Assembly (NCBI GenBank): GCA_021780225.1
Contig: JAJXZF010000062.1
Span: 1 to 63,657 of the forward strand
Direction: 5' to 3'
Length of the DNA stretch: 63,657 nucleotides
Origin: Deltaproteobacteria bacterium
GTDB lineage: Bacteria; Desulfobacterota; Binatia; Binatales; Binataceae
Both the position numbers and the translations under genes were made by a program. Below are positions 1-63,657 of the stretch, piece by piece. A model generated the notes under the pieces. That model saw only the letters and a list, made by a program, of their open reading frames with translations. It did not search any database and had not been told where the DNA came from. The stretch's first letter is position 1, and each line of letters begins with the position of its first letter.

Positions 1-39
1 CATCAGCATCGCCCGCTGCCGCCGCTCCTCGCCGCGCAT
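1..39 (-). CDS. N-terminal fragment of a protein cut by the window edge, possibly IS5/IS4-type transposase
   Basis: The minus strand has a GGAGGA ribosome binding site about eight bases before an ATG at position 39, and the frame stays open to the window edge. The 13 visible residues are MRGEERRQRAMLM. Many IS5-type transposases (DUF772 N-terminus) start with a similar MRGE-x-RRQ sequence, so a transposase is the best guess. With 13 residues this is only weak evidence; any minus-strand gene could start here. Confidence 0.35.
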   Translation of the reverse strand, partial: MRGEERRQRAMLM

Positions 40-254
40 GCGCCCGTTCCTCCGCCGACTGGATTACTCATTTCGACGAACTATACCGAAACGAAATTCA
101 GGCGTTTATCAACAGCCTGCTAGGGAATTGTACCGGCTCGACTGTCAGGCGGCGGTTCGGTAGCCAGTAGTCGGATTGCGCGAAGCGCGATTACGAGGCC
201 GATCCGATTCGAAGCGCCGCATCCAAAATCCGGGGCGAAAGCCGCGTCAATCGC

Positions 255-1418
255 GTGGCGGGCCGATCTTCCGATCGAGTCAGGCGCGAAGTTCCCGCGT
301 TGATCGCCGCCGCGCTGGCGATCGCGCTGGGCCTGACCGCGGCCGCGCCGCCGGCGTGCGCATCGGGAGCCAAATTCAAGGTAGCCACGGTTCGCTCGAG
401 GCTAACGAATGATTCGACCGGCGGCGCACGCGCGCCGCGGCTGACCGGCGTTCCCGACGATCCGCGATTGTTTCCGCCGATCGCCGGCGGCCGTCCGGTG
501 CGGGTCGCGCTGGCTCTGCATGTGATCAATCTCGCGTCGATCGACGAGGTCGCGCAGCAATTCACGTTGAGCGCGTATGTTCTGGCGAGCTGGACCGACC
601 AACGGCTCGCGTGGACGCCGGTCGATCCGTCGGACCACCGCCGCCGCTACCATCCGGAAGACCTCTGGACGCCGGCGCTGGTGGTGGTGAACGCGGTAAA
701 TCGGCCGCGATTCTACGATATCGGAATTTCAGCGCGGCCCGACGGCGCCGTGAGTTATTCCGCACGGATGGACGTCGCGCTGTCTGCGAACTTCAATCTG
801 CGCAAATTCCCGTTCGACACGCAGACGCTGGAAACGATCATTCATCCGAATCGCGTGAACCTCGGCCGCGTGGTATTCGCCGAATCGCCGGACGCAACCT
901 GGATGGCGGCGGAGTTCGAGACCTATTCGGCGCTGGCGTCGTGGCGGCTGACCGGTCTCGGCGCAAAGTTGGGCCAGGCGCCCGGCCCGCGCGGCGGCGA
1001 AATCTCCGAAATGCGCTTCACGATCCGGCTGCGCCGGCGATGGCAATTTTATTTGTGGAAGCTCTGTTTGCCGCTGCTCCTGATGGTCTGCCTGTCGTGG
1101 TCGGTGTTCTGGGTGGACCCGCGCGATTTGGGCAACCAGGTGCAGATCGCGGTCACGACCATCCTGACGATAATCGCGTTTGGGCTGGCGCTTTCGTTCA
1201 CGCTGCCGCGAATCGCTTACCTGACGTTTCTCGATGCGTTTTTTCTGACCTCGTACGTGTTCGTGTTTGCCGCGATGCTCGAATTGATGATTGTGCACGT
1301 CTCATTGCGCGGCGGCCGTGAGCATCACGCGGCGCGGCTTCGCCAGGTTTCGCGCTGGGCGGTTCCGCTCGCATACGTTGCGGCGGTCGCGGCGATCGCA
1401 TTCCGTTTCAGGATTTAG
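255..1418 (+). CDS. Prokaryotic pentameric ligand-gated ion channel (Cys-loop receptor family)
   Basis: The 387-aa product has the layout of GLIC/ELIC-type channels. A GTG start precedes a signal peptide (hydrophobic residues about 14-36, ending PACA). A beta-rich extracellular ligand domain (about 80-262) contains the conserved FPFDTQ at 185-190, the Pro-loop without its cysteines as in other bacterial members. Four membrane helices follow: M1 about 265-287, pore-lining M2 about 295-317, M3 about 325-347 and M4 about 368-385, with only a short M3-M4 loop. It would form a homopentamer in the inner membrane with the ligand domain in the periplasm. Ligand and ion selectivity cannot be read from sequence with confidence. 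It stands alone, with no clear operon partner; the next gene follows after about 220 bases. Confidence 0.85.
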   Translation: MAGRSSDRVRREVPALIAAALAIALGLTAAAPPACASGAKFKVATVRSRLTNDSTGGARAPRLTGVPDDPRLFPPIAGGRPVRVALALHVINLASIDEVAQQFTLSAYVLASWTDQRLAWTPVDPSDHRRRYHPEDLWTPALVVVNAVNRPRFYDIGISARPDGAVSYSARMDVALSANFNLRKFPFDTQTLETIIHPNRVNLGRVVFAESPDATWMAAEFETYSALASWRLTGLGAKLGQAPGPRGGEISEMRFTIRLRRRWQFYLWKLCLPLLLMVCLSWSVFWVDPRDLGNQVQIAVTTILTIIAFGLALSFTLPRIAYLTFLDAFFLTSYVFVFAAMLELMIVHVSLRGGREHHAARLRQVSRWAVPLAYVAAVAAIAFRFRI

Positions 1419-1636
1419 GCGAGGGCCGCGTGAGCTTGAAGCGGGCGGCGCATGACGCGATACTTTGCCGGATGCGCCCGCGAGAATTTTCCCATCCGCA
1501 CGCGCCGGCCGATCGCCGCATCGGGCGCGGCGCCGATTCCATCGCCCCGACTCGGACTCGTGCGTAGGCGGATTTGCTTGCGACGCCAGCCGGCGCCGGC
1601 GCGGAACAACGCGGCGGAGCGCGGAGGTGCGCTGCG

Positions 1637-2818
1637 ATGACCGCGGCGCGACGGCTGCTCCTGATGGCGGGCCTGACGCTGGCGATGATCGCCGCCGGCG
1701 GCGCCTTGGCGTGGTTGCTGAATCCGTACGGCGCCACTTCGAGCCGGCTCATCAATCCGATCTTCCGCAAAATCAAATACGACCGTCTCGGCACGCCCTT
1801 CCTGCTGCGTGAGGCGCGGCCCGAAACGCTGCTGGTCGGCAGCTCGCGCGTGCAGATGGGGATGCGGATCGAACAGGGCGAACGCACGGGCGTGATGAAC
1901 GCGGCGATTCAGGGCGCGACGCTCGCGCAACTGGAAAAAATAATCGACGTCGCGCTGATGAATCCGCGGCTCAAACGAATCGTATGGGGCGTGGATTTTT
2001 TCGCCTTCAATTCCACCTGGAACGCGAACGACCCGAATTTCAACGCGCGTATCGAAGACCGACTTGGCGCCCGAATCGAGGACACGCTGCTCAGTCTGGA
2101 TGCACTCGGCGACGGGTTCGATCTGCTGAAGCGGGCGATGCGGGGCCACGGCCGGCTGGCGCCGACGATGGCCGCGCCGGCGCCATGGCCGATGCCGCTC
2201 ATCTGCCGCGAATACGTTATCGATCGCAACGACGGCCTCGATCTGACGCCGGCGAAATTGGTGGCGCTGCAGCTTGGCGAGATAATCCGCCTGTACGATC
2301 CCTACCGGTTTTCGCCCGCGATGCTCGCGGGCTTTCGCCAGACCGTCGCGAAGATTCGCGCGCATCATGTCGAGTTGATCCTGTTCGCGCCGCCGATGAG
2401 CGAATACGAACTTGAATTGATCCGCCAGACCGGCGCCTGGGACGATTTCGAAAACTTCAAACGGGCGCTCGCGGCCACGGCGCCGTTTGTCGATTATGCG
2501 GCGTACAATCCGATGGCGCCGCGCGACGAACTGTATTTGCAGGTAATCCATTTCAAGGCGGACGCGGGCTTTCAGATGCTGCGGCGGATGCTGGGGACGC
2601 CGACCGCCGCTTGCACCGGCGACGCGCGCGCGGTCGAGGAAAGCGGAATCGCCGCCAACGCGGAAAATATCGAGGAAGTGCTGGCGCGCGAACGCCGGAT
2701 GCGCGACGAAGCCGTGAAATCTCCGAGCAAATACGCATGGGCCGCCGGCTTCGCGGTGGCGAAACTTCGCGCCGACCGGGCCGCCGGAATCAAGCCGGCC
2801 GCCGGAGCCGGCGAATAG
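1637..2818 (+). CDS. Membrane-anchored hypothetical protein, SGNH-hydrolase-like
   Basis: The ATG at 1637 is preferred over an upstream in-frame start because a GGAGG lies nine bases before it and the product then begins directly with an N-terminal membrane anchor (about residues 5-30, rich in Leu/Ala/Gly). The 393-aa product continues with a soluble domain outside the membrane. The stretch ETLLVGSSRVQMGM (around residue 70) resembles the GxS block of SGNH-type proteins found with MBOAT acyltransferases, which take part in O-acetylation of exported polymers, but no MBOAT gene is nearby. A charged helical tail (about 340-393) ends the protein. The function is not known; the SGNH assignment rests on one motif and the anchored architecture. 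Confidence 0.6.
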   Translation: MTAARRLLLMAGLTLAMIAAGGALAWLLNPYGATSSRLINPIFRKIKYDRLGTPFLLREARPETLLVGSSRVQMGMRIEQGERTGVMNAAIQGATLAQLEKIIDVALMNPRLKRIVWGVDFFAFNSTWNANDPNFNARIEDRLGARIEDTLLSLDALGDGFDLLKRAMRGHGRLAPTMAAPAPWPMPLICREYVIDRNDGLDLTPAKLVALQLGEIIRLYDPYRFSPAMLAGFRQTVAKIRAHHVELILFAPPMSEYELELIRQTGAWDDFENFKRALAATAPFVDYAAYNPMAPRDELYLQVIHFKADAGFQMLRRMLGTPTAACTGDARAVEESGIAANAENIEEVLARERRMRDEAVKSPSKYAWAAGFAVAKLRADRAAGIKPAAGAGE

Positions 2819-2885
2819 GCTCGCCGCGGCGCTCTGGCGCTTCCCATCGCGCTGGACTAGCGTTTGACCGCGAAGGTCATGATCG

Positions 2886-3587
2886 ATGGAAGGAGACGCG
2901 CGCTATCGCCGGGAGCCGATCGGAACGCATCCGCGGCTCGATTCGCCCGCATACGCGAGCACGGCCAAGCGTGCGCCGCGCCACGCTCCCGTGCGGATCG
3001 GGCAGAGCCTGAGCGAAATCACCGGACCGCGGCCGTGCGAAAGCGTCGCGCCCGGCGAAGCGGATCTGACGCGATGGGACGGCGGCGCGGCGATGGGCGA
3101 ACGGATCATCGTCGCGGGCTGCGTGCTTGACGAAGACGGCCGCGGCGTCCCGCGAACGTTAATCGAAATCTGGCAAGCGAACGCCGCGGGACGCTACCGC
3201 CACGACAACGATCGCCATGACGCTCCGCTCGATCCGCATTTCTCGGGCGTCGGCCGGATAATGAGCGAGGCCAACGGCGCGTATCGGTTCATGACGATCA
3301 AGCCGGGCGCCTATCCGTGGGGCAATCATCATAACGCCTGGCGTCCGCAGCATATTCATCTGAGCGTTTTCGGTCCGGCCTTCGCGACGCGGCTGATCAC
3401 TCAAATGTATTTTCCGGGCGATCCGCTGCTGGCGCTCGATCCAATTTTCAATAGCGTGCCCGACGCCGCGGCGCGCGACCGGCTGGTCGCCGCCTTCGAT
3501 ATCGAACTGACTGAACCGGGCCGTGCGCTGGGCTATCGGTTCGATATCGTGCTGCGCGGGCGCGCCGCGACTCCGGCGGTGAACTGA
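2886..3587 (+). CDS. pcaH: Protocatechuate 3,4-dioxygenase beta subunit
   Basis: This 233-aa intradiol dioxygenase carries the four non-heme Fe(III) ligands in canonical spacing: Tyr104 (AGRYRHDND), Tyr143 (PGAYPWGNHH), His156 and His158 (QHIHLS). The family cleaves protocatechuate to 3-carboxy-cis,cis-muconate, the entry to the beta-ketoadipate pathway for lignin-derived aromatics. PcaH is the catalytic subunit of the PcaGH complex. The alpha subunit gene follows after three bases, so the two are almost certainly co-transcribed. No pcaB, pcaC, pcaD or pcaQ lies in the window, so the rest of the pathway must be elsewhere or the substrate differs. Confidence 0.88.
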   Translation: MEGDARYRREPIGTHPRLDSPAYASTAKRAPRHAPVRIGQSLSEITGPRPCESVAPGEADLTRWDGGAAMGERIIVAGCVLDEDGRGVPRTLIEIWQANAAGRYRHDNDRHDAPLDPHFSGVGRIMSEANGAYRFMTIKPGAYPWGNHHNAWRPQHIHLSVFGPAFATRLITQMYFPGDPLLALDPIFNSVPDAAARDRLVAAFDIELTEPGRALGYRFDIVLRGRAATPAVN

Positions 3588-3590
3588 CCG

Positions 3591-4166
3591 ATGGCGCCGC
3601 CGCGGCTTACGCCTGTGCAAACGGTGGGGCCGTTTTTTGGTCCCGCGCTCGTCCGCCGCGAACTGGAACAAATGGTTGTGGCGGAAACGCGGGGAACCAG
3701 AATCACTATTACCGGCCAGATTTGCGACGGCGACGGCGCCGACGTGCCCGACGCGATGATCGAAGTGTGGCAGGCGAACGCCGAGGGCCGCTACGACCAT
3801 CCGGAGGATCATCAGGAAAAACTGCTCGATCCGAATTTCCACGGCTTCGGCCGGTTCGGCACGGATGCGAACGGCCGCTTTCGTATCGTGACGATCGAAC
3901 CGGGCGCGGCGCCCGGGCCGCGGACTACGCTTCAGGCGCCGCATCTCAATCTGTCGATTTTCGCGCGCGGATTGCTGAATCGCGTGGTTACGCGAATCTA
4001 TTTTCCCGGCGTGCCGCTGAATGAGACGGATGAGGCGCTGAACGCGGTCCCCGCCGATCGCCGCGCGACGTTGATCGCGACGCGCGATCCGGCCGGCGCG
4101 CTCGATTCATACCGCTTCGATATCTTTCTGCAAGGCGCACGGGAAACTGTTTTTTTCGACATCTGA
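3591..4166 (+). CDS. pcaG: Protocatechuate 3,4-dioxygenase alpha subunit
   Basis: The 191-aa product shares the intradiol fold with its neighbour (VWQANAEGRYDHPED aligns with IWQANAAGRYRHDND) and keeps PFF near the N-terminus, typical for PcaG. At the position equivalent to the QHIHLS ligands of PcaH it reads APHLNLSIF, so one His of the HxH pair is Asn; this agrees with the structural, non-catalytic role of alpha subunits. It lies three bases behind pcaH and ends about 260 bases before the DUF1329 gene. Together they should form the (alpha-beta)n oxygenase in the cytoplasm. Confidence 0.87.
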   Translation: MAPPRLTPVQTVGPFFGPALVRRELEQMVVAETRGTRITITGQICDGDGADVPDAMIEVWQANAEGRYDHPEDHQEKLLDPNFHGFGRFGTDANGRFRIVTIEPGAAPGPRTTLQAPHLNLSIFARGLLNRVVTRIYFPGVPLNETDEALNAVPADRRATLIATRDPAGALDSYRFDIFLQGARETVFFDI

Positions 4167-4423
4167 GTTACGCCCGCGGCGCCCGCCCGATCCGCGCGGC
4201 CGCTCGCGCGACGTCGATTTCCGTTGATGAAGAGCGCCGATTTGTAGGAAGGTGGCCGTGGTCAGAGTTCGCCGCCGCGCGCCGGGGAGAAGATGGACGG
4301 GCGCGCGGCGTGAAGTGGAAAATCTCCACACCGGCGACGAACCCATCGGGTTATTCGCGCGCGCAAGCGTTTGCGCGTCCGGACGAATGCGGGCGGCAGT
4401 TCCCGCGGTCAGGCAGGTGGAAG

Positions 4424-5731
4424 ATGTCGAGTGGGCTTCGCTTTGCAATCGGTCAGGCGTTGCTGATTGGTTTGATCGTGTTGTGCGCCACGCGCGCCGG
4501 CGCGGCGGGCGACCCGGCGATTCCGCCGGGCACGAAAATCACGACCGCGAACTGGCGCCAATATCGGCAATTCATGCCCGACGGCATGGTCGCGCTGTTT
4601 GAAGGCGGCCGCGCATGGAAAATGCCGGACACCGTTGAAATGGACGTTGGTCCGACGGTGGTCCGGCCGCTGCCGAAGGACTACGTCGAAGCGACCGAAA
4701 AATATTCTTCGCAGGTGCGGATGGAAACGCTGGCCGGCGGCGGACACAATCTTGCGGGCTACGTCGCGGGCGCGCCATTTCCGAATCCGAGCGGCCCTGA
4801 TGCGGGATGGGAAATACTCGCCGACAACTGGTTCCGCTACGCGCCGCATCTGACGGTTTCGGCGCCGGAGCATCCGATTACCGAATGCGTCCAGGACGGC
4901 TACGGCAACATTTCCTGCGAGCAGGAGATGTACGTGGATCGCTGGCTCAGCCACGTCACGGATCCCGGCGCGCCGCTGACCGATCCGGCCGCGGACGGAC
5001 GGTTCGAGACGCGCTTCGGCATGGTGATCGAGCCGGAACAGCGCAAGTACACGGCGACCCTTTCGATCTTTTTCGACGACCTGACGCGGCTGCCGGCGTC
5101 ATACATCTTCACGCCGGCGAAGCGGCGCGTGATGCAGCTGTCGGCGGGCGCGCGCTGCCAGCCGACGGGCGGCGGCGACATGACCGCGGACGACTATCGG
5201 TACGGCTTCGCCGGCAGCATCCCGAACTTTTCCGCGCAATTGCTGGGCGAGCGGAAAATCCTGGCGTTGCTCGATTACGCCGCGCCGGTCGGAGCTTTTC
5301 CCGCCAGCTATGATATGCCGCTGGGATTCCCGAAACCCGACTGGGGCAAATGGGAAGTGCGCGACGCATACGTAATCGACGTGCGCAAAATTCCGTCGCA
5401 AGCCGAGGGTTATTGTTACGGACGGCGCGTGATGTATATTGACAAGCAATTCTATTCCGCGCTCTGGCTCGATCTGTACGACATGAACATGCGGCTGTGG
5501 AAAGTGGCGCACTTGTCGCCGCAGGCGATGGAGGTTCCGGGAGTCGGCAAGGTCAGCAACGCCGGCTCGTTCTCGGAACAGTTCTGGGACCTGCTCAACC
5601 ATCACAGCACCTGCGATTCGAGCTTCGACGCGAGCGGCCATACCGTCTATATCAATTCGCAGGTCCCGCCGGAGTATGACGATATCCAGAAATACTCTTC
5701 TCCAAACGGACTGAGTGAAGTAATGAGATAA
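4424..5731 (+). CDS. DUF1329 family outer-membrane-associated protein
   Basis: The ATG at 4424 follows an AGGTGG and directly begins a signal peptide (LLIGLIVLCATRAGA), so upstream in-frame starts are rejected. The mature part, beginning about residue 29, has features of DUF1329: an N-terminal segment ending in a conserved aromatic/Pro pattern, central SYDMPLGFPKPDWGKWEVR, and C-terminal GYCYGRRVMYIDKQ. DUF1329 proteins have a LolB-like lipoprotein-sorting fold and often occur with genes for degradation of hydrophobic or aromatic compounds. That fits the preceding pcaHG genes, but the substrate is unknown. 435 aa, close to the normal family length. Confidence 0.8.
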   Translation: MSSGLRFAIGQALLIGLIVLCATRAGAAGDPAIPPGTKITTANWRQYRQFMPDGMVALFEGGRAWKMPDTVEMDVGPTVVRPLPKDYVEATEKYSSQVRMETLAGGGHNLAGYVAGAPFPNPSGPDAGWEILADNWFRYAPHLTVSAPEHPITECVQDGYGNISCEQEMYVDRWLSHVTDPGAPLTDPAADGRFETRFGMVIEPEQRKYTATLSIFFDDLTRLPASYIFTPAKRRVMQLSAGARCQPTGGGDMTADDYRYGFAGSIPNFSAQLLGERKILALLDYAAPVGAFPASYDMPLGFPKPDWGKWEVRDAYVIDVRKIPSQAEGYCYGRRVMYIDKQFYSALWLDLYDMNMRLWKVAHLSPQAMEVPGVGKVSNAGSFSEQFWDLLNHHSTCDSSFDASGHTVYINSQVPPEYDDIQKYSSPNGLSEVMR

Positions 5732-5778
5732 CGCCGGACGCCGGCGCCGGAATACGTCAAATCGCGGAGGACGCAAAA

Positions 5779-6171
5779 ATGAGCGCGGAAGACAACAAGC
5801 GAATGATAATCGGATTCCTCGAAGATCTGAGCGCGGGACGCGGCGACAAGGTATTGGGCGCGCTCGCGGACAGCGCGACGTGGTGGGTGCTGGGGAATTT
5901 TCCGCTGTCGGGAACCAAGACCAAGGCCCAATTCGCGGAACTCCTGGGCGCGCTCGGGCCTAATATCGACGGCGGCTTGCGCGTCACGCCGACCGGAATC
6001 ACCGCCGAGGGCGATCGCGTCGCGGTCGAGGCTGAATCCTACGCCAAAATGAAAAACGGCAAGACCTACCAGAACAAGTATCATTTTCTGTTCGTGGTCA
6101 GGAACGGCAAGATTCAGGAAGCGCGCGAGTATCTCGACACGATGCACGCCAACGACGTGCTCTGCGGCTGA
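5779..6171 (+). CDS. SnoaL-like / NTF2-fold protein
   Basis: A small (130-aa) cone-shaped alpha+beta barrel protein of the SnoaL/NTF2 superfamily, recognised from an N-terminal helix (NKRMIIGFLEDLSAGRGD), a following WWVLGNFPLSG strand and the C-terminal pair YHFLFVVRNGKIQEAREYLDT. A GGAGG eight bases before the ATG supports the start. It lies 47 bases after the DUF1329 gene, so both may be in one transcript. Members include ketosteroid isomerase, polyketide cyclases and limonene epoxide hydrolase, so the reaction cannot be assigned. Confidence 0.8.
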   Translation: MSAEDNKRMIIGFLEDLSAGRGDKVLGALADSATWWVLGNFPLSGTKTKAQFAELLGALGPNIDGGLRVTPTGITAEGDRVAVEAESYAKMKNGKTYQNKYHFLFVVRNGKIQEAREYLDTMHANDVLCG

Positions 6172-6213
6172 TCGGCGGCGCGGGCGGCGCGACGTCCCGC
6201 GAATCGCTTTTTA

Positions 6214-6347
6214 TGTCATTCTGAGCGCAGCGAAGAATCTTGGAATTCCCTTCGCGAGACTCAGGGCGGGCTTCACTCCGCCGCGCTCCGTTCAGAGTTT
6301 GTGAATTTTTTCAGGATCAGGGATTCGTCGCTGCGCTCAGAATGACA
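6214..6347. repeat. Inverted palindromic repeat pair (GTCATTCTGAGCGCAGCGAA type)
   Basis: A 26-base sequence starting TGTCATTCTGAGCGCAGCGA at 6214-6240 recurs in inverted orientation at 6322-6347 with one or two changes. The enclosed 80 bases can form part of a hairpin. The same repeat appears three more times at 57.70-57.89 kb. It is an extragenic palindromic repeat family with no coding capacity of its own. Confidence 0.8.
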
Positions 6348-6369
6348 AACTGGCTGGCGCGGAATTTCC

Positions 6370-6828
6370 CTAGCGGCGCTTCGGGTCGGGACGGCTCCCG
6401 GCCGGCGGCGCCAGCGCGATCGCCCGGACATGTCCGCCCGCGACCACATTCCGCGATCGGCGCGGCCCGCCGCCGCGTGGCCGCGGGGCGCGGCGTATAA
6501 CCAATCCGGCGCGCCGATCGATGCGCGCGGCGGCGCGCGCCTCGGCCTCCCGATCGGCCCGGATCATCACGTAAAAGAGCGCGTCGGCAAGAAAAATCTT
6601 CGCCAGCGCGATCACGAAAATGCAGGCCAGCAGCGGCAGCGCGTCCGCCCAGCTATCCGACGCGCTAATCACCACCGCTGCGGTCATGGCCAGCGCCGCG
6701 AACGAAAATGCGGCGATGAATCCGATCAACGATTTATTCGATTCGGCTTCGCGCGCCGAGTGGTCGGCCGCGGTTCGGGCGTTGCGCCGCGGCGGACGCC
6801 TGCGATTGAATTTTACAACTGAACCCAT
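6370..6828 (-). CDS. Small two-helix membrane protein, unknown function
   Basis: The 152-aa product begins at an internal ATG (MGSVVKFNRRRPPRR); an upstream extension runs into low-complexity sequence and is rejected. It has a basic N-terminus, two confident membrane helices (about residues 36-60 and 66-95) and a basic, Arg/Gly-rich C-terminal tail. No family is recognised. It lies alone between two repeat elements and faces the opposite direction to its left neighbour. It could be a spurious ORF, but the two helices argue for a real gene. Confidence 0.45.
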   Translation of the reverse strand: MGSVVKFNRRRPPRRNARTAADHSAREAESNKSLIGFIAAFSFAALAMTAAVVISASDSWADALPLLACIFVIALAKIFLADALFYVMIRADREAEARAAARIDRRAGLVIRRAPRPRGGGPRRSRNVVAGGHVRAIALAPPAGSRPDPKRR

Positions 6829-6988
6829 TTCAGCCGGGCGCCGGCCGGAGGGCGTGGAGGCAGCCGGTAAACTTCCTTGCCGCGGAAATGCGACCGTTGG
6901 ATTTTTGCCCAAAGTGCGGTCCCATGCAAAGCCCCAATTTTTCGGAAATCGCCGCCCGCCCGCGCTTGTGCCGGAAACGCCCGCCTGG

Positions 6989-7196
6989 CTAGGGTGGCGT
7001 CCCGCAAATAACTTCCACCTGACGCCTTGTCAGCTTGGCGTGCAGGTCGCCCACCGCGGGGTGACCAGGAATGGATTGCCGGGTCTGGGCCCGGCAATGA
7101 CAAACAGAGATTGTCATGCCCGGACTTGATCCGGGCATCCAGGCAGAGCGCAAGATCGACGCAGTGTGCAAACTTATTCAGGGGACGCCACACTAG
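6989..7196. mobile_element. MITE-like element with terminal inverted repeats
   Basis: An approximately 205-bp non-coding unit is bounded by imperfect inverted ends: TAGGGTGGCGTCCC at 6990 on the plus strand and TAGTGTGGCGTCCC read on the minus strand from 7195. Similarity continues into AATAAGTT on both sides. Inside are two strong stem-loops: one at 7072-7102 (GCCGGGTCTGGGCCCGGC core) and one at 7111-7142 (TGCCCGGACTTGATCCGGGC core), the latter a widespread intergenic palindrome. The right end supplies the TAG stop codon of the LLM gene. There is no ORF, so it would need a transposase from elsewhere. Confidence 0.6.
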
Positions 7197-8275
7197 CGGA
7201 ACGCGGGCGTCACGTATTCGGCGAGGTCGCGAAAGACCTGGCGCTGCGTATCCGCCGGCGGCAGAATCATGAGTTCATTGATGCCCGCGCGCTCCATCGC
7301 GCGAATGCGCTCGATAATCTCGTCCGGCTCGCCGGCCAGACAGGTTCCGCGAATCGCCTCCGGCGTGACGTATTTGCGCTCGGCGGGCTGCATGAACGTT
7401 CCGTGCCCCTCGTGGATCTGCCGGAAGCGCGCGTTTTCGGGCAGGCTGAAATGTTTCACCCGTTCCAGGTAATCGTCCCATACGTTGCGGAAAAATGGCG
7501 GAATGGCCTCGTCGCGCCGGCCGCGCGCCTTCCAGGTTTCGTAAACGAAGTGCAGCGCGCTCGTGACCTGCGCCCCGGTCTCGTTAATCACCCGCTCCGA
7601 GGTGAGCGCTTCGCCCGCCCGCAGGACGCAGGTGCTGGTCAGCGCCACGATATGAAAATTGCCGGGCAACGATCGGCCGGCTCCGGCCGCGCCTTCGCGA
7701 ATCTGGCTGAGCCGCCCTTCGATTTTCGCGTTGATGCCGCCGGCGGTGACCCAGCCGTCGCCAAATTCGCCCGCCACGCGCGCCGCGCGCGGTCCATTGG
7801 CCGCGACGTAAATCGGAATCGGATCGTCGAGGTTGATAAAGCGGCGGTCGCGATGGAGGAACTGAATCTCGCGCGGGCGCCCGCGATAGGTATAGTCAAC
7901 CGCCTCGCCATGCAGCAACGCCCGCACCACCCGCAGATAGTCGCGGAATTCCTCGATCGGCATCGGGCTCTGCCCCATCACACGCATCGCGGTATGCCCC
8001 GTGCCAATACCCAAAAAGACGCGGCCGGGAGCGATCTGGTTGATGCTGGCGATCGAGTGGGCCGTGACCGGCGCGATGCGCGTGCCCGCAATCGCGACGC
8101 CCGTGCCGAGCCGAATCCGGCTGGTGTTGGCGGCGGCGAGCGCCAGCACCGCGTAACAATCCGACCAGATCATCTGCGCGTCGGGAACCCAGCAACTATC
8201 GAAGCCCAACTCCTCGGCGTAGCGGGCGAGCTCCCATTTATCGACGTGCGTGTCGAAGCCGACGCCAAATTCCAT
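7193..8275 (-). CDS. LLM-class F420-dependent oxidoreductase
   Basis: A 360-aa bacterial-luciferase-like TIM-barrel protein. Family markers are the N-terminal MEFGVGFDTHVDKW, the SRIRLGTGV strand, GRVFLGIGTGH in the F420/flavin pocket, and PIPIYVAANGPRAARVAGEFGDG. The GGGAGG in front of ATG 8275 sets the start; a much longer overlapping frame upstream is a shadow. Such enzymes transfer hydride between coenzyme F420 and an organic substrate; the substrate here is unknown. The stop codon is the first three bases of the neighbouring repeat element, so the original C-terminus may have been altered by its insertion. Confidence 0.85.
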   Translation of the reverse strand: MEFGVGFDTHVDKWELARYAEELGFDSCWVPDAQMIWSDCYAVLALAAANTSRIRLGTGVAIAGTRIAPVTAHSIASINQIAPGRVFLGIGTGHTAMRVMGQSPMPIEEFRDYLRVVRALLHGEAVDYTYRGRPREIQFLHRDRRFINLDDPIPIYVAANGPRAARVAGEFGDGWVTAGGINAKIEGRLSQIREGAAGAGRSLPGNFHIVALTSTCVLRAGEALTSERVINETGAQVTSALHFVYETWKARGRRDEAIPPFFRNVWDDYLERVKHFSLPENARFRQIHEGHGTFMQPAERKYVTPEAIRGTCLAGEPDEIIERIRAMERAGINELMILPPADTQRQVFRDLAEYVTPAFR

Positions 8276-8380
8276 CGCCGCCTCCCGTGTGAAACCCCGG
8301 ATGATTTCAGATGCGAGCGGAGGGTAACATCGGCAGTGCGCGATGGTCAAAACAGCCGTTGCGCGGCGTGGAGGTTCATA

Positions 8381-9451
8381 ATGAAAGAACTGCTCCGCCG
8401 GGCCGACGCGTTCCGCCGGCGTAATGGCCTCGAGATGCCGATCCTGCTGGCGCCGATGGCGGGCGCGAGCGCGCCGGCGCTTTCGATCGCGGCCGCCAAT
8501 GCGGGCGGGATGGGCGCGTGCGGCGCGCTGATGATGAAACCCGAGGAAATCCACGCGTGGGCCGGCGAGGTGCGCGCCAACAGCAACGGCAATTTTCAGC
8601 TGAATTTGTGGATTCCGGATCCGCCGCCGCGGCGCGACGCCGATCATGAGGCGCGCGTGCGCGCGTTTCTCGCGCGATGGGGTCCCGAAGTGACGGCCGA
8701 GGCCGGAAACGCCACGCCGCCGGATTTCGCCGATCAGTGCCGGGCGCTCCTCGACATCAAGCCGCCGGTCGTGTCGTCCGTGATGGGACTCTATCCAGCC
8801 GGATTCGTCGGAGAATTGAAACGGCGTGGAATCCAGTGGTTCGCGACTGTCACGACGCTGGCGGAAGCGCGCGCCGCAGAGGCGGCCGGCGCCGACGCCG
8901 TCGTCGCGCAAGGCATGGAGGCGGGCGGACATCGCGGCTCGTTCGAGGCGCAAAACGCCGAAGCGCGGATGGTCGGATTATTCTCGCTGCTGTCGGCCGT
9001 GGCCGGCGCGGTCAGGATTCCCGTGCTCGCCGCGGGCGGAATCGCGGACGCGCGCGGAGTCGTCGCCGCGCTTGCGCTGGGAGCGAGCGCCGCACTAATC
9101 GGCACCGGTCTTCTGCGCTGCCCGGAAGCGAAAATTCCTCAAGCCTGGGCCGCGGCGCTCGCGCGGACGGCTCCGGAAGACACGCTCGTCACGCGGGCGT
9201 TCAGCGGACGCGCCGGCCGCGGTATCGCGACGGAATATGTCCGCGCCGCGGTCACGCCGGATGCGCCGGCGCCGGCGCCTTATCCGGTCCAGCGCGGATT
9301 GACCGCCGCGATGCGCGCGGACGCGGTGCGACGGAACGACTTGCGGCGGATGCAGGCGTGGGCGGGGCAATCCGCGGCGCTCGCGCAAGCGATTCCGGCC
9401 GCGGAGCTGCTGCGCCGTATCTGGACGGAAGCGCGCGCGATACTCGAATAA
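8381..9451 (+). CDS. Nitronate monooxygenase / 2-nitropropane dioxygenase-like FMN protein
   Basis: The 356-aa product is an FMN TIM-barrel of the NPD family. Key elements are PILLAPMAGASAPALSIAAA (about 19-38), the phosphate-binding AAGGIADARG (about 221-230), the catalytic-site QGMEAGGHRGSF (about 179-190, His186 in the usual position) and ALGASAALIGTGLL. Family members oxidise alkyl nitronates with O2 using bound FMN. It is transcribed divergently from the LLM gene, 105 bases apart, so the two may share control. The terminator immediately behind it is oriented for the opposing gene but may act on both. Confidence 0.85.
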   Translation: MKELLRRADAFRRRNGLEMPILLAPMAGASAPALSIAAANAGGMGACGALMMKPEEIHAWAGEVRANSNGNFQLNLWIPDPPPRRDADHEARVRAFLARWGPEVTAEAGNATPPDFADQCRALLDIKPPVVSSVMGLYPAGFVGELKRRGIQWFATVTTLAEARAAEAAGADAVVAQGMEAGGHRGSFEAQNAEARMVGLFSLLSAVAGAVRIPVLAAGGIADARGVVAALALGASAALIGTGLLRCPEAKIPQAWAAALARTAPEDTLVTRAFSGRAGRGIATEYVRAAVTPDAPAPAPYPVQRGLTAAMRADAVRRNDLRRMQAWAGQSAALAQAIPAAELLRRIWTEARAILE

Positions 9452-9493
9452 AAAAGCCTCCGCACGCCGCATCTTCGGACGCCGTGCGGAGGC
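9450..9493 (-). terminator. Rho-independent terminator of the D-aminoacylase-like gene
   Basis: GCCTCCGCACG and CGTGCGGAGGC form a long GC-rich stem. Read on the minus strand the stem is followed by six Ts (AAAAAA at 9450-9455 on the plus strand). It lies between two converging genes and should end the minus-strand transcript. Confidence 0.85.
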
Positions 9494-9519
9494 TGCGCGG
9501 CGATCGCCGCAATTCGTTC

Positions 9520-11238
9520 TCAGGCCGCGGGTTCGGCTTGCGGGCCGCGGACCAGCCGGCCCGGCAGCGCGCCTGTCGGCTCGGCGTTTTCGTAAATCAC
9601 TGCGCCGCTCGCCACCGTATATTTGTAGCCTTCGGCTTTCTGGATCAGCCGCCGTCCGCCCGCCGGAAGATCGAAGACCATCCGCGGCGCGTGCAGCTTG
9701 AGCGCGTCGAAATCGATCACGTTGACGTCGGCCTTCATGCCGGGCCGCAGCGCCCCGCGATCGTTCAAACCGTAGAAGCGCGCGGTGTCGCGGGTTTGGC
9801 GTTTGACCGCTAGTTCGAGCGGGAGGCGTTCGCCGCGGCTGCGATCGCGCACCCAATGGGTCAGCATGAAGGTCGGCATGCTGGCGTCGCAGATCAGTCC
9901 GCAATGGGCGCCGCCGTCCGACAGGCCCATCGTGGTGACTGGATCGAGAATCATCTCGCGCAGTGCGTCGAGATTATATTCCGCATAGTTGGCGAGCGGC
10001 ACGTAGAGCAGCGCGCGTCCTTCGCGCTCGAGCATCAACTCGTACGTGAGTTCCTCGGGCGTTTTGCCCTCGCGCGCGGCGCGCGCCGCGACATTGGCCT
10101 CGCGCACCGGCTCGTAGTCGGGCGGATCGCCGAGCGGGAAGAATTTCGAGAAGTTGGTCACGAAATGGCGCGTCGCCCGTTCGCGCACGCTTGGCCCCTC
10201 GGCCAGGATTCGCGCGCGCAGCGCCGGCTCGCGCATCCTCGCGACGCGCTCGGCGAGCGGCAGATGCGCGATCGATTTGTAGGTGCGATGCGTGATGAAC
10301 GGATGCAGCGAGCTTTCCAGCCCCATCAGCATCCCGGTCGGCCGCGCGGAAATTTGCGGATACAGATGCGCGCCGTTGGCGTTGAACTCGCGCACCTTGT
10401 CGATGATGCGCCGCGCGCCGCTCGGATCTTTGTCGATTTGCGCGAGCGCGAAGGTAATCGGCAATCCGGTCTCGGTCGAAAGCTTGACCATCCATTCCAT
10501 GGTCTCGTCGGGGCCGACAAGGTCGGAAGCCATTTCGAACACGCCATGGCCGGCGGCCGCCAGCGCGCGCCCGATACCGAGCAATTCGTCCTCGCCCGCG
10601 AAGGTGCCGGGCACGACTTCCTTGTTTTTCGCCCGATGCAGCATCGTGCGCGACGTGGTAAAGCCGAGCGCGCCGGCGCGCAAACCGTCGCGCACCACCG
10701 CCGCCATCCGCGCGATATCGTCGGGCGTCGCGGCTTCGTTATGCGCTCCGCGCTCGCCCATCACGTACACCCGCACCGAGCCGTGCGGCACTTGCGCGCC
10801 GACATCGATCGCCCGCGGCATCGCGGCGACCGCGTCGAGATAGCCGGCAAAGCTCTCCCAACCCCACTTGATGCCTTCGGCGAGCGCGGTTCCGGGAATA
10901 TCCTCGACGCCCTCCATCAGGCCGATCAGAAAATCTTCCCGGCCGCGTTCCACCGGCGCAAAACCGACGCCACAATTGCCCATCACGATCGTGGTCACGC
11001 CATGCCAGCTCGACGGCGTGAGATACGGGTCCCAGGTCACCTGCCCGTCGTAATGCGTATGGATATCGACGAAGCCCGGCGCGACCAGCAAGCCGGCGGC
11101 GTCGATCTCGCGGCGCGCCGAACCGGCTTTGCCGCCGACGCTCGTGATTGTGCGCCCGTCGATCGCGATATCGCCCGTAAAAGCCGGCCGGCCCGTGCCG
11201 TCGACCACGCGTCCGCCGCGTATCGCCAAATCATGCAT
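9520..11238 (-). CDS. N-acyl-D-amino-acid deacylase-like amidohydrolase
   Basis: The ATG at 11238 ([16 protein letters not shown]) has a GGAG eight bases upstream and the typical start of this amidohydrolase subfamily, so an upstream in-frame ATG is rejected. The 572-aa product shows the HxH-type metal site [17 protein letters not shown] (about 55-71), a long (beta/alpha)8 domain, and a C-terminal composite domain ([19 protein letters not shown]) that repeats the N-terminal beta-sandwich. D-aminoacylases hydrolyse N-acyl-D-amino acids with Zn2+. Many environmental homologues of this length have unknown substrates, so the exact substrate is not assigned. Confidence 0.85.
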
Positions 11239-11462
11239 CGGTGCGTTCTCCGTGGGAGGATCGTCAACGGTCAATAAAGCAATTTACCGCCGTCGCGCGC
11301 AAGGCGCGCCGAAGACGGTTCGAGGTTCGGGCGAAAGCGCGACAGGAATTGCAAAGACCGTCAAAAACATGTTGTTTTGCGCACCCTGGAATACCGTCTG
11401 GCCTTATGCGATTGCGCTGGTCAAAGTGGATACGTCACGGTCCGGCCGCGGATAGAAAATCT

Positions 11463-11963
11463 ATGAAAAAATCGATCATTGCTACGTTCTTCGCTCTGGC
11501 CACGATCGGCGGATGCGCCCGGTTCCAGCCGATGACTCCGGCCACCGATTACACGCCGACCGGCGAGCTGCAAAGCGTCACGCTGAAAAACACCTCCGTC
11601 CATTACGATCCCGCGGTCTTGGCGCCGGGCGTGGCGCGAAGCGAAGTTCACGCCAGGCTGGGCGATCCGAACGGCACGGAAACGGGGGACAACGGCGCAG
11701 TCGAAGACGTCTATGCGTTCTATCCCGACGGCGCTAAATTCGTAAATCCGACGATCCGGCCGCGCAATATCGCCCTCGGCGTCTTCACCGGCGGCGCTTC
11801 GATTGCCGTGCGGCAATTGCGGCTGGCGCACACGGAAAAGAAATTGACGCTCTACTACGTGTCCTATGGCCCCGACGATCGAATCGCGTCGGTGCGGGTC
11901 GTCCCGCCCAATGATTCAGGCGTCAATCCGTCTTCGGCGCCGGCGTCGTCGAATATCGAATAG
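11463..11963 (+). CDS. Putative lipoprotein, unknown function
   Basis: The ATG at 11463 begins a lipoprotein signal (MKKSIIATFFALATIGGC) with the lipobox ending at Cys18, so the 166-aa product should be lipidated and held in the envelope. The body contains a SmpA/BamE-like pattern, PGVARSEVHARLGDPNGTETGDN, which matches the VxxLLGxP repeat of that fold, followed by a short hydrophobic segment (about 101-116) and a predicted beta strand pair. A BamE-like fold is an inference from one motif. It converges on pgi. Confidence 0.65.
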   Translation: MKKSIIATFFALATIGGCARFQPMTPATDYTPTGELQSVTLKNTSVHYDPAVLAPGVARSEVHARLGDPNGTETGDNGAVEDVYAFYPDGAKFVNPTIRPRNIALGVFTGGASIAVRQLRLAHTEKKLTLYYVSYGPDDRIASVRVVPPNDSGVNPSSAPASSNIE

Positions 11964-11979
11964 CCGCGCGGCTCGTCCG

Positions 11980-13620
11980 TTAAGCTTTGCGGCGCGCCTT
12001 GCGATAGCGCCGGATCAGCGCGGCCGTCGAGCTGTCGTGATTGAGCGCAGGTTCGTTCGCGGCTTCAAGCTCCGGAATAATCTTCTGCGCGAGCGCCTTG
12101 CCCAGTTCCACGCCCCATTGATCGAATGAATTGACGCCCCAGATCGAACCCTGCGTGAAGACGCTGTGCTCGTAGAGCGCGACCAGCGCGCCAAGCGTCG
12201 CCGGCGAAAGCCGCCGCGCCATGATCGTCGTTGAGGGCCGGTTGCCCTCGAACGTGCGATGCGGCGCGAGCCAGTCGGGCGCGCCTTCGGCCTTTACCTG
12301 CTCGGCCGTTTTGCCGAAAGCGAGCGCCTCGCCTTGCGCGATAACGTTGGCGATGAGCAGGTCGTGATGGCGGCCGAGCGGATTCAGCGGCTCGTCGAAG
12401 GCGATAAAGTCGCACGGAATCAGCTTCGTGCCCTGATGAATCATCTGGTAGAACGAGTGCTGGCCGTTGGTTCCCGGCTCGCCCCAGAAAATCGGTCCGG
12501 TCTGATAGTTAACAACGGCGCCATCGAGCGTCACGTGCTTGCCGTTGGATTCCATCGTGAGCTGCTGCAGATAGGCGGGAAAGCGCTTTAGATACTGCTC
12601 GTAAGGCAGCACCGCGACGGTTTCGGCGCCGAAGAAATTGTTGTACCAGACCGCCAGCAGGCCCATCAGCACGGGCAGGTTGCGCTCGAACGGAGCCGCG
12701 CGAAAATGCTCGTCGAGCGCGCGAAACCCTTCGAGCATCGCGGTGAAATTTTCCGGCCCGATCGCGATCATCGTTGACAGGCCGATCGCCGAGTCCATCG
12801 AATAGCGACCGCCGACCCAGTCCCAGAAGCCGAACATGTTGGCGGTGTCGATGCCGAACTTCACGACTTCCGCCGCATTGGTCGAGACCGCGACGAAATG
12901 GCGCGCGACCGCTTTTTCATCGCCCAGCGCGCGCACGCTCCAGTCGCGCGCGGAATGCGCGTTGGTCATGGTCTCGAGCGTGGTGAAGGTTTTCGACGAA
13001 ATGATAAAGAGCGTCTCGGCCGCATCCAGATCGCGCGTCGCCTCGGCGAAATCGGTTCCATCGACGTTCGAGACGAAACGCACCGTCAAATCGCGCATGC
13101 TGTAATGGTGCAGCGCCTCGTACGCCATCACCGGTCCGAGGTCCGAACCGCCGATGCCGATATTGATGACGGCGCGAATCCGCCTGCCGGTATGGCCTTT
13201 CCATTCGCCGTCGCGGACGCGGCGCGAAAATTCGGCCATCCGATCGAGCGTCGCATGCACCTCGGGCACGACGTTTTGGCCATCGACGACGACCGAAGCG
13301 CCGCGCGGCGCGCGCAACGCGGTATGCAGCACGGCGCGCTTTTCGGTCGCATTGATTTTGTCGCCGCGAAACATCGCGTCGATTCGCTCGCGCAGGCCGC
13401 GCGCCTCGGCCAGCGCGAGCAGCAGCTTCATCGTTTCGTCGGTGACGCGATGCTTCGAGTAGTCAAAATAAAGCCCCGCCGCTTCCGCGGTCATCCGCTC
13501 GCCGCGCGTGTTGTCCGCCGCGAAAAGTTCGCGCAGATGGATGCCGCGGACCTGCTCGAAATGTTTCGCCAGCGCCTGCCATGCGGGCGTTTCGGCCACG
13601 GATTTTTGCGACGGCGCCAT
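11980..13620 (-). CDS. pgi: Glucose-6-phosphate isomerase
   Basis: The 546-aa protein interconverts glucose 6-phosphate and fructose 6-phosphate in glycolysis and gluconeogenesis. It carries the sugar-phosphate-binding motif [12 protein letters not shown], the second signature [18 protein letters not shown] with the catalytic His, and [10 protein letters not shown]; its length is that of the long E. coli-type enzymes. The ATG at 13620 gives a normal N-terminus ([20 protein letters not shown]). It stands as a single gene in front of the aldehyde dehydrogenase terminator. Confidence 0.96.
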
Positions 13621-13718
13621 GTTCGACTCCTTGACGCGGAACGATACCGCTCCGGATGCTGCCAGTACGAACCGAGTCTAGCGCCGCCCGCCGCGCGGTT
13701 CGACGCGCGCTGAAAAGG

Positions 13719-13756
13719 AAAAAAACGGCGGACGCGCCTGCCGCGCGCCCGCCGTT
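13719..13756 (-). terminator. Rho-independent terminator of the aldehyde dehydrogenase gene
   Basis: On the minus strand AACGGCGGGCGCG pairs with CGCGTCCGCCGTT and is directly followed by seven Ts. It lies 35 bases behind the stop codon of the aldehyde dehydrogenase gene and before pgi. Confidence 0.85.
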
Positions 13757-13790
13757 CGCATCACCGCCACAAATGGCCCGCTTGAAACAG

Positions 13791-15299
13791 CTACAGCTTG
13801 ACGTAAACCGATTTGATCTGCGTGTAGAGCTCGATCGAGTGCTTGCCCAATTCGCGCCCGAAACCGGATTGTTTGTAGCCGCCGAACGGCGAAATCGGAT
13901 CGATCGCGCCGTAGGTGTTAATCCACACCGTACCGGCTTTGAGGGCGCGCGCCACTTTATGGGCGCGGGCTATATCGCGCGTCCACACGGCCGCCGCTAA
14001 TCCGTAGGTCGTGTCGTTGCCTTGCAGCACCGCGTCGTTTTCATCCTTGAATGGAATCGCCGCGGCGACGGGACCGAAGATCTCTTCCTGCGCGATTCTC
14101 ATGTTGTTGTTCACGTCGGCGAAGATCGTCGGCTTGATGAAGTAACCGCGATCGGCGGCGGCTTCGCCTCCGGTCGTGAGCTTGGCGCCTTCGCGCTTGC
14201 CGATCTCAACGTAGTTGCGGACGCGATCGAATTGCTCCTTCGACACCACCGGGCCCATCTTGGTGGCCGGGTCGAGCGGATTGCCCACCGTCATCCCGGC
14301 GCTGAATTTCGTGAGCTGGTCGACGAACTCGTCGTATTTGCCCTGCTGCACGAAAATCCTCGTGCCGGCCGCGCAGACCTGGCCGGTGTTGTAAAACACG
14401 CCCATCATCGCGGTCGGCACGGCCGATCCCAAATCGGCGTCGGTGAAAATAATATTCGGCGATTTTCCGCCAAGTTCGAGCGAAACCCGTTTCAGATTGC
14501 CCGTCGATGCTTGCAGAATCAGCCGGCCGACTTCGGTCGAGCCGGTGAACGCGACCTTGTCGATCTCCGGATGTTCGGCGATCGAGCTGCCCGCTCCCGG
14601 CCCGAAGCCGGTAATAATATTCAGCACGCCGTCAGGCAGGCCGGCCTCCTGCGCCAATTCGCCCAGGCGCAACGCCGAAAGCGGCGTCTGCTCGGCCGGC
14701 TTGAGAATCACCGTGTTGCCGCAAGCGAGCGCGGGCGCGATCTTCCAGCACGCCATCAGCAACGGAAAGTTCCACGGAATGATCTGCCCGCAAACGCCGA
14801 CCGGTTCCCGCAGCGTGTAGTTGAACATCGACGGATCGGACGGATTCGTCTCGCCGTAAATCTTCGAGCACCAGCCCGCGTAGTAACGGAAGGTCTCGGC
14901 CGCGCCCGCGACATCGATTGCCCGCGCCTGTGTAACCGCTTTGCCGTTGTCGAGCGTTTCGATTTCGGCGAGTTCGTCGGCATGCTGTTCAATTAACTCC
15001 GCGATTTTGTAAAGCATCCGGGCACGCTGATGCGGGTTCAGGCGCGGCCAGCGGCTCTCTTCAAACGCTTTGCGCGCCGCTTTGACCGCCTCATCGACGT
15101 CCGCCTTGCCGCCCTCGGCGACCAACGCAAGCACTTCCTCGTTGGCCGGATTAATCGTTTCAAAAGTCTTGCCGGACTTGGCGGGCGTCCATTTACCGCC
15201 AATCAGAAGCATTTTCGGTTTGCGCAGGAAATCGAGCACCGCTTGGTTTTTAATTCCCGCCGCGGCCCGTTCAACCGCTGGCGCAACTGCTGCCGCCAT
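13791..15299 (-). CDS. NAD(P)-dependent aldehyde dehydrogenase
   Basis: A 502-aa class 1/2-type aldehyde dehydrogenase. The start at 15299 (MAAAVAPAVERAAAG) has AAGGAG eight bases upstream; the longer frame is rejected. Visible motifs are the oxyanion Asn in QIIPWNFPLLMACWK, the general-base Glu in LELGGKSPN and the nucleophile Cys in NTGQVCAAGTRIF. The C-terminal PFGGYKQSGFGRELG is that of retinal/aldehyde dehydrogenase-like enzymes. It oxidises an aldehyde to the acid; the physiological substrate cannot be told. It follows the XRE/PBP regulator gene on the same strand with a 32-base gap, so it may be partly read through from it. Confidence 0.93.
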   Translation of the reverse strand: MAAAVAPAVERAAAGIKNQAVLDFLRKPKMLLIGGKWTPAKSGKTFETINPANEEVLALVAEGGKADVDEAVKAARKAFEESRWPRLNPHQRARMLYKIAELIEQHADELAEIETLDNGKAVTQARAIDVAGAAETFRYYAGWCSKIYGETNPSDPSMFNYTLREPVGVCGQIIPWNFPLLMACWKIAPALACGNTVILKPAEQTPLSALRLGELAQEAGLPDGVLNIITGFGPGAGSSIAEHPEIDKVAFTGSTEVGRLILQASTGNLKRVSLELGGKSPNIIFTDADLGSAVPTAMMGVFYNTGQVCAAGTRIFVQQGKYDEFVDQLTKFSAGMTVGNPLDPATKMGPVVSKEQFDRVRNYVEIGKREGAKLTTGGEAAADRGYFIKPTIFADVNNNMRIAQEEIFGPVAAAIPFKDENDAVLQGNDTTYGLAAAVWTRDIARAHKVARALKAGTVWINTYGAIDPISPFGGYKQSGFGRELGKHSIELYTQIKSVYVKL

Positions 15300-15331
15300 T
15301 TTCGTGACTCCTTGCCAATCAGTTTCCTCGC

Positions 15332-16480
15332 TCAATTCCGTACCGGCGCGGAGGCCGCCGCCGATGCGATCATTCTGCCCATCTCGCTCGTGTCGTAATG
15401 GCAGAGCTGGCTGATTTCGCGCGCGAAGCGGCGCGAATTGAGCGCCTCGAGCAGCGCGCGCACCGGCGACGCATCCATCTCCGTCTCAGGTATAACGAAA
15501 TCATACCGCTCTTCCCGGATCGAAATAAAGTCGAGGCCGAACGCCTCCGCCGCAAGCCGGATCGTAAAACCGGCGTCGGCCTGACCCGCCGCGATCGCCG
15601 CCGCGACCTCCAGATGGCCCCCCACTTCGAAGCCATAACCGCCGACCGATGCGCCGGCGATGCCGGCCTCGGCAAGCGCTTCGTCAAGCGCGGCGCGCGC
15701 GCCAGACCCCTGCTCGCGGTTCACGATTCGCACCTCCGGCCGCGCCAGATCGGCCACGCCGTGAATCGAGCGGGCACGGCCCGGCGCGATCGCAAGGCCC
15801 AGCTCCCATCGCGCGAAGGTAACCACCGCCGCGCGCCGTGCGCCCAACGCCCGGCGCATCGCGGCCAGATTGTATTCGCCACTGCGCGGGTCGCGCAGAT
15901 GCAACCCCGCCGCATGGGCGCGGCCTTCGCGCACGGCCTCGAGCGCGCGCATGCTCGAACACGGCAGCGCGGCGGCGGCGAAAGGCGCACGATGCCGCGC
16001 CAGCCATTCGCTTAAAATGACGGCCGCCGGATCGCATCCGGCGATCAGCAGTGTGGCGTCGATCTCTTCGTCGGACCGCGTTGTTGCGACTTCCGTCCGC
16101 CGCTTTCCCGACCGGTCGACGACGCCCGCCGCGGGAGTCAGCGCGACGCGCACCGCGGGCTGGGCGATCGCGATAATCCGTCCGCTGACGCGCGCCAGCG
16201 CGACCCGATGCGGCGCGGCTTTGTCCGCGCCGATCAATTCCGCGCGCACCCGCCGGCCCGGATCGCCGCCATCCAGTCCAAACAGGTTCTCGACGGTTTC
16301 GCCCAGTGCGTGCGCGATTGCGATCGCCGCCATCACTCCCGGCTGATAGGCGCCGGATTCGATCGCGCCAAGCGCCTGTCGCGAAATTCCGGTGCGCCGG
16401 GCAAGCTCGAGTTGCGTCATCCCGCGCGCTTCGCGGGCGCGCTTGACGGCTTCTCCGCTTTTCGCCTTATTACTTGTCAT
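15332..16480 (-). CDS. XRE-type regulator with C-terminal PBP-like ligand domain
   Basis: The 382-aa protein joins an N-terminal helix-turn-helix (about residues 10-65, GMTQLELARRTGISRQALGA) to a periplasmic-binding-protein-like domain (about 140-365) of the type used by one-component regulators to sense small ligands such as molybdate. It is divergent from, and 31 bases away from, the start of the molybdate/tungstate-type ABC operon. This makes it the probable repressor or activator of that operon. A type II PBP domain on a regulator beside a binding protein of the same fold suggests that both see the same oxyanion. Confidence 0.8.
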   Translation of the reverse strand: MTSNKAKSGEAVKRAREARGMTQLELARRTGISRQALGAIESGAYQPGVMAAIAIAHALGETVENLFGLDGGDPGRRVRAELIGADKAAPHRVALARVSGRIIAIAQPAVRVALTPAAGVVDRSGKRRTEVATTRSDEEIDATLLIAGCDPAAVILSEWLARHRAPFAAAALPCSSMRALEAVREGRAHAAGLHLRDPRSGEYNLAAMRRALGARRAAVVTFARWELGLAIAPGRARSIHGVADLARPEVRIVNREQGSGARAALDEALAEAGIAGASVGGYGFEVGGHLEVAAAIAAGQADAGFTIRLAAEAFGLDFISIREERYDFVIPETEMDASPVRALLEALNSRRFAREISQLCHYDTSEMGRMIASAAASAPVRN

Positions 16481-16511
16481 TTGTCAGGTATAGTGGCATA
16501 ACCCGCGTCTT
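16481..16511. promoter_or_regulatory. Compact divergent control region between the PBP-domain regulator and the ABC operon
   Basis: Only 31 bases separate the two start codons. A direct repeat TTGTCAT/TTGTCAG (16474-16487) overlaps the regulator start and could be an operator. TATAGT at 16489-16494 would serve as a -10 element for the plus strand, giving a 5' leader of about ten bases. There is no Shine-Dalgarno sequence before the ATG at 16512, so the first operon gene may be translated from a nearly leaderless message. All of this is inference from sequence. Confidence 0.35.
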
Positions 16512-17453
16512 ATGAAAAAGCCAAGGATTGGGAGCTTCTGCGCGCGTTTCGCGTATGGCTTCACCGCCTGCGTCGCGCTGATCACGTTTGCCGCGCAGGC
16601 GTTCGCCGCATCGCCGACGCCGCTGGAAGTCGCCTACGCCGGATCGATGGGCGCCCTGATGGAACGCGGCATCCGGCCCGCGGCCGCGCGCGCGCTCGGC
16701 GCCGAATTTCGCGGCCGCGCGCAAGGCTCGACCGGGCTCGCCAACCTGATCGTCGCGGGCAGTATCCGGCCGGACGTCTTTATCGCCGTCACGCCCGGAC
16801 CGATGCGAACGATTCTCGCCGCGCATAAAGCCGCCGAAGCGATTCCGGTAGCCGCCACGGCGGTCGTGATTGCCTACAGTCCGCGCGGCCGCTTCGCCGA
16901 AAAATTGGCTCACGCGACTACCGCGGGCGGAACGCCGTGGTGGCGAGTGCTCGAAACTCCCGGATTTCGTTTTGGCCGCACCGATCCGCGCATCGATCCG
17001 CAAGGCCTCAGCATCATATTCGCGATCCAGTTGGCGGCCGCTTTTTATCATCAGGCGGAGCTGCCGGAACGCATCCTTGGCGCCACGATCAATCAAAGCC
17101 AGATTTTCCAGGAACCCGAGGTGATGGCGCGTCTGCAGGCCGGCCAGCTCGACGCAAGTTCCGCGTATCGCACGCAGCCCAAGGCTTACGGGTTGCCGTT
17201 TATCGATTTGCCTGCGGAGATTAATCTCGGCGACGCCGCGATGACCGACCGCTATCGCCAGGCCGCGGTTACGCTTGACGGCAAGGTTCACCATCCATCG
17301 CCGCTGGTTTTTTATGCCGCCGCGCTCGCCGACGCGCCCCATCCCAAACTGGCCGCACGGTTCGTCCGATGGCTCGGCGGCAGCGACGCGCGCGCGTTCT
17401 TCGCACGCTATCATTACGACGGTCCGGGCGACGCCAAACCGCTTATGCCCTGA
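16512..17453 (+). CDS. wtpA: Molybdate/tungstate ABC transporter, substrate-binding protein
   Basis: A 313-aa exported binding protein. A signal peptide (about residues 13-33, ending AQAFAA) precedes the mature start LEVAYAGSMGALMERG, a strand-loop typical of oxyanion-binding type II PBPs. Other marks are AQGSTGLANLI, RPDVFIAVTPGP and RTDPRIDPQG with the Arg/Asp ligand contacts of the WtpA/ModA group. Permease and ATPase genes follow directly, so this is the first gene of a three-gene importer operon. Tungstate versus molybdate cannot be decided from sequence. Confidence 0.78.
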   Translation: MKKPRIGSFCARFAYGFTACVALITFAAQAFAASPTPLEVAYAGSMGALMERGIRPAAARALGAEFRGRAQGSTGLANLIVAGSIRPDVFIAVTPGPMRTILAAHKAAEAIPVAATAVVIAYSPRGRFAEKLAHATTAGGTPWWRVLETPGFRFGRTDPRIDPQGLSIIFAIQLAAAFYHQAELPERILGATINQSQIFQEPEVMARLQAGQLDASSAYRTQPKAYGLPFIDLPAEINLGDAAMTDRYRQAAVTLDGKVHHPSPLVFYAAALADAPHPKLAARFVRWLGGSDARAFFARYHYDGPGDAKPLMP

Positions 17454-17459
17454 CATTAT

Positions 17460-18224
17460 ATGACCGCTCGATGGTTCAAATTGCTGGGGATGGCGGCGTT
17501 CGCGCTCGCGTTGCTTTATCCCCTGATCGGCCTTGGCGCTCAGGTTGGGTCCTGGAACTGGGACGGCGGCATTCCCGGCTCGACCGCCGGCGCGGTGCGG
17601 GTTTCGATTTTTCTGACCGCAATCGCGATGGCGATTGTGATCGCAATCGGCACGCCGGTCGCCTGGTATCTCGCGCGCGGCGCTGGCCGCGACCGCGTCA
17701 TCTGGGACGCGGCGGTGTTGATCTCGGTCCTGATGCCGCCGCTGGCGCTCGGCCTGTTGCTCTCGCTCGCGTATGGTCCCGCGACCAGCCTCGGCGGATT
17801 CCTGCTTCGGATTGGCGTTCCGACCAGCAACAGCGCCACGGCGTTTGTCGCCACTCAGGTTTACGCCAGCGCCGGTTACTATATTGTCGCGGCGCGCGCC
17901 GCGATCGCGTCGGTGCCGCACGAACTCGAACAAACCGCCGCTTTGTTGGGCGTCGCGCCGGGCGCGGTCTTTCGCCGGGTAACGTTTCCGCTTGCGCGGC
18001 TGGGCCTTGCCGCCGCGGTTAGCATCGCATGGGTCCGGGCGCTCGGCGAATTTGGCGCGGTGATCGTCACCGCCTATTATCCGGCCGGAATTCCAGTGCA
18101 AATCTGGGTAAATTTGCAGACTGCCGGGATGCCCGCGGTGATGCCGCTGCTGATCGTATTTTTGCTCACCGCCCTGCCGCTGCCCTGGCTGATTCACCTG
18201 TTGGCGCAATCCCGCGATGCTTGA
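17460..18224 (+). CDS. wtpB: Molybdate/tungstate ABC transporter, permease
   Basis: The 254-aa inner-membrane subunit has about six hydrophobic helices. The coupling loop EQTAALLGVAPGAVFRRVTF(P) at about residues 158-178 is the EAA motif that docks on the ATPase; RALGEFGAVIV (about 193-203) is the GEFG sequence well known from ModB. It starts six bases after the binding-protein stop and overlaps the ATPase start by eight bases, showing translational coupling. Confidence 0.85.
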   Translation: MTARWFKLLGMAAFALALLYPLIGLGAQVGSWNWDGGIPGSTAGAVRVSIFLTAIAMAIVIAIGTPVAWYLARGAGRDRVIWDAAVLISVLMPPLALGLLLSLAYGPATSLGGFLLRIGVPTSNSATAFVATQVYASAGYYIVAARAAIASVPHELEQTAALLGVAPGAVFRRVTFPLARLGLAAAVSIAWVRALGEFGAVIVTAYYPAGIPVQIWVNLQTAGMPAVMPLLIVFLLTALPLPWLIHLLAQSRDA

Positions 18225-18927
18225 CGCGCGAATTATAAAAGCGCGGGCCGGTTTCACGGTCGACGTCCATATCCGGCTCGACGCGGGCGATCGCCTCGCG
18301 ATCTTCGGCGCTTCGGGCGCGGGCAAAAGCACCGTTCTCGGATGTATCGCCGGAATCGAAAATCCCGACTCCGGCGAGATTCGGTTGGGCGGCACGAAGT
18401 TATTCCCGCCGCCGCTGCCGCTGCATCGCCGTCCCCTCGCCTACCTGACGCAAAAAGATCTGCTCTTTCCACATCTTAGCGCCGGCGAAAATATCACCTT
18501 CGGACTTGCCAACGGCGGCGGCGCCGAAAGCGCACGCTGGATCGGCGAGCTGCGCGAGCGGCTCGGCCTTGAAGCGATCTGGAATAATCGCGCGGCTAAA
18601 ATCTCCGGCGGCGAGTCGCGCCGGGTCGCTTTAGCCCGGATGCTTGCGCGGCGGCCGCCTCTGGTCCTGCTCGACGAACCGTTTGTCGCGCTTGATCGTC
18701 CGCTGATTCGCGATCTGACCGGCGCGCTCGACGAATGGCGGCGCCGGCTGGGCTTTATCCTGATCGCGGTTGACCATCGCGCCGAGGTCCTCACCCCCCT
18801 TTGCCCGCGCGTCGCGGCGATCGAACGGGGAAAAATCGTTCAGCAAAGCGACTGGAATTCCCTCGCCGCATCGCCCGCGACTCCCGGCCTCGCACGCCTG
18901 CTGGAAATTCCTTATCCGAGCGATTGA
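18217..18927 (+). CDS. wtpC: Molybdate/tungstate ABC transporter, ATP-binding protein
   Basis: The 236-aa cytoplasmic ATPase contains Walker A GASGAGKST (about 30-38), the Q-loop LTQKDLLFPHLS, the signature ISGGESRRVALARML (LSGGQ variant SGGES), Walker B PLVLLDEPFVALD and the switch His in VDHRAE. It lacks the C-terminal MOP domain of ModC (family length about 350 aa), so regulation by bound oxyanion at the ATPase is absent. It ends three bases before the dnaN stop on the other strand. Confidence 0.88.
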   Translation: MLDARIIKARAGFTVDVHIRLDAGDRLAIFGASGAGKSTVLGCIAGIENPDSGEIRLGGTKLFPPPLPLHRRPLAYLTQKDLLFPHLSAGENITFGLANGGGAESARWIGELRERLGLEAIWNNRAAKISGGESRRVALARMLARRPPLVLLDEPFVALDRPLIRDLTGALDEWRRRLGFILIAVDHRAEVLTPLCPRVAAIERGKIVQQSDWNSLAASPATPGLARLLEIPYPSD

Positions 18928-18930
18928 CGC

Positions 18931-20070
18931 CTACAGCCGCATCGGCATCACAACATACGTGAATTGAGAATCTGTCGGCGTTTTAATCACGCCGGGGCTG
19001 ACCTCGTCGCTCAAACCCAGAACCGCTTCGGCCTCGGCAGGAATCACGCCCAGCGCCTGCTGCAAATACGCGGCGTTGAAGCCGATCGAGAAGTCCGCGC
19101 CGCCGAATTCGATATCGAGCGTTTCGCTGGCTTCGCCCACCTCGGGACTTGCGGATGAAACCGTAAGGCTGCCCGCCGAAAACGCGAGTTTAACGCCGTG
19201 ATAGCGCTCGTTCGAAAAGATCATCGCGCGCTTGATTGCGCGCAGCAGCGCTTCGCGCCCAACCGGAATCTGATATCGGGATTCCTTGGGAACCACGCCC
19301 CGGTAATCGGGAAATTCGCCCTCGACCAATCGCATCGAGACTTCCGACGAACCGCGCTTGAGCCAGGCGAGCTGGCCGTCGATGGCGAGCTTGACCTCGC
19401 CTTCTCCGGCCTGGTCGAGCAGCTTGCGCAATTCGGCCAGTCCCTTGCGCGGGATGATCGCGCCGCCCTGCAAGTTGAATCCGGCAACTTCCCGATCGAC
19501 CATCGCCAAGCGATGGCCGTCCGTCGCGACCATCCGCACGCCGTTGCCGTCCGCGGCTTCGATATAGACGCCGCTCAGGTTGTAGCGCGCCTCATCGGGA
19601 CTGACCGCAAAAATCGTCCGATCGATCATCGCGGCAAGCGCTTCGCAAGCAATTGTCAATTCGCCTTTGATGGCCTTGCGTCCGCCGAGCGGCTCCTGTT
19701 TCGACGCCTGCGCCGGCATCGCCGGAAAGCTCCGCGGATCGAGACCCATCATTTTGAACCGCGCGCGACCGCATCGCAGTTCGAACCAGTCGCCTTCAAG
19801 CGACTTGAGCGTCACCTCCTCGCCCTCGGCTTCGCGCACGACTTCAAAAAGTTTGCGCGCGTTGAGCGTGAGTCCTCCCTTTTCCGCGTGCGAACAAGCG
19901 ATCTCGGTGCGGATGCCGACTTCCAAATCGGTCGCGGAAAGCCGGAGCCGGTTTTCTTCAGGCTCGAGCAGGACATGCCCGAGAATTGGCACAGTGTTGC
20001 GGCGCTCGACGATGCCTTGAACCATCCCGAGCCCATTCAAAAGCGAAACGCGATCAATGACCAGTTCCAT
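18931..20070 (-). CDS. dnaN: DNA polymerase III beta subunit (sliding clamp)
   Basis: The 379-aa protein starts MELVIDRVSLLNGLGMVQGI and ends SQFTYVVMPMRL, the standard ends of the bacterial clamp (compare ...PMRL in E. coli). Three similar clamp domains of about 120 residues each are visible. It forms the ring that tethers polymerases to DNA. It is downstream of dnaA on the same strand, separated by 252 bases of candidate origin DNA rather than by the usual short spacer. Confidence 0.97.
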   Translation of the reverse strand: MELVIDRVSLLNGLGMVQGIVERRNTVPILGHVLLEPEENRLRLSATDLEVGIRTEIACSHAEKGGLTLNARKLFEVVREAEGEEVTLKSLEGDWFELRCGRARFKMMGLDPRSFPAMPAQASKQEPLGGRKAIKGELTIACEALAAMIDRTIFAVSPDEARYNLSGVYIEAADGNGVRMVATDGHRLAMVDREVAGFNLQGGAIIPRKGLAELRKLLDQAGEGEVKLAIDGQLAWLKRGSSEVSMRLVEGEFPDYRGVVPKESRYQIPVGREALLRAIKRAMIFSNERYHGVKLAFSAGSLTVSSASPEVGEASETLDIEFGGADFSIGFNAAYLQQALGVIPAEAEAVLGLSDEVSPGVIKTPTDSQFTYVVMPMRL

Positions 20071-20322
20071 TTATCACCCGCGCTCCGGCCTGACTTCTGA
20101 TCCTGATCATATATTTCTTGGAAAAAGATCAGTAAGGCTAGTAGCGCCTGTTGATTTGTGCATAACAGGAGAAAAATCAAGCAAATAAAAGGCTTTTCCC
20201 TGAGTATAATCTGTGGATGGAAAGTCGGCGAAAACCCCTTGAGCGCAGCGGTCAGGCCTGCCTTGTGCATAGCCGCGATCTTGTTCAACCGTTCTCAACA
20301 GGTTTTCCCAACTTTCAGCCAT
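20071..20322 (-). other. Candidate oriC unwinding region between dnaA and dnaN
   Basis: Read on the minus strand, the spacer holds three similarly oriented DnaA-box-like 9-mers: CTATGCACA (20264-20272), CCATCCACA (20212-20220) and TTATGCACA (20157-20165, a full TTATNCACA match). Directly after the last box comes CTACTAGCCTTACTGATC (20127-20144) and then a T-rich/AT-rich stretch (to about 20105). This order, a box followed by spacer, CTA-type triplets and an AT-rich run, is that of the basal unwinding system (DnaA-trio) defined in Bacillus subtilis. No gene is visible in the spacer. Confidence 0.6.
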
Positions 20323-21681
20323 TCAGGCGGCGTTCGCCTGGGTGGTTTTCAACTCGCGTTCGATCTTCTCGATCGAAAACCGAAACGCCGAATCATTCGC
20401 GATCCGCCGCGCGATCAGATTATGCGCGTGAATCACGGTTGAATGGTCGCGGCCGAACGATTCGCCGATCGCCGGAAACGACGCGTCCGTCAGCTTCCGG
20501 CAAAGGTACATCGCGACCTGGCGGCAGAACGCGATGTGCTGGGTGCGCTTTTTCGACTTCAGATCGAGCAGCCGGATATGGAAAAAATCCGCCACGACCT
20601 TTTGAATCGCCTCGATATCCGGCTTGGGTTCGCGCGTGCGAATCAGGTCGCGCAGCGCCTGGCGCGCGAATTCGGTCGTGATCGGCGATTTGTCCATCGA
20701 GGCGAGCGCGGCGATCCGGGTCAGGCATCCTTCCAGCTCGCGCACGTTGGCTGAGACATTCTGCGCTATATAAAGCGCCACTTCGGCCGGCAACGGCAGA
20801 TTTTCGAGCGCCGCCTTTTTTTGAATTATCGCGACGCGCGTTTCGAGATCGGGCGGAGCGATATCGGCAATCAGCCCCGATTCGAAGCGATTGCGCAGGC
20901 GATCCTCAAGGCCGTTGATCTCCTTGGGCGTCTTGTCCGAGGTCAAGACAATTTGATGCCGTTCGGAATGCAGCGAGTTGAAAGTATGGAAGAATTCCTC
21001 CTGCGTGCGTTCGCGGCCGGCCAGGAATTGCACGTCGTCGAGAATCAGCGCATCAACCCGGCGGAATTTCTCTTTGAAATCGCCCATGCGATCGCGCCGG
21101 ATCGAGTTGATCAACTCATTCATGAAGACTTCCGCCGGCATGAACAGGACTTTGCACCGGCCGTTGCCGGCCGCCCAGATATGATGGCCGATAGCGGTCG
21201 CCAGATGAGTTTTGCCCAGACCGACGCCGCCATAAATGAAGAGCGGGTTGTATTTATCGCCGGGCTGATGCGCCGCCGCCAGCGCCGCCGCATGGGCGAA
21301 CTGATTGCTCGATCCGACCACAAATTCGTTGAAAGTGTAACGCTGCGGCAAGCCGGGATGGAGTTCCGCCGACGCCGGCTCGGCGGCGCGCGCCGGCGCC
21401 GTTTTGACCGGCGCGGCCGGGCGTGGGCGCGCCGGTTGCGCTTCAGCGTCAAACGTTAGCTTGATTGTCACCGGGCCGCCGGCTTCGGCGGAAAGCGATT
21501 CGCGCAAAACGTCGTGATAGCGATCGCTCACCCATTCGCAAAAGAATCGGTTGGGCGCTTCGATCGTAACGGTTTGCTCGCGCATCGCAACAAAATTGAG
21601 CGGCTGGATCCAGGTTTCGTAACTGACCTGGCCCAACGTTTCGCGAATCCTGTCCGCGGCTCTTTGCCAGACCTCGTTCAT
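20323..21681 (-). CDS. dnaA: Chromosomal replication initiator protein DnaA
   Basis: The 452-aa initiator shows domain I (about 1-80, ending in KLTFDAEAQ), a short proline/alanine linker (domain II, about 85-110), the AAA+ domain III with Walker [16 protein letters not shown], Walker [10 protein letters not shown] and sensor/box VII arginines, and domain IV with the DnaA signature [15 protein letters not shown] that reads DnaA boxes. GGAGGGGG lies eight to ten bases in front of ATG 21681. It is divergent from hemL, with a 585-base intergenic region between them. Confidence 0.98.
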
Positions 21682-22281
21682 GCTTCGCCCCCTCCAGGAA
21701 TATTTGCGCCGTTCCCCACGACGGCGGATTGATCGCCAAGTTTCGTTCGCGAATTACTCACAGTTCCATCCACATCTGTTGATAACGAGAGATTCTCCTA
21801 TGTGTTCAAGTCGTTGGGAAAAAACGCCCCTCTGGCTATCAACTCGCCGGTTGAACCACCGCGCCCCTCCCTGCAATCTTTTGAACAAAAACGACTGGAA
21901 AATACGCTCGCGACTGATGGCCACGATTACGATCGCCGCTCAATTCGGTCCAAAACACGCCCCTTGGCGCCTGTACCAGTTTGGCGGCGAAGACAAGTGT
22001 GTAAATTCTTTTCGCTGGCCATTCAAGCGACTGTCACCAGGATGTGGAAAACCTCCGAATTTTCACGAAAAATTCTCAGCCAAAAAAAAATTGAAAATGT
22101 ATTGCGTTCTGGTGGAATTTCTTCCTGAACGCAAACTGGCTCCAGGAGCCAATTTCCTAAATCACGCTGATACCGCCGATCCGCCGCTTGATCATGCGCG
22201 CGCTTTGATAAATCGTCTTCATTACGATTGCCGGGGCCGATTTTCGACCCGCTAAGGCGAAACCAGATGATGTTATCCACA
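21682..22281. other. Candidate upstream half of oriC (DnaA-box region between dnaA and hemL)
   Basis: This 585-base spacer has no credible gene. DnaA-box-like sequences are CCATCCACA (21766-21774), TGTTGATAA (21777-21785), TGTGTAAAT (21998-22006), TGTGGAAAA (22043-22051, a TTWTNCACA match) and a perfect TTATCCACA (22273-22281) that lies inside the first codons of hemL. Clusters on both sides of dnaA, as in B. subtilis incC/incN, suggest a bipartite origin. GC-skew inversion would be decisive. Confidence 0.5.
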
Positions 22282-23556
22282 AAAAACTCGCAGGCCCTGT
22301 TTGAGCGCGCGCGCGTCCGGATTCCCGGCGCGGTGAATTCTCCCGTGCGCGCATGGCGCGCGGTCGGCGGCGCGCCAGTCTTCGTCAAAAAAGCCGAAGG
22401 GGCATGGCTTTTGGACGCCGACGACAACCGCCTGATCGATTATGTGGGTTCGTATGGCCCGGCGATTCTCGGCCATGCGCATCCCGAGGTCGTCGCGGCG
22501 GTGGCCGAACAGGCGGCGCAGGGCTTTTCATTCGGCGCGCCGACCGAACTGGAAGTAGAGTTGGCCGAACGCATCGCGGAGGCGATTCCCGCGGCCGAAA
22601 AAGTGCGACTGGTGAGTTCCGGTACGGAAGCCGGCATGACCGCGCTCAGGATTGCGCGCGCCGCCACCGGCCGCTCCGGCATTATCAAATTCGACGGCTG
22701 CTATCACGGGCATAGCGATGCGCTGCTGGTGCGCGCCGGCTCGGGCGCGATGACGCTCGGCGTGCCGGATTGCGCCGGCGTGCCCGAGGCGCTGGCCGCG
22801 CTGACGCGGGTCGCGCCCTACAATGCGCTCGACGCGGTCGAGCGTTATTTCGCCGCCGACCCCAAGGGTATCGCCGCCGTAATTGTCGAACCGCTCGCGG
22901 CGAACATGGGCGTCGTGCCGCCCGCCGCGGGGTTTCTCAAGCGGCTCAGTGAGCTGGTTCATCGGCACGGCGCGCTGCTCATCTGCGACGAGGTGATCAG
23001 CGGTTTTCGCCTGCGTTATGGCGCCGCCTGCGAGCTGTTCGAGGTCCAACCGGATCTGATCATGCTCGGAAAGATCATCGGTGGCGGAATGCCGATGGGC
23101 GCCGTCGCCGGCCGCGCTGAACTGATGGATCTGCTGGCGCCGGCGGGACCCGTCTATCAAGCCGGCACGTTGTCGGGCAATCCGTTGTCGGTGCGCGCCG
23201 GAATCGAAACGCTCAAGCTGCTCGACCGGCCTGGCGTTTACGAACGGCTAGAGCAGGCGGGCGCGCGGCTGGAGTCCGGTCTGCGGGCCGCACTGGCGGC
23301 GTCCGGCCGCCTCGGGTGTATCAATCGCGCCGGCTCCTTGTTAACGATGTTCCTCGGAACTGATAGAGTTTTCGACGGCGAAAGCGCCCGTCGCGCCGAC
23401 GTGGCGGCCTTCGCCCGATTTTTTCATGGAATGTTCGACCGGGGCGTCAATCTGCCGCCTTCGCAATTCGAGGCGATGTTCGTCTCGCTGGCCCATAGCG
23501 ACGCCGATCTCGACGCGACCGTTGAGGCGGCCCGCGGCGCGCTCGCGGCCGGTTGA
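22267..23556 (+). CDS. hemL: Glutamate-1-semialdehyde 2,1-aminomutase
   Basis: The 429-aa PLP enzyme converts glutamate-1-semialdehyde to 5-aminolevulinate, the C5 route to heme. It has the family core SYGPAILGHAHPEV, VRLVSSGTEAGMTALRIAR, the PLP-binding ICDEVISGFRL and the Schiff-base lysine in MLGKIIGGGMPMGA. The start ATG 22267 (or 22270) is preferred to an upstream frame because the homologous N-terminus (STKNSQALFERARVRIPGAVNSPVRA) begins there. The first codons embed a perfect DnaA box, so DnaA could bind at the gene start. Confidence 0.95.
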   Translation: MMLSTKNSQALFERARVRIPGAVNSPVRAWRAVGGAPVFVKKAEGAWLLDADDNRLIDYVGSYGPAILGHAHPEVVAAVAEQAAQGFSFGAPTELEVELAERIAEAIPAAEKVRLVSSGTEAGMTALRIARAATGRSGIIKFDGCYHGHSDALLVRAGSGAMTLGVPDCAGVPEALAALTRVAPYNALDAVERYFAADPKGIAAVIVEPLAANMGVVPPAAGFLKRLSELVHRHGALLICDEVISGFRLRYGAACELFEVQPDLIMLGKIIGGGMPMGAVAGRAELMDLLAPAGPVYQAGTLSGNPLSVRAGIETLKLLDRPGVYERLEQAGARLESGLRAALAASGRLGCINRAGSLLTMFLGTDRVFDGESARRADVAAFARFFHGMFDRGVNLPPSQFEAMFVSLAHSDADLDATVEAARGALAAG

Positions 23557-23582
23557 CGCCGCCGCCTTTGCGCCGCGCCGCG

Positions 23583-23807
23583 ATGAGCATGGCCGCGAAC
23601 GGAAATCCGCCCGCCCGCATGTGGCGCTTCGCCGCGATCGCGGCGGAGTTTTTCTCGCCGATCTTGGGCGGCGCGATTCTTGGCTATTACCTTGACGACT
23701 ATTTTCGCACCGCGCCGGCGCTGGCGGTCTCGGGCGTGCTCTTGGGCACGTTCCTCGGGATGTACCGGCTGGTGGTCGAGCTCAAAAACTTTCAACGCGG
23801 TGATTGA
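23583..23807 (+). CDS. atpZ: AtpZ/AtpI-type membrane protein of the ATP synthase locus
   Basis: The 74-aa product has two hydrophobic helices (about 15-40 and 45-65) and the sequence FFSPILGGAILGYYLDDYF, typical for AtpZ, which with AtpI forms a membrane complex thought to help rotor assembly and divalent cation supply. A TTG at 23553 overlapping the hemL stop is an alternative start. The gene ends one base before atpI starts. Confidence 0.75.
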   Translation: MSMAANGNPPARMWRFAAIAAEFFSPILGGAILGYYLDDYFRTAPALAVSGVLLGTFLGMYRLVVELKNFQRGD

Positions 23808-24209
23808 ATGAACTGGCGCGCGCCGTCGATCAGCGCAATCCAGCGAACGACCGCTTTCCTGACGGTCGCATTCGCAATCCTGATGCTAGTTGCGGACTCG
23901 CGCGCGGCGGCCTTGGGATGTCTGGTGGGCGGTGCGCTGATGATCGGCAATCTGTTCGTGCTGACGATCATCGGTCGCGCGATCGTGGCGCTCGCGCAAG
24001 GCGGCGGCGCCGGCAAAATCGGCGTGATGCTCGCGCCGCTCAAGATGTTTGTCTTTGTTGCGCTGGTTTATGTATTGGTAACCACGACGCATCTGGCTCC
24101 GGCCGGATTCATGGCCGGAGCCTTGACTCAGTTCGTTGCGATCTTTATTGAAACTTGGCGCGCTGCCGCGCGCGGCGTATTCGTGCGGCCGGAGGACCAG
24201 CAGGCTTGA
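23808..24209 (+). CDS. atpI: ATP synthase subunit I-like protein
   Basis: A 133-aa protein with four hydrophobic segments and GCLVGGALMIGNLFVLTIIGRAIV, the pattern of ATP_synt_I (UncI) proteins that assist c-ring assembly. ATG 23808 follows the atpZ stop with no gap; atpB starts inside its last codons (TTGA overlap), so atpZ-atpI-atpB are translated as one unit. Confidence 0.75.
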   Translation: MNWRAPSISAIQRTTAFLTVAFAILMLVADSRAAALGCLVGGALMIGNLFVLTIIGRAIVALAQGGGAGKIGVMLAPLKMFVFVALVYVLVTTTHLAPAGFMAGALTQFVAIFIETWRAAARGVFVRPEDQQA

Positions 24210-24898
24210 AACCGGTTAACTTCATCGAAATGATTGGCGACCATCTGGGCGGCCTGCCGCCGGTGCTGGTCGGCACATGGCTCGTGATGGCGATTCTGAT
24301 CGTCTTCGCGCTGCTGGCGCGGCGGGCGCTCAACGCCGTAGACGATCCCGCGACGCCCGACGCAGGCATTTCTTTGCGCGCGGTCGGCGAAGTAATCACG
24401 GAATGGCTCGACGGCTTCGTCGCCAATGTGTCGGAACTGCACGGCTCGCGGCGCTTCGTGCCTTTCTTCGGGGCGATTTTCATCTTTATTTTGACCGCGA
24501 ATTTTCTCGGCCTGATCCCTGGGATGGAACCGCCGACCAACGATACCAATCTTACGTTCGCGCTCGGCGCAATTTGCTTTGTCTATTACCTTTATCAGGG
24601 CTTCAAATCGCAGGGTGCGCACTATCTGAAGAGCTTCCTTGGTCCGATGCTGGTGCTGACGCCGCTGATGTTGCCGATCGAAGTGGCCGATAACCTGTTT
24701 CGACCGTTTTCGCTCGGCATCCGACTTTTCGCCAACATGTTTGCCGACCATCAGGTGCTGGGCCTGTTCACCAGCCTGACCTATCTGGTCTTTCCGCTGG
24801 CTTTTTATGCGTTGGGCATGATCGTCTGTATCGTGCAGGCGCTGGTTTTCACGATTCTTGCCGTCAGCTACGTGCGGATGGCGAGCGCCGAGCATTGA
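24206..24898 (+). CDS. atpB: ATP synthase F0 subunit a
   Basis: The 230-aa stator subunit forms the ion half-channels. It contains GSRRFVPFFGAIFIFILTANFLGLIPGMEPPT (residues about 80-110 in two blocks) and the essential arginine in FSLGIRLFANMFADH. A GGAGG ten bases before TTG 24206 fixes that start, which overlaps the atpI stop; ATG 24230 is the alternative. Five to six helices are visible. The peripheral stalk and F1 genes are not in the window, so the synthase genes are split between loci. Confidence 0.93.
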   Translation: MKPVNFIEMIGDHLGGLPPVLVGTWLVMAILIVFALLARRALNAVDDPATPDAGISLRAVGEVITEWLDGFVANVSELHGSRRFVPFFGAIFIFILTANFLGLIPGMEPPTNDTNLTFALGAICFVYYLYQGFKSQGAHYLKSFLGPMLVLTPLMLPIEVADNLFRPFSLGIRLFANMFADHQVLGLFTSLTYLVFPLAFYALGMIVCIVQALVFTILAVSYVRMASAEH

Positions 24899-25073
24899 GC
24901 GTTTATCCTGGTTGCAGGCGGCATTTTTTGACGTACCAATCAGGTTGATTGCTCGAATTCGATTTTATTCCGCGACCGGAGTCCGGTTCGGCCGAAGCGG
25001 TGGTAGATGATAGAAGGCGGAGTTAAATAGCTTAGGGCCGGAGAGCAGGCGCGGTAATCAAGGAGGAGCGAAA

Positions 25074-25406
25074 ATGCTTCGCAGGAGTTGGATGTTTTTG
25101 ATAGTTGCGGCCGGGATGCTGCTGGCGTCTCCGATCTGCGCGATGGCGCAGGAAAGCGCCGCTGGCGGTGGTCATGCCGCGGGCGTCGGCCTAATCGGTC
25201 TCGGCATCGGTTTGGGTCTTGGTCTGGCCGCTTTCGGATGTGGCATGGGCCAAGGCAAGCTGGCGGCGTCGGCGATGGAATCGATCGGGCGCAATCCGAA
25301 CAGCACGAATCAGCTTTTTGTGCCGATGATTATCGGTCTGGCGTTCGTCGAATCGCTGACCCTGTATTCGCTGGTCATGTCGTTTTTCTTGCTCGGCAAG
25401 ATGTAA
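25074..25406 (+). CDS. atpE: ATP synthase F0 subunit c with N-terminal signal sequence and Na+-type ligand set
   Basis: The 110-aa product begins with a signal peptide-like segment (1-25, ending CAMAQ), which some c subunits have, and continues with the two-helix hairpin. AAGGAGGAG precedes the ATG. The ion-site glutamate is Glu93 in FVESLTLYSLV. Gln60 (GMGQG), Ser94 and Tyr98 occupy the places of Gln32, Ser66 and Tyr70 of the Na+-binding c subunit of Ilyobacter tartaricus, with the same Gln-Glu distance of 33. A spacer of 175 bases separates it from atpB and a terminator follows. Confidence 0.93.
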   Translation: MLRRSWMFLIVAAGMLLASPICAMAQESAAGGGHAAGVGLIGLGIGLGLGLAAFGCGMGQGKLAASAMESIGRNPNSTNQLFVPMIIGLAFVESLTLYSLVMSFFLLGKM

Positions 25407-25426
25407 GAAAAGCGAATCGAGAGTAG

Positions 25427-25457
25427 TAAAACGGGGCTTCGCGAGAGGCCCCGTTTT
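25427..25457 (+). terminator. Rho-independent terminator after atpE
   Basis: AAAACGGGGC and GCCCCGTTTT (allowing one or two bulged bases around the loop TTCGCGAGAG) form a stable stem, followed by TTTTGATTTTT. It ends the hemL-atp transcript; the flanking A and T runs allow it to work in both directions. Confidence 0.85.
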
Positions 25458-25485
25458 GATTTTTGGCCGTTTCCGCCTCAGCCGC

Positions 25486-26277
25486 TCAGAGGCGCCGCCT
25501 GGCGCCTTCCAGCACGTCGAACGGCGCCCGCCGCCGCTCCCGCCTCAGCAATACGTAAACCGCGCCAGCCCCGCCGTCGCTCGGGCGCGCCGTCGCGAAC
25601 GCCAGCACGTATCCACCTGCGACGCCGTGCGACAGCCATTGCGCGGTCGCATGTTTGAGAACAGCCTGGCCGCCCGGCGATCGCAAGCCGCGGCCATGCA
25701 CCACCAGCACCGCCCGCCGCCCTTTGCGCACGGATTCGACGATAAAGGCGGTCAGCGCTTCGCGCGCGTCCGGCTGGATCATCCCGTGCAAATCCAGATG
25801 CGCCTGCGTCGAGAATTCGCCGCGCCGCAACTGAGAGAGCAAACGCGGATCCAAGCCGACCCGCGCGCCTTCAACGTATTCGTCGGTCTCGGTGAGCGAA
25901 AACGCGCCCTGGCCCGAGACCAAATCCGATAATTCGGCCAGAACCTCAGCGTCTTCACTGACGATTTCCCGTTTGAACGCGGGCCTCGGCGTCATCCGCT
26001 CGGCGCGGCCGGCGCCCAACGGTTTGACGCCAGCGAGCGCCTCGCGTAACAGCAGCTCGTCGTCTTCCGGCTTCGGGACGATCGGCGCTGATGGCGCGGT
26101 CGCGGGCCGTGGCGCCGGTTTAGCCGCGATTTTCGCGGGCGGCGCAGGTTCGGGTCGCGCGGCCGCGCGACCCGCGACGAGCTTGCCGAGATCCTTGAAC
26201 GGCGAAGCGAACACCGGCTTCGCCGGTTCGGGCCGGCGCTCTTCGCGGGCGGGCTTCGATTTCGCTTTTTTTGCCAT
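25486..26277 (-). CDS. Smr domain protein
   Basis: The 263-aa product starts at ATG 26277 (MAKKAKSKPAREERR), with a Lys/Ala/Pro-rich, probably unstructured first 90 residues. The C-terminal Smr domain (about 165-250) has LDLHGMIQPDAREALTAFI and the nuclease-type VLVVHGRGLRSPGG. Free-standing Smr proteins (YdaL/SmrA-B type) act as endonucleases, in some cases on mRNA of collided ribosomes. A second Smr domain in the window sits on MutS2. Confidence 0.82.
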   Translation of the reverse strand: MAKKAKSKPAREERRPEPAKPVFASPFKDLGKLVAGRAAARPEPAPPAKIAAKPAPRPATAPSAPIVPKPEDDELLLREALAGVKPLGAGRAERMTPRPAFKREIVSEDAEVLAELSDLVSGQGAFSLTETDEYVEGARVGLDPRLLSQLRRGEFSTQAHLDLHGMIQPDAREALTAFIVESVRKGRRAVLVVHGRGLRSPGGQAVLKHATAQWLSHGVAGGYVLAFATARPSDGGAGAVYVLLRRERRRAPFDVLEGARRRL

Positions 26278-26445
26278 ATACGCGAAAGAGGCTGTGAGCC
26301 GCGCTGTCGTTCGGGCTAAGCTCAATCATGACGACAGGGCGTAGCGCAGGCTACGCTTGTCCGCCGGGAAACGTCATGGTTATCGACAGTTTTAGCACAT
26401 CGATGAGGTTGCCCGGCAGGCTGTTCGCTCCTTCGAGGCGTTCGC

Positions 26446-27102
26446 ATGATCCGACCCGACTCGCTCGATCGCCGCGTACTGCGCTTCTGGCGCGGCGTCG
26501 ATAGTTGCCGCGAATGCGCAACGATTTTGCCGTGGCGCAAATTTCCGCTCGGGCGGCGCGGCACGGCGCGATATGGCCTGATGATTCTGGGCGAGGCGCC
26601 CGGCCGCGTCTCGCTCGAAAACGGACGGCCGTTCTCGAATCCGCGCAATTTGATGATTCGCCGCGCTTTCGCCCGCGCCGTCGCGCCGCTCGAAATCGAG
26701 CCGGAAGCGCTTGTCTATTTCAGCGATACGGTCAAATGCTGGCCGTCGTCGGTCAGCGGCGCGAATCGCTCGCCGACCACGGCCGAGAACGCGCGCTGCG
26801 TGAGCCGTCATCTGGGGGCCGAACTGAAGCTGGTCCAGCCGCGGTTGGTGCTGGCGTTCGGCGCGCGGGCGGCCCTAGCCGTGCTCGGCTATCCGCTCAA
26901 GCTTGCCGACGCGCACGCGCGCCCGATTCGTGCGGCGGCGGGCGTGCGGGTGATTCCGCTGATGCATCCATCGACGATCAATATCGCCGGGATGCGCCGG
27001 GTTGGAATCGCTTCGTTGGACGATTACGAGCGCCGGCTCGCGGCGCTGATGCGCGCCGAATTCGCCGCGGCGCTGGAGCAACTTCGCGCGGGCGCGGCTT
27101 GA
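26446..27102 (+). CDS. Uracil-DNA glycosylase, type 4-like (iron-sulfur)
   Basis: The 218-aa enzyme has the UDG motif GEAPGRVSLENGRPF (about 49-63) and the second motif VIPLMHPST near residue 169. Cys21, Cys24, Cys98 and Cys118 are spaced like the four [4Fe-4S] ligands of type 4 enzymes. It would remove uracil from DNA in base excision repair. The start ATG 26446 has GAGG eight bases upstream. Confidence 0.82.
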   Translation: MIRPDSLDRRVLRFWRGVDSCRECATILPWRKFPLGRRGTARYGLMILGEAPGRVSLENGRPFSNPRNLMIRRAFARAVAPLEIEPEALVYFSDTVKCWPSSVSGANRSPTTAENARCVSRHLGAELKLVQPRLVLAFGARAALAVLGYPLKLADAHARPIRAAAGVRVIPLMHPSTINIAGMRRVGIASLDDYERRLAALMRAEFAAALEQLRAGAA

Positions 27103-27169
27103 CCTGCACGGCGTCCGGCGCGTTTGATTGATCGAGCGCAAAATCCCCGAACCGACGAGGGAGCACCTG

Positions 27170-29659
27170 ATGCACAAAAGCCTCAAAATCGTCGGCGCGC
27201 TGATCGGCGTGCTGGTTCTGATCATCGCGGCGGTCTTTGGTTACGCCGTCCTGAACCTCAATTCGATAATCGCGGCTCAACGCGGGCGAATCCTGGCGAG
27301 CGCCAGCGACGCATTGGGCCGTGAAGTCGATGTGGGTTCAATCACCGCAAGCCTGGGATGGGGCGTCGCGATCGATCTGAAAGCGGTCAAAATCGCCGAC
27401 GATCCAGCTTTTTCGCCCGAGCCGTTTGTGCAGGCGGACAACGTCGATCTGAAAGTCGATCTGCTTCCGCTGCTGGCGAAACATCTGCACGTTTCGGAAT
27501 TGATCCTTGAGCAACCTGCGGTGCGGATTATCCGCGACCGCGCCGGCGCGCTGAATGTCGGCACGATCGGCAAAAAAGGTTCGATGCCGGCGCAAACCGG
27601 GACGGCCGGCGTTCCGCAAAATCGGCCGGCCGCGCCGCCCGTCAACGCGGGGCCGGAATCGCCTGTGCAAGCCGCACCAAGGCCCAAAGCGGGCGGCGAA
27701 GAGAGATTGAACGCGCTCGCGGTGAACGCCTTTACGATCGATCAGGGTACGGTCGTTTATCAGGACCTGGCCGCGGGCGGCGCGCCGCTCAAGGTCCGCA
27801 ACGTCGATCTGAAAGTTCGCGATTTTCGCTTCGACCAGCCGTTCGCTGTCACGCTGGCGCTGGCCGCGCTCGGCGATCGGCAGAATCTGACGGTCAGCGG
27901 AACCGCCGGGCCGCTCGCGCGCGACGCGCGGCTTGACCCGAAAGCGGCGGCGCTCGCACTCAAGGCGCGGTTGGGACCGCTGACCCTCGCGCAACTGCGG
28001 ACGATTCCGCAGTTGGCCAAGGCGCTGCCGCCGGCGCTTGACGTAAGCGGCCCGGTCGCCGCGACCGCGATGATCGGCGGCACGGCCGGCGCGCCGCGAA
28101 TCAACGCGCTTGCGGATCTGACCGCGAACGAAATTGCTTTTCCGCCGAAATTCGACAAGCCGGCCGGAGTCGCGCTCAAGGCCGCGCTCGACGGCGGATT
28201 ACAGGACGGCCACCTGCAAATTGCCACGGCGAACCTTGCGCTTGCCGATCTTCAGGCCAAGCTCAGCAATATCTCCGTAAAGCCGGGCGCGATCGGCGCA
28301 CGGGTGGATTCGAACCGATTTGATCTCGCGCCGCTGGCGAAGCTCGCGCCGGCGGCGGCGAAATACAATCCGAGCGGCGCCGCCGAGATTCATAGTGCGG
28401 TTGTCTACGCGAACGGCCAGCCGTCGCTCGACGGCTCCATATTGCTGAGTGGAGTGAACGTCAGTCCGACCGGCGGCAAGACGCCGCCGGTCGGTAATCT
28501 TGGCGGTACGATTAAATTTGCCGGCCAAGGCGCCACCGTAGGGCCGCTCGATTTCACGGTCGGCTCGGCCGGTCGTGGACGATTGCTGGCGGCGGCGAAA
28601 ACGCTTCAACCGCTGGATACGACCTATCAGCTCAATATCGACCGGCTCAATATCGCGGAAATCGATCCGAGCCGCGCGAAATTCGGGGCCGGGCAGATTG
28701 CCGGACTCGCCGCCGCGGGCACGGTGCGGATAGCCGGCGGCGCGCCGCAAGGCACGGTGCGGGCGACGGCGGCCTCCGGGATGGTCGCGAATGTGAATTT
28801 CACCAATTTCGCGATCGACGCCGCATACGCGGACCAGCGCGCGAATATCAATTCGCTCAAGCTCAACGCCTTCTCGGGCGCGCTTCAGGCTTCGGGCGTG
28901 GCGACGATCGGCGCGGTTCCGGCCTTCGACATGCAAGTCGCGACGCGGAACGTCGATCTGCGGCAGATGCTGACGGCCGCGAAATCGAAGGCCGCCGACA
29001 AGGTCCGCGGTTTGTTGACCGCGAGCGTCAAAGTACGCGGGCGCGGCAAGAACTTCGACGCGATCAAGCCGACCATGATGGGCGCCGGAGCGGCGCGGGT
29101 CGAACAGGGCGAGTTGGTTGGCGTGAACGTTGTGGCGCAGGCGTTGGACAAGGTGGACAACGTGCCGGGTATCGGCGCGCTCTTGCCGATGTCGGTCGTC
29201 GCGAACCATCCCGAGCTGTTCAAATCGCCGAACACCGATTTGCGGCAGGCGAGCCTGAGTTTCACGATTAACGGGCCGCGGCTCACGACCAGCGATTTGC
29301 GCGTCGATTCGGCCGATTACACCGTATTTGGAAGCGGCTGGTTCGATCTCGACCAGCAGATCGACATGAAGGCGAAAATCCTGATGTCGCCGGCGTTCAG
29401 CCGCGAAACGATCGCCGCGAAGCGGAACGTCAGCTATCTGGCGACCAGCAGCGGCCAGATTGAAATACCGCTCCAAATCAGCGGCCGGCTGCCGAAGCCC
29501 GCGGTCGTGCCCGACGTCGGTATTCTGGCGCAGCGGGCGGCGGCGCATGCGGTGCAAGGCGGGCTGGGTAAATTGCTGAATAAAAAGGGCCTCGGCGGCC
29601 TGTTTGGCGGAGGTTCAGGCGGCGGGAGCTCGAATCCGTTCAAGAGCCTGTTTCACTGA
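27170..29659 (+). CDS. AsmA family protein
   Basis: The 829-aa protein has an N-terminal membrane anchor (SLKIVGALIGVLVLIIAAVFGYAV) and a long periplasmic region of repeating beta strands, typical of AsmA-like bridge proteins that carry phospholipids towards the outer membrane. The AsmA N-terminal domain includes IIAAQRGRILASASDALGREV; a Gly/Pro/Ala-rich insertion lies around residues 140-175. The C-terminal AsmA domain ends in a Gly/Ser-rich tail (GLFGGGSGGGSS). GAGGGAG lies seven bases before ATG 27170, which decides the start. Confidence 0.85.
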   Translation: MHKSLKIVGALIGVLVLIIAAVFGYAVLNLNSIIAAQRGRILASASDALGREVDVGSITASLGWGVAIDLKAVKIADDPAFSPEPFVQADNVDLKVDLLPLLAKHLHVSELILEQPAVRIIRDRAGALNVGTIGKKGSMPAQTGTAGVPQNRPAAPPVNAGPESPVQAAPRPKAGGEERLNALAVNAFTIDQGTVVYQDLAAGGAPLKVRNVDLKVRDFRFDQPFAVTLALAALGDRQNLTVSGTAGPLARDARLDPKAAALALKARLGPLTLAQLRTIPQLAKALPPALDVSGPVAATAMIGGTAGAPRINALADLTANEIAFPPKFDKPAGVALKAALDGGLQDGHLQIATANLALADLQAKLSNISVKPGAIGARVDSNRFDLAPLAKLAPAAAKYNPSGAAEIHSAVVYANGQPSLDGSILLSGVNVSPTGGKTPPVGNLGGTIKFAGQGATVGPLDFTVGSAGRGRLLAAAKTLQPLDTTYQLNIDRLNIAEIDPSRAKFGAGQIAGLAAAGTVRIAGGAPQGTVRATAASGMVANVNFTNFAIDAAYADQRANINSLKLNAFSGALQASGVATIGAVPAFDMQVATRNVDLRQMLTAAKSKAADKVRGLLTASVKVRGRGKNFDAIKPTMMGAGAARVEQGELVGVNVVAQALDKVDNVPGIGALLPMSVVANHPELFKSPNTDLRQASLSFTINGPRLTTSDLRVDSADYTVFGSGWFDLDQQIDMKAKILMSPAFSRETIAAKRNVSYLATSSGQIEIPLQISGRLPKPAVVPDVGILAQRAAAHAVQGGLGKLLNKKGLGGLFGGGSGGGSSNPFKSLFH

Positions 29660-29678
29660 GCGGGGCGCGGCGGCGCGG

Positions 29679-31850
29679 TCATCCGCCGATCCGCACGATC
29701 GTCGCGCCCGCGCCGCCGTCGCGCGGATCGGCCTGACGGAATGCGGCGCAATAAGGCGAGCCGCTTAGATAATCGTGCACCGCTTTCTTCAAGGCGCCGG
29801 AACCGATGCCGTGAACGACGCGGACTTCGGCGCGATTGGCGAGATAAGCCTGATCCAAAAACTCTTCGAGCCGGCGCAGCGCCTCGCCCGTGCGCATCCC
29901 GAGCAGATTCAATTCGCCGCGTTCGGACTCTGACGCGCTGACCGTGATGCGCGGTTCGCGCGGCGCGGCGGGCGCGGGCCGGGCGCGGCGCAGCCGTTCG
30001 CGCGCGACTTCGATGCGCAGGCCGCCGCGGCCGACGATCGCGCGCTGCTCGTCGAGGGCGAGCAACTCGCCGCGAATCTCGCCCAGTTCAACCTGATCGC
30101 CAACCTTGAGCGGGGCTTCGCCGGCGACGCCGGCCGGCGCGGCGGGCGCCGGGGCGAGCGTTTCGATCTTCTCGGCGGCAGCCGCGATCGCGCGTCCAAG
30201 GTCGCGCCGCGTCTTCGCTCCGGCTTTGATTTCGGCGAGAATCGCGGCGCCTTCGCGCCGCAAATCTTCGATTACTCCGGCGCCTTCGGCGCGGAGGCGG
30301 TCGCGCTCGCGGCGCGCGCCGGCGCGCATCCGTTCGGCGGCGTCGCGTGCCCGGCTTTCGCTTTCAGCCAGTTCGCGTTCGCGCGCGGCGAGGCGCTGGT
30401 TCTGTTCATGCAGGCGGGCGCGTTCCGCTTCGAGCCGGCGCAACGCTTCGGCCAGTTCGGCGCTTCCGGCCGGCAGCGCCGCTTCGGCGGAGTCGACGAT
30501 CGCGGCGGGCAGGCCGAGCCGGCGCGCGATCGCAAGGCCGTAGCTCTGGCCGATGGTATGCGGCTTGAGGCGATAGAGCGGCGCCAGCCGCTCGGCGTCG
30601 AAATCGACCGCCGCGGCGTCGAAACCGGCGCGCGAGTAGGCATGGAGCTTGACCGCGGTCGAATGAGTGGCGACCGCGACCAGACAGTTGCGCGCCGCCA
30701 GATAGTCCATCAGGGCGATCGCCAGCGCCGCGCCCTCGACCGGGTCGGTGCCGCCTCCGGGTTCGTCGAGAATTATCAGCGAAGGAGCGTGCAGCGCCCC
30801 GATAATTTCGGAAAGATTGGCGATATGGGCGGCGAAGCTGGAGAGGCTCGCGGCGATCGATTGTTCGTCGCCGATATCGGCGAAGACGCCGCGAAACACC
30901 GCGATGCGCCCGCCCGCCGCGATCGGCGGCAACAGGCCCGCCTGCGCCATCAGGGCGAACAATCCGAGCGTCTTGAGCGCGACGGTTTTGCCGCCGGTGT
31001 TGGGGCCGGAAATCACGATGCCGTGCTGGCCGGGCGCGATGCGCAGATCGATCGGCACGACTTCACGGCCGGCGGCGAGCAGCAGCGGATGGCGCGCGGC
31101 GGTGAATTCGACGCCGCCGTCGGCGGCGATTTCCGGTTCGGCGCCGCCGAAGCGTTCCGCGAAAATCGCGCGCGCGTTGAGCGCGTCGAGCTCGACCAGC
31201 GCGTGATAGGTCATTTCCAGCTCGGCAAGATACCCGCGCACCATCGCGGTGAGCCGCATCAGCAGCCGGTATTCTTCGGCCTCGGCCTCCCGCTCGAGCA
31301 TCATCAGGCGGTTGTTCAGTTCGACTGCCCAGATCGGTTCGACGAAAAGAGTTTCGCCCGAAACCGAACGGTCCTGCACGATGCCTTCGAGCCGTTCGGA
31401 GTAATTCAGCTTGAGCGGCAGCACGAAACGCCGGTTGCGCACGGTCACAATATGGTCGGAGACGATCGGCTCCATCCCGGCCGCCGTGAGCGAGCGGGCG
31501 AGGCGGGGCCGGGTCTCGACCCGGGAGCGCAGAAAGGCTTCGGCGGTGCGTGCGGCGATTACGAAATCGCGGATGCGCACGAGCGAGGCGCCGTTGAGCA
31601 CCGCGTCTTCGGGCGCCGCGCCCAGCAGATGCGGCCGCTGGTCGTCGAATTCGTCGATCGGCACGGAGCCGGAGCGGCCGCGCAAGTCGAGCAGCTCGGC
31701 GGTCGCGCGCAGCCGATCGCGCACGGCGCCGGGATTGCCGGACGGCCGCAGCGCATCGAGCGCGCGCCGGCCCGGTTCGGAGGCCGCGAAGCCGCGGACC
31801 AGCGCGATCACCTTGTCGAATTCCAGCGCTTTCAAGTCGCGTTCACGCAT
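29679..31850 (-). CDS. mutS2: Endonuclease MutS2
   Basis: The 723-aa product has MutS core/lever and ATPase domains (Walker A GPNTGGKTVALKTLG, Walker B LIILDEPGGGTDPVEG), a long Glu/Arg-rich coiled coil (about 510-600) and a C-terminal Smr nuclease domain (VRVVHGIGSGALKKAVHDYL). It is the MutS2 type, which lacks the mismatch-reading domain and acts on recombination intermediates or collided ribosomes. The start is MRERDLKALEFDKV at 31850, or MVFT four codons upstream; a much longer upstream frame is a shadow. Confidence 0.92.
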   Translation of the reverse strand: MRERDLKALEFDKVIALVRGFAASEPGRRALDALRPSGNPGAVRDRLRATAELLDLRGRSGSVPIDEFDDQRPHLLGAAPEDAVLNGASLVRIRDFVIAARTAEAFLRSRVETRPRLARSLTAAGMEPIVSDHIVTVRNRRFVLPLKLNYSERLEGIVQDRSVSGETLFVEPIWAVELNNRLMMLEREAEAEEYRLLMRLTAMVRGYLAELEMTYHALVELDALNARAIFAERFGGAEPEIAADGGVEFTAARHPLLLAAGREVVPIDLRIAPGQHGIVISGPNTGGKTVALKTLGLFALMAQAGLLPPIAAGGRIAVFRGVFADIGDEQSIAASLSSFAAHIANLSEIIGALHAPSLIILDEPGGGTDPVEGAALAIALMDYLAARNCLVAVATHSTAVKLHAYSRAGFDAAAVDFDAERLAPLYRLKPHTIGQSYGLAIARRLGLPAAIVDSAEAALPAGSAELAEALRRLEAERARLHEQNQRLAARERELAESESRARDAAERMRAGARRERDRLRAEGAGVIEDLRREGAAILAEIKAGAKTRRDLGRAIAAAAEKIETLAPAPAAPAGVAGEAPLKVGDQVELGEIRGELLALDEQRAIVGRGGLRIEVARERLRRARPAPAAPREPRITVSASESERGELNLLGMRTGEALRRLEEFLDQAYLANRAEVRVVHGIGSGALKKAVHDYLSGSPYCAAFRQADPRDGGAGATIVRIGG

Positions 31851-31986
31851 CGTAAAAACCATGCGCGCGGCGCGCGCGGATCGCAATCGGCGGTTTGCGC
31901 GCGGCTTTGCCGGAAACGGCCGCGAGCCTGTAAAAATAGACGCGGCGCGGGGCGCGATGCGCGCCGGCCGCGCGAGGTGAGCAGGA

Positions 31987-33600
31987 ATGGAACGAATCGA
32001 ATCGCGGATCGATCTCAATAGCGCGGACTTCCGGCGTAATCGCGAGGCGATGACGGCGCAATGCGATCGGCTGCGGGCGGAGATCGAGCGAATCCGGCAG
32101 GGCGGTCCCGAAGCGGCGCGCCGCCGCCATGTCGAGCGGGGAAAACTGCTGGTGCGCGACCGGATCGCGCGGCTGCTCGATCGCGGCAGTCCCTTTCTCG
32201 AACTGTCCGCACTCGCCGCCTTTGGGATGTACGGCAACGACGCGCCCGCCGCGAGTATCGTGACCGGAATCGGCCGAATCCAGGGGCGCGAGACGGTGAT
32301 CGTCGCCAACGACGCGACGGTCAAGGGCGGGACCTATTATCCGATCACCGTGAAAAAACATCTCAGGGCGCAGGAAATCGCGATCGAGAACCGGCTGCCG
32401 TGCGTTTATCTGGTCGATTCGGGAGGCGCGTTTTTGCCGCTGCAATCGGAAGTGTTTCCTGATCGCGAGCATTTCGGAAGAATCTTCTACAATATGGCGC
32501 GGATGTCGGCGGCCGGAGTCGCGCAGGTCGCCGCCGTGATGGGTTCGTGCACGGCGGGCGGCGCCTATGTTCCCGCGATGGCCGACGAGAACATAATCGT
32601 GCGCGGGCAGGGGACGATTTTTCTCGGCGGTCCGCCGCTGGTGCGCGCCGCGACCGGCGAGATCGTCACCGCCGAGGATCTGGGCGGCGGCGACGTGCAT
32701 ACCCGGCTCTCCGGCGTGAGCGACCATCTGGCGGACAACGACGAGCACGCGCTGGAGATCGTGCGATCGATTTTCGAGAATCTCGGGCCGCGCGCCGCAT
32801 CCGATTTGCTGCCGCCGGCGGAACCCGAAGATCCCTACTACGATCCTGCCGAACTTTACGGCGTCATTTCGCCCGATCCGCGCAAGCCCTACGAGGTGCG
32901 CGAGGTGATCGCGCGGATTGTCGATGGCAGCCGGATGCAGGAGTTCAAGGCGCGCTACGGCGCGACCCTGGTGTGCGGCTTCGCGCGGATTCACGGCTAC
33001 CCGGTCGGGATAATCGCCAATAACGGCGTGCTGTTCAGCGAGTCCGCGCTGAAGGCGGCGCATTTTATCGAGCTGTGTTGCGCGCGCCGCGTCCCGCTGA
33101 TTTTCCTGCAGAACATCACCGGGTTCATCGTCGGCAAGCGCTACGAGCAGGGCGGAATCGCGAAAGACGGCGCCAAGATGGTCAACGCGGTCGCGAACGC
33201 GCAGGTGCCGAAGTTCACGGTGGTGATCGGCGCATCGAACGGCGCGGGCAATTACGGGATGTGCGGACGGGCCTATTCGCCGCGCCTGATGTTCATGTGG
33301 CCGAACGCGCGCATCTCGGTGATGGGCGGCGAACAGGCCGCGAATACCCTGCTGACGGTCAAGCTCGATCAGCTTGCGCGCGAGGGCGGGTCGATGTCGT
33401 CCGAGGAGCAGGCCGAGTTCATGCGTCCGACGCTCGAAAAATACGAATACGAGTCGAGCTGCTATTACGCCAGCGCGCGCCTGTGGGACGACGGCGTGAT
33501 CGATCCGCTGGAGACGCGGGCCGCGCTCGCGCTCGGAATCGCGGCGTCGCTCAACGCCGGAATTCCCGCGCCAGCGGGCTTCGGCGTCTTTCGGATGTGA
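31987..33600 (+). CDS. Acyl-CoA carboxylase beta subunit, methylcrotonyl-CoA carboxylase-like
   Basis: The 537-aa carboxyltransferase has the two crotonase-like halves of the family. [14 protein letters not shown] (N-half) and [31 protein letters not shown] (C-half, given as two blocks) are close to MccB/LiuB and geranyl-CoA carboxylase rather than propionyl-CoA carboxylase. It moves carboxyl from biotin to an acyl-CoA. The alpha subunit (biotin carboxylase/BCCP) is not in this window, so the complete enzyme depends on a gene elsewhere. The GNAT gene follows after 10 bases. Confidence 0.86.
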
Positions 33601-33610
33601 GGACACACCG

Positions 33611-34252
33611 ATGGAAAATCAAGCGGGCCGGCCCGAAGTGGCGTTGTTTTTTCCCGGCCAGGATCGCGAGGCGGCGGCCGTGCTGGCCCGCGCTTTCGTC
33701 AACGATCCGCTGGTCGCGGCGATCGTCGGCGCCGGCGCGCCCGAGCAGGATCGAATCCGCCGGATGACCGGATTGTTCGGCGTGATGCTGGCCGACCAGC
33801 GCCATCATGGCCAGCCGACGGTGGGCGTGCTCGATGACGGTCGCGTCGCCGTCGCCGCGATTATTGAACAAGTCGCGCACGCATCGAGCAGCATCGGAAC
33901 CATCCTGAGCGGAATCACGCAGTTGCCGGCGCTGATGAGCGCGCTCGGCTTCGACGGGCTGCGCCGGGCGATCGCCGCGCTCGACACGCTGCTCAAGAAC
34001 CGGCCGCCCGAGCCGCATCTCTACCTCAACGTGCTGGGCGTCGATCCGCCGTTCCAGCGCCGCCATTTTGGAATCGCGATGCTCGACTTTCTGCGCGAGC
34101 AGACCCGCAAACGGCCCGATCTGGCCGGCGTCTATCTGGAAACCGCGACCGAAGCCAACGTCGCCTACTACACGCGATGCGGCTATCGCGTGATCGGCGA
34201 GTTCGCGCCGATTGGCGTGCGGATGTGGCGGATGATGCAGCCGCGCGCCTGA
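33611..34252 (+). CDS. GNAT family N-acetyltransferase
   Basis: The 213-aa product starts 11 bases after the carboxylase stop with GAGGA overlapping it, so it is translationally linked. The acetyl-CoA-binding region is seen in YLNVLGVDPPFQRRHFGIAMLDFLREQ (as two blocks), where VDPPFQRRHFGIA matches the V-x-P-x-x-Q-x-x-G-x-G/A pyrophosphate loop; VYLETATEANVAYYTRCGYRVIGEF is the C-terminal strand-helix. The acceptor is unknown. Confidence 0.83.
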   Translation: MENQAGRPEVALFFPGQDREAAAVLARAFVNDPLVAAIVGAGAPEQDRIRRMTGLFGVMLADQRHHGQPTVGVLDDGRVAVAAIIEQVAHASSSIGTILSGITQLPALMSALGFDGLRRAIAALDTLLKNRPPEPHLYLNVLGVDPPFQRRHFGIAMLDFLREQTRKRPDLAGVYLETATEANVAYYTRCGYRVIGEFAPIGVRMWRMMQPRA

Positions 34253-34325
34253 ATTCCGGCGCTTGTGCCGCGGATCGCGCGATGGTTTGATCCGCGGCGC
34301 AACCTCGCAATTTCAAGGAGTCGCG

Positions 34326-35462
34326 ATGGCGCGTTCGTATGCGGTAATCGACGCCGACGGGCATGTGCTCGAACCGGCGAATATGTGGCTGGAATATATC
34401 GAAGCGAAATTCCGCGACCGCGCGCCGCGCATTATCGTCAATGACGAGGGCGCGGAGATCATGGCGCTCGGCGATCGCGAAATGACCGATAACGGTCCGG
34501 GCCGCCGGCGCGTTAAAATCGGCGCGACCGGCGCGATCGGCGCGCGCGAAGGCAGGGTCTCCGTGTGGGGAAAATACGCCGAAGGCAAGCCCGGCGGCTT
34601 CGACCCTCACCAGCGCATCCCGGACATGAACGGCGAAGGCATCGATGCGGCGTTTCTCTATCCGAGCCTCGGCCTGTTCCTCGGCGCGATCGACGACGCC
34701 GAACTTTCGGCCGCCGTATGCCGCGCCTACAACCGCTGGCTGGCCGACTATTGCGCGCCGTATCCGGATCGGCTGTTCGGCGTCGCGATGCTGCCGATGC
34801 AAGCGCTGGAGCTGGCCGTCGCCGAGATGCGCTTCGCCGCGCGCGAGCTGGGCTTTCGCGCCGCGTTCGTCCGGCCGAATCCGTACAACGGGCGGGTGCT
34901 GCACGATCCGGCCAACGACGCGCTCTGGCGCGCGGCGGCCGAGTTGAACCTGGCGATCGGGATTCACAGCGGCGCGGAAAGCGGCCAGCCGACCCTCGCG
35001 ATGGACCGTTTCGAGGGCCATCGCCGCGCGGTGCGTCATTGCGTCGCGCATACGCTGGAGATGATGACGGCGGCGGCGAGCATGATCATGTGCGGACCGT
35101 GCGATCGTTTTCCTGAACTGCGCGTTGGCTTTTTGGAATCGGGCGGCGGCTGGATGGCGGGCTGGCTCGACCGCATGGATCGCCATTTCGACGATCTCGG
35201 AATGAACGACACCGGTTTGCATGCGCGGCCGAGCGAGATTTTCCGCCGTCAGTGCTTCGTTTCGTTCGAGCCGGTCGAAAAGTCGCTGGCGCTGCTGGCC
35301 GATTATATCGGCGCGGAGAATATCCTCTGGGCCACCGATTATCCGCACTTCGACGGCTTTACCGGCGCGCCGCGGATGATCAAATCGATGGGTCTGCCCG
35401 AGACGACGCTCGGCAAGGTGCTGGCCGCCGGCGCGATGCGATTCTACGACCTGAAGCCGTAA
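34326..35462 (+). CDS. Amidohydrolase 2 family protein (TIM-barrel metal-dependent hydrolase/decarboxylase)
   Basis: ATG 34326 has AAGGAG six bases upstream; the 378-aa product begins MARSYAVIDADGHVLEP, where DADGH replaces the usual HxH with a single His. The core has IGIHSGAESGQPT (metal His) and LWATDYPHFDG at the C-terminus with the conserved Asp. This subgroup contains decarboxylases and hydrolases of aromatic acids (ACMSD-like). Substrate not known. It lies 73 bases behind the GNAT gene. Confidence 0.83.
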   Translation: MARSYAVIDADGHVLEPANMWLEYIEAKFRDRAPRIIVNDEGAEIMALGDREMTDNGPGRRRVKIGATGAIGAREGRVSVWGKYAEGKPGGFDPHQRIPDMNGEGIDAAFLYPSLGLFLGAIDDAELSAAVCRAYNRWLADYCAPYPDRLFGVAMLPMQALELAVAEMRFAARELGFRAAFVRPNPYNGRVLHDPANDALWRAAAELNLAIGIHSGAESGQPTLAMDRFEGHRRAVRHCVAHTLEMMTAAASMIMCGPCDRFPELRVGFLESGGGWMAGWLDRMDRHFDDLGMNDTGLHARPSEIFRRQCFVSFEPVEKSLALLADYIGAENILWATDYPHFDGFTGAPRMIKSMGLPETTLGKVLAAGAMRFYDLKP

Positions 35463-36440
35463 TCAATTCGACAGATCGTCGAGCAGCGGCAGGACTTCGT
35501 TGCACAGCCGATCGAACTGAGCGCGCGGGTCCCATCCCGTGATCCGCAGCGCGACCGCTTTGGCCCCGGCGTCGGCGAACCTGCGCAGATGATCGGCGCA
35601 CTCGCGCGGCGTTCCCGCCGCCGTCCAGGCCGCGGCCATCTCGGGCGTGAAAACCGGTCCGTAATATTCGTTGAGAAAGCGGCCGGTCTCTTCGAGCGCG
35701 GCCTGGCGGTCGCGCGCGATATTGACGTTCAGATAGACGGTATTCGGAAACTCCGCCGGGTTTCGATTTTCGTCCTCAAGACAACGCGCGAGTTTGGGCC
35801 AGAGCGACGCGAACAGCCCCGGCCGCACCTCGGCGAGCATAAAACCGTCGGCGGTTTTCGCGACGCGGCGCAACGGCTTTGCGGCTATCGCGGGCTGCGG
35901 ATTGGCGGCGATCCAAATCGGGCACGGCCGCTGTTCCGGCCGCGGCCGGATGGTCGCGTGCTCGAAGGCGCGGAAGCGGCCGGCGAAGCTCACGTCGTCT
36001 TCGCTCCAGAGGCGGCGGCAGATTTCCATGTTTTCGGCCATCCGCGCTCCGCGTTCGCGATCCGGCACACCCCAGACGGCGCCCTCGCGCGCGCTGGTCC
36101 CGCCCAGTCCGATTCCGGTGCAGACCGCGAGTTGCATCCGCCCGCCCGAGAGCGAATCCAGCGACGCCCACTGCGCGGCGAAGACCACCGGATCGCGCAG
36201 CGGAAAGCTCGCCATGCATCCCACTCCCAGCCGCACGCGCGCGGTCGCGGCGGCGAGCGCGCCGAGCGTGGCGATCGGGTCGGGCCGCGCCTTGGCCATG
36301 ATGCTGTCGCCGACCCATACCGAATTGAAGCGCTGGTCGCGATCGGCCGCGCGCGCCAGATCGATCAGATCCGGCCATCCAGCCGCGCCAAACAAGATCG
36401 CGCGCTGCGGCAGCACCAGCCCGATGCCAAGTTGCGCCAT
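35463..36440 (-). CDS. LLM-class F420-dependent oxidoreductase
   Basis: The 325-aa TIM-barrel protein starts MAQLGIGLVLPQRAILFG and has FNSVWVGDSIMAKARPDPIAT, RVRLGVGCMASFPLRDPVV and PCPIWIAANPQPA, the usual three blocks of luciferase-like enzymes. It is only distantly similar to the LLM protein at 7.2-8.3 kb, so the two are not recent copies. Its stop abuts the amidohydrolase stop with no gap (convergent). The cofactor (F420 or FMN) cannot be decided from this sequence alone. Confidence 0.84.
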   Translation of the reverse strand: MAQLGIGLVLPQRAILFGAAGWPDLIDLARAADRDQRFNSVWVGDSIMAKARPDPIATLGALAAATARVRLGVGCMASFPLRDPVVFAAQWASLDSLSGGRMQLAVCTGIGLGGTSAREGAVWGVPDRERGARMAENMEICRRLWSEDDVSFAGRFRAFEHATIRPRPEQRPCPIWIAANPQPAIAAKPLRRVAKTADGFMLAEVRPGLFASLWPKLARCLEDENRNPAEFPNTVYLNVNIARDRQAALEETGRFLNEYYGPVFTPEMAAAWTAAGTPRECADHLRRFADAGAKAVALRITGWDPRAQFDRLCNEVLPLLDDLSN

Positions 36441-36498
36441 CGCGGTTTCTCCCTCGGCCGCCGACCTGCGGCGATCCGCGCCTTGCCGTTCGCCGCGA

Positions 36499-37902
<1,404 letters not shown>

Positions 37903-38132
37903 CGCTTTGAACTCCGTGATTCGCGGTCCCAAACCTTGAGGATCCTAGTCGTTGCGGCGCGGCGGATCGAGACTTCGGCGCGCTTTGGAAAAGCGCCGGC
38001 GCTATGGCGCCGAAGCGCGCAAAGCGTCATAACTGTGGATGGTTGACTTGAATCCGGCCGTGCGCTTTTCTAAACCGCCCGGATCGGACCGGGCCGCCCA
38101 AGCGTAATTTTCCGAGGAGATGACAAGCACCC

Positions 38133-38489
38133 ATGCCGTGGACGATTACCCGCCTTTGCATCGACTGCCTGGACACCGGATGCGTGAGCGTATGTCCGGT
38201 CGATTGCATTTATGAATACGTCGGCGAGGACCGCGCGACCTTTCCAAATCAGCTCTATATCAATCCCGACGAATGTATCGATTGCGGCGCCTGCGAGCCG
38301 GAATGTCCGTGGCAGGCGATCTTTGAAGAGCCGGCGGTGCCCGACGTCTTCAAGAGCGATATCGATCTGAACCACAAAACCACCGAGCTTTCCGATCAGT
38401 TCAAGGTCAAGACCTTCCAGCAGAAGGAGCATCCCACGCCCGAGCAGATTGCGGCCAACAAGGCCAAGTGGGGCTGGACCGAAAGCTGA
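38133..38489 (+). CDS. fdxA: Ferredoxin (two-cluster, FdxA-like)
   Basis: The 118-aa protein has two cluster-binding regions: [20 protein letters not shown] (from Cys9, spaced like a 3Fe-4S/4Fe-4S site of the 7Fe type) and [17 protein letters not shown] (4Fe-4S). The C-terminal extension (about 70-118) is charged and ends AKWGWTES, as in the FdxA family of bacterial electron carriers. GAGGAG precedes the ATG. Confidence 0.88.
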
Positions 38490-38513
38490 AGCGCCGCCCG
38501 CAACGAAATCTCC

Positions 38514-38548
38514 GCGCGGACGCGCGCGCCTCGACGCCGCGTCCGCGC
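38514..38548 (+). terminator. Hairpin after the ferredoxin gene, probable terminator
   Basis: GCGCGGACGCG and CGCGTCCGCGC make a perfect 11-base-pair stem with a 13-base loop, 25 bases behind the stop codon. A real T-run is missing, so termination is probable but not certain. Confidence 0.45.
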
Positions 38549-38647
38549 ATCGCCTTTCGTCGTCATATCGATCATCGACGCTGTAACGTCCGTCGGCGCG
38601 CGCCGGATTGGCGACCGCTTGCGGTCGTTCGCCGAAGGCGGGTTTAA

Positions 38648-38827
38648 TCAGGATTGGGAATCGTCGTCGCGTTCCGGATCGTAGGGCTTGAAAAAGGGTA
38701 TCTTGATGCCCTGTTCAATGATTTTCATGGGCGGAGGCGTCGGCTTTTCCCGATTTGATTCCGTCGCCATGCCTGTTTCGGCATGATCTGCGGCTGTTTT
38801 CGGTTTGGCTTTTTGGAAGAACCACAC
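38648..38827 (-). CDS. Small hypothetical protein (59 aa)
   Basis: A short frame starts at GTG 38827 (VWFFQKAKPK) or at ATG 38770 (MATESNREKPTPPPMK) and ends at 38648 behind PYDPERDDDSQS. It lies 16 bases behind the jag stop on the same strand, so it may be the last gene of the rpmH-jag operon. It is polar, with a Pro-rich centre and an acidic tail; no family is recognised. Confidence 0.4.
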   Translation of the reverse strand: MWFFQKAKPKTAADHAETGMATESNREKPTPPPMKIIEQGIKIPFFKPYDPERDDDSQS

Positions 38828-38843
38828 GGTTTAAGCGCCAGCT

Positions 38844-39995
38844 TTAGACGATCTTTTTCTGGCCGTGTTTGAAGCCGCCCTGCTGGCCGAGCGGTTCACG
38901 CTCGCCATCGCCGCGCCGGTCGCGGTGCGGACCATCGCCCGGTGGCGTCCCGCGGCGCGCGTCCACCGGCACAATTTCCACCGCGCGCATGAAGCCTTCG
39001 CCTGATGAGCGTGTGGCGATCATCGGATCGTCCTTGAGCGCGAGATGGACGATGCGCCGATCGCGCGGCGGCATCGGCTCGAGCGTCACGGCGACGTGCT
39101 CGCGTTTGGCCTGCTCGCCCTTAGCCAGCGCTATCCGCTGCAACTGGCGGCGCCGGCGCGCGCGGTAGGATTCGGTATCGACCGAAATTGGCGCGGCGTC
39201 CTTGATCCGCCGCGCCAGCATCCGATTGACCAGATATTCGATCGCGTCGAGCGTCTGGCCGTGGCGGCCAATGAGCAATCCCGAACCGTCGCCGCGGATA
39301 TTCAGCTCGAGCATATCGGGATCGTCGGATTCCGCCAGTTCGATTTCCGCGTTCTCGCCCATCATCCGCAGCAGTTCCGCAAGCATTTCGCGGGCGGCGC
39401 GCGCTTGCTCGCGCAATCCGGCCGCCGCTTCGGCGTCGGCGTCGGCGACGTCCGGCTCGCGTACATAGTCGAGTTCGCCGGGCTGCGTCACTTCGAGGTC
39501 GTCGTGCTCGCGGACGCGCGGCGGGCGCGGCTGAGCCGCCGGCCGTTCGCGCTCGCCGCGCTCGGGAGCTTCGCGCCGGTCGCGGCGGCGCGGCTCCCGC
39601 CGATCCTCGCGGCGGGCTTCGCGCGCCGCGCCTGAATCCGCGGGCGGCGCTTCCTCGCCGGCGCGAACTTCATCCGCCTCGACCGGCGGCAGAGGCGCGG
39701 CCGGACGTTGCGGCGGCGCCTGACGCGGCGCCGGTCGCTGGATGGATTGCGGCGGCTTTGGCCTGAGCGGCGGCGCCGGCGGCGGCGACATCACGCCGCT
39801 GCGGGCGACGGCAGGAGCATGACGGGTCACGCGCACGCGCGCGGGCCGCGCGCCGAGTCCGAGCACGCCCGAACGCGGCGCGCTCAGCACCTCGATCGCC
39901 ACGTCGTCCTGTTCGGCGCCTAGCTGCGCCAGAGCCTGACTAATCGCCTCGTCGATGGTCGAGGCGGTAACTTCGATGGAGTCGCTGGAGCTCAT
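38844..39995 (-). CDS. jag: KhpB/Jag RNA-binding protein (Jag-N, KH, R3H)
   Basis: The start is fixed by the ATGA overlap with the yidC stop (39992-39995). The 383-aa product has the Jag-N domain (1-about 55, SIEVTASTIDEAISQALAQL), a long Pro/Arg/Glu-rich linker of about 130 residues with repeated DRR/EPRR motifs, a KH domain (NIRGDGSGLLIGRHGQTLDA) and a C-terminal R3H domain (PPRDRRIVHLALKDDP). Such proteins bind RNA and affect cell division and envelope control. The linker is longer than in most homologues. Confidence 0.93.
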   Translation of the reverse strand: MSSSDSIEVTASTIDEAISQALAQLGAEQDDVAIEVLSAPRSGVLGLGARPARVRVTRHAPAVARSGVMSPPPAPPLRPKPPQSIQRPAPRQAPPQRPAAPLPPVEADEVRAGEEAPPADSGAAREARREDRREPRRRDRREAPERGERERPAAQPRPPRVREHDDLEVTQPGELDYVREPDVADADAEAAAGLREQARAAREMLAELLRMMGENAEIELAESDDPDMLELNIRGDGSGLLIGRHGQTLDAIEYLVNRMLARRIKDAAPISVDTESYRARRRRQLQRIALAKGEQAKREHVAVTLEPMPPRDRRIVHLALKDDPMIATRSSGEGFMRAVEIVPVDARRGTPPGDGPHRDRRGDGEREPLGQQGGFKHGQKKIV

Positions 39996-41662
39996 GTGGT
40001 CGGCGGCAATTGTTGAAATTCGCGATTGAGCACGAACTGCTGGGCAATACCCAGCACGTTCGAGGCAAGGTAATAGAGCGTGAGTCCAGCCGGCAAGTTG
40101 ACGAAAATCAGGCTGAACACGATCGGCATATACATCATCATCTTTTGCTGGCCGGGATCGGGCTGCTTCGGCGCCATCCATTGTTGCAGAAAGCCGGTAA
40201 CCACCAGCAATCCGACCAGCACCGGAACGCCGTGACAATCCAGATACGGCAACCGCGGCATCCACGAAACCGGCAGGCAATCCGGCGCCGACAGGTCCTT
40301 GATCCAGCCAAAGAACGGCGCATGCCGGAGTTGAATCGCGTTGAGCAGCGCCTCGTACAACGCGATAAATACCGGCAACTGCACCGCCATCGGCAGGCAT
40401 CCGCCGAGCGGATTGACGTGATTGCGTTTGTAAAGATCGACCATTTCGCGGTTCAATCGCTCCTGGTCGTCCTTTAATTTTTCGCGAAGCCGCTCGATCT
40501 GCGGTTGCAGCCGCTGCATTTTCATCATCGAGCGTTGGCCCTTGATCGACATCGGCAAGGTCGCCATCCGCACGATGACGGTCAATACGATGATAGCAAT
40601 GCCGTAGTTGGGCGTAAAATGATGAAATAACTCCAACAGTTGCAAAAATGGCAGCGCGATAATCCCCGACCATCCGAAGTCGATCGCCTTGCGCAGGGCC
40701 GGATTCGCGGCTTCGAGGATTTGCAGGTCCTTGGGGCCGAAATAGACGCGCGCGGAGACGTTTGAGCTCCCGGGGAAAACGATATTCGCGTCGCCCTCGG
40801 CGCCGGCGTAATCCATCGCGAGCGTGCCGTCGGTCGGTTTTACCGGCATCATGACGGCTAAAAAGTAGCGATCGCCGAAACCGGCGTAGATAATCCGCCC
40901 GCTAATCGGCGCGACGCCTTTTTGCAGCGCCTTTTGCATCTCGGTGACCGATTTATTCGCGATATCGGCTTGAATCTCCGGAATATCGCGATAGCCGGCG
41001 CCCTCGGTGAGCGGACGGCTCATCGCAAGGCCGATGCTCGCGATTTTCGCGCCGGATGCGGCGGTCGCGCTCGCGTCGAGGTCGAAGACATAGCTGCCGT
41101 TGCGGAAATCAAAGGTCTTGCGGAGCGTCAAGCCGTCGGGAGTGACGCCGACGAGCGTAAGTTTGACGTCGGCGCTCGCCGCCGCGGACAAATGGCCCGG
41201 AGCGTCGCTTGTATAGACCACGTCAGAATCGTCAAGCGAAACGCCGGAGCGCTCCAAGGTCAGGCCGAGCGGCAGGCGATCGGCTGGAGGGACCATCTGG
41301 TAGGGCGGACTGTCGGCGGCGCTGGTCGCACGATAGTTCTTGAGCAGAAAGCTCTCGACGCGGCCACCGCGCGTGCTGATTTCCGCCCGATAAAGGTCCG
41401 TATCGATTACAATATCGCGCGACGGCCCGGATGAAATCGTCGTTCCAGGCGCGGCTTCTTGCGCCGCTGGCGCGGCCTCGCTTCCCGCAGTGCCGCCGCT
41501 CGCGGCAGCCTCGTGCGTAGCGGCGGAACTCGGCGACGGCATCGGCGTAGTTTTGGGGTGAGGATGGGCGAGTTCGGGATGCCGCCACTCGAGTAATTGG
41601 TTGTAAATGAAGATGATCCCCAGCGAGAGGAACAGGGCCAATAACAGACGATAGTTGTCCAA
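39992..41662 (-). CDS. yidC: Membrane protein insertase YidC
   Basis: The start is a TTG at 41662 seven bases behind AAGGA, giving the usual first residues MDNYRLLLALFLSLGIIFIY; an upstream frame of 42 codons is rejected. The 556-aa protein has the Gram-negative layout: N-terminal helix, large periplasmic P1 domain (about 45-345) and the five-helix insertase core (from about 345; ALPFLQLLELFHHFTPNYG, MADYG-like hydrophilic groove). It inserts and folds inner-membrane proteins, including F0 subunits. jag overlaps its stop. Confidence 0.96.
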   Translation of the reverse strand: MDNYRLLLALFLSLGIIFIYNQLLEWRHPELAHPHPKTTPMPSPSSAATHEAAASGGTAGSEAAPAAQEAAPGTTISSGPSRDIVIDTDLYRAEISTRGGRVESFLLKNYRATSAADSPPYQMVPPADRLPLGLTLERSGVSLDDSDVVYTSDAPGHLSAAASADVKLTLVGVTPDGLTLRKTFDFRNGSYVFDLDASATAASGAKIASIGLAMSRPLTEGAGYRDIPEIQADIANKSVTEMQKALQKGVAPISGRIIYAGFGDRYFLAVMMPVKPTDGTLAMDYAGAEGDANIVFPGSSNVSARVYFGPKDLQILEAANPALRKAIDFGWSGIIALPFLQLLELFHHFTPNYGIAIIVLTVIVRMATLPMSIKGQRSMMKMQRLQPQIERLREKLKDDQERLNREMVDLYKRNHVNPLGGCLPMAVQLPVFIALYEALLNAIQLRHAPFFGWIKDLSAPDCLPVSWMPRLPYLDCHGVPVLVGLLVVTGFLQQWMAPKQPDPGQQKMMMYMPIVFSLIFVNLPAGLTLYYLASNVLGIAQQFVLNREFQQLPPTT

Positions 41663-41675
41663 GAGGTTCCTTGAG

Positions 41676-41963
41676 TTATGCGCCAGCGGGCCGCCGCGGC
41701 GCCGGATCGTAGCCAAATCCGCCCGCCGGACGGCAGCGGCCGAGTCGTCGCACGGCCATCCATCCGCCGGCGAACATGCCGTGCTCACGAATCGCGTCGC
41801 AGGCGTATTCCGAGCAGGTGGGCGTGAAACGGCAGACTGGGCCGAACCAGGCCGTCAGCAGCGGCGAAATCAAGACACGATAAAAATTAATCAGGCAGAT
41901 AGCGGCAAATCGAGGAGCGTTTCGCACGACAGCTCCGATTCGCATCTTCGACCGGAGGTTCAT
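41676..41963 (-). CDS. yidD: Membrane protein insertion efficiency factor YidD
   Basis: The 95-aa product starts at ATG 41963, which overlaps the rnpA stop (ATGA). It contains INFYRVLISPLLTAWFGPVCRFTPTCSEYA and GGWMAVRRLGRCRPAGG (given as blocks of less than full length), the diagnostic Cys-rich YidD sequence FTPTCSEYA. It lies between rnpA and yidC, the common position. Confidence 0.93.
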   Translation of the reverse strand: MNLRSKMRIGAVVRNAPRFAAICLINFYRVLISPLLTAWFGPVCRFTPTCSEYACDAIREHGMFAGGWMAVRRLGRCRPAGGFGYDPAPRRPAGA

Positions 41964-42298
41964 GGCGCGACGTTCCTGATCCGCGCCACGAGGGATCGCA
42001 CCGCCGCCGCCAACTCGATGCGGAGCGACGAATAGGGAAGCGCGCCCGCCCCCGGCCGCGCAATCACCACCATCGAAGTTCCTTCCGGCAGCATCGTTCT
42101 GAGTTCCAGCCGGTAACATTCGCGAATTCGCCGCTTCACTCGATTTCGTACGACCGCGTTGCCGATTCGGCGCGAAACGGTCACGCCCATCCGTTTGCGA
42201 TCGCCGCTTGCGAACTGGCCCGCGTAGACGACGAAATGGGCCGTTTGATAGCGCGCGCCGATTCGCTGCAGGTAAAGGAATTCGCTGCGCCGATGCAA
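41960..42298 (-). CDS. rnpA: Ribonuclease P protein component
   Basis: The conserved part runs from LHRRSEFLYLQRIGAR to the RNR motif in SRRIGNAVVRNRVKRRIRE and a C-terminal ALPYSSLRIELAAAVRSL. The protein pairs with M1 RNA to process tRNA 5' ends. No ATG or GTG lies between the rpmH stop and the conserved region; TTG 42298 gives 112 aa, the family norm. The frame itself is open far upstream through rpmH, with an ATG at 42553, so an extended form covering rpmH is possible (see findings). Confidence 0.85.
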   Translation of the reverse strand: MHRRSEFLYLQRIGARYQTAHFVVYAGQFASGDRKRMGVTVSRRIGNAVVRNRVKRRIRECYRLELRTMLPEGTSMVVIARPGAGALPYSSLRIELAAAVRSLVARIRNVAP

Positions 42299-42348
42299 TC
42301 GGTCGGCGGCGCCATACGATTGTTCGCTCCGGCCGCGCGTGGACGCGC

Positions 42349-42507
42349 CTAGCCGGGCTGCTTCGGCGGAATCGTTATGGTCAGGCGTGCGCGGCCCTTC
42401 GCGCGGCGCCGCTTGAGGACGCGGCGTCCCCCCGGCGTCGCCATCCGGGCGAGGAAGCCGTGCGTGCGCTTGCGTCGGCGATTGTGCGGTTGATAAGTCC
42501 TTTTCAT
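42349..42507 (-). CDS. rpmH: 50S ribosomal protein L34
   Basis: A 52-aa basic protein starting [19 protein letters not shown] and containing [19 protein letters not shown], diagnostic for bL34. The C-terminal tail ([11 protein letters not shown]) is about six residues longer than usual. It is the first gene of rpmH-rnpA-yidD-yidC-jag. The ATG is 42507; there is no strong Shine-Dalgarno sequence. Confidence 0.95.
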
Positions 42508-42638
42508 CGGTCGCGGCCAACTTTTCTGAGCTTGCGGCAGTCACCGCGCTCATCACCTGTTCGGATATTTGCAAGAGGCGCGCCGATGCGGCCGCCCATG
42601 AATCCCTAATCGAACCATACCGCGCCCCTTGCCGCAAG

Positions 42639-42890
42639 CCCGCAAACCGGACGCGATCGACAGTCGGTGATGCCGGCGAGCAGGTCGCTACGCTTGCGGT
42701 CTATTCGATGGTCGGCTTCAGCGGCGGAGCGATCGGGCCGTTGGCGGTGGGGAGCGCACTCGACCTTGCGGGCGGTTTAGGCCGCGCGCGTGCATAGCTG
42801 CCGGGCTTCGCCGCGATGGCCGCCGGTTCGGCGCTCGCGGCAATCGCCCTTCGCATGGCGACTGACGCCCGGTCCTGCGCGGTTAGGTAG
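42639..42890 (+). pseudogene. Remnant of an MFS transporter C-terminus with internal stop
   Basis: A plus-strand frame reads GEQVATLAVYSMVGFSGGA, then IGPLAVGSALDLAGG, a typical MFS transmembrane end. It is broken by a TAG at 42795-42797 (probably a former Trp codon) and continues LPGFAAMAAGSALAAIALRM to a TAG at 42888. No start or upstream body of the transporter exists; the left side runs into the rpmH promoter region. The decayed gene lies between rpmH and the carbonic anhydrase. Confidence 0.6.
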
Positions 42891-43677
42891 TCAATACCGT
42901 CACGGTCTGATCGTCGAGGCTGTAAACGCCCGCCGCGATCGCCAGAGCGCCCTGATTGACGAGTCCGCGGAATGGCTGCTGTGTACCGATACGCGCCGCG
43001 GTCAACAAAGCATGCTGGTTGACAGCAACGGGGAGCACCAGATCGGGATTGTCGGGATCTCCGCCGCTTTGGCGAACAATCATCCGCGCTTTTCTAACCG
43101 CCGGATAGATGATGTTGAGGAACACGGGCGCCGGGCGCGGAAAGTTTTTGATCGCTTCCTTGACGGCGCCGCACTCCTCATGGCCAAGCACCATCAGCGC
43201 CAAAGCGCCCAGATGGTCCACGCCGTAAGCGAGGCTCTGCTGGCCGACCACGGTGTCGCTATTGCCGGCGACGCGCACGACGAAGAGATCGCCCAACCCC
43301 TGATCGAAGATCAATTCCGGCGGCACGCGGGAATCCGAGCACGACAAAATCGCGGCGAACGGCGTTTGTCCGTATTCGGCGACGCAAGTGCGGCGCGTCG
43401 AATCTTCGCCGGGATGTTGCTGCTGACCGGTCGCCCACAGTTCGTTTCCGGAGGCGAGCGCAGCCAGCGCATCAGCGGGCGTCATCGGACGATTCGGATT
43501 GCAATAGACAGGCGGCGTCGCGGCGAACGCCAGATGAGCTGGCGTCAACGCCCAGCATAATCCAGCCAGACCGGCGAATCCGCCGAGACGAAGAAACGCG
43601 CGCCGATCGATCGATTGAATGAACGGAGATCCGGCAGATCGATCGAGATCGCGGATTACGTTGATTTGGCTTTTCAT
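42883..43677 (-). CDS. Beta-type carbonic anhydrase with Tat signal
   Basis: The 264-aa product carries an N-terminal twin-arginine signal (SIDRRAFLRLGGFAGLAGL, about residues 22-40), so a folded enzyme should be exported to the periplasm. Zinc ligands and catalytic dyad are present: Cys and Asp in SCSDSRVPPE and His-x-x-Cys in GHEECGAVKEA. It hydrates CO2 to bicarbonate. ATG 43677 is chosen because it starts just before the Tat signal. It lies behind a run of eight C residues (43681-43688). Confidence 0.88.
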   Translation of the reverse strand: MKSQINVIRDLDRSAGSPFIQSIDRRAFLRLGGFAGLAGLCWALTPAHLAFAATPPVYCNPNRPMTPADALAALASGNELWATGQQQHPGEDSTRRTCVAEYGQTPFAAILSCSDSRVPPELIFDQGLGDLFVVRVAGNSDTVVGQQSLAYGVDHLGALALMVLGHEECGAVKEAIKNFPRPAPVFLNIIYPAVRKARMIVRQSGGDPDNPDLVLPVAVNQHALLTAARIGTQQPFRGLVNQGALAIAAGVYSLDDQTVTVLTT

Positions 43678-43887
43678 TATCCCCCCCCGGAAAGGTTCAG
43701 TTGCGGCGGATATTTGTGCCGAATTAAGCAAACGATCGAATAATTGCAATAAGCTACGATCAAGGTGATACGTTGGATTATTAAATCATCAAAAAGCGCA
43801 AACTTAAGGAGGAGTTGCAAATTTCGCGGCGGGACGAATATAGAAAGTCCCAAGCCGCGCAAGGCATAGTCAGGGGGTTCTAGACCG

Positions 43888-44496
43888 ATGGGCAAACGAT
43901 TGCGACCGGTTCCGCGCGCCGAAGCGCCGGCGGAAGTGCAGGAGATTTACAAAGAATTCTTCGGCGACCGCGATCCGGTGGCGAATCCCGGCACCGCGAC
44001 CGGCACGCCGGGCGATTACTGGACCACCTACGCGCTCGTGCCCGACATCCTCAAAATGTCGCGCGCGTCGTTGCTGGCGATGCTGCAGCCGGGGCGCGGG
44101 CTTGAGCCGCGCTTTCGCGAACTGGCGATCTTGCGCGCCGCGATCGTCGGCGATTCGCGCTTCGAGTATTCGCAGCACATGAAAGTCGCGCGAATGGCCG
44201 GCGTGTCAGAAGCGAAGCTCGCGGACATCAAGGGATGGGTCGCGAGCGCCGCATTCGATCCGGCCGAGCGGGCGTTGATGGCCGCCGCGGACGAGATGGT
44301 CGGGCGCAACCTGATCGAAGACGCCACCTTCGCCAATCTGAAGCGTCATTTCAGCGACGCCCAGATCATGGAAATCGTTTACGTTGTTGCGCTGTGGCGG
44401 ATGCATGGCATGATCGTCCGCGCGCTGCATCTGGAGTATGACGACGACACGACCGCACGGATACAGGAAATTCCGGCGCCGCCGGCTAAATCCTGA
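43888..44496 (+). CDS. Carboxymuconolactone decarboxylase family protein (AhpD-like)
   Basis: A 202-aa all-helical protein with the CMD pattern LEPRFRELAILRAAIVGDS followed by the SRFEYSQHMKVARMAGVSE helix pair. The Cys-x-x-Cys of peroxidase-type AhpD is absent, so it is the non-redox type. It is divergent from the carbonic anhydrase with a 210-base spacer; an AAGGAGGAG at 43806-43814 in that spacer has no convincing start behind it. Function in this organism unknown. Confidence 0.8.
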   Translation: MGKRLRPVPRAEAPAEVQEIYKEFFGDRDPVANPGTATGTPGDYWTTYALVPDILKMSRASLLAMLQPGRGLEPRFRELAILRAAIVGDSRFEYSQHMKVARMAGVSEAKLADIKGWVASAAFDPAERALMAAADEMVGRNLIEDATFANLKRHFSDAQIMEIVYVVALWRMHGMIVRALHLEYDDDTTARIQEIPAPPAKS

Positions 44497-44522
44497 CCCA
44501 CCTGATTTTTTCGCAACGCGCA

Positions 44523-45350
44523 TCAGTACCAGACGCGCGTGCCGAAAACGAAGCGGGGATCGACGGCGAGACCGCCCGCGTTGCGAGTGAAGTTGGCGGT
44601 TTCACCGAACGCGCCGGTGTAAGCGAAGCCAAGGTAGGGAGCGAACTTCCGGCTGATTTCGTAACGGAGACGGAGGCCGGCGTCGAGTTCGGAGAATCCG
44701 GTTCCGACCGCGCGCGCGGGATCGGCCTTGGTGTAAAAATTCATTTCGGCCTCGGGCTGCGCGATCAGGCGATTGGTGATCAGGATGTCGTAGCTGCCGA
44801 CCACGCGCGCGGCGAAGTGGCCGGCGCCGCGCGCGTAAAGCGTCGCCTCGAAGTCAAAAAATTCCGGCGCGAGGCCCTGCACGCCCAAGGCGCCCCAATA
44901 GCGCGGCGGCCCGGAATCGCCGTCATAGCGCAAACCCGCCTGCCAGTCGAAGTAGCGCAGCAACGGAATCGGCCGATCGTAAAGCAGCTCGTGGATTCCG
45001 TCGCTCATCCGGCCGCGCTCGAAGAAACCTTCGGATTTGAACCAGAGCTTGTTCCAATCCGTGCCGATCCATCCCTGACCGTCCCATCGCAGTTCCGTGT
45101 CCGGGCCGTTGGTGCGTCCTTCGAGCTGATCGAAAAGAACGTGCTCGACAATCTGATTGTCCATCACGGGCGGGATCGGTTGATCAGGCGTCGGCGTGGC
45201 GGATGGTTGGGCGGCGGGCGCCGACGCCTGACCACGCGCGGCGGGGGCGGACAAGATCGCGAGCGCGACCGCGGCAAACAGGATCGCCGGCGGGCCGGAG
45301 GCGCACCGGCGAGACCCTGCGGACGGGCGCGCACCGTCCCGACGCCTCAC
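44523..45350 (-). CDS. copB: Copper resistance protein B
   Basis: The start is a GTG at 45350 overlapping the copA stop (GTGA). The 275-aa product has a signal segment (AILFAAVALAILSAPAARG) and then an outer-membrane beta-barrel with DTELRWDGQGWIGTDWNKLWFKSEG (two blocks), WQAGLRYDGDSGP and a terminal GTRVWY ending in an aromatic residue. PcoB/CopB proteins accept or pass copper at the outer membrane. Without the Met-rich N-terminal segment of some homologues. Confidence 0.88.
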   Translation of the reverse strand: MRRRDGARPSAGSRRCASGPPAILFAAVALAILSAPAARGQASAPAAQPSATPTPDQPIPPVMDNQIVEHVLFDQLEGRTNGPDTELRWDGQGWIGTDWNKLWFKSEGFFERGRMSDGIHELLYDRPIPLLRYFDWQAGLRYDGDSGPPRYWGALGVQGLAPEFFDFEATLYARGAGHFAARVVGSYDILITNRLIAQPEAEMNFYTKADPARAVGTGFSELDAGLRLRYEISRKFAPYLGFAYTGAFGETANFTRNAGGLAVDPRFVFGTRVWY

Positions 45351-47284
45351 GCGACGATAACCTCGCGGAACATCCCGGACTCCATGTGGTAGAGCAGATG
45401 GCAGTGATAGGCCCATCGGCCGGGAGTGTCGGCGCTGACGAGGTAGCTCAGCCGTTCACCGGGCTTGACGTTGATCGTGTGCTTGTACGGCCGGCGATCG
45501 CCCTGGCCGTTTTCCAATTCGCTCCAGAGTCCATGGAGATGGATCGGATGGGCCATCATCGTGTCGTTGACCAGGATAATTCTGACGCGTTCGCCCAACC
45601 TGAGCCTGAGCGGCTCGGCGTCGCTGAATTTATGGCCGTTGAAACCCCAGATGAACCGTTCCATGTTGCCGGTCAGATGGAGTTCGATTTCGCGTTCGGG
45701 CGGACGCGGATCGGCGCCGCGATAGCGCGCGCGCAGGCCAGCATAAGTGAGCACGCGGCGGCCGTTGTCCATTAATCCGATTCCGGGATCGCCGAGACGC
45801 TCGGATGGCGATTGCGCCACGTTGTCGATCTCCGGTCCAAGCCGCAGCGCGATCGGTGTCGGCGGCCGCGCCGAAGCCGTGATCGCCGGAGCGGGCGCGA
45901 GCGGCGTGTTCGGATTGGGCTGAGGAAACGGCGTCGCTCCAAAATCGCCGCTGACGCCGGTTTGAGATCCGTGCGGCGCGGCAACGGGCCGCATCGGGGG
46001 AGTTTCGGATTGCGCCGCCCCGCCCATGTCCATGCCCGGCATGTCGGTCATGCCCGGCAAATTCATCGACGGTGTGGCGATGGGGGCCGCGGCGGAATGA
46101 CCATCCATTTTCGTCTCGGTCATCGCGCTCATCGCGCCCATCCCCATATCGACCATCGTCAATTGAGGCCGCGGATCCATTGGCGGAATTGGCGCGGTCA
46201 TCCCCGGCTCAGGCGCTAGCGTGCCGCACGCATAACCGGTGCGATCTTCGGCTTGGGCGAAAATCGTGTAGGCGCGGCCGGCTTGAGGCGAAACGACAAC
46301 GTCGTAGGTTTCGGCGACCGAGATGCGGAATTCGTCGATCGTCACCGGTTCAAGGTCGTTGCCGTCCGCCTGCACCACCGTCATCGGCAGTCCGGGAATC
46401 CGCACGTCGAAGATCGACATCGAGGAGCCATTGATAAAACGCATCCGAACGCGCTCGCCCGCTTTGAAAAGACCGGTCCAGTTGGCCGCCGGCGGAGCGC
46501 CGTTCATCAGATAGGTGTAAGTCGCGCCGCTCACGTCGAGAATGTCGGTGGGACTCATGTTCATCGCGCCCCATCTGAGCCGTTCCGAGAGCGTCGGGCG
46601 AAAGCCATTTTTTCGCGCGTCCGAAATAAATGTGCCCACCGTCCGCTGATGGAAATTGTAGTAGTCGCTTTGCCGCTTCAGGTTGGCGAAGACCGTTTCG
46701 GGATTTTCGTCGGTCCAATCCGAGAGCATCACTACGTAATCCCGATCGTATTGAATCGGGTCGGCGCCGGCGGGCTCGATGATCAACGGTCCGTAATGGC
46801 CGGTCTGTTCCTGAAAGCGGCTGTGGCTGTGATACCAATACGTGCCGCTCTGCAAAACGGGAAAGCGATAAACGAAGGTCTCGCCGGGCGCGATTCCGGC
46901 ATAGCTGAGGCCCGGCACGCCGTCCATCGGCGCGGGCAGGCGCACGCCGTGCCAATGAATCGAGGTGGGTGAGCGCAAGTGGTTGGCGACGGCGATCGTC
47001 ACCGTGTCGCCCTCGCGCCAACGCAGTTGCGGGCCGGGAACGGAGCCGTTAACGGCAGTGGCGATTCGCGAGCGGCCGGTGTAATTAACGGCGGCTTCCT
47101 CAATCGCCAGCTCAAAATGATTTCCGCGCAGAACTTGCTGCCGGATCGCCGAATCGCGCGCCAAAGCCGGCCACGCGCGAAGATCCAAACCTGCGACGAC
47201 GCTCGCCGCGGCCATCCCCTGCACGAAGCGGCGGCGCGTGATGCCATCCCGGTGCGACGATAAAGCGTTCTTTTTGTAACCCAT
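45347..47284 (-). CDS. copA: Multicopper oxidase CopA
   Basis: The 645-aa product begins with a Tat signal (GITRRRFVQGMAAASVVAGL) and has three cupredoxin domains. Copper ligands: SIHWHGVR, TYWYHSHSRFQEQ, HPIHLHG and AYHCHLLYHMESGM, the last with the type-1 Cys and Met. A Met/His/Pro-rich insertion (residues about 365-425, DMGMGAMSAM, MTDMPGMDMGG) resembles the copper-binding segments of PcoA/CopA. It would oxidise Cu(I) to Cu(II) in the periplasm. copB overlaps its end, making a copAB operon. Confidence 0.93.
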   Translation of the reverse strand: MGYKKNALSSHRDGITRRRFVQGMAAASVVAGLDLRAWPALARDSAIRQQVLRGNHFELAIEEAAVNYTGRSRIATAVNGSVPGPQLRWREGDTVTIAVANHLRSPTSIHWHGVRLPAPMDGVPGLSYAGIAPGETFVYRFPVLQSGTYWYHSHSRFQEQTGHYGPLIIEPAGADPIQYDRDYVVMLSDWTDENPETVFANLKRQSDYYNFHQRTVGTFISDARKNGFRPTLSERLRWGAMNMSPTDILDVSGATYTYLMNGAPPAANWTGLFKAGERVRMRFINGSSMSIFDVRIPGLPMTVVQADGNDLEPVTIDEFRISVAETYDVVVSPQAGRAYTIFAQAEDRTGYACGTLAPEPGMTAPIPPMDPRPQLTMVDMGMGAMSAMTETKMDGHSAAAPIATPSMNLPGMTDMPGMDMGGAAQSETPPMRPVAAPHGSQTGVSGDFGATPFPQPNPNTPLAPAPAITASARPPTPIALRLGPEIDNVAQSPSERLGDPGIGLMDNGRRVLTYAGLRARYRGADPRPPEREIELHLTGNMERFIWGFNGHKFSDAEPLRLRLGERVRIILVNDTMMAHPIHLHGLWSELENGQGDRRPYKHTINVKPGERLSYLVSADTPGRWAYHCHLLYHMESGMFREVIVA

Positions 47285-47660
47285 CGATTTCCGCTTCGCG
47301 CAATTCAGGTCCGGACACGGTCCGGCCGGCGAACCGCCGTCGAAGAACATTATGGTCCGGTGAATTATTGGCCCGTCGATAGCGGAGGAGGCAAGTCGGC
47401 GCGCCACCCGATCCGGGAGATTGCCAATCAATCGGGCGTCCAATAATCTGTTAGCTCATGTAACGTTCGATGTTGTTACGATATGTTTCATTGTACTTTG
47501 CCGCTACGCGAGGACATTCCCGGGGAATCGGGGATGAACGCGGTGCGAGAGATCGTAGTGCAGTATTGAAAGATCGGCGAATCGAGACCGATGTCCATCC
47601 GCAAGCAAAGCCAGGCTCGCCCGGCAGCGGCCAATCCATCAGAATCAAAAGCGATCAGCC
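47285..47660. other. 376-base intergenic region between copA and the RiPP cluster
   Basis: The two flanking genes are divergent, so promoters for both copA and the nucleotidyltransferase-led genes should lie here. The centre (47455-47515) is AT-richer than its surroundings. I see no gene, CopR box or convincing -35/-10 pair. Confidence 0.4.
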
Positions 47661-48875
47661 ATGATTTCGCGTGAGGCCGAACTCGTAATCGATCTGGTTT
47701 CAGCGTACGTTTGCGCCGCGGACGAGGAGAGCGTCGCGGCGGCGGTGAAGCCGGGAATCGATTGGAATGAGGTCGAGCGGATCGCTATGTGGAATGCGCT
47801 GGCGCCGATACTGTATCACGTTCTATCCGCGCGTCCGGATTGTGCGCCGGTCGAGAAACTTGCGCAGTGGCGTGAGCTGGTCCGCGCCAATCGGGTCCGC
47901 AACGCCTATCTTGAGAACGCCGTCGTCCGAATCACGAACGCGCTGGCGGACAAGGGCGTAATCGCGATCGCATTCAAGGGGCCCGTGCTCGCGGCGGCGG
48001 CGTTTGGGGACCTTGGGCTGCGCCAGTTCATCGACCTCGACATCCTGGTGCGGCCATCGGAGTTTGGGTCTTGCCGCGAGACGCTCGCGGGGTTGGGTTA
48101 TCGATCGGAATATTCCGGCTTGCGCGACGAAGACCGGGATTTTTTTCAGTCATATCAGGAGACCTTCGACAGCGACGATTGGCTCGCACCGCTCGACGTC
48201 CACTCTCGATTGAATCCGCGCTATTTCGCGTATGCGCCGGAGGGCGATGCGCTGTTTCGGCGGGCCGCCATGATCGAGCTTAAAAGCGGTAGCATAAGGA
48301 CGCTTTCGAACAACGACCTGGTGCTCCATCTGTGCGTCCATGGCGCCAAGCATGGATGGAACTCGCTGGGATGGATTCTGGATATCGCGGCGTTCATGCG
48401 CCGCAATCCGGGGATCGATTGGAGATCGATGTTGGACGACGCATCTTCGGTTGGCGGCCGGCGGATGCTCTTGCTGGGAATTTATTTGACTCGCGATCTA
48501 TTGAAAGCGCCGATTCCGGAGGAAGTGGCGGCGCTCGCTTCCAGCGACAGAGTAATCGTCGATCTTGCCGCCGGCATCAAGCGCGGCCTCTTCCGCAACA
48601 TCGAGCGGCGCGGCGGAGTGATCGGCGAGTGGTCGGCGCCCGTGCGTGCGATTGAATCAACCCGCGGCCGCATACGCTACGTCGCCACGCGGGCGTTGGG
48701 GCCGACGATCGAAGATTGGAAGCTGATGCCGCTGCCTCGCCCGTTGTATCCGCTCTACTATGCAATTCATCCTCTGCGCATGGCGATTACGCAGACGCCG
48801 CGAATAGTCAAATCGCTGTTTGGCGTCCCGGCGGCAAATACCAAATCGCGAAGCCCGCGCCTTGCCGAAGCCTGA
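47661..48875 (+). CDS. Nucleotidyltransferase family protein (NTP_transf_5)
   Basis: The 404-aa product has the NTP_transf_5 core AIAFKGPVLAAAAFGDLGLR followed by QFIDLDILV (Lys106; acidic pair Asp125/Asp127), a DVHSRL His/Asp block and a later LCVHGAKHGWNSLGWILD motif (about 222-239). This family is frequently next to HprK-like kinase, PqqD and asparagine-synthetase-like genes in RiPP loci, but its reaction is unknown. It is the first plus-strand gene of the cluster; the ABC exporter starts 28 bases later. Confidence 0.78.
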   Translation: MISREAELVIDLVSAYVCAADEESVAAAVKPGIDWNEVERIAMWNALAPILYHVLSARPDCAPVEKLAQWRELVRANRVRNAYLENAVVRITNALADKGVIAIAFKGPVLAAAAFGDLGLRQFIDLDILVRPSEFGSCRETLAGLGYRSEYSGLRDEDRDFFQSYQETFDSDDWLAPLDVHSRLNPRYFAYAPEGDALFRRAAMIELKSGSIRTLSNNDLVLHLCVHGAKHGWNSLGWILDIAAFMRRNPGIDWRSMLDDASSVGGRRMLLLGIYLTRDLLKAPIPEEVAALASSDRVIVDLAAGIKRGLFRNIERRGGVIGEWSAPVRAIESTRGRIRYVATRALGPTIEDWKLMPLPRPLYPLYYAIHPLRMAITQTPRIVKSLFGVPAANTKSRSPRLAEA

Positions 48876-48903
48876 GGATTCATCGCCAGCCGGGCGCAGC
48901 GTT

Positions 48904-50784
48904 ATGGAGAGCGTCGATCACGCGGAGCCGCACGGCTCTGAACAGCTTTACAGCGGGCGCGCCGGCGACCGCATCGCGGAGGCGGGCAGCGGATCATTCG
49001 CCGCATTAATTGCTCTGGTGCGCACGATCGCGCAAATCGCGCCGGGGCGTTTCGCCTTGACGATCGCATTGATCGCGATGTTTTCGCTTACCGAAGGCGC
49101 AGGCGTGGCGATGCTTTTTCCGACGCTGCAGTTGGCGGGATACAACCTCGAAAGCCAGGGCAAGGTGGGACATTACGCGCACGTCGTCGGGAACGCATTC
49201 ACGGCCGCTGGATTGAATCCGACGCTGCCGCTGATGCTCAGTTTGTATATTTTGGTGATAGCGGCGCGATCGCTGATCGATCGCTATCGCAACGTATGCG
49301 ACGCGCAGGTGCATCGGCGCGTCGAGGACGTGATGCGCCGGCGGCTGTATCGAGCGATCAGCGAGGCGAATTGGCAATTCATCACCCGAAGCCGCTTGTC
49401 GGATTTCAATCACGCATTGACCGCGGAGATGGACCGAATAACGACCGCGGCCTCATTTCTTACGGCGCTCGCGGCCAACCTCGTGATGGGCGTGCTTTAC
49501 GTGGGCGTCGCGCTGGCGCTGTCCGCGCCGATGACGTTGACGATCATCCTTCTTGGTGCGCTGATGACTCTGGCGCTGTCGCGCCGAACGCGCGGACTCG
49601 AGGAACTTGGAGCGGCTTTGTCCCGGCAGACGAGTCTCATCTATGCCGCGGCGAGCGATCATTTGCAGGGACTGAAGACCGCGAAAACCTACGACGCCGT
49701 GACGCGCGATTTCGAGCTTTTCTCGAACGTGAGCCGGCGAATCGCGGATACATACATAAAGGTGGAACGTGAACAGGCGACGATGAGTTCGTGGTTCGAG
49801 CTCGGATCGGCGATGGCGCTGGGAGTCGTGCTTTTGGCGGCGCTGAAGCTGTTCGCGGCGCCGCCTGCGATGATTCTGATTCTGATTCTGCTCTTTGCGC
49901 GGCTGATGCCCCGCTTCCAGTCGAGCCATCAGTATTACCGCACAATCATCAACGCGTTGCCGTCCTTCGCAAACGTATGCGCGATGGAACGCCGCTGCCG
50001 CGCGGCCGCCGAAGCTCCCGGATCGCCGGGTCACAAGCTGTCCCTTACGAATCAAATCCGCTTGAACCGGGTTTCGTTCACATACGGCGCCGGCGTGAGA
50101 CCGGCGCTTTCAGCGGTCGATTTGACTATTCCCGCGGGGCGGATTACCGCGGCGGTCGGGCCTTCAGGCGCGGGCAAAAGCACTATCGCGGACATCGTGA
50201 TGGGCCTCCTCGAACCGACCGAAGGCGAGGTCATGGTGGATGACGCACGGCTCAATTCGACTGCGCGACGCGGATGGCGAACTCAACTCGGATATGTCGG
50301 CCCGGAAACCGCGTTGTTTAATTTAAGCATCCGCGAAAATCTGCTCTGGGCGCGGCCTGACGCAACCGAGTCCGAGCTGAAGGAAGCGCTCAAAGCATCC
50401 TCCGCTGATGATTTCACGCGAGCGCTGCCAGACGGACTGGATACCATCGTGGGCGATCGCGGAGCGCTGTTTTCTCAAGGCGAATGCCAGCGGCTTGCGA
50501 TTGCGCGGGCGCTGCTCCGCCGTCCGGCGCTGCTTGTGCTTGACGAGGCGACGAACAATCTCGACTATCACAATGAGAAGAGGGTGCTCGGCGCGATCGC
50601 GAAGCTCCGTCCGGAAACCACGGTTTTGGTTATCACTCATCGGCTTTCGACAATTCGCTGGGCCGATCTGATCTATGTAGTCGAAGACGGCAGGATTGTG
50701 GAATCCGGAGGCTGGAACGAGCTGACGGCGAAGCGTAGCGGACGGTTTCATGCACTGTGCGAGTCGCAGCGATTGGTGGCTTGA
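48904..50784 (+). CDS. ABC exporter, fused permease-ATPase
   Basis: The 626-aa half-transporter has six membrane helices (about residues 40-340) and a C-terminal ATPase: Walker A GPSGAGKST (419-427), a degenerate signature LFSQGECQRLAIARALLRRP, Walker B LLVLDEATNNLD and the switch His in VITHRLST. There is no N-terminal C39 peptidase domain, so it does not trim a leader. In the RiPP setting it probably exports the mature peptide (LapD/McjD-like role). ATG 48904 is used; 60 residues upstream overlap the previous gene and are not needed. Confidence 0.85.
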   Translation: MESVDHAEPHGSEQLYSGRAGDRIAEAGSGSFAALIALVRTIAQIAPGRFALTIALIAMFSLTEGAGVAMLFPTLQLAGYNLESQGKVGHYAHVVGNAFTAAGLNPTLPLMLSLYILVIAARSLIDRYRNVCDAQVHRRVEDVMRRRLYRAISEANWQFITRSRLSDFNHALTAEMDRITTAASFLTALAANLVMGVLYVGVALALSAPMTLTIILLGALMTLALSRRTRGLEELGAALSRQTSLIYAAASDHLQGLKTAKTYDAVTRDFELFSNVSRRIADTYIKVEREQATMSSWFELGSAMALGVVLLAALKLFAAPPAMILILILLFARLMPRFQSSHQYYRTIINALPSFANVCAMERRCRAAAEAPGSPGHKLSLTNQIRLNRVSFTYGAGVRPALSAVDLTIPAGRITAAVGPSGAGKSTIADIVMGLLEPTEGEVMVDDARLNSTARRGWRTQLGYVGPETALFNLSIRENLLWARPDATESELKEALKASSADDFTRALPDGLDTIVGDRGALFSQGECQRLAIARALLRRPALLVLDEATNNLDYHNEKRVLGAIAKLRPETTVLVITHRLSTIRWADLIYVVEDGRIVESGGWNELTAKRSGRFHALCESQRLVA

Positions 50785-50843
50785 GACCATTTTCGCCGAT
50801 TGCAACCCATCTACTGTCCATTACCCGGAGGGTCGCTCAGTAT

Positions 50844-51815
50844 ATGAAATTGACGCGCGCACGGAATGAATTGCTCGCGTCGCTTCAAATGAGCGGCCAA
50901 GAGCGCGAAGATCGGGTCGGCAAAGCGATAAGTCCGGACTATTGGCAAGCGTTGTGCCCGGAGATTCCTTTAGAGGTTGCGAATTTCAAAATTGGCGAAT
51001 TACCTTTCAATACCACTCTGGTTGAAGATTCCCTGCGCAGTCTGAAGACGAAAGGCTATTTCGCCGCCGGACGCTTGATCTCCGAGGTGTCGGTCATGCC
51101 AATGCGGGCATGCGTCGAAACGGTTAGAAAAGCGGGATGGCCGCCGGTTTTCGCATTTGCATACGATCCTTTCTGGTCCATCACGCGAGTATCTTTCATA
51201 GCGGAATTTATAGCCGCTCTTCTCGGAGCTGAATTTAACCTCATAATGTCCCGAGTCTGGTGTTACTATATACCGGCCGTCCGAGGCGCCGGAGGATGGA
51301 CGCCGCACGCAGACGATTATCGAGAGCATCAGGGCAGGATTACGCTTTGGATTGCTTTGACCGAAGCGACGCTCGACAACGGCTGTATGTACGTTGTTCC
51401 TCAGGACTTGATATATGGAGCCAAGGTTCCCGTGAAAGAGCGGCTGCGGGAGCCGTTAATTTCAAGCGAGTATTGTCTGGAGTTGCTGCATAGCTGCCGT
51501 GCGTTGCCGGCGGCGGCGGGCTCGGTTCTGGGCTGGGACCCGCGAACCATTCACTGGGGATCGAAATGCCAGGAACCGAAATGGCCGCGAATCAGCCTCG
51601 GTTGCGAGTTCGTGAGCAGAGGAGTAACGCCGAAACCGCACACAATCGACGAACTTGCTCCGGGTCAAAGCGGAGCGGCGCTGCCGAGTTTCATCCAGCG
51701 GATGCGGCACATCGCGCTCTCGATTCGAATCCATAAGGGCCGCGATTTGAAAGCGGCGAGGTTTTCGCAAGTAGCCGAGGAATTGATCAGGATAACGAAT
51801 GAGCGGGCGTCTTGA
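50844..51815 (+). CDS. Phytanoyl-CoA dioxygenase-like Fe(II)/2OG oxygenase, paralog 1
   Basis: This 323-aa protein has the facial triad of Fe(II)/2-oxoglutarate enzymes: His155-x-Asp157 (GWTPHADDYRE) and His237 (RTIHWGSKC), followed by an Arg (about 249) for 2-oxoglutarate. LDNGCMYVVPQ (178-188) is the PhyH-type strand. A GGAGG lies twelve bases upstream of ATG 50844. It hydroxylates or otherwise oxidises a substrate in the cytoplasm; here the RiPP precursor is a plausible one. Its paralog at 56682-57653 has the same length. Confidence 0.8.
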   Translation: MKLTRARNELLASLQMSGQEREDRVGKAISPDYWQALCPEIPLEVANFKIGELPFNTTLVEDSLRSLKTKGYFAAGRLISEVSVMPMRACVETVRKAGWPPVFAFAYDPFWSITRVSFIAEFIAALLGAEFNLIMSRVWCYYIPAVRGAGGWTPHADDYREHQGRITLWIALTEATLDNGCMYVVPQDLIYGAKVPVKERLREPLISSEYCLELLHSCRALPAAAGSVLGWDPRTIHWGSKCQEPKWPRISLGCEFVSRGVTPKPHTIDELAPGQSGAALPSFIQRMRHIALSIRIHKGRDLKAARFSQVAEELIRITNERAS

Positions 51816-51999
51816 AGTCGCGCTGTCCTCGTTCGCGGCAAACGGCCATAGCCGGATTGGTTCCAGCGGATTATGCATGAGCATGTCGCCGAATACGCAC
51901 TCGTTCGGAAGGACGACCGGCTTGCGTCTTGAGCGTCGAAACGGGTTCGGTTTAGCCGTTTTCTTTGTGGAGTGCGCAAACTAGATAGCTGGCGAATGT

Positions 52000-52872
52000 A
52001 TGAGCCGATCGCCGAATTTGAGCCGTGACGCGGCATTTTCGTATCGATGCGGACGGTGCATGTCGTGCTGTCACGATGCGCACATTGCGCTTACTCCTTA
52101 TGAAATCCTGCGCCTGTCCCGAAGCCTCAATCTCTCGACGACGGAGTTTATCGATCGGCATTTAATTGAAGGCGGCATGGTCCTTCGCAATCTGGCTGAC
52201 GGCGGATGCTGCATGCTGGGCGACGGGAGCTGTCGCGTATATTCCGATCGTCCCCTTGTATGCCGCACCTATCCGCTGCTGCGAGTCGTTCGCGGGCAGG
52301 CCGAGAGTTTCGCGAAGTTCATGCCGTTGCCGACGACGCTGGGCGTGTATGGAGAAGCTGGAACGGTCGGCGATTTTCTGACGGAACATCGAACCGCCGA
52401 ATTTATATCCAATCATGACCGTTATTTCGCGGTTCTCCAGAGAATTATCGCTGCGATTGCCGCCGCGATAACATCCTCTCCGAAGCTGTTTCCCGTTGTC
52501 CGCGAAATTATTGAACGGCGAACGGAATTTCACGCAAAAACACCTGCGCGATTAATGGACGTCGACGTGGTTGTCGGCGACTACTGCGGAAGCCGCGGAC
52601 GTGCGTGTCCGCGCGAATTCGACGACGTAATCGATCTGCACGTGACGGCGATCGAAGAGATCGCGGAGGATTTGCGCAAAGGCGTCGCGCGTGACGGATC
52701 GCCGCTCGATCATGACGACGGCGCGGCGTCGCAGCGTTGGCAAAATCAACTTGCGGACCTCTCGGAATTGGCGGGCGCGCTCGGGGCCGCGGCGGACGCC
52801 AACGTGATGCTTATGTTGACGTCGGCCATCTTCGGCCTCCCAAATCAGGGACGCGCCGGGACCTCCAAATAG
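52000..52872 (+). CDS. YkgJ-type cysteine-cluster protein
   Basis: The 290-aa product has Cys17-x2-Cys20-x2-Cys23-Cys24 (RCGRCMSCCHDAHIALTP) and a second group Cys70, Cys71, Cys78, Cys88 (GGCCMLGDGSCRVYSDRPLV), the eight-Cys metal site of the YkgJ/FliB-like family. Members are thought to bind Fe-S or Zn; FliB-type members methylate lysine. The C-terminal half is helical with no known family. It follows PhyH paralog 1 after about 180 bases and converges on the cyclase gene. Confidence 0.8.
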   Translation: MSRSPNLSRDAAFSYRCGRCMSCCHDAHIALTPYEILRLSRSLNLSTTEFIDRHLIEGGMVLRNLADGGCCMLGDGSCRVYSDRPLVCRTYPLLRVVRGQAESFAKFMPLPTTLGVYGEAGTVGDFLTEHRTAEFISNHDRYFAVLQRIIAAIAAAITSSPKLFPVVREIIERRTEFHAKTPARLMDVDVVVGDYCGSRGRACPREFDDVIDLHVTAIEEIAEDLRKGVARDGSPLDHDDGAASQRWQNQLADLSELAGALGAAADANVMLMLTSAIFGLPNQGRAGTSK

Positions 52873-52920
52873 ATCGGGCGCCGCGCGGCGGAACGGTCCG
52901 ATTTCCTGGAATCGAGCATC

Positions 52921-54828
52921 CTATGACCGGGCGCCGCCGAAAATTACGTTGTGCCAAATCTCTATCGCGATCGCCATCCACAAGCGGCCGCTATATTTGA
53001 CCACGCCTTTGTCGTAAGACTCGATCATCTCGGAATAGTCATTCTTGAGGACGGCCGGATCAACCCAGCCGCGCCGCGCGATTTCGAGATTGTCCCACGC
53101 AATCCTGTCGCCGTTGCGCTTCATCGCGTCATGGAAAGGATGTTCGAACGACGCCTTTGAAAATCTCGCGCGAATTTTCTCCGGAAGAACGCCGCGCATC
53201 GCGTTTCTGACTATCCGCCGCTCCTCGCCGAATCGCCGGCATTGATCCTCGGGAATCGCCCATGCGAACTCGACGACGCGCCGATCCAGAAAAGGGTGGC
53301 GCGCTTCCAGGCCGTTTCTAACGTGTGAATGCTCGACTTCGTCCACGACCACAAAGAAATCGCCGTAATGCATAAAATCATAAAAGTCGCGGCGCGCGAT
53401 CGACATCGGCGCGGCGCGCGCAGGCGTCGGCTTCAGGCGTTCTTCCAGCGCGATGCGCCGCGCGAATCCAGGATCGATCCAGGGAGGAAAAGACTGTTTA
53501 TGCCCAGCGAGCCCATGCGCCATTCGTTGCATCGCGCGCGGCAGGAGCGGCAAAAGGCCTTTTGCCAGAAATATGTGCAAGGCTCCGATTTTCTCCCCGA
53601 ATCTAACCGGCGATTGCAGCGAGTCGATGCGAACCTGCCGCATAAGCGACCGCAGTTCGCCCCGGCGCAGCAGGTCTGCGATATCGTCGAGACAGCCGCT
53701 GAAACATTCGTCGCCGCCAAGTCCGGTCAGCAGCACGCGCGCGCCGTCGCCACGGACCGCTTCCCACAGCCGCAGCATTGAGAGGTGATTTGGATATTCC
53801 GGAAAATCTCGATGTTTGCGAACCCATTCGAAATTATCGAACTCGCCGGTAGGATTGTGCGTCAGGAGATCGCCGCGCACGCCGGTATGCCGGAGCGCTT
53901 CATTGATATAATCGGTTTCATCGTCAACAAGGCCGGGAAAGGTCAACGAGTACGTTTTGAAACGAGACGGTGAAGAAGGCCCGCCGTCGAAAAATTTGTG
54001 CGCGGTGCAGACAATCGACGAGGAATCGAGGCCGCCGCTCAATTGCATCGCCAGAGGACCGGCGCAACGCATCCGGCAGCGTACCGATTCCTTGAATATG
54101 TCGAGGAAATGCTCGGCGTATTCGTCGTCGTTGCGGTATCGGAGCTCTTTTCGCGGATCCAAATCGAAATACCGGCGGACGCTGATTCGACCTTGGCTGG
54201 CGGTCAAGACGTGCCCGGGTCGCAGTCGCATGATTGAGCGAAAGAGGGTTTCTCCGCCGGTCGCGCGTTGATAGGCGAGATACTCCCCGACCATCCCTTC
54301 GTTCGGCTGACGGGGAATCTCCGGATGCGACAACAGGGCGTTAATTTCGGAGCCGCAGACGAAGATGCGGCCGTCGCCATAGTAATAAAGCGGCTTGACG
54401 CCCAGTGCGTCGCGCGCGCAGAGCAAAGTTTCCGCGCGCGCATCCCAAATCGCCAGGGCGAAATCCCCCAAGAGCTTTTCGACGAACGGTTCGCCCCAGC
54501 ACTGGTAGCTGCGGAGGACAATTTCAGCATCAGTCGTCGCGCGCGGTCGCAATCCTCGCTCTTCGAGCGCGTGCCGCAGCTCTGCCACGTTGTCGATCCG
54601 TCCGTCGAAAATCAAGCGATAATCGCCGGTTTCATCGCAGTGCGGCTGGGTTTCGTCCAGCGACTCCGGCGTCGTGTGAAACATCCGATGGCCGAGCGCC
54701 GTCGGACCGCCGCGCCATATCCCGGAGCCATCGGGTCCGCGATGTGCGATCGCGTCGAGCATCCGTTCGATTTCACGCGGCTCGGCTGGGCGTCCGTCGA
54801 GATGGAGGATCGCCGCGAGGCCGCTCAT
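52921..54828 (-). CDS. Asparagine synthetase-like lasso cyclase (C protein)
   Basis: The 635-aa protein has the two-domain AsnB layout. The N-terminal glutaminase domain starts MSGLAAIL: the nucleophile Cys that normally follows Met is Ser, so no ammonia is made from glutamine. The ATP-pyrophosphatase motif SGGLDSSS is intact at 264-271. Such inactive-glutaminase AsnB homologues activate the side chain of Asp/Glu in lasso precursors by adenylation and close the macrolactam with the peptide N-terminus. A PqqD-like gene lies 32 bases upstream and would supply the precursor. Confidence 0.82.
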   Translation of the reverse strand: MSGLAAILHLDGRPAEPREIERMLDAIAHRGPDGSGIWRGGPTALGHRMFHTTPESLDETQPHCDETGDYRLIFDGRIDNVAELRHALEERGLRPRATTDAEIVLRSYQCWGEPFVEKLLGDFALAIWDARAETLLCARDALGVKPLYYYGDGRIFVCGSEINALLSHPEIPRQPNEGMVGEYLAYQRATGGETLFRSIMRLRPGHVLTASQGRISVRRYFDLDPRKELRYRNDDEYAEHFLDIFKESVRCRMRCAGPLAMQLSGGLDSSSIVCTAHKFFDGGPSSPSRFKTYSLTFPGLVDDETDYINEALRHTGVRGDLLTHNPTGEFDNFEWVRKHRDFPEYPNHLSMLRLWEAVRGDGARVLLTGLGGDECFSGCLDDIADLLRRGELRSLMRQVRIDSLQSPVRFGEKIGALHIFLAKGLLPLLPRAMQRMAHGLAGHKQSFPPWIDPGFARRIALEERLKPTPARAAPMSIARRDFYDFMHYGDFFVVVDEVEHSHVRNGLEARHPFLDRRVVEFAWAIPEDQCRRFGEERRIVRNAMRGVLPEKIRARFSKASFEHPFHDAMKRNGDRIAWDNLEIARRGWVDPAVLKNDYSEMIESYDKGVVKYSGRLWMAIAIEIWHNVIFGGARS

Positions 54829-54860
54829 CCGAATGTTTCGATCGGGCAGGTGGGCTTGAA

Positions 54861-55145
54861 TCAGCCGTTTTCGGCGGCGGAGACTCTGAGCATCCCTTTT
54901 TGGGACAGCTCATTTACGAATTTCTCGAAATCTTCGCGCAATTTTTCGGGATCGACGCCGTCGTACGCGTCGTTCAGCTCAGAGAGCGCTTTGTCGGTTG
55001 AACCATATTCCGCGATCAACCGCCAAATATCGTTTCCGGAACCCGTCAGGCCGAAATAGTGATTGGTAGCGAGATCCAGAATCACAACCTCGCCGCCCAA
55101 TTCGCGCCACACCACGTCTTCAGATATTTCGATCTTCATATGCAT
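54861..55145 (-). CDS. PqqD-like RiPP recognition protein (lasso B1-like)
   Basis: The 94-aa product (start at Met1 or Met3) shows the PqqD fold: a beta hairpin VVWRELGGEVVILDLATNHY and helices FGLTGSGNDIWRLIAEYGSTD and ELSQKGMLRV. This domain (RRE) binds the leader peptide and delivers it to the modifying enzymes; in split lasso systems it is the B1 protein. Its first 26 bases overlap the PRMT-PqqD gene, and the cyclase gene follows 32 bases behind, so the three minus-strand genes are a unit. No B2 protease is fused or adjacent. Confidence 0.85.
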   Translation of the reverse strand: MHMKIEISEDVVWRELGGEVVILDLATNHYFGLTGSGNDIWRLIAEYGSTDKALSELNDAYDGVDPEKLREDFEKFVNELSQKGMLRVSAAENG

Positions 55146-56274
55146 ATGGAACCATCACTTCGACGACAAAGACCGCGGCCTCCGCCGGCGAAGCAAACAA
55201 ATTCCGGTGCCTTTCGTAAACTTCCCGCTCGATTTCCGCCACATTTCTTCGACCGTCGCAGAGGTCCACGACTGTGCGCCGCGCCTCGCCCCATTTCGTC
55301 AGTTTAGGGACAAAATCCGGCCGGGCCTTTTGCAGGTCTTCGGGGCAGAAAAGCATCCCGAGAAAGGTTGAGTGGACGAACCGGGCGCGCTGCCGGCCGT
55401 TTTTGTCAAAAATCGCCGCCCGCCAAGAGACCAGCTTTTCTTCGGGGACGATTTTCATGGCGATTTGAACGCAATCGTCCGGTTCAACCGCGAGCGCCGG
55501 ATGCAGCGGGAAAAAGACCGCGCGGCGGCCAATTTTTTTCCCGGAGAGAGGCGAATTGGTCATGGTCACCGACGGCGACAGCAGGGCGGCGAACCATCCG
55601 CCAATGCCATGCAGCGTGGCCCGGCGCCGCACATTGCAAGCCGCCTTCCCACTGAGCACGGGCGCGCAATCGCGGGTAAGGTCGATTGAAGCGATAATCG
55701 ACGGCTCGGAGAGTATCTGATGCGGCTGGTAGGACGTGGGATGTCCCGTGTTGATCGCTATCGAGTGGGCCGGAGCGAAGTCGAACCCCTGCGGCGATTG
55801 TCTCCAGAAGTCAATTTCTCCGGCGAGGCTCGCGGCTTCGACCGGGGCGACGCACAAATCGATCCGCAACGGCGTCATCCGCGCGCTGGGCTTTAAGAGA
55901 CGACGGCGGGCGTCGGCGAAATACTGAACCGCTCCCGCCTCGAAGCCGAAACGGCCAATCTGATCGCTGACCACCACGTCGGCCAATTCCGGCAGGTTGA
56001 TCCGGGTCGACAGGCCTTTGACGCATACCACACGGTCGGCAAAGCCATTCGCCGCAAAGATCTCCCGCTCGAGTTGCGTAAGCCCGCCGTTATCGAGGGC
56101 GTATACTCTGGCCGCGCCGGACCGCAGCGCCAGGAGCCCGAGAATTCCCGTGCCCGAGCCCAAATCGACGACCACGTCGCCGGGCTTTACCACTTCCTCG
56201 ATTGCGCGGCGGAAGGCGGAAAGTCTAGCCTCATCGCTTAGGTATTCGCGATGTTCGTCGAGAACAAGTGACAA
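55120..56274 (-). CDS. PRMT-like methyltransferase fused to a C-terminal PqqD-like domain
   Basis: The only possible start is a TTG at 56274 (a TAA stands two codons before it). The 384-aa product has a SAM site VVVDLGSGTGILGLLALRSG (34-53) with YALDNG as the post-I acidic loop, then a beta-barrel-like region, as in protein arginine methyltransferases. The last 60 residues (about 325-384, ARRTVVDLCDGRRNVAEIER) resemble the C-terminal half of PqqD. An RRE-like domain on a methyltransferase points to a peptide substrate. It could methylate the RiPP precursor; the PRMT double-E loop was not clearly found. Confidence 0.72.
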   Translation of the reverse strand: MSLVLDEHREYLSDEARLSAFRRAIEEVVKPGDVVVDLGSGTGILGLLALRSGAARVYALDNGGLTQLEREIFAANGFADRVVCVKGLSTRINLPELADVVVSDQIGRFGFEAGAVQYFADARRRLLKPSARMTPLRIDLCVAPVEAASLAGEIDFWRQSPQGFDFAPAHSIAINTGHPTSYQPHQILSEPSIIASIDLTRDCAPVLSGKAACNVRRRATLHGIGGWFAALLSPSVTMTNSPLSGKKIGRRAVFFPLHPALAVEPDDCVQIAMKIVPEEKLVSWRAAIFDKNGRQRARFVHSTFLGMLFCPEDLQKARPDFVPKLTKWGEARRTVVDLCDGRRNVAEIEREVYERHRNLFASPAEAAVFVVEVMVPYAYEDRNI

Positions 56275-56681
56275 AGCTTATACTCACTCTTATGCCGGGC
56301 GCGCCGAATTTGGAAATTTTACCTGTAATCAATGCGAATCATCGATTCGCCAATATCCATTTACAGAAAGACAGGAGCGCCCGGCCTTTCACCTTTTTTC
56401 AAGCTGCACGACGTTTGAATGGTAACCGAGCGCCGCCCGAGATTCAACGCTTCTTTTTTCCCGATCCGGAAGCGCAAGCCGCCAATTCCCCCGACAGCCG
56501 TTTCGTTGAAACGCAATTTCGAACGTGTCGTCGCCTTCCGTCTGTGCTGACCGTTTAGTATCGTTTGGACGGATTGACGCCGTGAGCGTCCAATTCCCGG
56601 CTGGTCGGCGGTTCAGGTTCCGAGGCGCAGGAAAAGTGGATGTTCGACCTCAACGATCTACCGGGAGCGTTCGCGATTTAA
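56275..56681. other. 407-base divergent spacer between the PRMT-PqqD gene and PhyH paralog 2
   Basis: It should hold promoters for both flanking genes. A short plus-strand frame (56268-56558) has no ribosome binding site or recognisable product and is not called. The PRMT start has only a GAGTGAG stretch upstream. No operator or hairpin is evident. Confidence 0.4.
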
Positions 56682-57653
56682 ATGAAAAACGAGGGCAATT
56701 CGCTTTCCGCCACGGCCAGAAAGCGGTTATTGGCAAGTTTGGAATTATCGCAAAGCGATCTGAACGATCGTTTGGCCAAGGCGTCGAACGCCGCTTACTG
56801 GAAAGCTCTATATCCCGGATTTTCCGTGTGCGATGAGGCTGCGGCGCGGCCGGCCGCAGTCCCGTTGGCAAACGGGACCCTCGACAAGATCGCAAACGAT
56901 CTGAGCGTGCGCGGCTTTTGCGTCGCCGAAAACGCGATTGGCGATGAGGTCGTCGAGCCGCTGCGCGCCTGCGTCGAAACAATCAGGCAAGCCGGATGGC
57001 CGCCAGTGTTTGCGTATGTCTTCGATCAATTCTGGCTGGTCTGGAGGCTTGCGCCCGTCGCCCAAATCGCGGCGGCGGGGCTTGGCGAGGGCTATCGCTG
57101 GATTTCGCACGGATGGTGCCACTATGTTCAGCCGGTCTCCGGCGCCGCCGGCTGGCCTCCACATGTCGACGGCAATCTTCCGAATCGAATGTCGGTTTGG
57201 ATTCCGCTCTCGGACGCGACTCTCGACAACGGTTGCATGTATGTAATTCCCGGAAACCTCAATACTTCGGGCATCGGCGAACGGCGGGCATTGAAAACGG
57301 CGACCAATCTGCAGTTGCGGGAGTTGATGCAACGCGGCAGGGCGCTTCCGGCGAGAGCGGGATCCCTCCTTGGATGGTATTTTCGAATTTTACATTGGGG
57401 ATCAGTATGCCAATTACCCGGCAACCCGAGAGTGAGTATCGTAATGGAGTTCATTGGTCCGGACGAACGTCCTCTGAGCGGCGAACTGCCGCTGGTTGAC
57501 GCGCAAGGCGCGCTCCCCTCCCTGACCCAGCGCCTGTATGCGATAGGGAGGGCGATTCAGCATTACCAGCGATTTGAATTAAAAATGCGCCGTTATGCCG
57601 ATTTGGGGCGGGCTTTGATGCTGGCGTATCGGGATGGATTTCAGAGCCGTTAG
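56682..57653 (+). CDS. Phytanoyl-CoA dioxygenase-like Fe(II)/2OG oxygenase, paralog 2
   Basis: Also 323 aa and clearly homologous to the 50.8-kb gene: CVETIRQAGWPPVF (97-110) and LDNGCMYVIPG (181-191) match it, and the metal ligands are His161-x-Asp163 (GWPPHVDGN) and His238 (RILHWGSVC). Similarity covers the full length, so an old duplication is likely. Two such enzymes at one locus could act on different residues of one peptide. The TAG stop is also the first three bases of the TAGTGTGACATCCC repeat. Confidence 0.8.
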   Translation: MKNEGNSLSATARKRLLASLELSQSDLNDRLAKASNAAYWKALYPGFSVCDEAAARPAAVPLANGTLDKIANDLSVRGFCVAENAIGDEVVEPLRACVETIRQAGWPPVFAYVFDQFWLVWRLAPVAQIAAAGLGEGYRWISHGWCHYVQPVSGAAGWPPHVDGNLPNRMSVWIPLSDATLDNGCMYVIPGNLNTSGIGERRALKTATNLQLRELMQRGRALPARAGSLLGWYFRILHWGSVCQLPGNPRVSIVMEFIGPDERPLSGELPLVDAQGALPSLTQRLYAIGRAIQHYQRFELKMRRYADLGRALMLAYRDGFQSR

Positions 57654-57918
57654 TGTGACATCCCGCAAATAAGTTTGTTTTGCGGCGGCGAATCGGGGTT
57701 CTTCGCTTCGTCCTTCGCTACGCTCAGGACCGGCTCAGAATGACAAAAGGAGGGACGTTTTTGTTGTCATTCTGAGCGCAGCGAAGAATCCCTGATCCGG
57801 GGAAAATTCGCAAACTCCGAGCGGAGATTGCCACGGCGGAAAATACCGTGATTCTTCGCTGCGGCGACCGTCGCTCAGAATGACCAACGGGCTTGCGCGG
57901 AGGTTCCTTGGCGGCTAA
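57651..57918. repeat. Repeat array: TAGTGTG element followed by three palindromic repeats
   Basis: The unit TAGTGTGACATCCCGC at 57651 matches the MITE ends of the 7-kb element (TAGTGTGGCGTCCC). Behind it come three copies of the GTCATTCTGAGCGCAGCGAA repeat: inverted at about 57699-57745, direct at 57763-57799, and inverted at about 57850-57885. No ORF. It separates the plus-strand PhyH gene from the minus-strand kinase gene. Confidence 0.7.
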
Positions 57919-58890
57919 TCAAGTGTGCTCGAGATCGGCGAGTACTAATTCATGAGCCTCTTTCAACGCGCCGAGATTGTTGGGCATCAACAAGCGCCGC
58001 GCGGGCATGGATCCCGCCACCCGTTCCGCGAAGCGAAACTCGTTCAGCAGTAATTCCGCCTTGGTGCTGTCCATCCGAATGCAGTAGTTGACCAATTCAA
58101 AGAAAGTGTCGCGCGGAGACAGCGGTTCAATCTCCGGCGACGCGACGCCCGCTTCGGCGTTCATGCGGCTCAAAAAATAGATTCTCGCCAACGGATGCGG
58201 CTCGTACGAAAATTCCAACTCGGACGGCCTCAAGCGTAATCGCCGCTTTGATGTGTAGTCGGCGACGGGTTCGGTCGCCGTCGCCCGCGGCATGAGGGCT
58301 TCCAACGCGTCGCCGCACAGCTTGACGCTCGGATGGGTGGCCAAGGCCAGCACCGTTCCGCGGTCTTCGAGCACCAGGCAGTCGTCGGTCAAAATCCGAT
58401 GGCCAGCGCGCGAGAAGCTCATGGCTAAAGTTGACTTGCCGCTTCCGGAGTCGCCGACGAATGCGCACGAACCGCGATCGGCGACCATGGCGGCCGCATG
58501 CAGGACATATTTCCCACGCAGGGCCATCACCAGCGGCAGTACGTGGTCGAGCAACAAGGCGCGAATCGTCAGATCGGAAACGCCCGCCGTTCTGGCGCAA
58601 CAGGCGATCTGGCGGCCCGCGCGGCCCACCCAGAAATCAGCCAGTTCGTGATAGCGGAGCAGATAACCTTCGTCGTTCTTGGCCCGCGCCATCCAACGGT
58701 CGCCGTTGTCAAGACGCTGATCGAGATACCAAACAAGGGACGGTGGAACTTTCGCGCTCGCAGCGTCCGCAAGCCTGACGGTCAGAAAATCGTCGTCGCC
58801 ACAGGGTTCGACCGATTGCGGTTCCAGTTCGGGTAGTGACGTATCGCTTAGGACGCCGAGCCCCGCAACCCGGTACCTGATATACTTCAT
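57919..58890 (-). CDS. HprK-like kinase of RiPP (lasso) type
   Basis: The 323-aa product has the HPr-kinase P-loop CAFVGDSGSGKSTLAMSF (GDSGSGKST 146-154) with TDDCLVLEDRG as the following acidic motif, in a much modified C-terminal HprK fold; the HPr-binding N-domain is not recognised. HprK relatives in lasso clusters phosphorylate a serine of the precursor. It is transcribed toward 57.9 kb, 170 bases behind the precursor gene. It may instead phosphorylate another partner. Confidence 0.78.
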   Translation of the reverse strand: MKYIRYRVAGLGVLSDTSLPELEPQSVEPCGDDDFLTVRLADAASAKVPPSLVWYLDQRLDNGDRWMARAKNDEGYLLRYHELADFWVGRAGRQIACCARTAGVSDLTIRALLLDHVLPLVMALRGKYVLHAAAMVADRGSCAFVGDSGSGKSTLAMSFSRAGHRILTDDCLVLEDRGTVLALATHPSVKLCGDALEALMPRATATEPVADYTSKRRLRLRPSELEFSYEPHPLARIYFLSRMNAEAGVASPEIEPLSPRDTFFELVNYCIRMDSTKAELLLNEFRFAERVAGSMPARRLLMPNNLGALKEAHELVLADLEHT

Positions 58891-59060
58891 GATGGTTGAG
58901 ACGCGAACATTACCTGGACAAGGGCGGCTGCGGCATGAAGTCTGAATGTCACGCCACCCCCGCCCTTGTCAATCTGGGCAAAATCCGCCGACAGACGTGC
59001 AATCAGAGCCGGTGAAAATCAGTCAAACTGATTCGCTTAGTCGCGCGAAAATCGCTCGGC

Positions 59061-59225
59061 TCAGAGACAAGAGCCTTTCATGCCAGTGCTATCGGGCAGA
59101 CTGACGCCTTTTGGAGTGGCCGTAATCTTTGTGACGCTGCCGTAGTCGACCAGAGCGGGAGGGACGTATGCCTTTTTCTTTTCGGCAGGCTTTGATTCGG
59201 ATTCGATGGATGGTTTTTTTCGCAT
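59061..59225 (-). CDS. Lasso-type RiPP precursor peptide
   Basis: A 54-aa peptide starts at ATG 59225, seven bases behind AGGAG; an in-frame upstream ATG (59264) has no such site. The leader carries the complete lasso motif: Tyr20, Pro23, Leu25, Gly29 and Thr35 (YVPPALVDYGSVTKIT, fitting Y-x2-P-x-L-x3-G-x5-T). If cleavage follows Ala36 (Thr at position -2), the core is TPKGVSLPDSTGMKGSCL, 18 residues with Asp at position 9, fit for a Thr1-Asp9 macrolactam. Thr at core position 1 is uncommon (Gly is usual). The lysine-rich N-terminus (KKKAY) is normal for these leaders. Confidence 0.8.
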   Translation of the reverse strand: MRKKPSIESESKPAEKKKAYVPPALVDYGSVTKITATPKGVSLPDSTGMKGSCL

Positions 59226-59353
59226 TGACCAACTCCTGGATCCACCTAACTGTTTAGATCGCATTCCTTCGATTTTATGCTGCTTTTCATCGGATACGCG
59301 GTCTTACCGTCTGTTAGATACGTCGGGGCGCGCTTCACCGCTTAGCACGATGA

Positions 59354-59382
59354 ACTATTGCATCGTTTATTCGCCCGGTCAA
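59354..59382 (-). promoter_or_regulatory. Predicted sigma-70-type promoter of the precursor gene
   Basis: On the minus strand TTGACC (59382-59377) and AATAGT (59359-59354) are separated by exactly 17 bases; matches to consensus are five and four of six. The precursor ATG lies about 130 bases downstream, so the message would have a long leader. No sigma-54 -24/-12 element was found although a sigma-54 regulator gene is close. Confidence 0.35.
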
Positions 59383-59541
59383 GCCGGAAAAGCGCCTCAA
59401 TACGCCAAAATATTGCGAGCGTAAGATGGGGAATTTTTGCAACGCTGATCAATGCGAATCATCCGCAAGACGCCTGCGTATGAAAGATCACCCCGAATCG
59501 AAGCGTCCCATACGAACCGATTTTAGCCTAAGGCGTTCAAT

Positions 59542-60156
59542 TTAAAGGCCCGGTTTGGACCGCCAAAGCATCGCGACATCAAGATGCTTCCAGAATCCAT
59601 ATCTCTCCAGCCAGGGGTTCTTTTTCATGGCCCATCCATAGGCCGGGGTTACATAAGCGATTCTTATTTCACGAGGATTCTGTCGCAGGCCGGCCTCGAT
59701 TCTGGAAAGAACCGTGCGGACGGCGCCTGGCCCGAAAGAGTTGTTCATGAAGAAAACCGTGCCATGCGAGAAATCGAAATCCTGAACCTCGCCATGTTTG
59801 ATCATTATCGGGCTTTTGCGGTGGCGCATCTGTTCCGCATTGCCAACCGCGATGTCGCATAATTCCTGTATGTATTCAACACCTATCACCTGCGCAGCGC
59901 CAAGATACGCCGCGCAACAAACCACCCGGCCTTTGCCGCAGCCAAGGTCGACGAACACGTCCGACTCTTTGAGCGGCAGACCGCGGAGAGTCCGAAAAAT
60001 CGTGCGGTAAAGCGTGGGCGTGTAGATCTTATGTTCCGTATCGCGGGCGCGTTCGTACGGCAGGCGCGTGGTTCGCGTTCTAATCCCGAGCCAATTTTCC
60101 CAAAAAAGGCTTTCGGCGCGATAAAGGTCAAGTTGAAGCTTCCGGCGAAATCTCAT
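59542..60156 (-). CDS. Class I SAM-dependent methyltransferase
   Basis: The 204-aa product has the SAM motif VFVDLGCGKGRVVCCAAYLG (67-86) and the acidic post-I VIGVEYIQEL. A second motif (FFMNNSFGPGAV) stands where the catalytic loop of Dot1/DOT1L-like and related enzymes lies. ATG 60156 begins MRFRRKLQLDLYRAES. It is on the same strand as the precursor, 317 bases upstream, and could methylate the peptide (for instance its C-terminus), but it may be unrelated and only adjacent to the IS remnant. Confidence 0.75.
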   Translation of the reverse strand: MRFRRKLQLDLYRAESLFWENWLGIRTRTTRLPYERARDTEHKIYTPTLYRTIFRTLRGLPLKESDVFVDLGCGKGRVVCCAAYLGAAQVIGVEYIQELCDIAVGNAEQMRHRKSPIMIKHGEVQDFDFSHGTVFFMNNSFGPGAVRTVLSRIEAGLRQNPREIRIAYVTPAYGWAMKKNPWLERYGFWKHLDVAMLWRSKPGL

Positions 60157-60204
60157 GGCTCGATTGGTATGGGCCTGTTGGCGTGCTCCCCAATGCCCGT
60201 CAGT

Positions 60205-60814
60205 TCATAAGTAGAGTCGGTTGTCATTTTTCCCCGCAGGGGGCGGAATCAGTTTCTCCGTTTTGAGCCGCGCGAACTCAAATGGGGTCAGCGCGCCGAG
60301 GCTCGAATGCGGGCGGCAATAGTTGTAATCGTCGCGCCAGGCTTCGATGTTTGCCCGCGCCTCGGCCATGCTCAGGAAGATATGCTCATTGAGGCATTCG
60401 TCGCGCAAGCGGCTGTTGAAGGATTCGACGAAGGCGTTCTGTACGGGTTTGCCCAGCGCGATGTAATGACTGTCCAGCCGCCCCAGCGACCAGCGCAGCA
60501 CTGCCGTGCTGGTCGGCTCGCAGCCGTTCTCGCTGGCAATGACGCTTGGCAATCCGCGCTCCAGCACCGGTTGCTCCAGTTCGCGCCCGCCGCCGATGGA
60601 GGTATCGACCCATGCAGGCCAGGCATTCGCGGTTGAAGTAAGTCGTCGACCACGCACAGGATGCGAAAGCGCCGGCCATCGCCCCACCTCCGCAGCCGTG
60701 GATCGAACTCTCCCTTTGTACACCAATCGATCGGCTTGTGCAGAGGTTCCCTAACCGACCACACCAGGTTGAAACCTCAATCGCCAATCGGTGTACTTCT
60801 GCAGGGCGGGTCAC
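60205..60814 (-). pseudogene. Degraded IS3-family transposase (OrfB C-terminal half)
   Basis: The C-terminal part of a DDE transposase is clear: [39 protein letters not shown] and [20 protein letters not shown]. Upstream of about 60500 the match continues in other frames (for example [18 protein letters not shown]), so at least one frameshift has occurred, and the N-terminal half of the gene and OrfA are missing. It marks an old IS insertion at the right border of the RiPP region. Confidence 0.8.
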
Positions 60815-60909
60815 TCTCGTCCGACACTAAGTTATGAAGGGGATACCGAAAGGGGTAAAGTCATGGCGCCGACGCACTCCGCTAATGTCTAACCTCGGTC
60901 TTTGAGATT

Positions 60910-62352
60910 TCACGACCCATTCTCACGCCGATAGCGCCCTAACCGGTTATACATCGTTTTGAGACTGATGCCGAGAATCTTCGCGGCTTTTACCTTATTA
61001 CCATTGACTGATTTCAGAGTGTCCATCAGGAGGGCTTTTTCAATTTCGCGAAGCGACCTCCCAGGTGCGGATTTCAACGCTTGATTGACAGGCTCATTGC
61101 GGACTATGTACGTGGACAGATCGTCGACGGTAAGCCGGCTTCCCGTAGCAGCCACTACGGCCCGCCTGATGACATTGCGTAATTCTCGAATGTTACCTGG
61201 CCAAGGATATTCGATAAGCGATCGCAGACAAGACTCTTCCGCGCCATTGATCTCCTTTCGCTCCTGACTCGCGAACTCGTCTATCATGGCTGCTGTCAAC
61301 TCGGGTATGTCCTCGATTCGCTCACGCAATGGCGGCAGCGATACCGAGAAGACATTGAGCCTATAAAAGAGATCCTGCCGGAATTTGCCATCAGTGATCG
61401 CCTTCGACAAATCTCGATTCGAAGTAGCGAGTACGCGGCAATCAGTCGAAATGCTTCTGATTGCGCCGACTGGTCGAACGGCGCGTTCCTCAAGCACGCG
61501 AAGCAGTTTCGCTTGCAGCTCGATCTTCATTTCTGTGATCTCGTCGAGCAGCAAAGTCCCACCCGTGGCGATCTCAAAGTAGCCCTGATGCCGACGGTTG
61601 GCGCCAGTGAATGCGCCCTTTTCATGACCGAACATCGCGCTTTCGACCAGTGTATCCGGCAGGGCTGCACAATTGACGGCGACAAAGGGTCCTTCTCTTC
61701 GAGGAGACAATTCATGTATTGTTTTCGCGACAACTTCTTTACCCGTGCCGGTTTCGCCTACTACGATTACCGAGGCGCTGCTCGGTGCGACACGTTTGAT
61801 TAGCTCGGCCACGGGGTGCATGGCCGGAGAGCGCGCGACCAGGCCGCCGTGTCTTCGCACGTACCTCGAGCGTCCGCCCGCGGCATGAGTGGCGCGTCCT
61901 TTTTTTCGGGCCTGACTTGCCCTACGAAGCGTGAATTTCAAATGAGCGGCTTCGATCGGTTTTGGAAGAAAATCGAACGCGCCGAGTTTGACCGCATTGA
62001 CGATGTCTTCCGTGCTGCATTGTTCCGAGGTTACAATCGCGACGACGTCCACGTTCTTCGTGCGGATACTTGCGAGAATTTCAATGGCGTCTATAATCGG
62101 CCGCTGCAAATCCACCAAAAACACGTCAGGAGCGTCGTTCTCTAAAGATATAATCGCCTGCTCATTGTTGATAACAATATCAACTTCGAAGCCCCACGAT
62201 TTTAAAAGAGCCATCCACTTTTCCCGCAACCGGGGGTCGTGCTCGGCGAGCAGGACTCGCATACCGCGCAGTTGATCCGCATTATCGTCCAAATTCAAAG
62301 ACTGATCAGCGCGTATGAACGAATTTGCTCTGATATCCCTGGTTTCCACCAT
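60910..62352 (-). CDS. Sigma-54-dependent response regulator (NtrC family)
   Basis: The 480-aa protein has a receiver domain (about 31-145; phospho-acceptor Asp81, Lys131), an AAA+ domain with Walker A GETGTGKE (199-206), the sigma-54 contact loop GAFTGA (246-251) and RQDLFYRLNVF, and a C-terminal Fis-type HTH (about 435-478, KVKAAKILGISLKTMYNRLG). The residue before the acidic pocket is Glu37-His-Asp39, slightly atypical. No sensor kinase lies beside it. ATG 62352 follows GGAGGA directly; Met31 is an alternative start. Confidence 0.9.
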   Translation of the reverse strand: MVETRDIRANSFIRADQSLNLDDNADQLRGMRVLLAEHDPRLREKWMALLKSWGFEVDIVINNEQAIISLENDAPDVFLVDLQRPIIDAIEILASIRTKNVDVVAIVTSEQCSTEDIVNAVKLGAFDFLPKPIEAAHLKFTLRRASQARKKGRATHAAGGRSRYVRRHGGLVARSPAMHPVAELIKRVAPSSASVIVVGETGTGKEVVAKTIHELSPRREGPFVAVNCAALPDTLVESAMFGHEKGAFTGANRRHQGYFEIATGGTLLLDEITEMKIELQAKLLRVLEERAVRPVGAIRSISTDCRVLATSNRDLSKAITDGKFRQDLFYRLNVFSVSLPPLRERIEDIPELTAAMIDEFASQERKEINGAEESCLRSLIEYPWPGNIRELRNVIRRAVVAATGSRLTVDDLSTYIVRNEPVNQALKSAPGRSLREIEKALLMDTLKSVNGNKVKAAKILGISLKTMYNRLGRYRRENGS

Positions 62353-62867
62353 TCCTCCATGGCGTGATATTACTCATCCGGGTCAACAAGCGAAAAGGGT
62401 AGTTTGAAATAATTTAGGCGCGCTTTACGCACGCTATCGGCCGTGGGCCGCGCTGGTCGCCAGCGCCTGCTCAAGTGTCTTTCGAAAGGCTCTATTTAAT
62501 GGCTGATGAAGGGCGTACAGCAACGATGGCGCCAACGTACAAAGGAACGCATGCGCGTGCTAATTGAATACAAAATTTCTCGGCGTTGCGATTCGTAGCA
62601 TAGATTTGTTGGAATTATCGGAAACCGCTCGGTAAACATTCAAAGCTGGCCGTTAGGCCCACAAGGGAAAGCGAATACGTCCGTAAATGTGAAGATGCCA
62701 AGCTTTGTAATGTGTAAGTTTTTCGAAAATTAGGGAGGGTTCTTTCGAACTTGTCGAATAAAACACGAAGTCGAAAAAACTGAATCGATCAGCCGATTGC
62801 ATAAATCGGTAATTTTCGCTGCTCGAATAATCTTTAAATCGCGGGTATCCGCTAAATTGTTGTTCTC
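62353..62867. other. 515-base AT-richer intergenic region
   Basis: No gene, terminator or repeat of note. It contains short palindromes (for example TGGCCGTTAGGCCCA near 62648) and two TTCGAA-type blocks near 62735-62780. It lies between the regulator start and an old transposase fragment and may hold the regulator promoter. Confidence 0.4.
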
Positions 62868-63095
62868 ATGGCAAGACATCAGAGTTTCGGCTTCGAGTTC
62901 AAACGACAGGTGGCGCTAGACTTTCTGGAGAGGCGCGCGGAGTTGCGGGGACTCACGCGCGACTTCAACCTTCCATGGCGTTTCATCCGACTGCCGATCC
63001 AAAAGTACAAGGTGGGTCAATTTGACGAGGAAGCGGAGGACGCTGTGTGCAACGGCCAGGAAACTCTGATCTTTCCGAATCTGCTGGAGGCTTAG
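62868..63095 (+). pseudogene. Fragment of an IS3-type transposase OrfA
   Basis: MARHQSFGFEFKRQVALDFL and the following helix-turn-helix (IRLPIQKYKVGQFDEEAEDA) match the N-terminus of transposases of the IS3 OrfA type, where the consensus reads LSRNLIRLWIQKYEAG. From about residue 57 on the sequence no longer fits the family and soon stops, so the gene is truncated. It is a remnant. Confidence 0.65.
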
Positions 63096-63417
63096 CGCCT
63101 CCCACTGGATCCAGCCAAATGTGAGTGTACTTTCTGACTTTCGTCGCGATCGCGGCGGACTTCGTCTATATCGCCGTGATTCTCGACGTCTGATCGCGCC
63201 GGGTGGTGAGCGACGCGCATCGATGATATTCCGTCGATCGTCGGACCGAGTATTCTGTCAAAGCCGGAAACCGCTCGGACGAATTTCCATCCTAGCAAAA
63301 CCATTCGCTGGTTGGTATGCGTGGTTTAAATTGTTGTCATTCTGCGCCGGCGAACCGTACGCCAAAAAGAGGCCGGGACGTTCTACCATCCCTTGCGCCG
63401 CGCTCAATGACGCCTCC

Positions 63418-63657
63418 TGTGACCTGACCCCCTAAACAGGCTCCAGGGCGTGAGAGAGAATGTTCCGCGCCAGGAGGGATAAAAAGGAGGTCAGGAATGA
63501 AGGGTCAACGATTTACGCCGGAGAAGATCATCGGTCTGTTGCGGCAGGCGGAAGTTGAACTGGCGCAAGGCAAGCGGGTCGGCGAGGTCTGTCGGGGCCT
63601 GGGGATTTCGGAACAGAGCTATTACCACTGGCGCAGCGGGTACGGCGGCCTGAAACT
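63418..63657 (+). mobile_element. Left end of an IS3-type insertion sequence, cut by the window edge
   Basis: The sequence TGTGACCTGACCCCCTAAAC at 63418 is followed by a short leader, an AAAGGAGG and an OrfA start. Its position and its TG start fit the left terminal repeat of an IS3-type element. The right end lies outside the window. Confidence 0.6.
63497..63657 (+). CDS. IS3-family transposase OrfA, N-terminal part
   Basis: The visible 53 residues start MKGQRFTPEKIIGLLRQAEV and contain the helix-turn-helix GKRVGEVCRGLGISEQSYYH with WRSGYGGLK, the typical OrfA N-terminus. A perfect AAAGGAGG lies nine bases upstream of ATG 63497. The gene is cut by the window end; nothing suggests that it is broken. 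Confidence 0.88.
   Translation, partial: MKGQRFTPEKIIGLLRQAEVELAQGKRVGEVCRGLGISEQSYYHWRSGYGGLK

What the first reader, a model, noticed from the sequence alone, without database searches (positions are those of the whole stretch)
47661..60156. Lasso-type RiPP cluster of unusual composition
In one 12.5-kb stretch lie a precursor with a complete lasso leader motif, a glutaminase-dead AsnB-like cyclase, a PqqD-like B1 protein, an HprK-like kinase, NTP_transf_5 and an ABC exporter. These are joined by two Fe(II)/2OG oxygenases, a PRMT-PqqD fusion, a YkgJ-like Cys-cluster protein and a second methyltransferase. Kinase, NTP_transf_5, PqqD and AsnB are known lasso companions. I do not recall twin PhyH enzymes with a PRMT-RRE fusion in a described class. 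The product could be a hydroxylated, methylated and/or phosphorylated lasso peptide, or a linear RiPP built from lasso parts.
Basis: partly seen in the sequence, partly recalled or inferred. Interest (0 to 1): 0.9.

Follow-up and report, generated by a model that had tools for sequence, protein, structure and literature searches.

The report
Split lasso-peptide cluster with new modifiers
This is a gene cluster for making a knotted (lasso) peptide that has gained two oxygenases and an unusual methyltransferase, while the enzyme that should cut the peptide free appears to be encoded elsewhere in the genome.

Summary
The cluster is real and conserved; by homology to two sister genomes it spans 47641-59409. 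Precursor, AsnB-like cyclase, PqqD-like protein, HprK-like kinase, NTP_transf_5, exporter, PRMT-like methyltransferase and both PhyH oxygenases recur there in the same order with low dN/dS. YkgJ (window only) and the second methyltransferase (unlinked in both sisters) are probably passengers. (1) No leader peptidase (B2) lies in the cluster; the sisters keep a B1-B2 pair at another locus, apparently the remnant of an older lasso operon. (2) The cluster's PqqD belongs to a different clade from that B1. (3) The PRMT-like enzyme is lasso-linked in 31 of 80 GTDB loci, from about ten phyla by record title. It has a PRMT core but not the usual arginine-site signatures, and its C-terminal domain is only weakly PqqD-like. 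All five PRMT-lasso genomes with this PhyH have Lys at core position 2 or 3, against 0 of 27 other cores, so ring-lysine hydroxylation is my leading guess. A new variant of lasso biosynthesis, with a methyltransferase family I could not find described. No chemistry has been shown.

The parts
47661..48875 (+). NTP_transf_5 protein; likely counterpart of PsmN/BsfN-type lasso nucleotidyltransferases (sequences not compared)
   Evidence: 190 bits; 79% identical in sister cluster
48820..50784 (+). ABC exporter, no C39 peptidase domain seen; start codon uncertain
50844..51815 (+). PhyH1, Fe(II)/2OG oxygenase with intact HxD...H and Arg
   Evidence: H155 D157 H237 R249 invariant in 8 of 8 (alignment seen); sister clusters
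52000..52872 (+). CxxCxxCC (YkgJ-like) protein; found only in this genome's cluster, probably a passenger
52921..54828 (-). AsnB-like lasso cyclase (C), no Cys2, SGGLDS motif present
54861..55145 (-). PqqD-like RRE of the cyclase/PhyH-adjacent clade, not in the clade of the family's B1 genes
   Evidence: tree
55120..56274 (-). PRMT-fold methyltransferase (residues 1-307) with C-terminal helical domain (327-377), only weakly PqqD-like
56682..57653 (+). PhyH2, second Fe(II)/2OG oxygenase, about 39% identical to PhyH1, triad intact
57919..58890 (-). HprK-like kinase with H-K-D-D motif
59061..59225 (-). lasso precursor (54 aa): leader 59118-59225, predicted core TPKGVSLPDSTGMKGSCL 59064-59117, predicted ring Thr1-Asp9
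59226..59409 (-). conserved upstream region of the precursor (promoter by inference), right limit of homology to sister clusters
   Evidence: precursor plus upstream align at 77% DNA identity
59542..60156 (-). MT2, DOT1/PCMT-like methyltransferase next to an integrase-core fragment; judged NOT part of the cluster

Best explanation
A lasso-peptide cluster of a Binataceae-like bacterium with a split layout. Inferred pathway: precursor 59061-59225 is bound by its leader. Its linear form is modified by the PhyH pair (hydroxylation, most likely of ring Lys3), the PRMT-like enzyme (methylation, probably not of Arg) and the HprK-like kinase with NTP_transf_5 (phosphorylation, then sugar transfer, as reported for pseudomycoidin). 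The leader is cut by a B1-B2 pair encoded at another locus. The AsnB-like cyclase joins Thr1 to Asp9, and the ABC transporter exports the product. Shown: gene content, conservation, low dN/dS, unlinked B1-B2 in two sister genomes, and the Lys-PhyH association. Inferred: every chemical step, the ring, and the presence of B1-B2 in this genome.
For: Same nine genes in the same order in G003 and G004; copAB synteny on the left; dN/dS 0.11-0.33 for all nine in two comparisons. All 14 Binatia precursors (the window's and 13 found without asking for an acid) have Asp at core 8 or 9, and 13 of 14 have Thr(-2). B1-B2 in G003 (PF13471 96 bits; NF033537 101 bits, cut-off 33) and G004 (91 bits), on other contigs than the cluster; B2 is also on another long contig than the cluster in G008 and G031. 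In G001, G002, G005 and G006 the related B2 stands in a run B2-AsnB-HprK-NTPt5-ABC, while G003/G004 keep only B1-B2; that pair has dN/dS 0.22 and 0.30. Strong PhyH matches in 5 of 148 class genomes, all five with a PRMT-lasso cluster. In G008 the PhyH lies next to a PqqD of the window's clade. Lys at core position 2/3: 5 of 5 PhyH+ against 0 of 27 other cores.
Against: B2 is absent from this genome's assembly; the left-flank match ends 325 bases before a contig end, so loss and assembly gap cannot be told apart. B2 is on the same contig as the PRMT cluster in G007, G023, G034, G038 and G118, so the split is not general. AsnB is below the curated lasso-cyclase cut-off (472 against 525). Lys association: post hoc, only three genera; with the genus collapsed 16 of 3000 shuffles do as well, and 127 of 3000 against the 9 Binatia cores only. 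L120 has a distant PhyH in its lasso locus and no ring Lys. G003/G004 precursors lack the -CL end. The enzymes' substrates are untested.
Confidence: 0.72

Rival explanations
1. The cluster is a decayed or half-built lasso locus: B2 is truly lost in this genome and no mature lasso is made, or an unrelated protease or leader-independent cyclisation replaces B2.
For: No B2 over cut-off in G000 and no match to the sister B1-B2 genes. Pseudomycoidin is reported to be made without leader and leader peptidase (title seen in the reference list of PMC9266682).
Against: All nine core genes have dN/dS at or below 0.33, and the left flank of the B1-B2 locus ends near a contig end in G000.
Confidence: 0.15
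2. A linear RiPP made with lasso parts: the AsnB-like enzyme acts other than as a macrolactam cyclase.
For: AsnB below the curated lasso cut-off. Four loci hold PRMT, HprK, NTPt5 and PqqD matches without AsnB (some PqqD and HprK scores are weak), so a similar tailoring set may exist without a cyclase.
Against: Asp at core 8 or 9 in 14 of 14 Binatia precursors; AsnB kept in the window and both sister clusters.
Confidence: 0.07
3. The PhyH enzymes hydroxylate residues other than Lys, such as the two ring prolines (P2, P8) or Asp9, or act on a small molecule rather than the peptide.
For: Two enzymes and two conserved prolines in all three twin-PhyH cores; canucin's CanE hydroxylates Asp (PMC9266682 passages).
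Against: The G022 core found has no proline and the G008 core only P3. All five genomes with strong PhyH matches have the PRMT-lasso cluster.
Confidence: 0.4

Closest known systems
bsf lasso cluster of Bradymonas sediminis (A, B1, B2, C, D, kinase, nucleotidyltransferase; PMC10368454, abstract and passages seen)
   Same: Same core set including HprK-like kinase and nucleotidyltransferase; the kinase acts on Ser3 of the core
   Different: bsf has B2 in the cluster and Ile(-2), and the introduction passage lists only the kinase and nucleotidyltransferase as extra genes. The window has no B2, has Thr(-2), PRMT and PhyH
Paeninodin / pseudomycoidin clusters (PadeK, PsmK, PsmN; PMC9266682 passages)
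   Same: HprK-like kinase with His-Lys-Asp-Asp, nucleotidyltransferase partner
   Different: Those kinases phosphorylate a C-terminal Ser; the window core ends -Cys-Leu
Canucin A (CanE, Fe/2OG hydroxylase; PMC9266682 passages)
   Same: Fe(II)/2OG enzyme on a lasso precursor, helped by a B1-type RRE
   Different: One enzyme, C-terminal Asp; here two PhyH enzymes and a predicted ring-Lys target. I did not compare CanE's sequence
StspM / LihM lasso methyltransferases (PMC9266682, PMC13352647 passages)
   Same: SAM methyltransferase in a lasso cluster
   Different: StspM was modelled on a mitomycin O-methyltransferase and LihM is PIMT-type; the window enzyme is PRMT-fold with a C-terminal helical domain. 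Sequences not compared
Eukaryotic PRMT1/PRMT6
   Same: Whole catalytic and barrel core (Z 33.7, 302 residues; PRMT6 E 2.9e-25)
   Different: Double-E loop altered and THW loop absent; extra C-terminal domain

Membership tests
Lasso peptide biosynthetic system | Precursor with YxxPxL...G...T(-2) leader and Asp/Glu at core 7-9 | tested here: met
   NF033521 20.4 bits over cut-off 19; T(-2), D9
Lasso peptide biosynthetic system | AsnB-like cyclase without the glutaminase Cys | tested here: met
   NF033535 is the best NCBIfam match at 472 bits but below its cut-off of 525; MSG start, SGGLDS
Lasso peptide biosynthetic system | PqqD-like leader-binding protein | tested here: met
   PF05402 56.6 bits; not in the clade of the family's B1 genes
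Lasso peptide biosynthetic system | B2 leader peptidase in the genome | tested here: inconclusive
   None over cut-off in the 96.9% complete G000; present, unlinked, in G003 and G004 with the same cluster
Lasso peptide biosynthetic system | Threaded product | not testable with these tools
   Needs expression and MS/NMR
Protein arginine methyltransferase | PRMT core fold with SAM motif | tested here: met
   D37 and G41 in 29 of 29
Protein arginine methyltransferase | Double-E loop and THW loop (recalled as PRMT signatures) | tested here: not met
   First Glu is Asp in 27 of 29; second is Glu in 2 of 29 (A, G, Q or V otherwise), though 14 of 29 have a Glu one position earlier; the string THW occurs in 0 of 29. 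The 29 are tail-bearing members only
PRMT-PqqD (RRE) fusion | C-terminal PqqD fold with leader-binding strands | tested here: inconclusive
   Helices only, no strands in the model; best row PqqD 3g2b Z 5.1, 51 residues, rmsd 2.3, tied with unrelated rows at 4.5; hhalign 2-3%; Pfam PqqD matched 4 of 29 members, PKMT winged helix 3 of 29
Fe(II)/2OG PhyH oxygenase | HxD...H triad and Arg | tested here: met
   Invariant in 8 of 8 (alignment seen)
Lasso precursor kinase (HprK-like) | His-Lys-Asp-Asp motif | tested here: met
   LHAAA...GSGKS...TDD; motif as given in PMC9266682

The most novel reading that the evidence does not exclude
A two-locus lasso system: the peptidase module (B1-B2) stayed at an old operon whose other genes were lost, and serves a newer cluster in trans. 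There, twin PhyH enzymes hydroxylate ring Lys3. The hydroxylysine is the handle for the kinase and NTP_transf_5 (phospho- or glyco-hydroxylysine), and a PRMT-fold enzyme that no longer targets arginine methylates the peptide. That would be the first hydroxylysine lasso known to me and a new RiPP methyltransferase family.
Probability: 0.15. Interest if true: 0.8.

Novelty: new variant of a known kind. Interest (0 to 1): 0.6.

Why it matters
It points to a methyltransferase family in lasso biosynthesis that is widespread (31 of 80 GTDB loci, about ten phyla by record title) and that I could not find described in the open-access library (reviews searched by passage). It suggests that lasso maturation can be split between unlinked loci, so cluster finders that demand B2 nearby would miss such systems. 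The Lys-PhyH association gives a direct test of peptidyl-lysine hydroxylation in a lasso ring.

Tried and rejected
PRMT as an arginine methylase of the core: the window core has no Arg, and double-E/THW are not kept; rejected as default.

Proline hydroxylation by both PhyH: the G022 core found has no proline; kept as a rival.

B2 hidden in the window or genome: PF13471 over six frames finds nothing above cut-off. The best sub-threshold place, C43, was fetched and showed no match to the lasso genes.

Whether G000 lost the B1-B2 locus: left flank at 7656-8710 of the 9035-base contig C19, right flank internal to the 101-kb contig C37, order not kept; unresolved.

C-terminal domain of PRMT as an RRE: hhalign against PqqD failed and the best Foldseek E was 1.8; only the VIA re-alignment put PqqD on top, within 1 Z of unrelated rows.

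(paper search, 2 of 6 terms) was swamped by human PHYH papers and told nothing; one search gave two papers seen in the listing only.

Counts that lean on my own choices. The precursor pattern asked for Asp/Glu near core 7-9 and T, S, I or V at -2, so over all 33 rows the Thr(-2) and acid counts (32 and 31 of 33) are partly by construction; I use only the 14 Binatia rows, of which 13 were found's pattern, which asked for no acid (it did ask for T or S after the Gly). One search's 87 loci hold 7 relatives' loci already known to be lasso-linked; without them it is 31 of 80, and the 80 are the best-scoring of 161 confirmed in a capped scan.

Rows dropped. The alignment holds the window plus 28 of the 29 relatives listed (split gene L030 left out), and itself had left out the 9 lasso-linked PRMTs whose alignment ended early (those without a C-terminal tail). 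One search uses 33 precursors. Left out: L022 18606 (spurious), L080 (doubtful), L163 (G002, unlinked, no PRMT), and those that matched only the looser pattern (for example in L059, L077, L104). L089's genome was not searched for PhyH, only its locus. One search left out second copies L058 and L087.
Full report
What is there. The precursor (59061-59225, minus) passes the curated lasso_leader_L3 model (20.4 bits against 19). Its Thr(-2) is followed, after one residue, by TPKGVSLPDSTGMKGSCL, so the predicted ring is Thr1-Asp9. Where the core starts is inferred by aligning the residue six after the leader Gly with relatives, not measured.

Conservation. Of 145 relatives, 25 have a PRMT match at E 1e-5 or better. 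I opened 13 contigs with strong matches; 12 of them hold lasso genes (the exception is G110, L033). In the genus the cluster is in G003 and G004 with nine genes in the same order, including both PhyH and without YkgJ; no PRMT match was found in G001, G002, G005 and G006. DNA homology runs through copAB (44525-47518), then 47641-59409 with breaks, and covers the upstream region of the precursor. dN/dS (NG86) is 0.11-0.33 for every one of the nine genes in two comparisons; for the window comparison dS is above 1 for seven of the nine, so those ratios are rough.

Members and passengers. YkgJ homologues occur in 39 of 145 genomes; among the loci compared the only match is the window's own. MT2 (59542-60156) is 77-78% identical in G003 and G004 but on other contigs. 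In G003, not in G004, it again lies near a piece matching the integrase-core fragment that flanks it in the window. At E 1e-15 it occurs in the three genomes with the cluster and not in the other four of the genus, so a functional link is not excluded, but it is not part of the conserved cluster.

The missing peptidase. PF13471 finds no B2 above cut-off in the whole genome. G003 and G004 each have one on a different contig from the cluster; the G003 protein passes NF033537 at 101 bits (cut-off 33). Beside each is a PqqD. B2 and cluster are also on different long contigs in G008 and G031, but on the same contig in G007, G023, G034, G038 and G118; G015, G022 and G133 cannot be judged, their contigs being broken there. 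In G001, G002, G005 and G006 B2 is followed by AsnB, HprK, NTPt5 and ABC (runs in G001 and G006 are cut at contig ends), with B1 visible in three of the four; the same RND-type neighbour stands upstream in G002, G003, G005 and G006. The simplest history is that G003 and G004 lost the rest of that operon and kept the two genes that the PRMT/PhyH cluster lacks. In a tree of 38 PqqDs the B1 genes of G002-G006 and most other B2-adjacent ones of this family lie in one clade of 12 (99/98). The window's lies in a clade of 7 (98/96): six next to AsnB, two of these also next to B2, and one next to PhyH. G023 and G038 are exceptions: they have a PqqD next to both B2 and AsnB outside both clades. In this genome the B1-B2 locus was not found; its left-flank match ends 325 bases before the end of a 9-kb contig and its right flank is elsewhere. 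Loss and assembly gap cannot be separated.

The PRMT-like enzyme. Of these 31 have AsnB plus a kinase or precursor within 10 kb; with 7 lasso-linked loci from relatives added, 38 of 87. Several of the others are short contigs. By record titles (MAGs, so bins may be wrong) the lasso-linked ones include Acidobacteria, Actinomycetota, Burkholderiales, Chloroflexi, cyanobacteria, Planctomycetota, Gemmatimonadetes, Myxococcales, Pseudobdellovibrionaceae and Binataceae. The model (pLDDT 93.7) matches PRMT cores over residues 1-307 (Z 33.7, 302 residues, rmsd 2.1). In 29 tail-bearing members the first Glu of the double-E loop is Asp in 27, the second position is Glu in 2 (14 have a Glu one position earlier), and THW occurs in none (signatures recalled, positions). 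A C-terminal tail of 55 or more residues goes with lasso context: 29 of 38 lasso loci against 10 of 47 others (Fisher 4e-7, not corrected for relatedness, and including the 7 chosen loci). The tail is a confident three-helix bundle whose best row is PqqD 3g2b at Z 5.1, under the level that means much and tied with unrelated rows. It has no strands, so if it binds leaders it does so unlike a canonical RRE (inference). Ten of the 16 precursors that sit with PRMTs at 43% identity or more end in Cys-Leu, and 0 of the other 17 do (read). This hints that the C-terminus matters to this enzyme group.

The PhyH pair. Strong matches (over 450 bits) occur in 5 of 148 class genomes: G000, G003, G004 (twin), G008 and G022 (single, unlinked); a sixth genome, G040, has a 46-bit match. 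All five have a PRMT-lasso cluster; 13 of 145 relatives do, and the chance of 5 of 5 is 2.6e-6 if genomes were independent, which they are not. In G008 the PhyH gene lies next to a PqqD of the window's clade. Of 24 other genomes with this PRMT (23 lasso-linked's rule, plus L050) one (G171, L120) has a distant PhyH, in its lasso locus. All five PhyH+ cores carry Lys at position 2 or 3; 0 of 27 others do. I noticed this pattern before testing it. When every residue and position is scanned under shuffled labels, 0 of 3000 shuffles equal it. With the genus collapsed to one row 16 of 3000 do, and against Binatia cores alone 127 of 3000. Lysine hydroxylation is therefore a lead, not a result.

Literature. 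'lasso peptide' with 'PRMT' returns no paper, and with 'arginine methyltransferase' one preprint on another antibiotic, seen only in the listing. 'phytanoyl' with 'lasso peptide' returns two papers seen only in the listing; 'hydroxylysine' one graspetide paper, listing only; 'B2 protein' with 'elsewhere in the genome' none; one search gave eight papers, of which I searched passages of three (PMC9266682, PMC8498205, PMC13352647). Those passages name other lasso methyltransferases and CanE, not these enzymes. Of PMC10368454 I saw the abstract and passages. The library is open-access only, so absence there is weak evidence.

Verdict. A conserved lasso system of known kind with a tailoring set I could not find described and an apparently split peptidase module: a new variant of a known kind.

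Noticed in passing
L056 6354-12742, L066 7904-16219, L096 8776-12963, L097 7565-11122: PRMT-like enzyme with HprK-like, PqqD-like and NTP_transf_5 matches (some weak) but no AsnB match: a similar tailoring set may exist without a lasso cyclase.
   Followed up: partly
L141 5929-12826 and L163 1336-1614 (both G002): A lasso enzyme operon in which I found no precursor, while a lasso-like precursor (core KPGTRGDG...) lies on another contig: precursors may be unlinked too.
   Followed up: partly
L139 9421-10717 (G008): A PhyH-PqqD pair on a different contig from both the lasso cluster (L023) and the B2 gene (L036) of the same genome.
   Followed up: partly
window 59545-60726: DOT1/PCMT-like methyltransferase next to an integrase-core fragment; also matches PADLOC mad2 (41 bits), as does the PRMT-like enzyme weakly (27.6 bits).
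   Followed up: partly
window 44523-47443: copB and a multicopper oxidase directly left of the cluster, syntenic in both sister genomes.
   Followed up: no
window 60910-62352: Sigma-54-interacting response regulator to the right of the cluster; whether it controls the cluster is unknown.
   Followed up: no
L031 from 7169 and 7442; L065 from 8430 and 8781: Two precursors in one PRMT-lasso locus.
   Followed up: no
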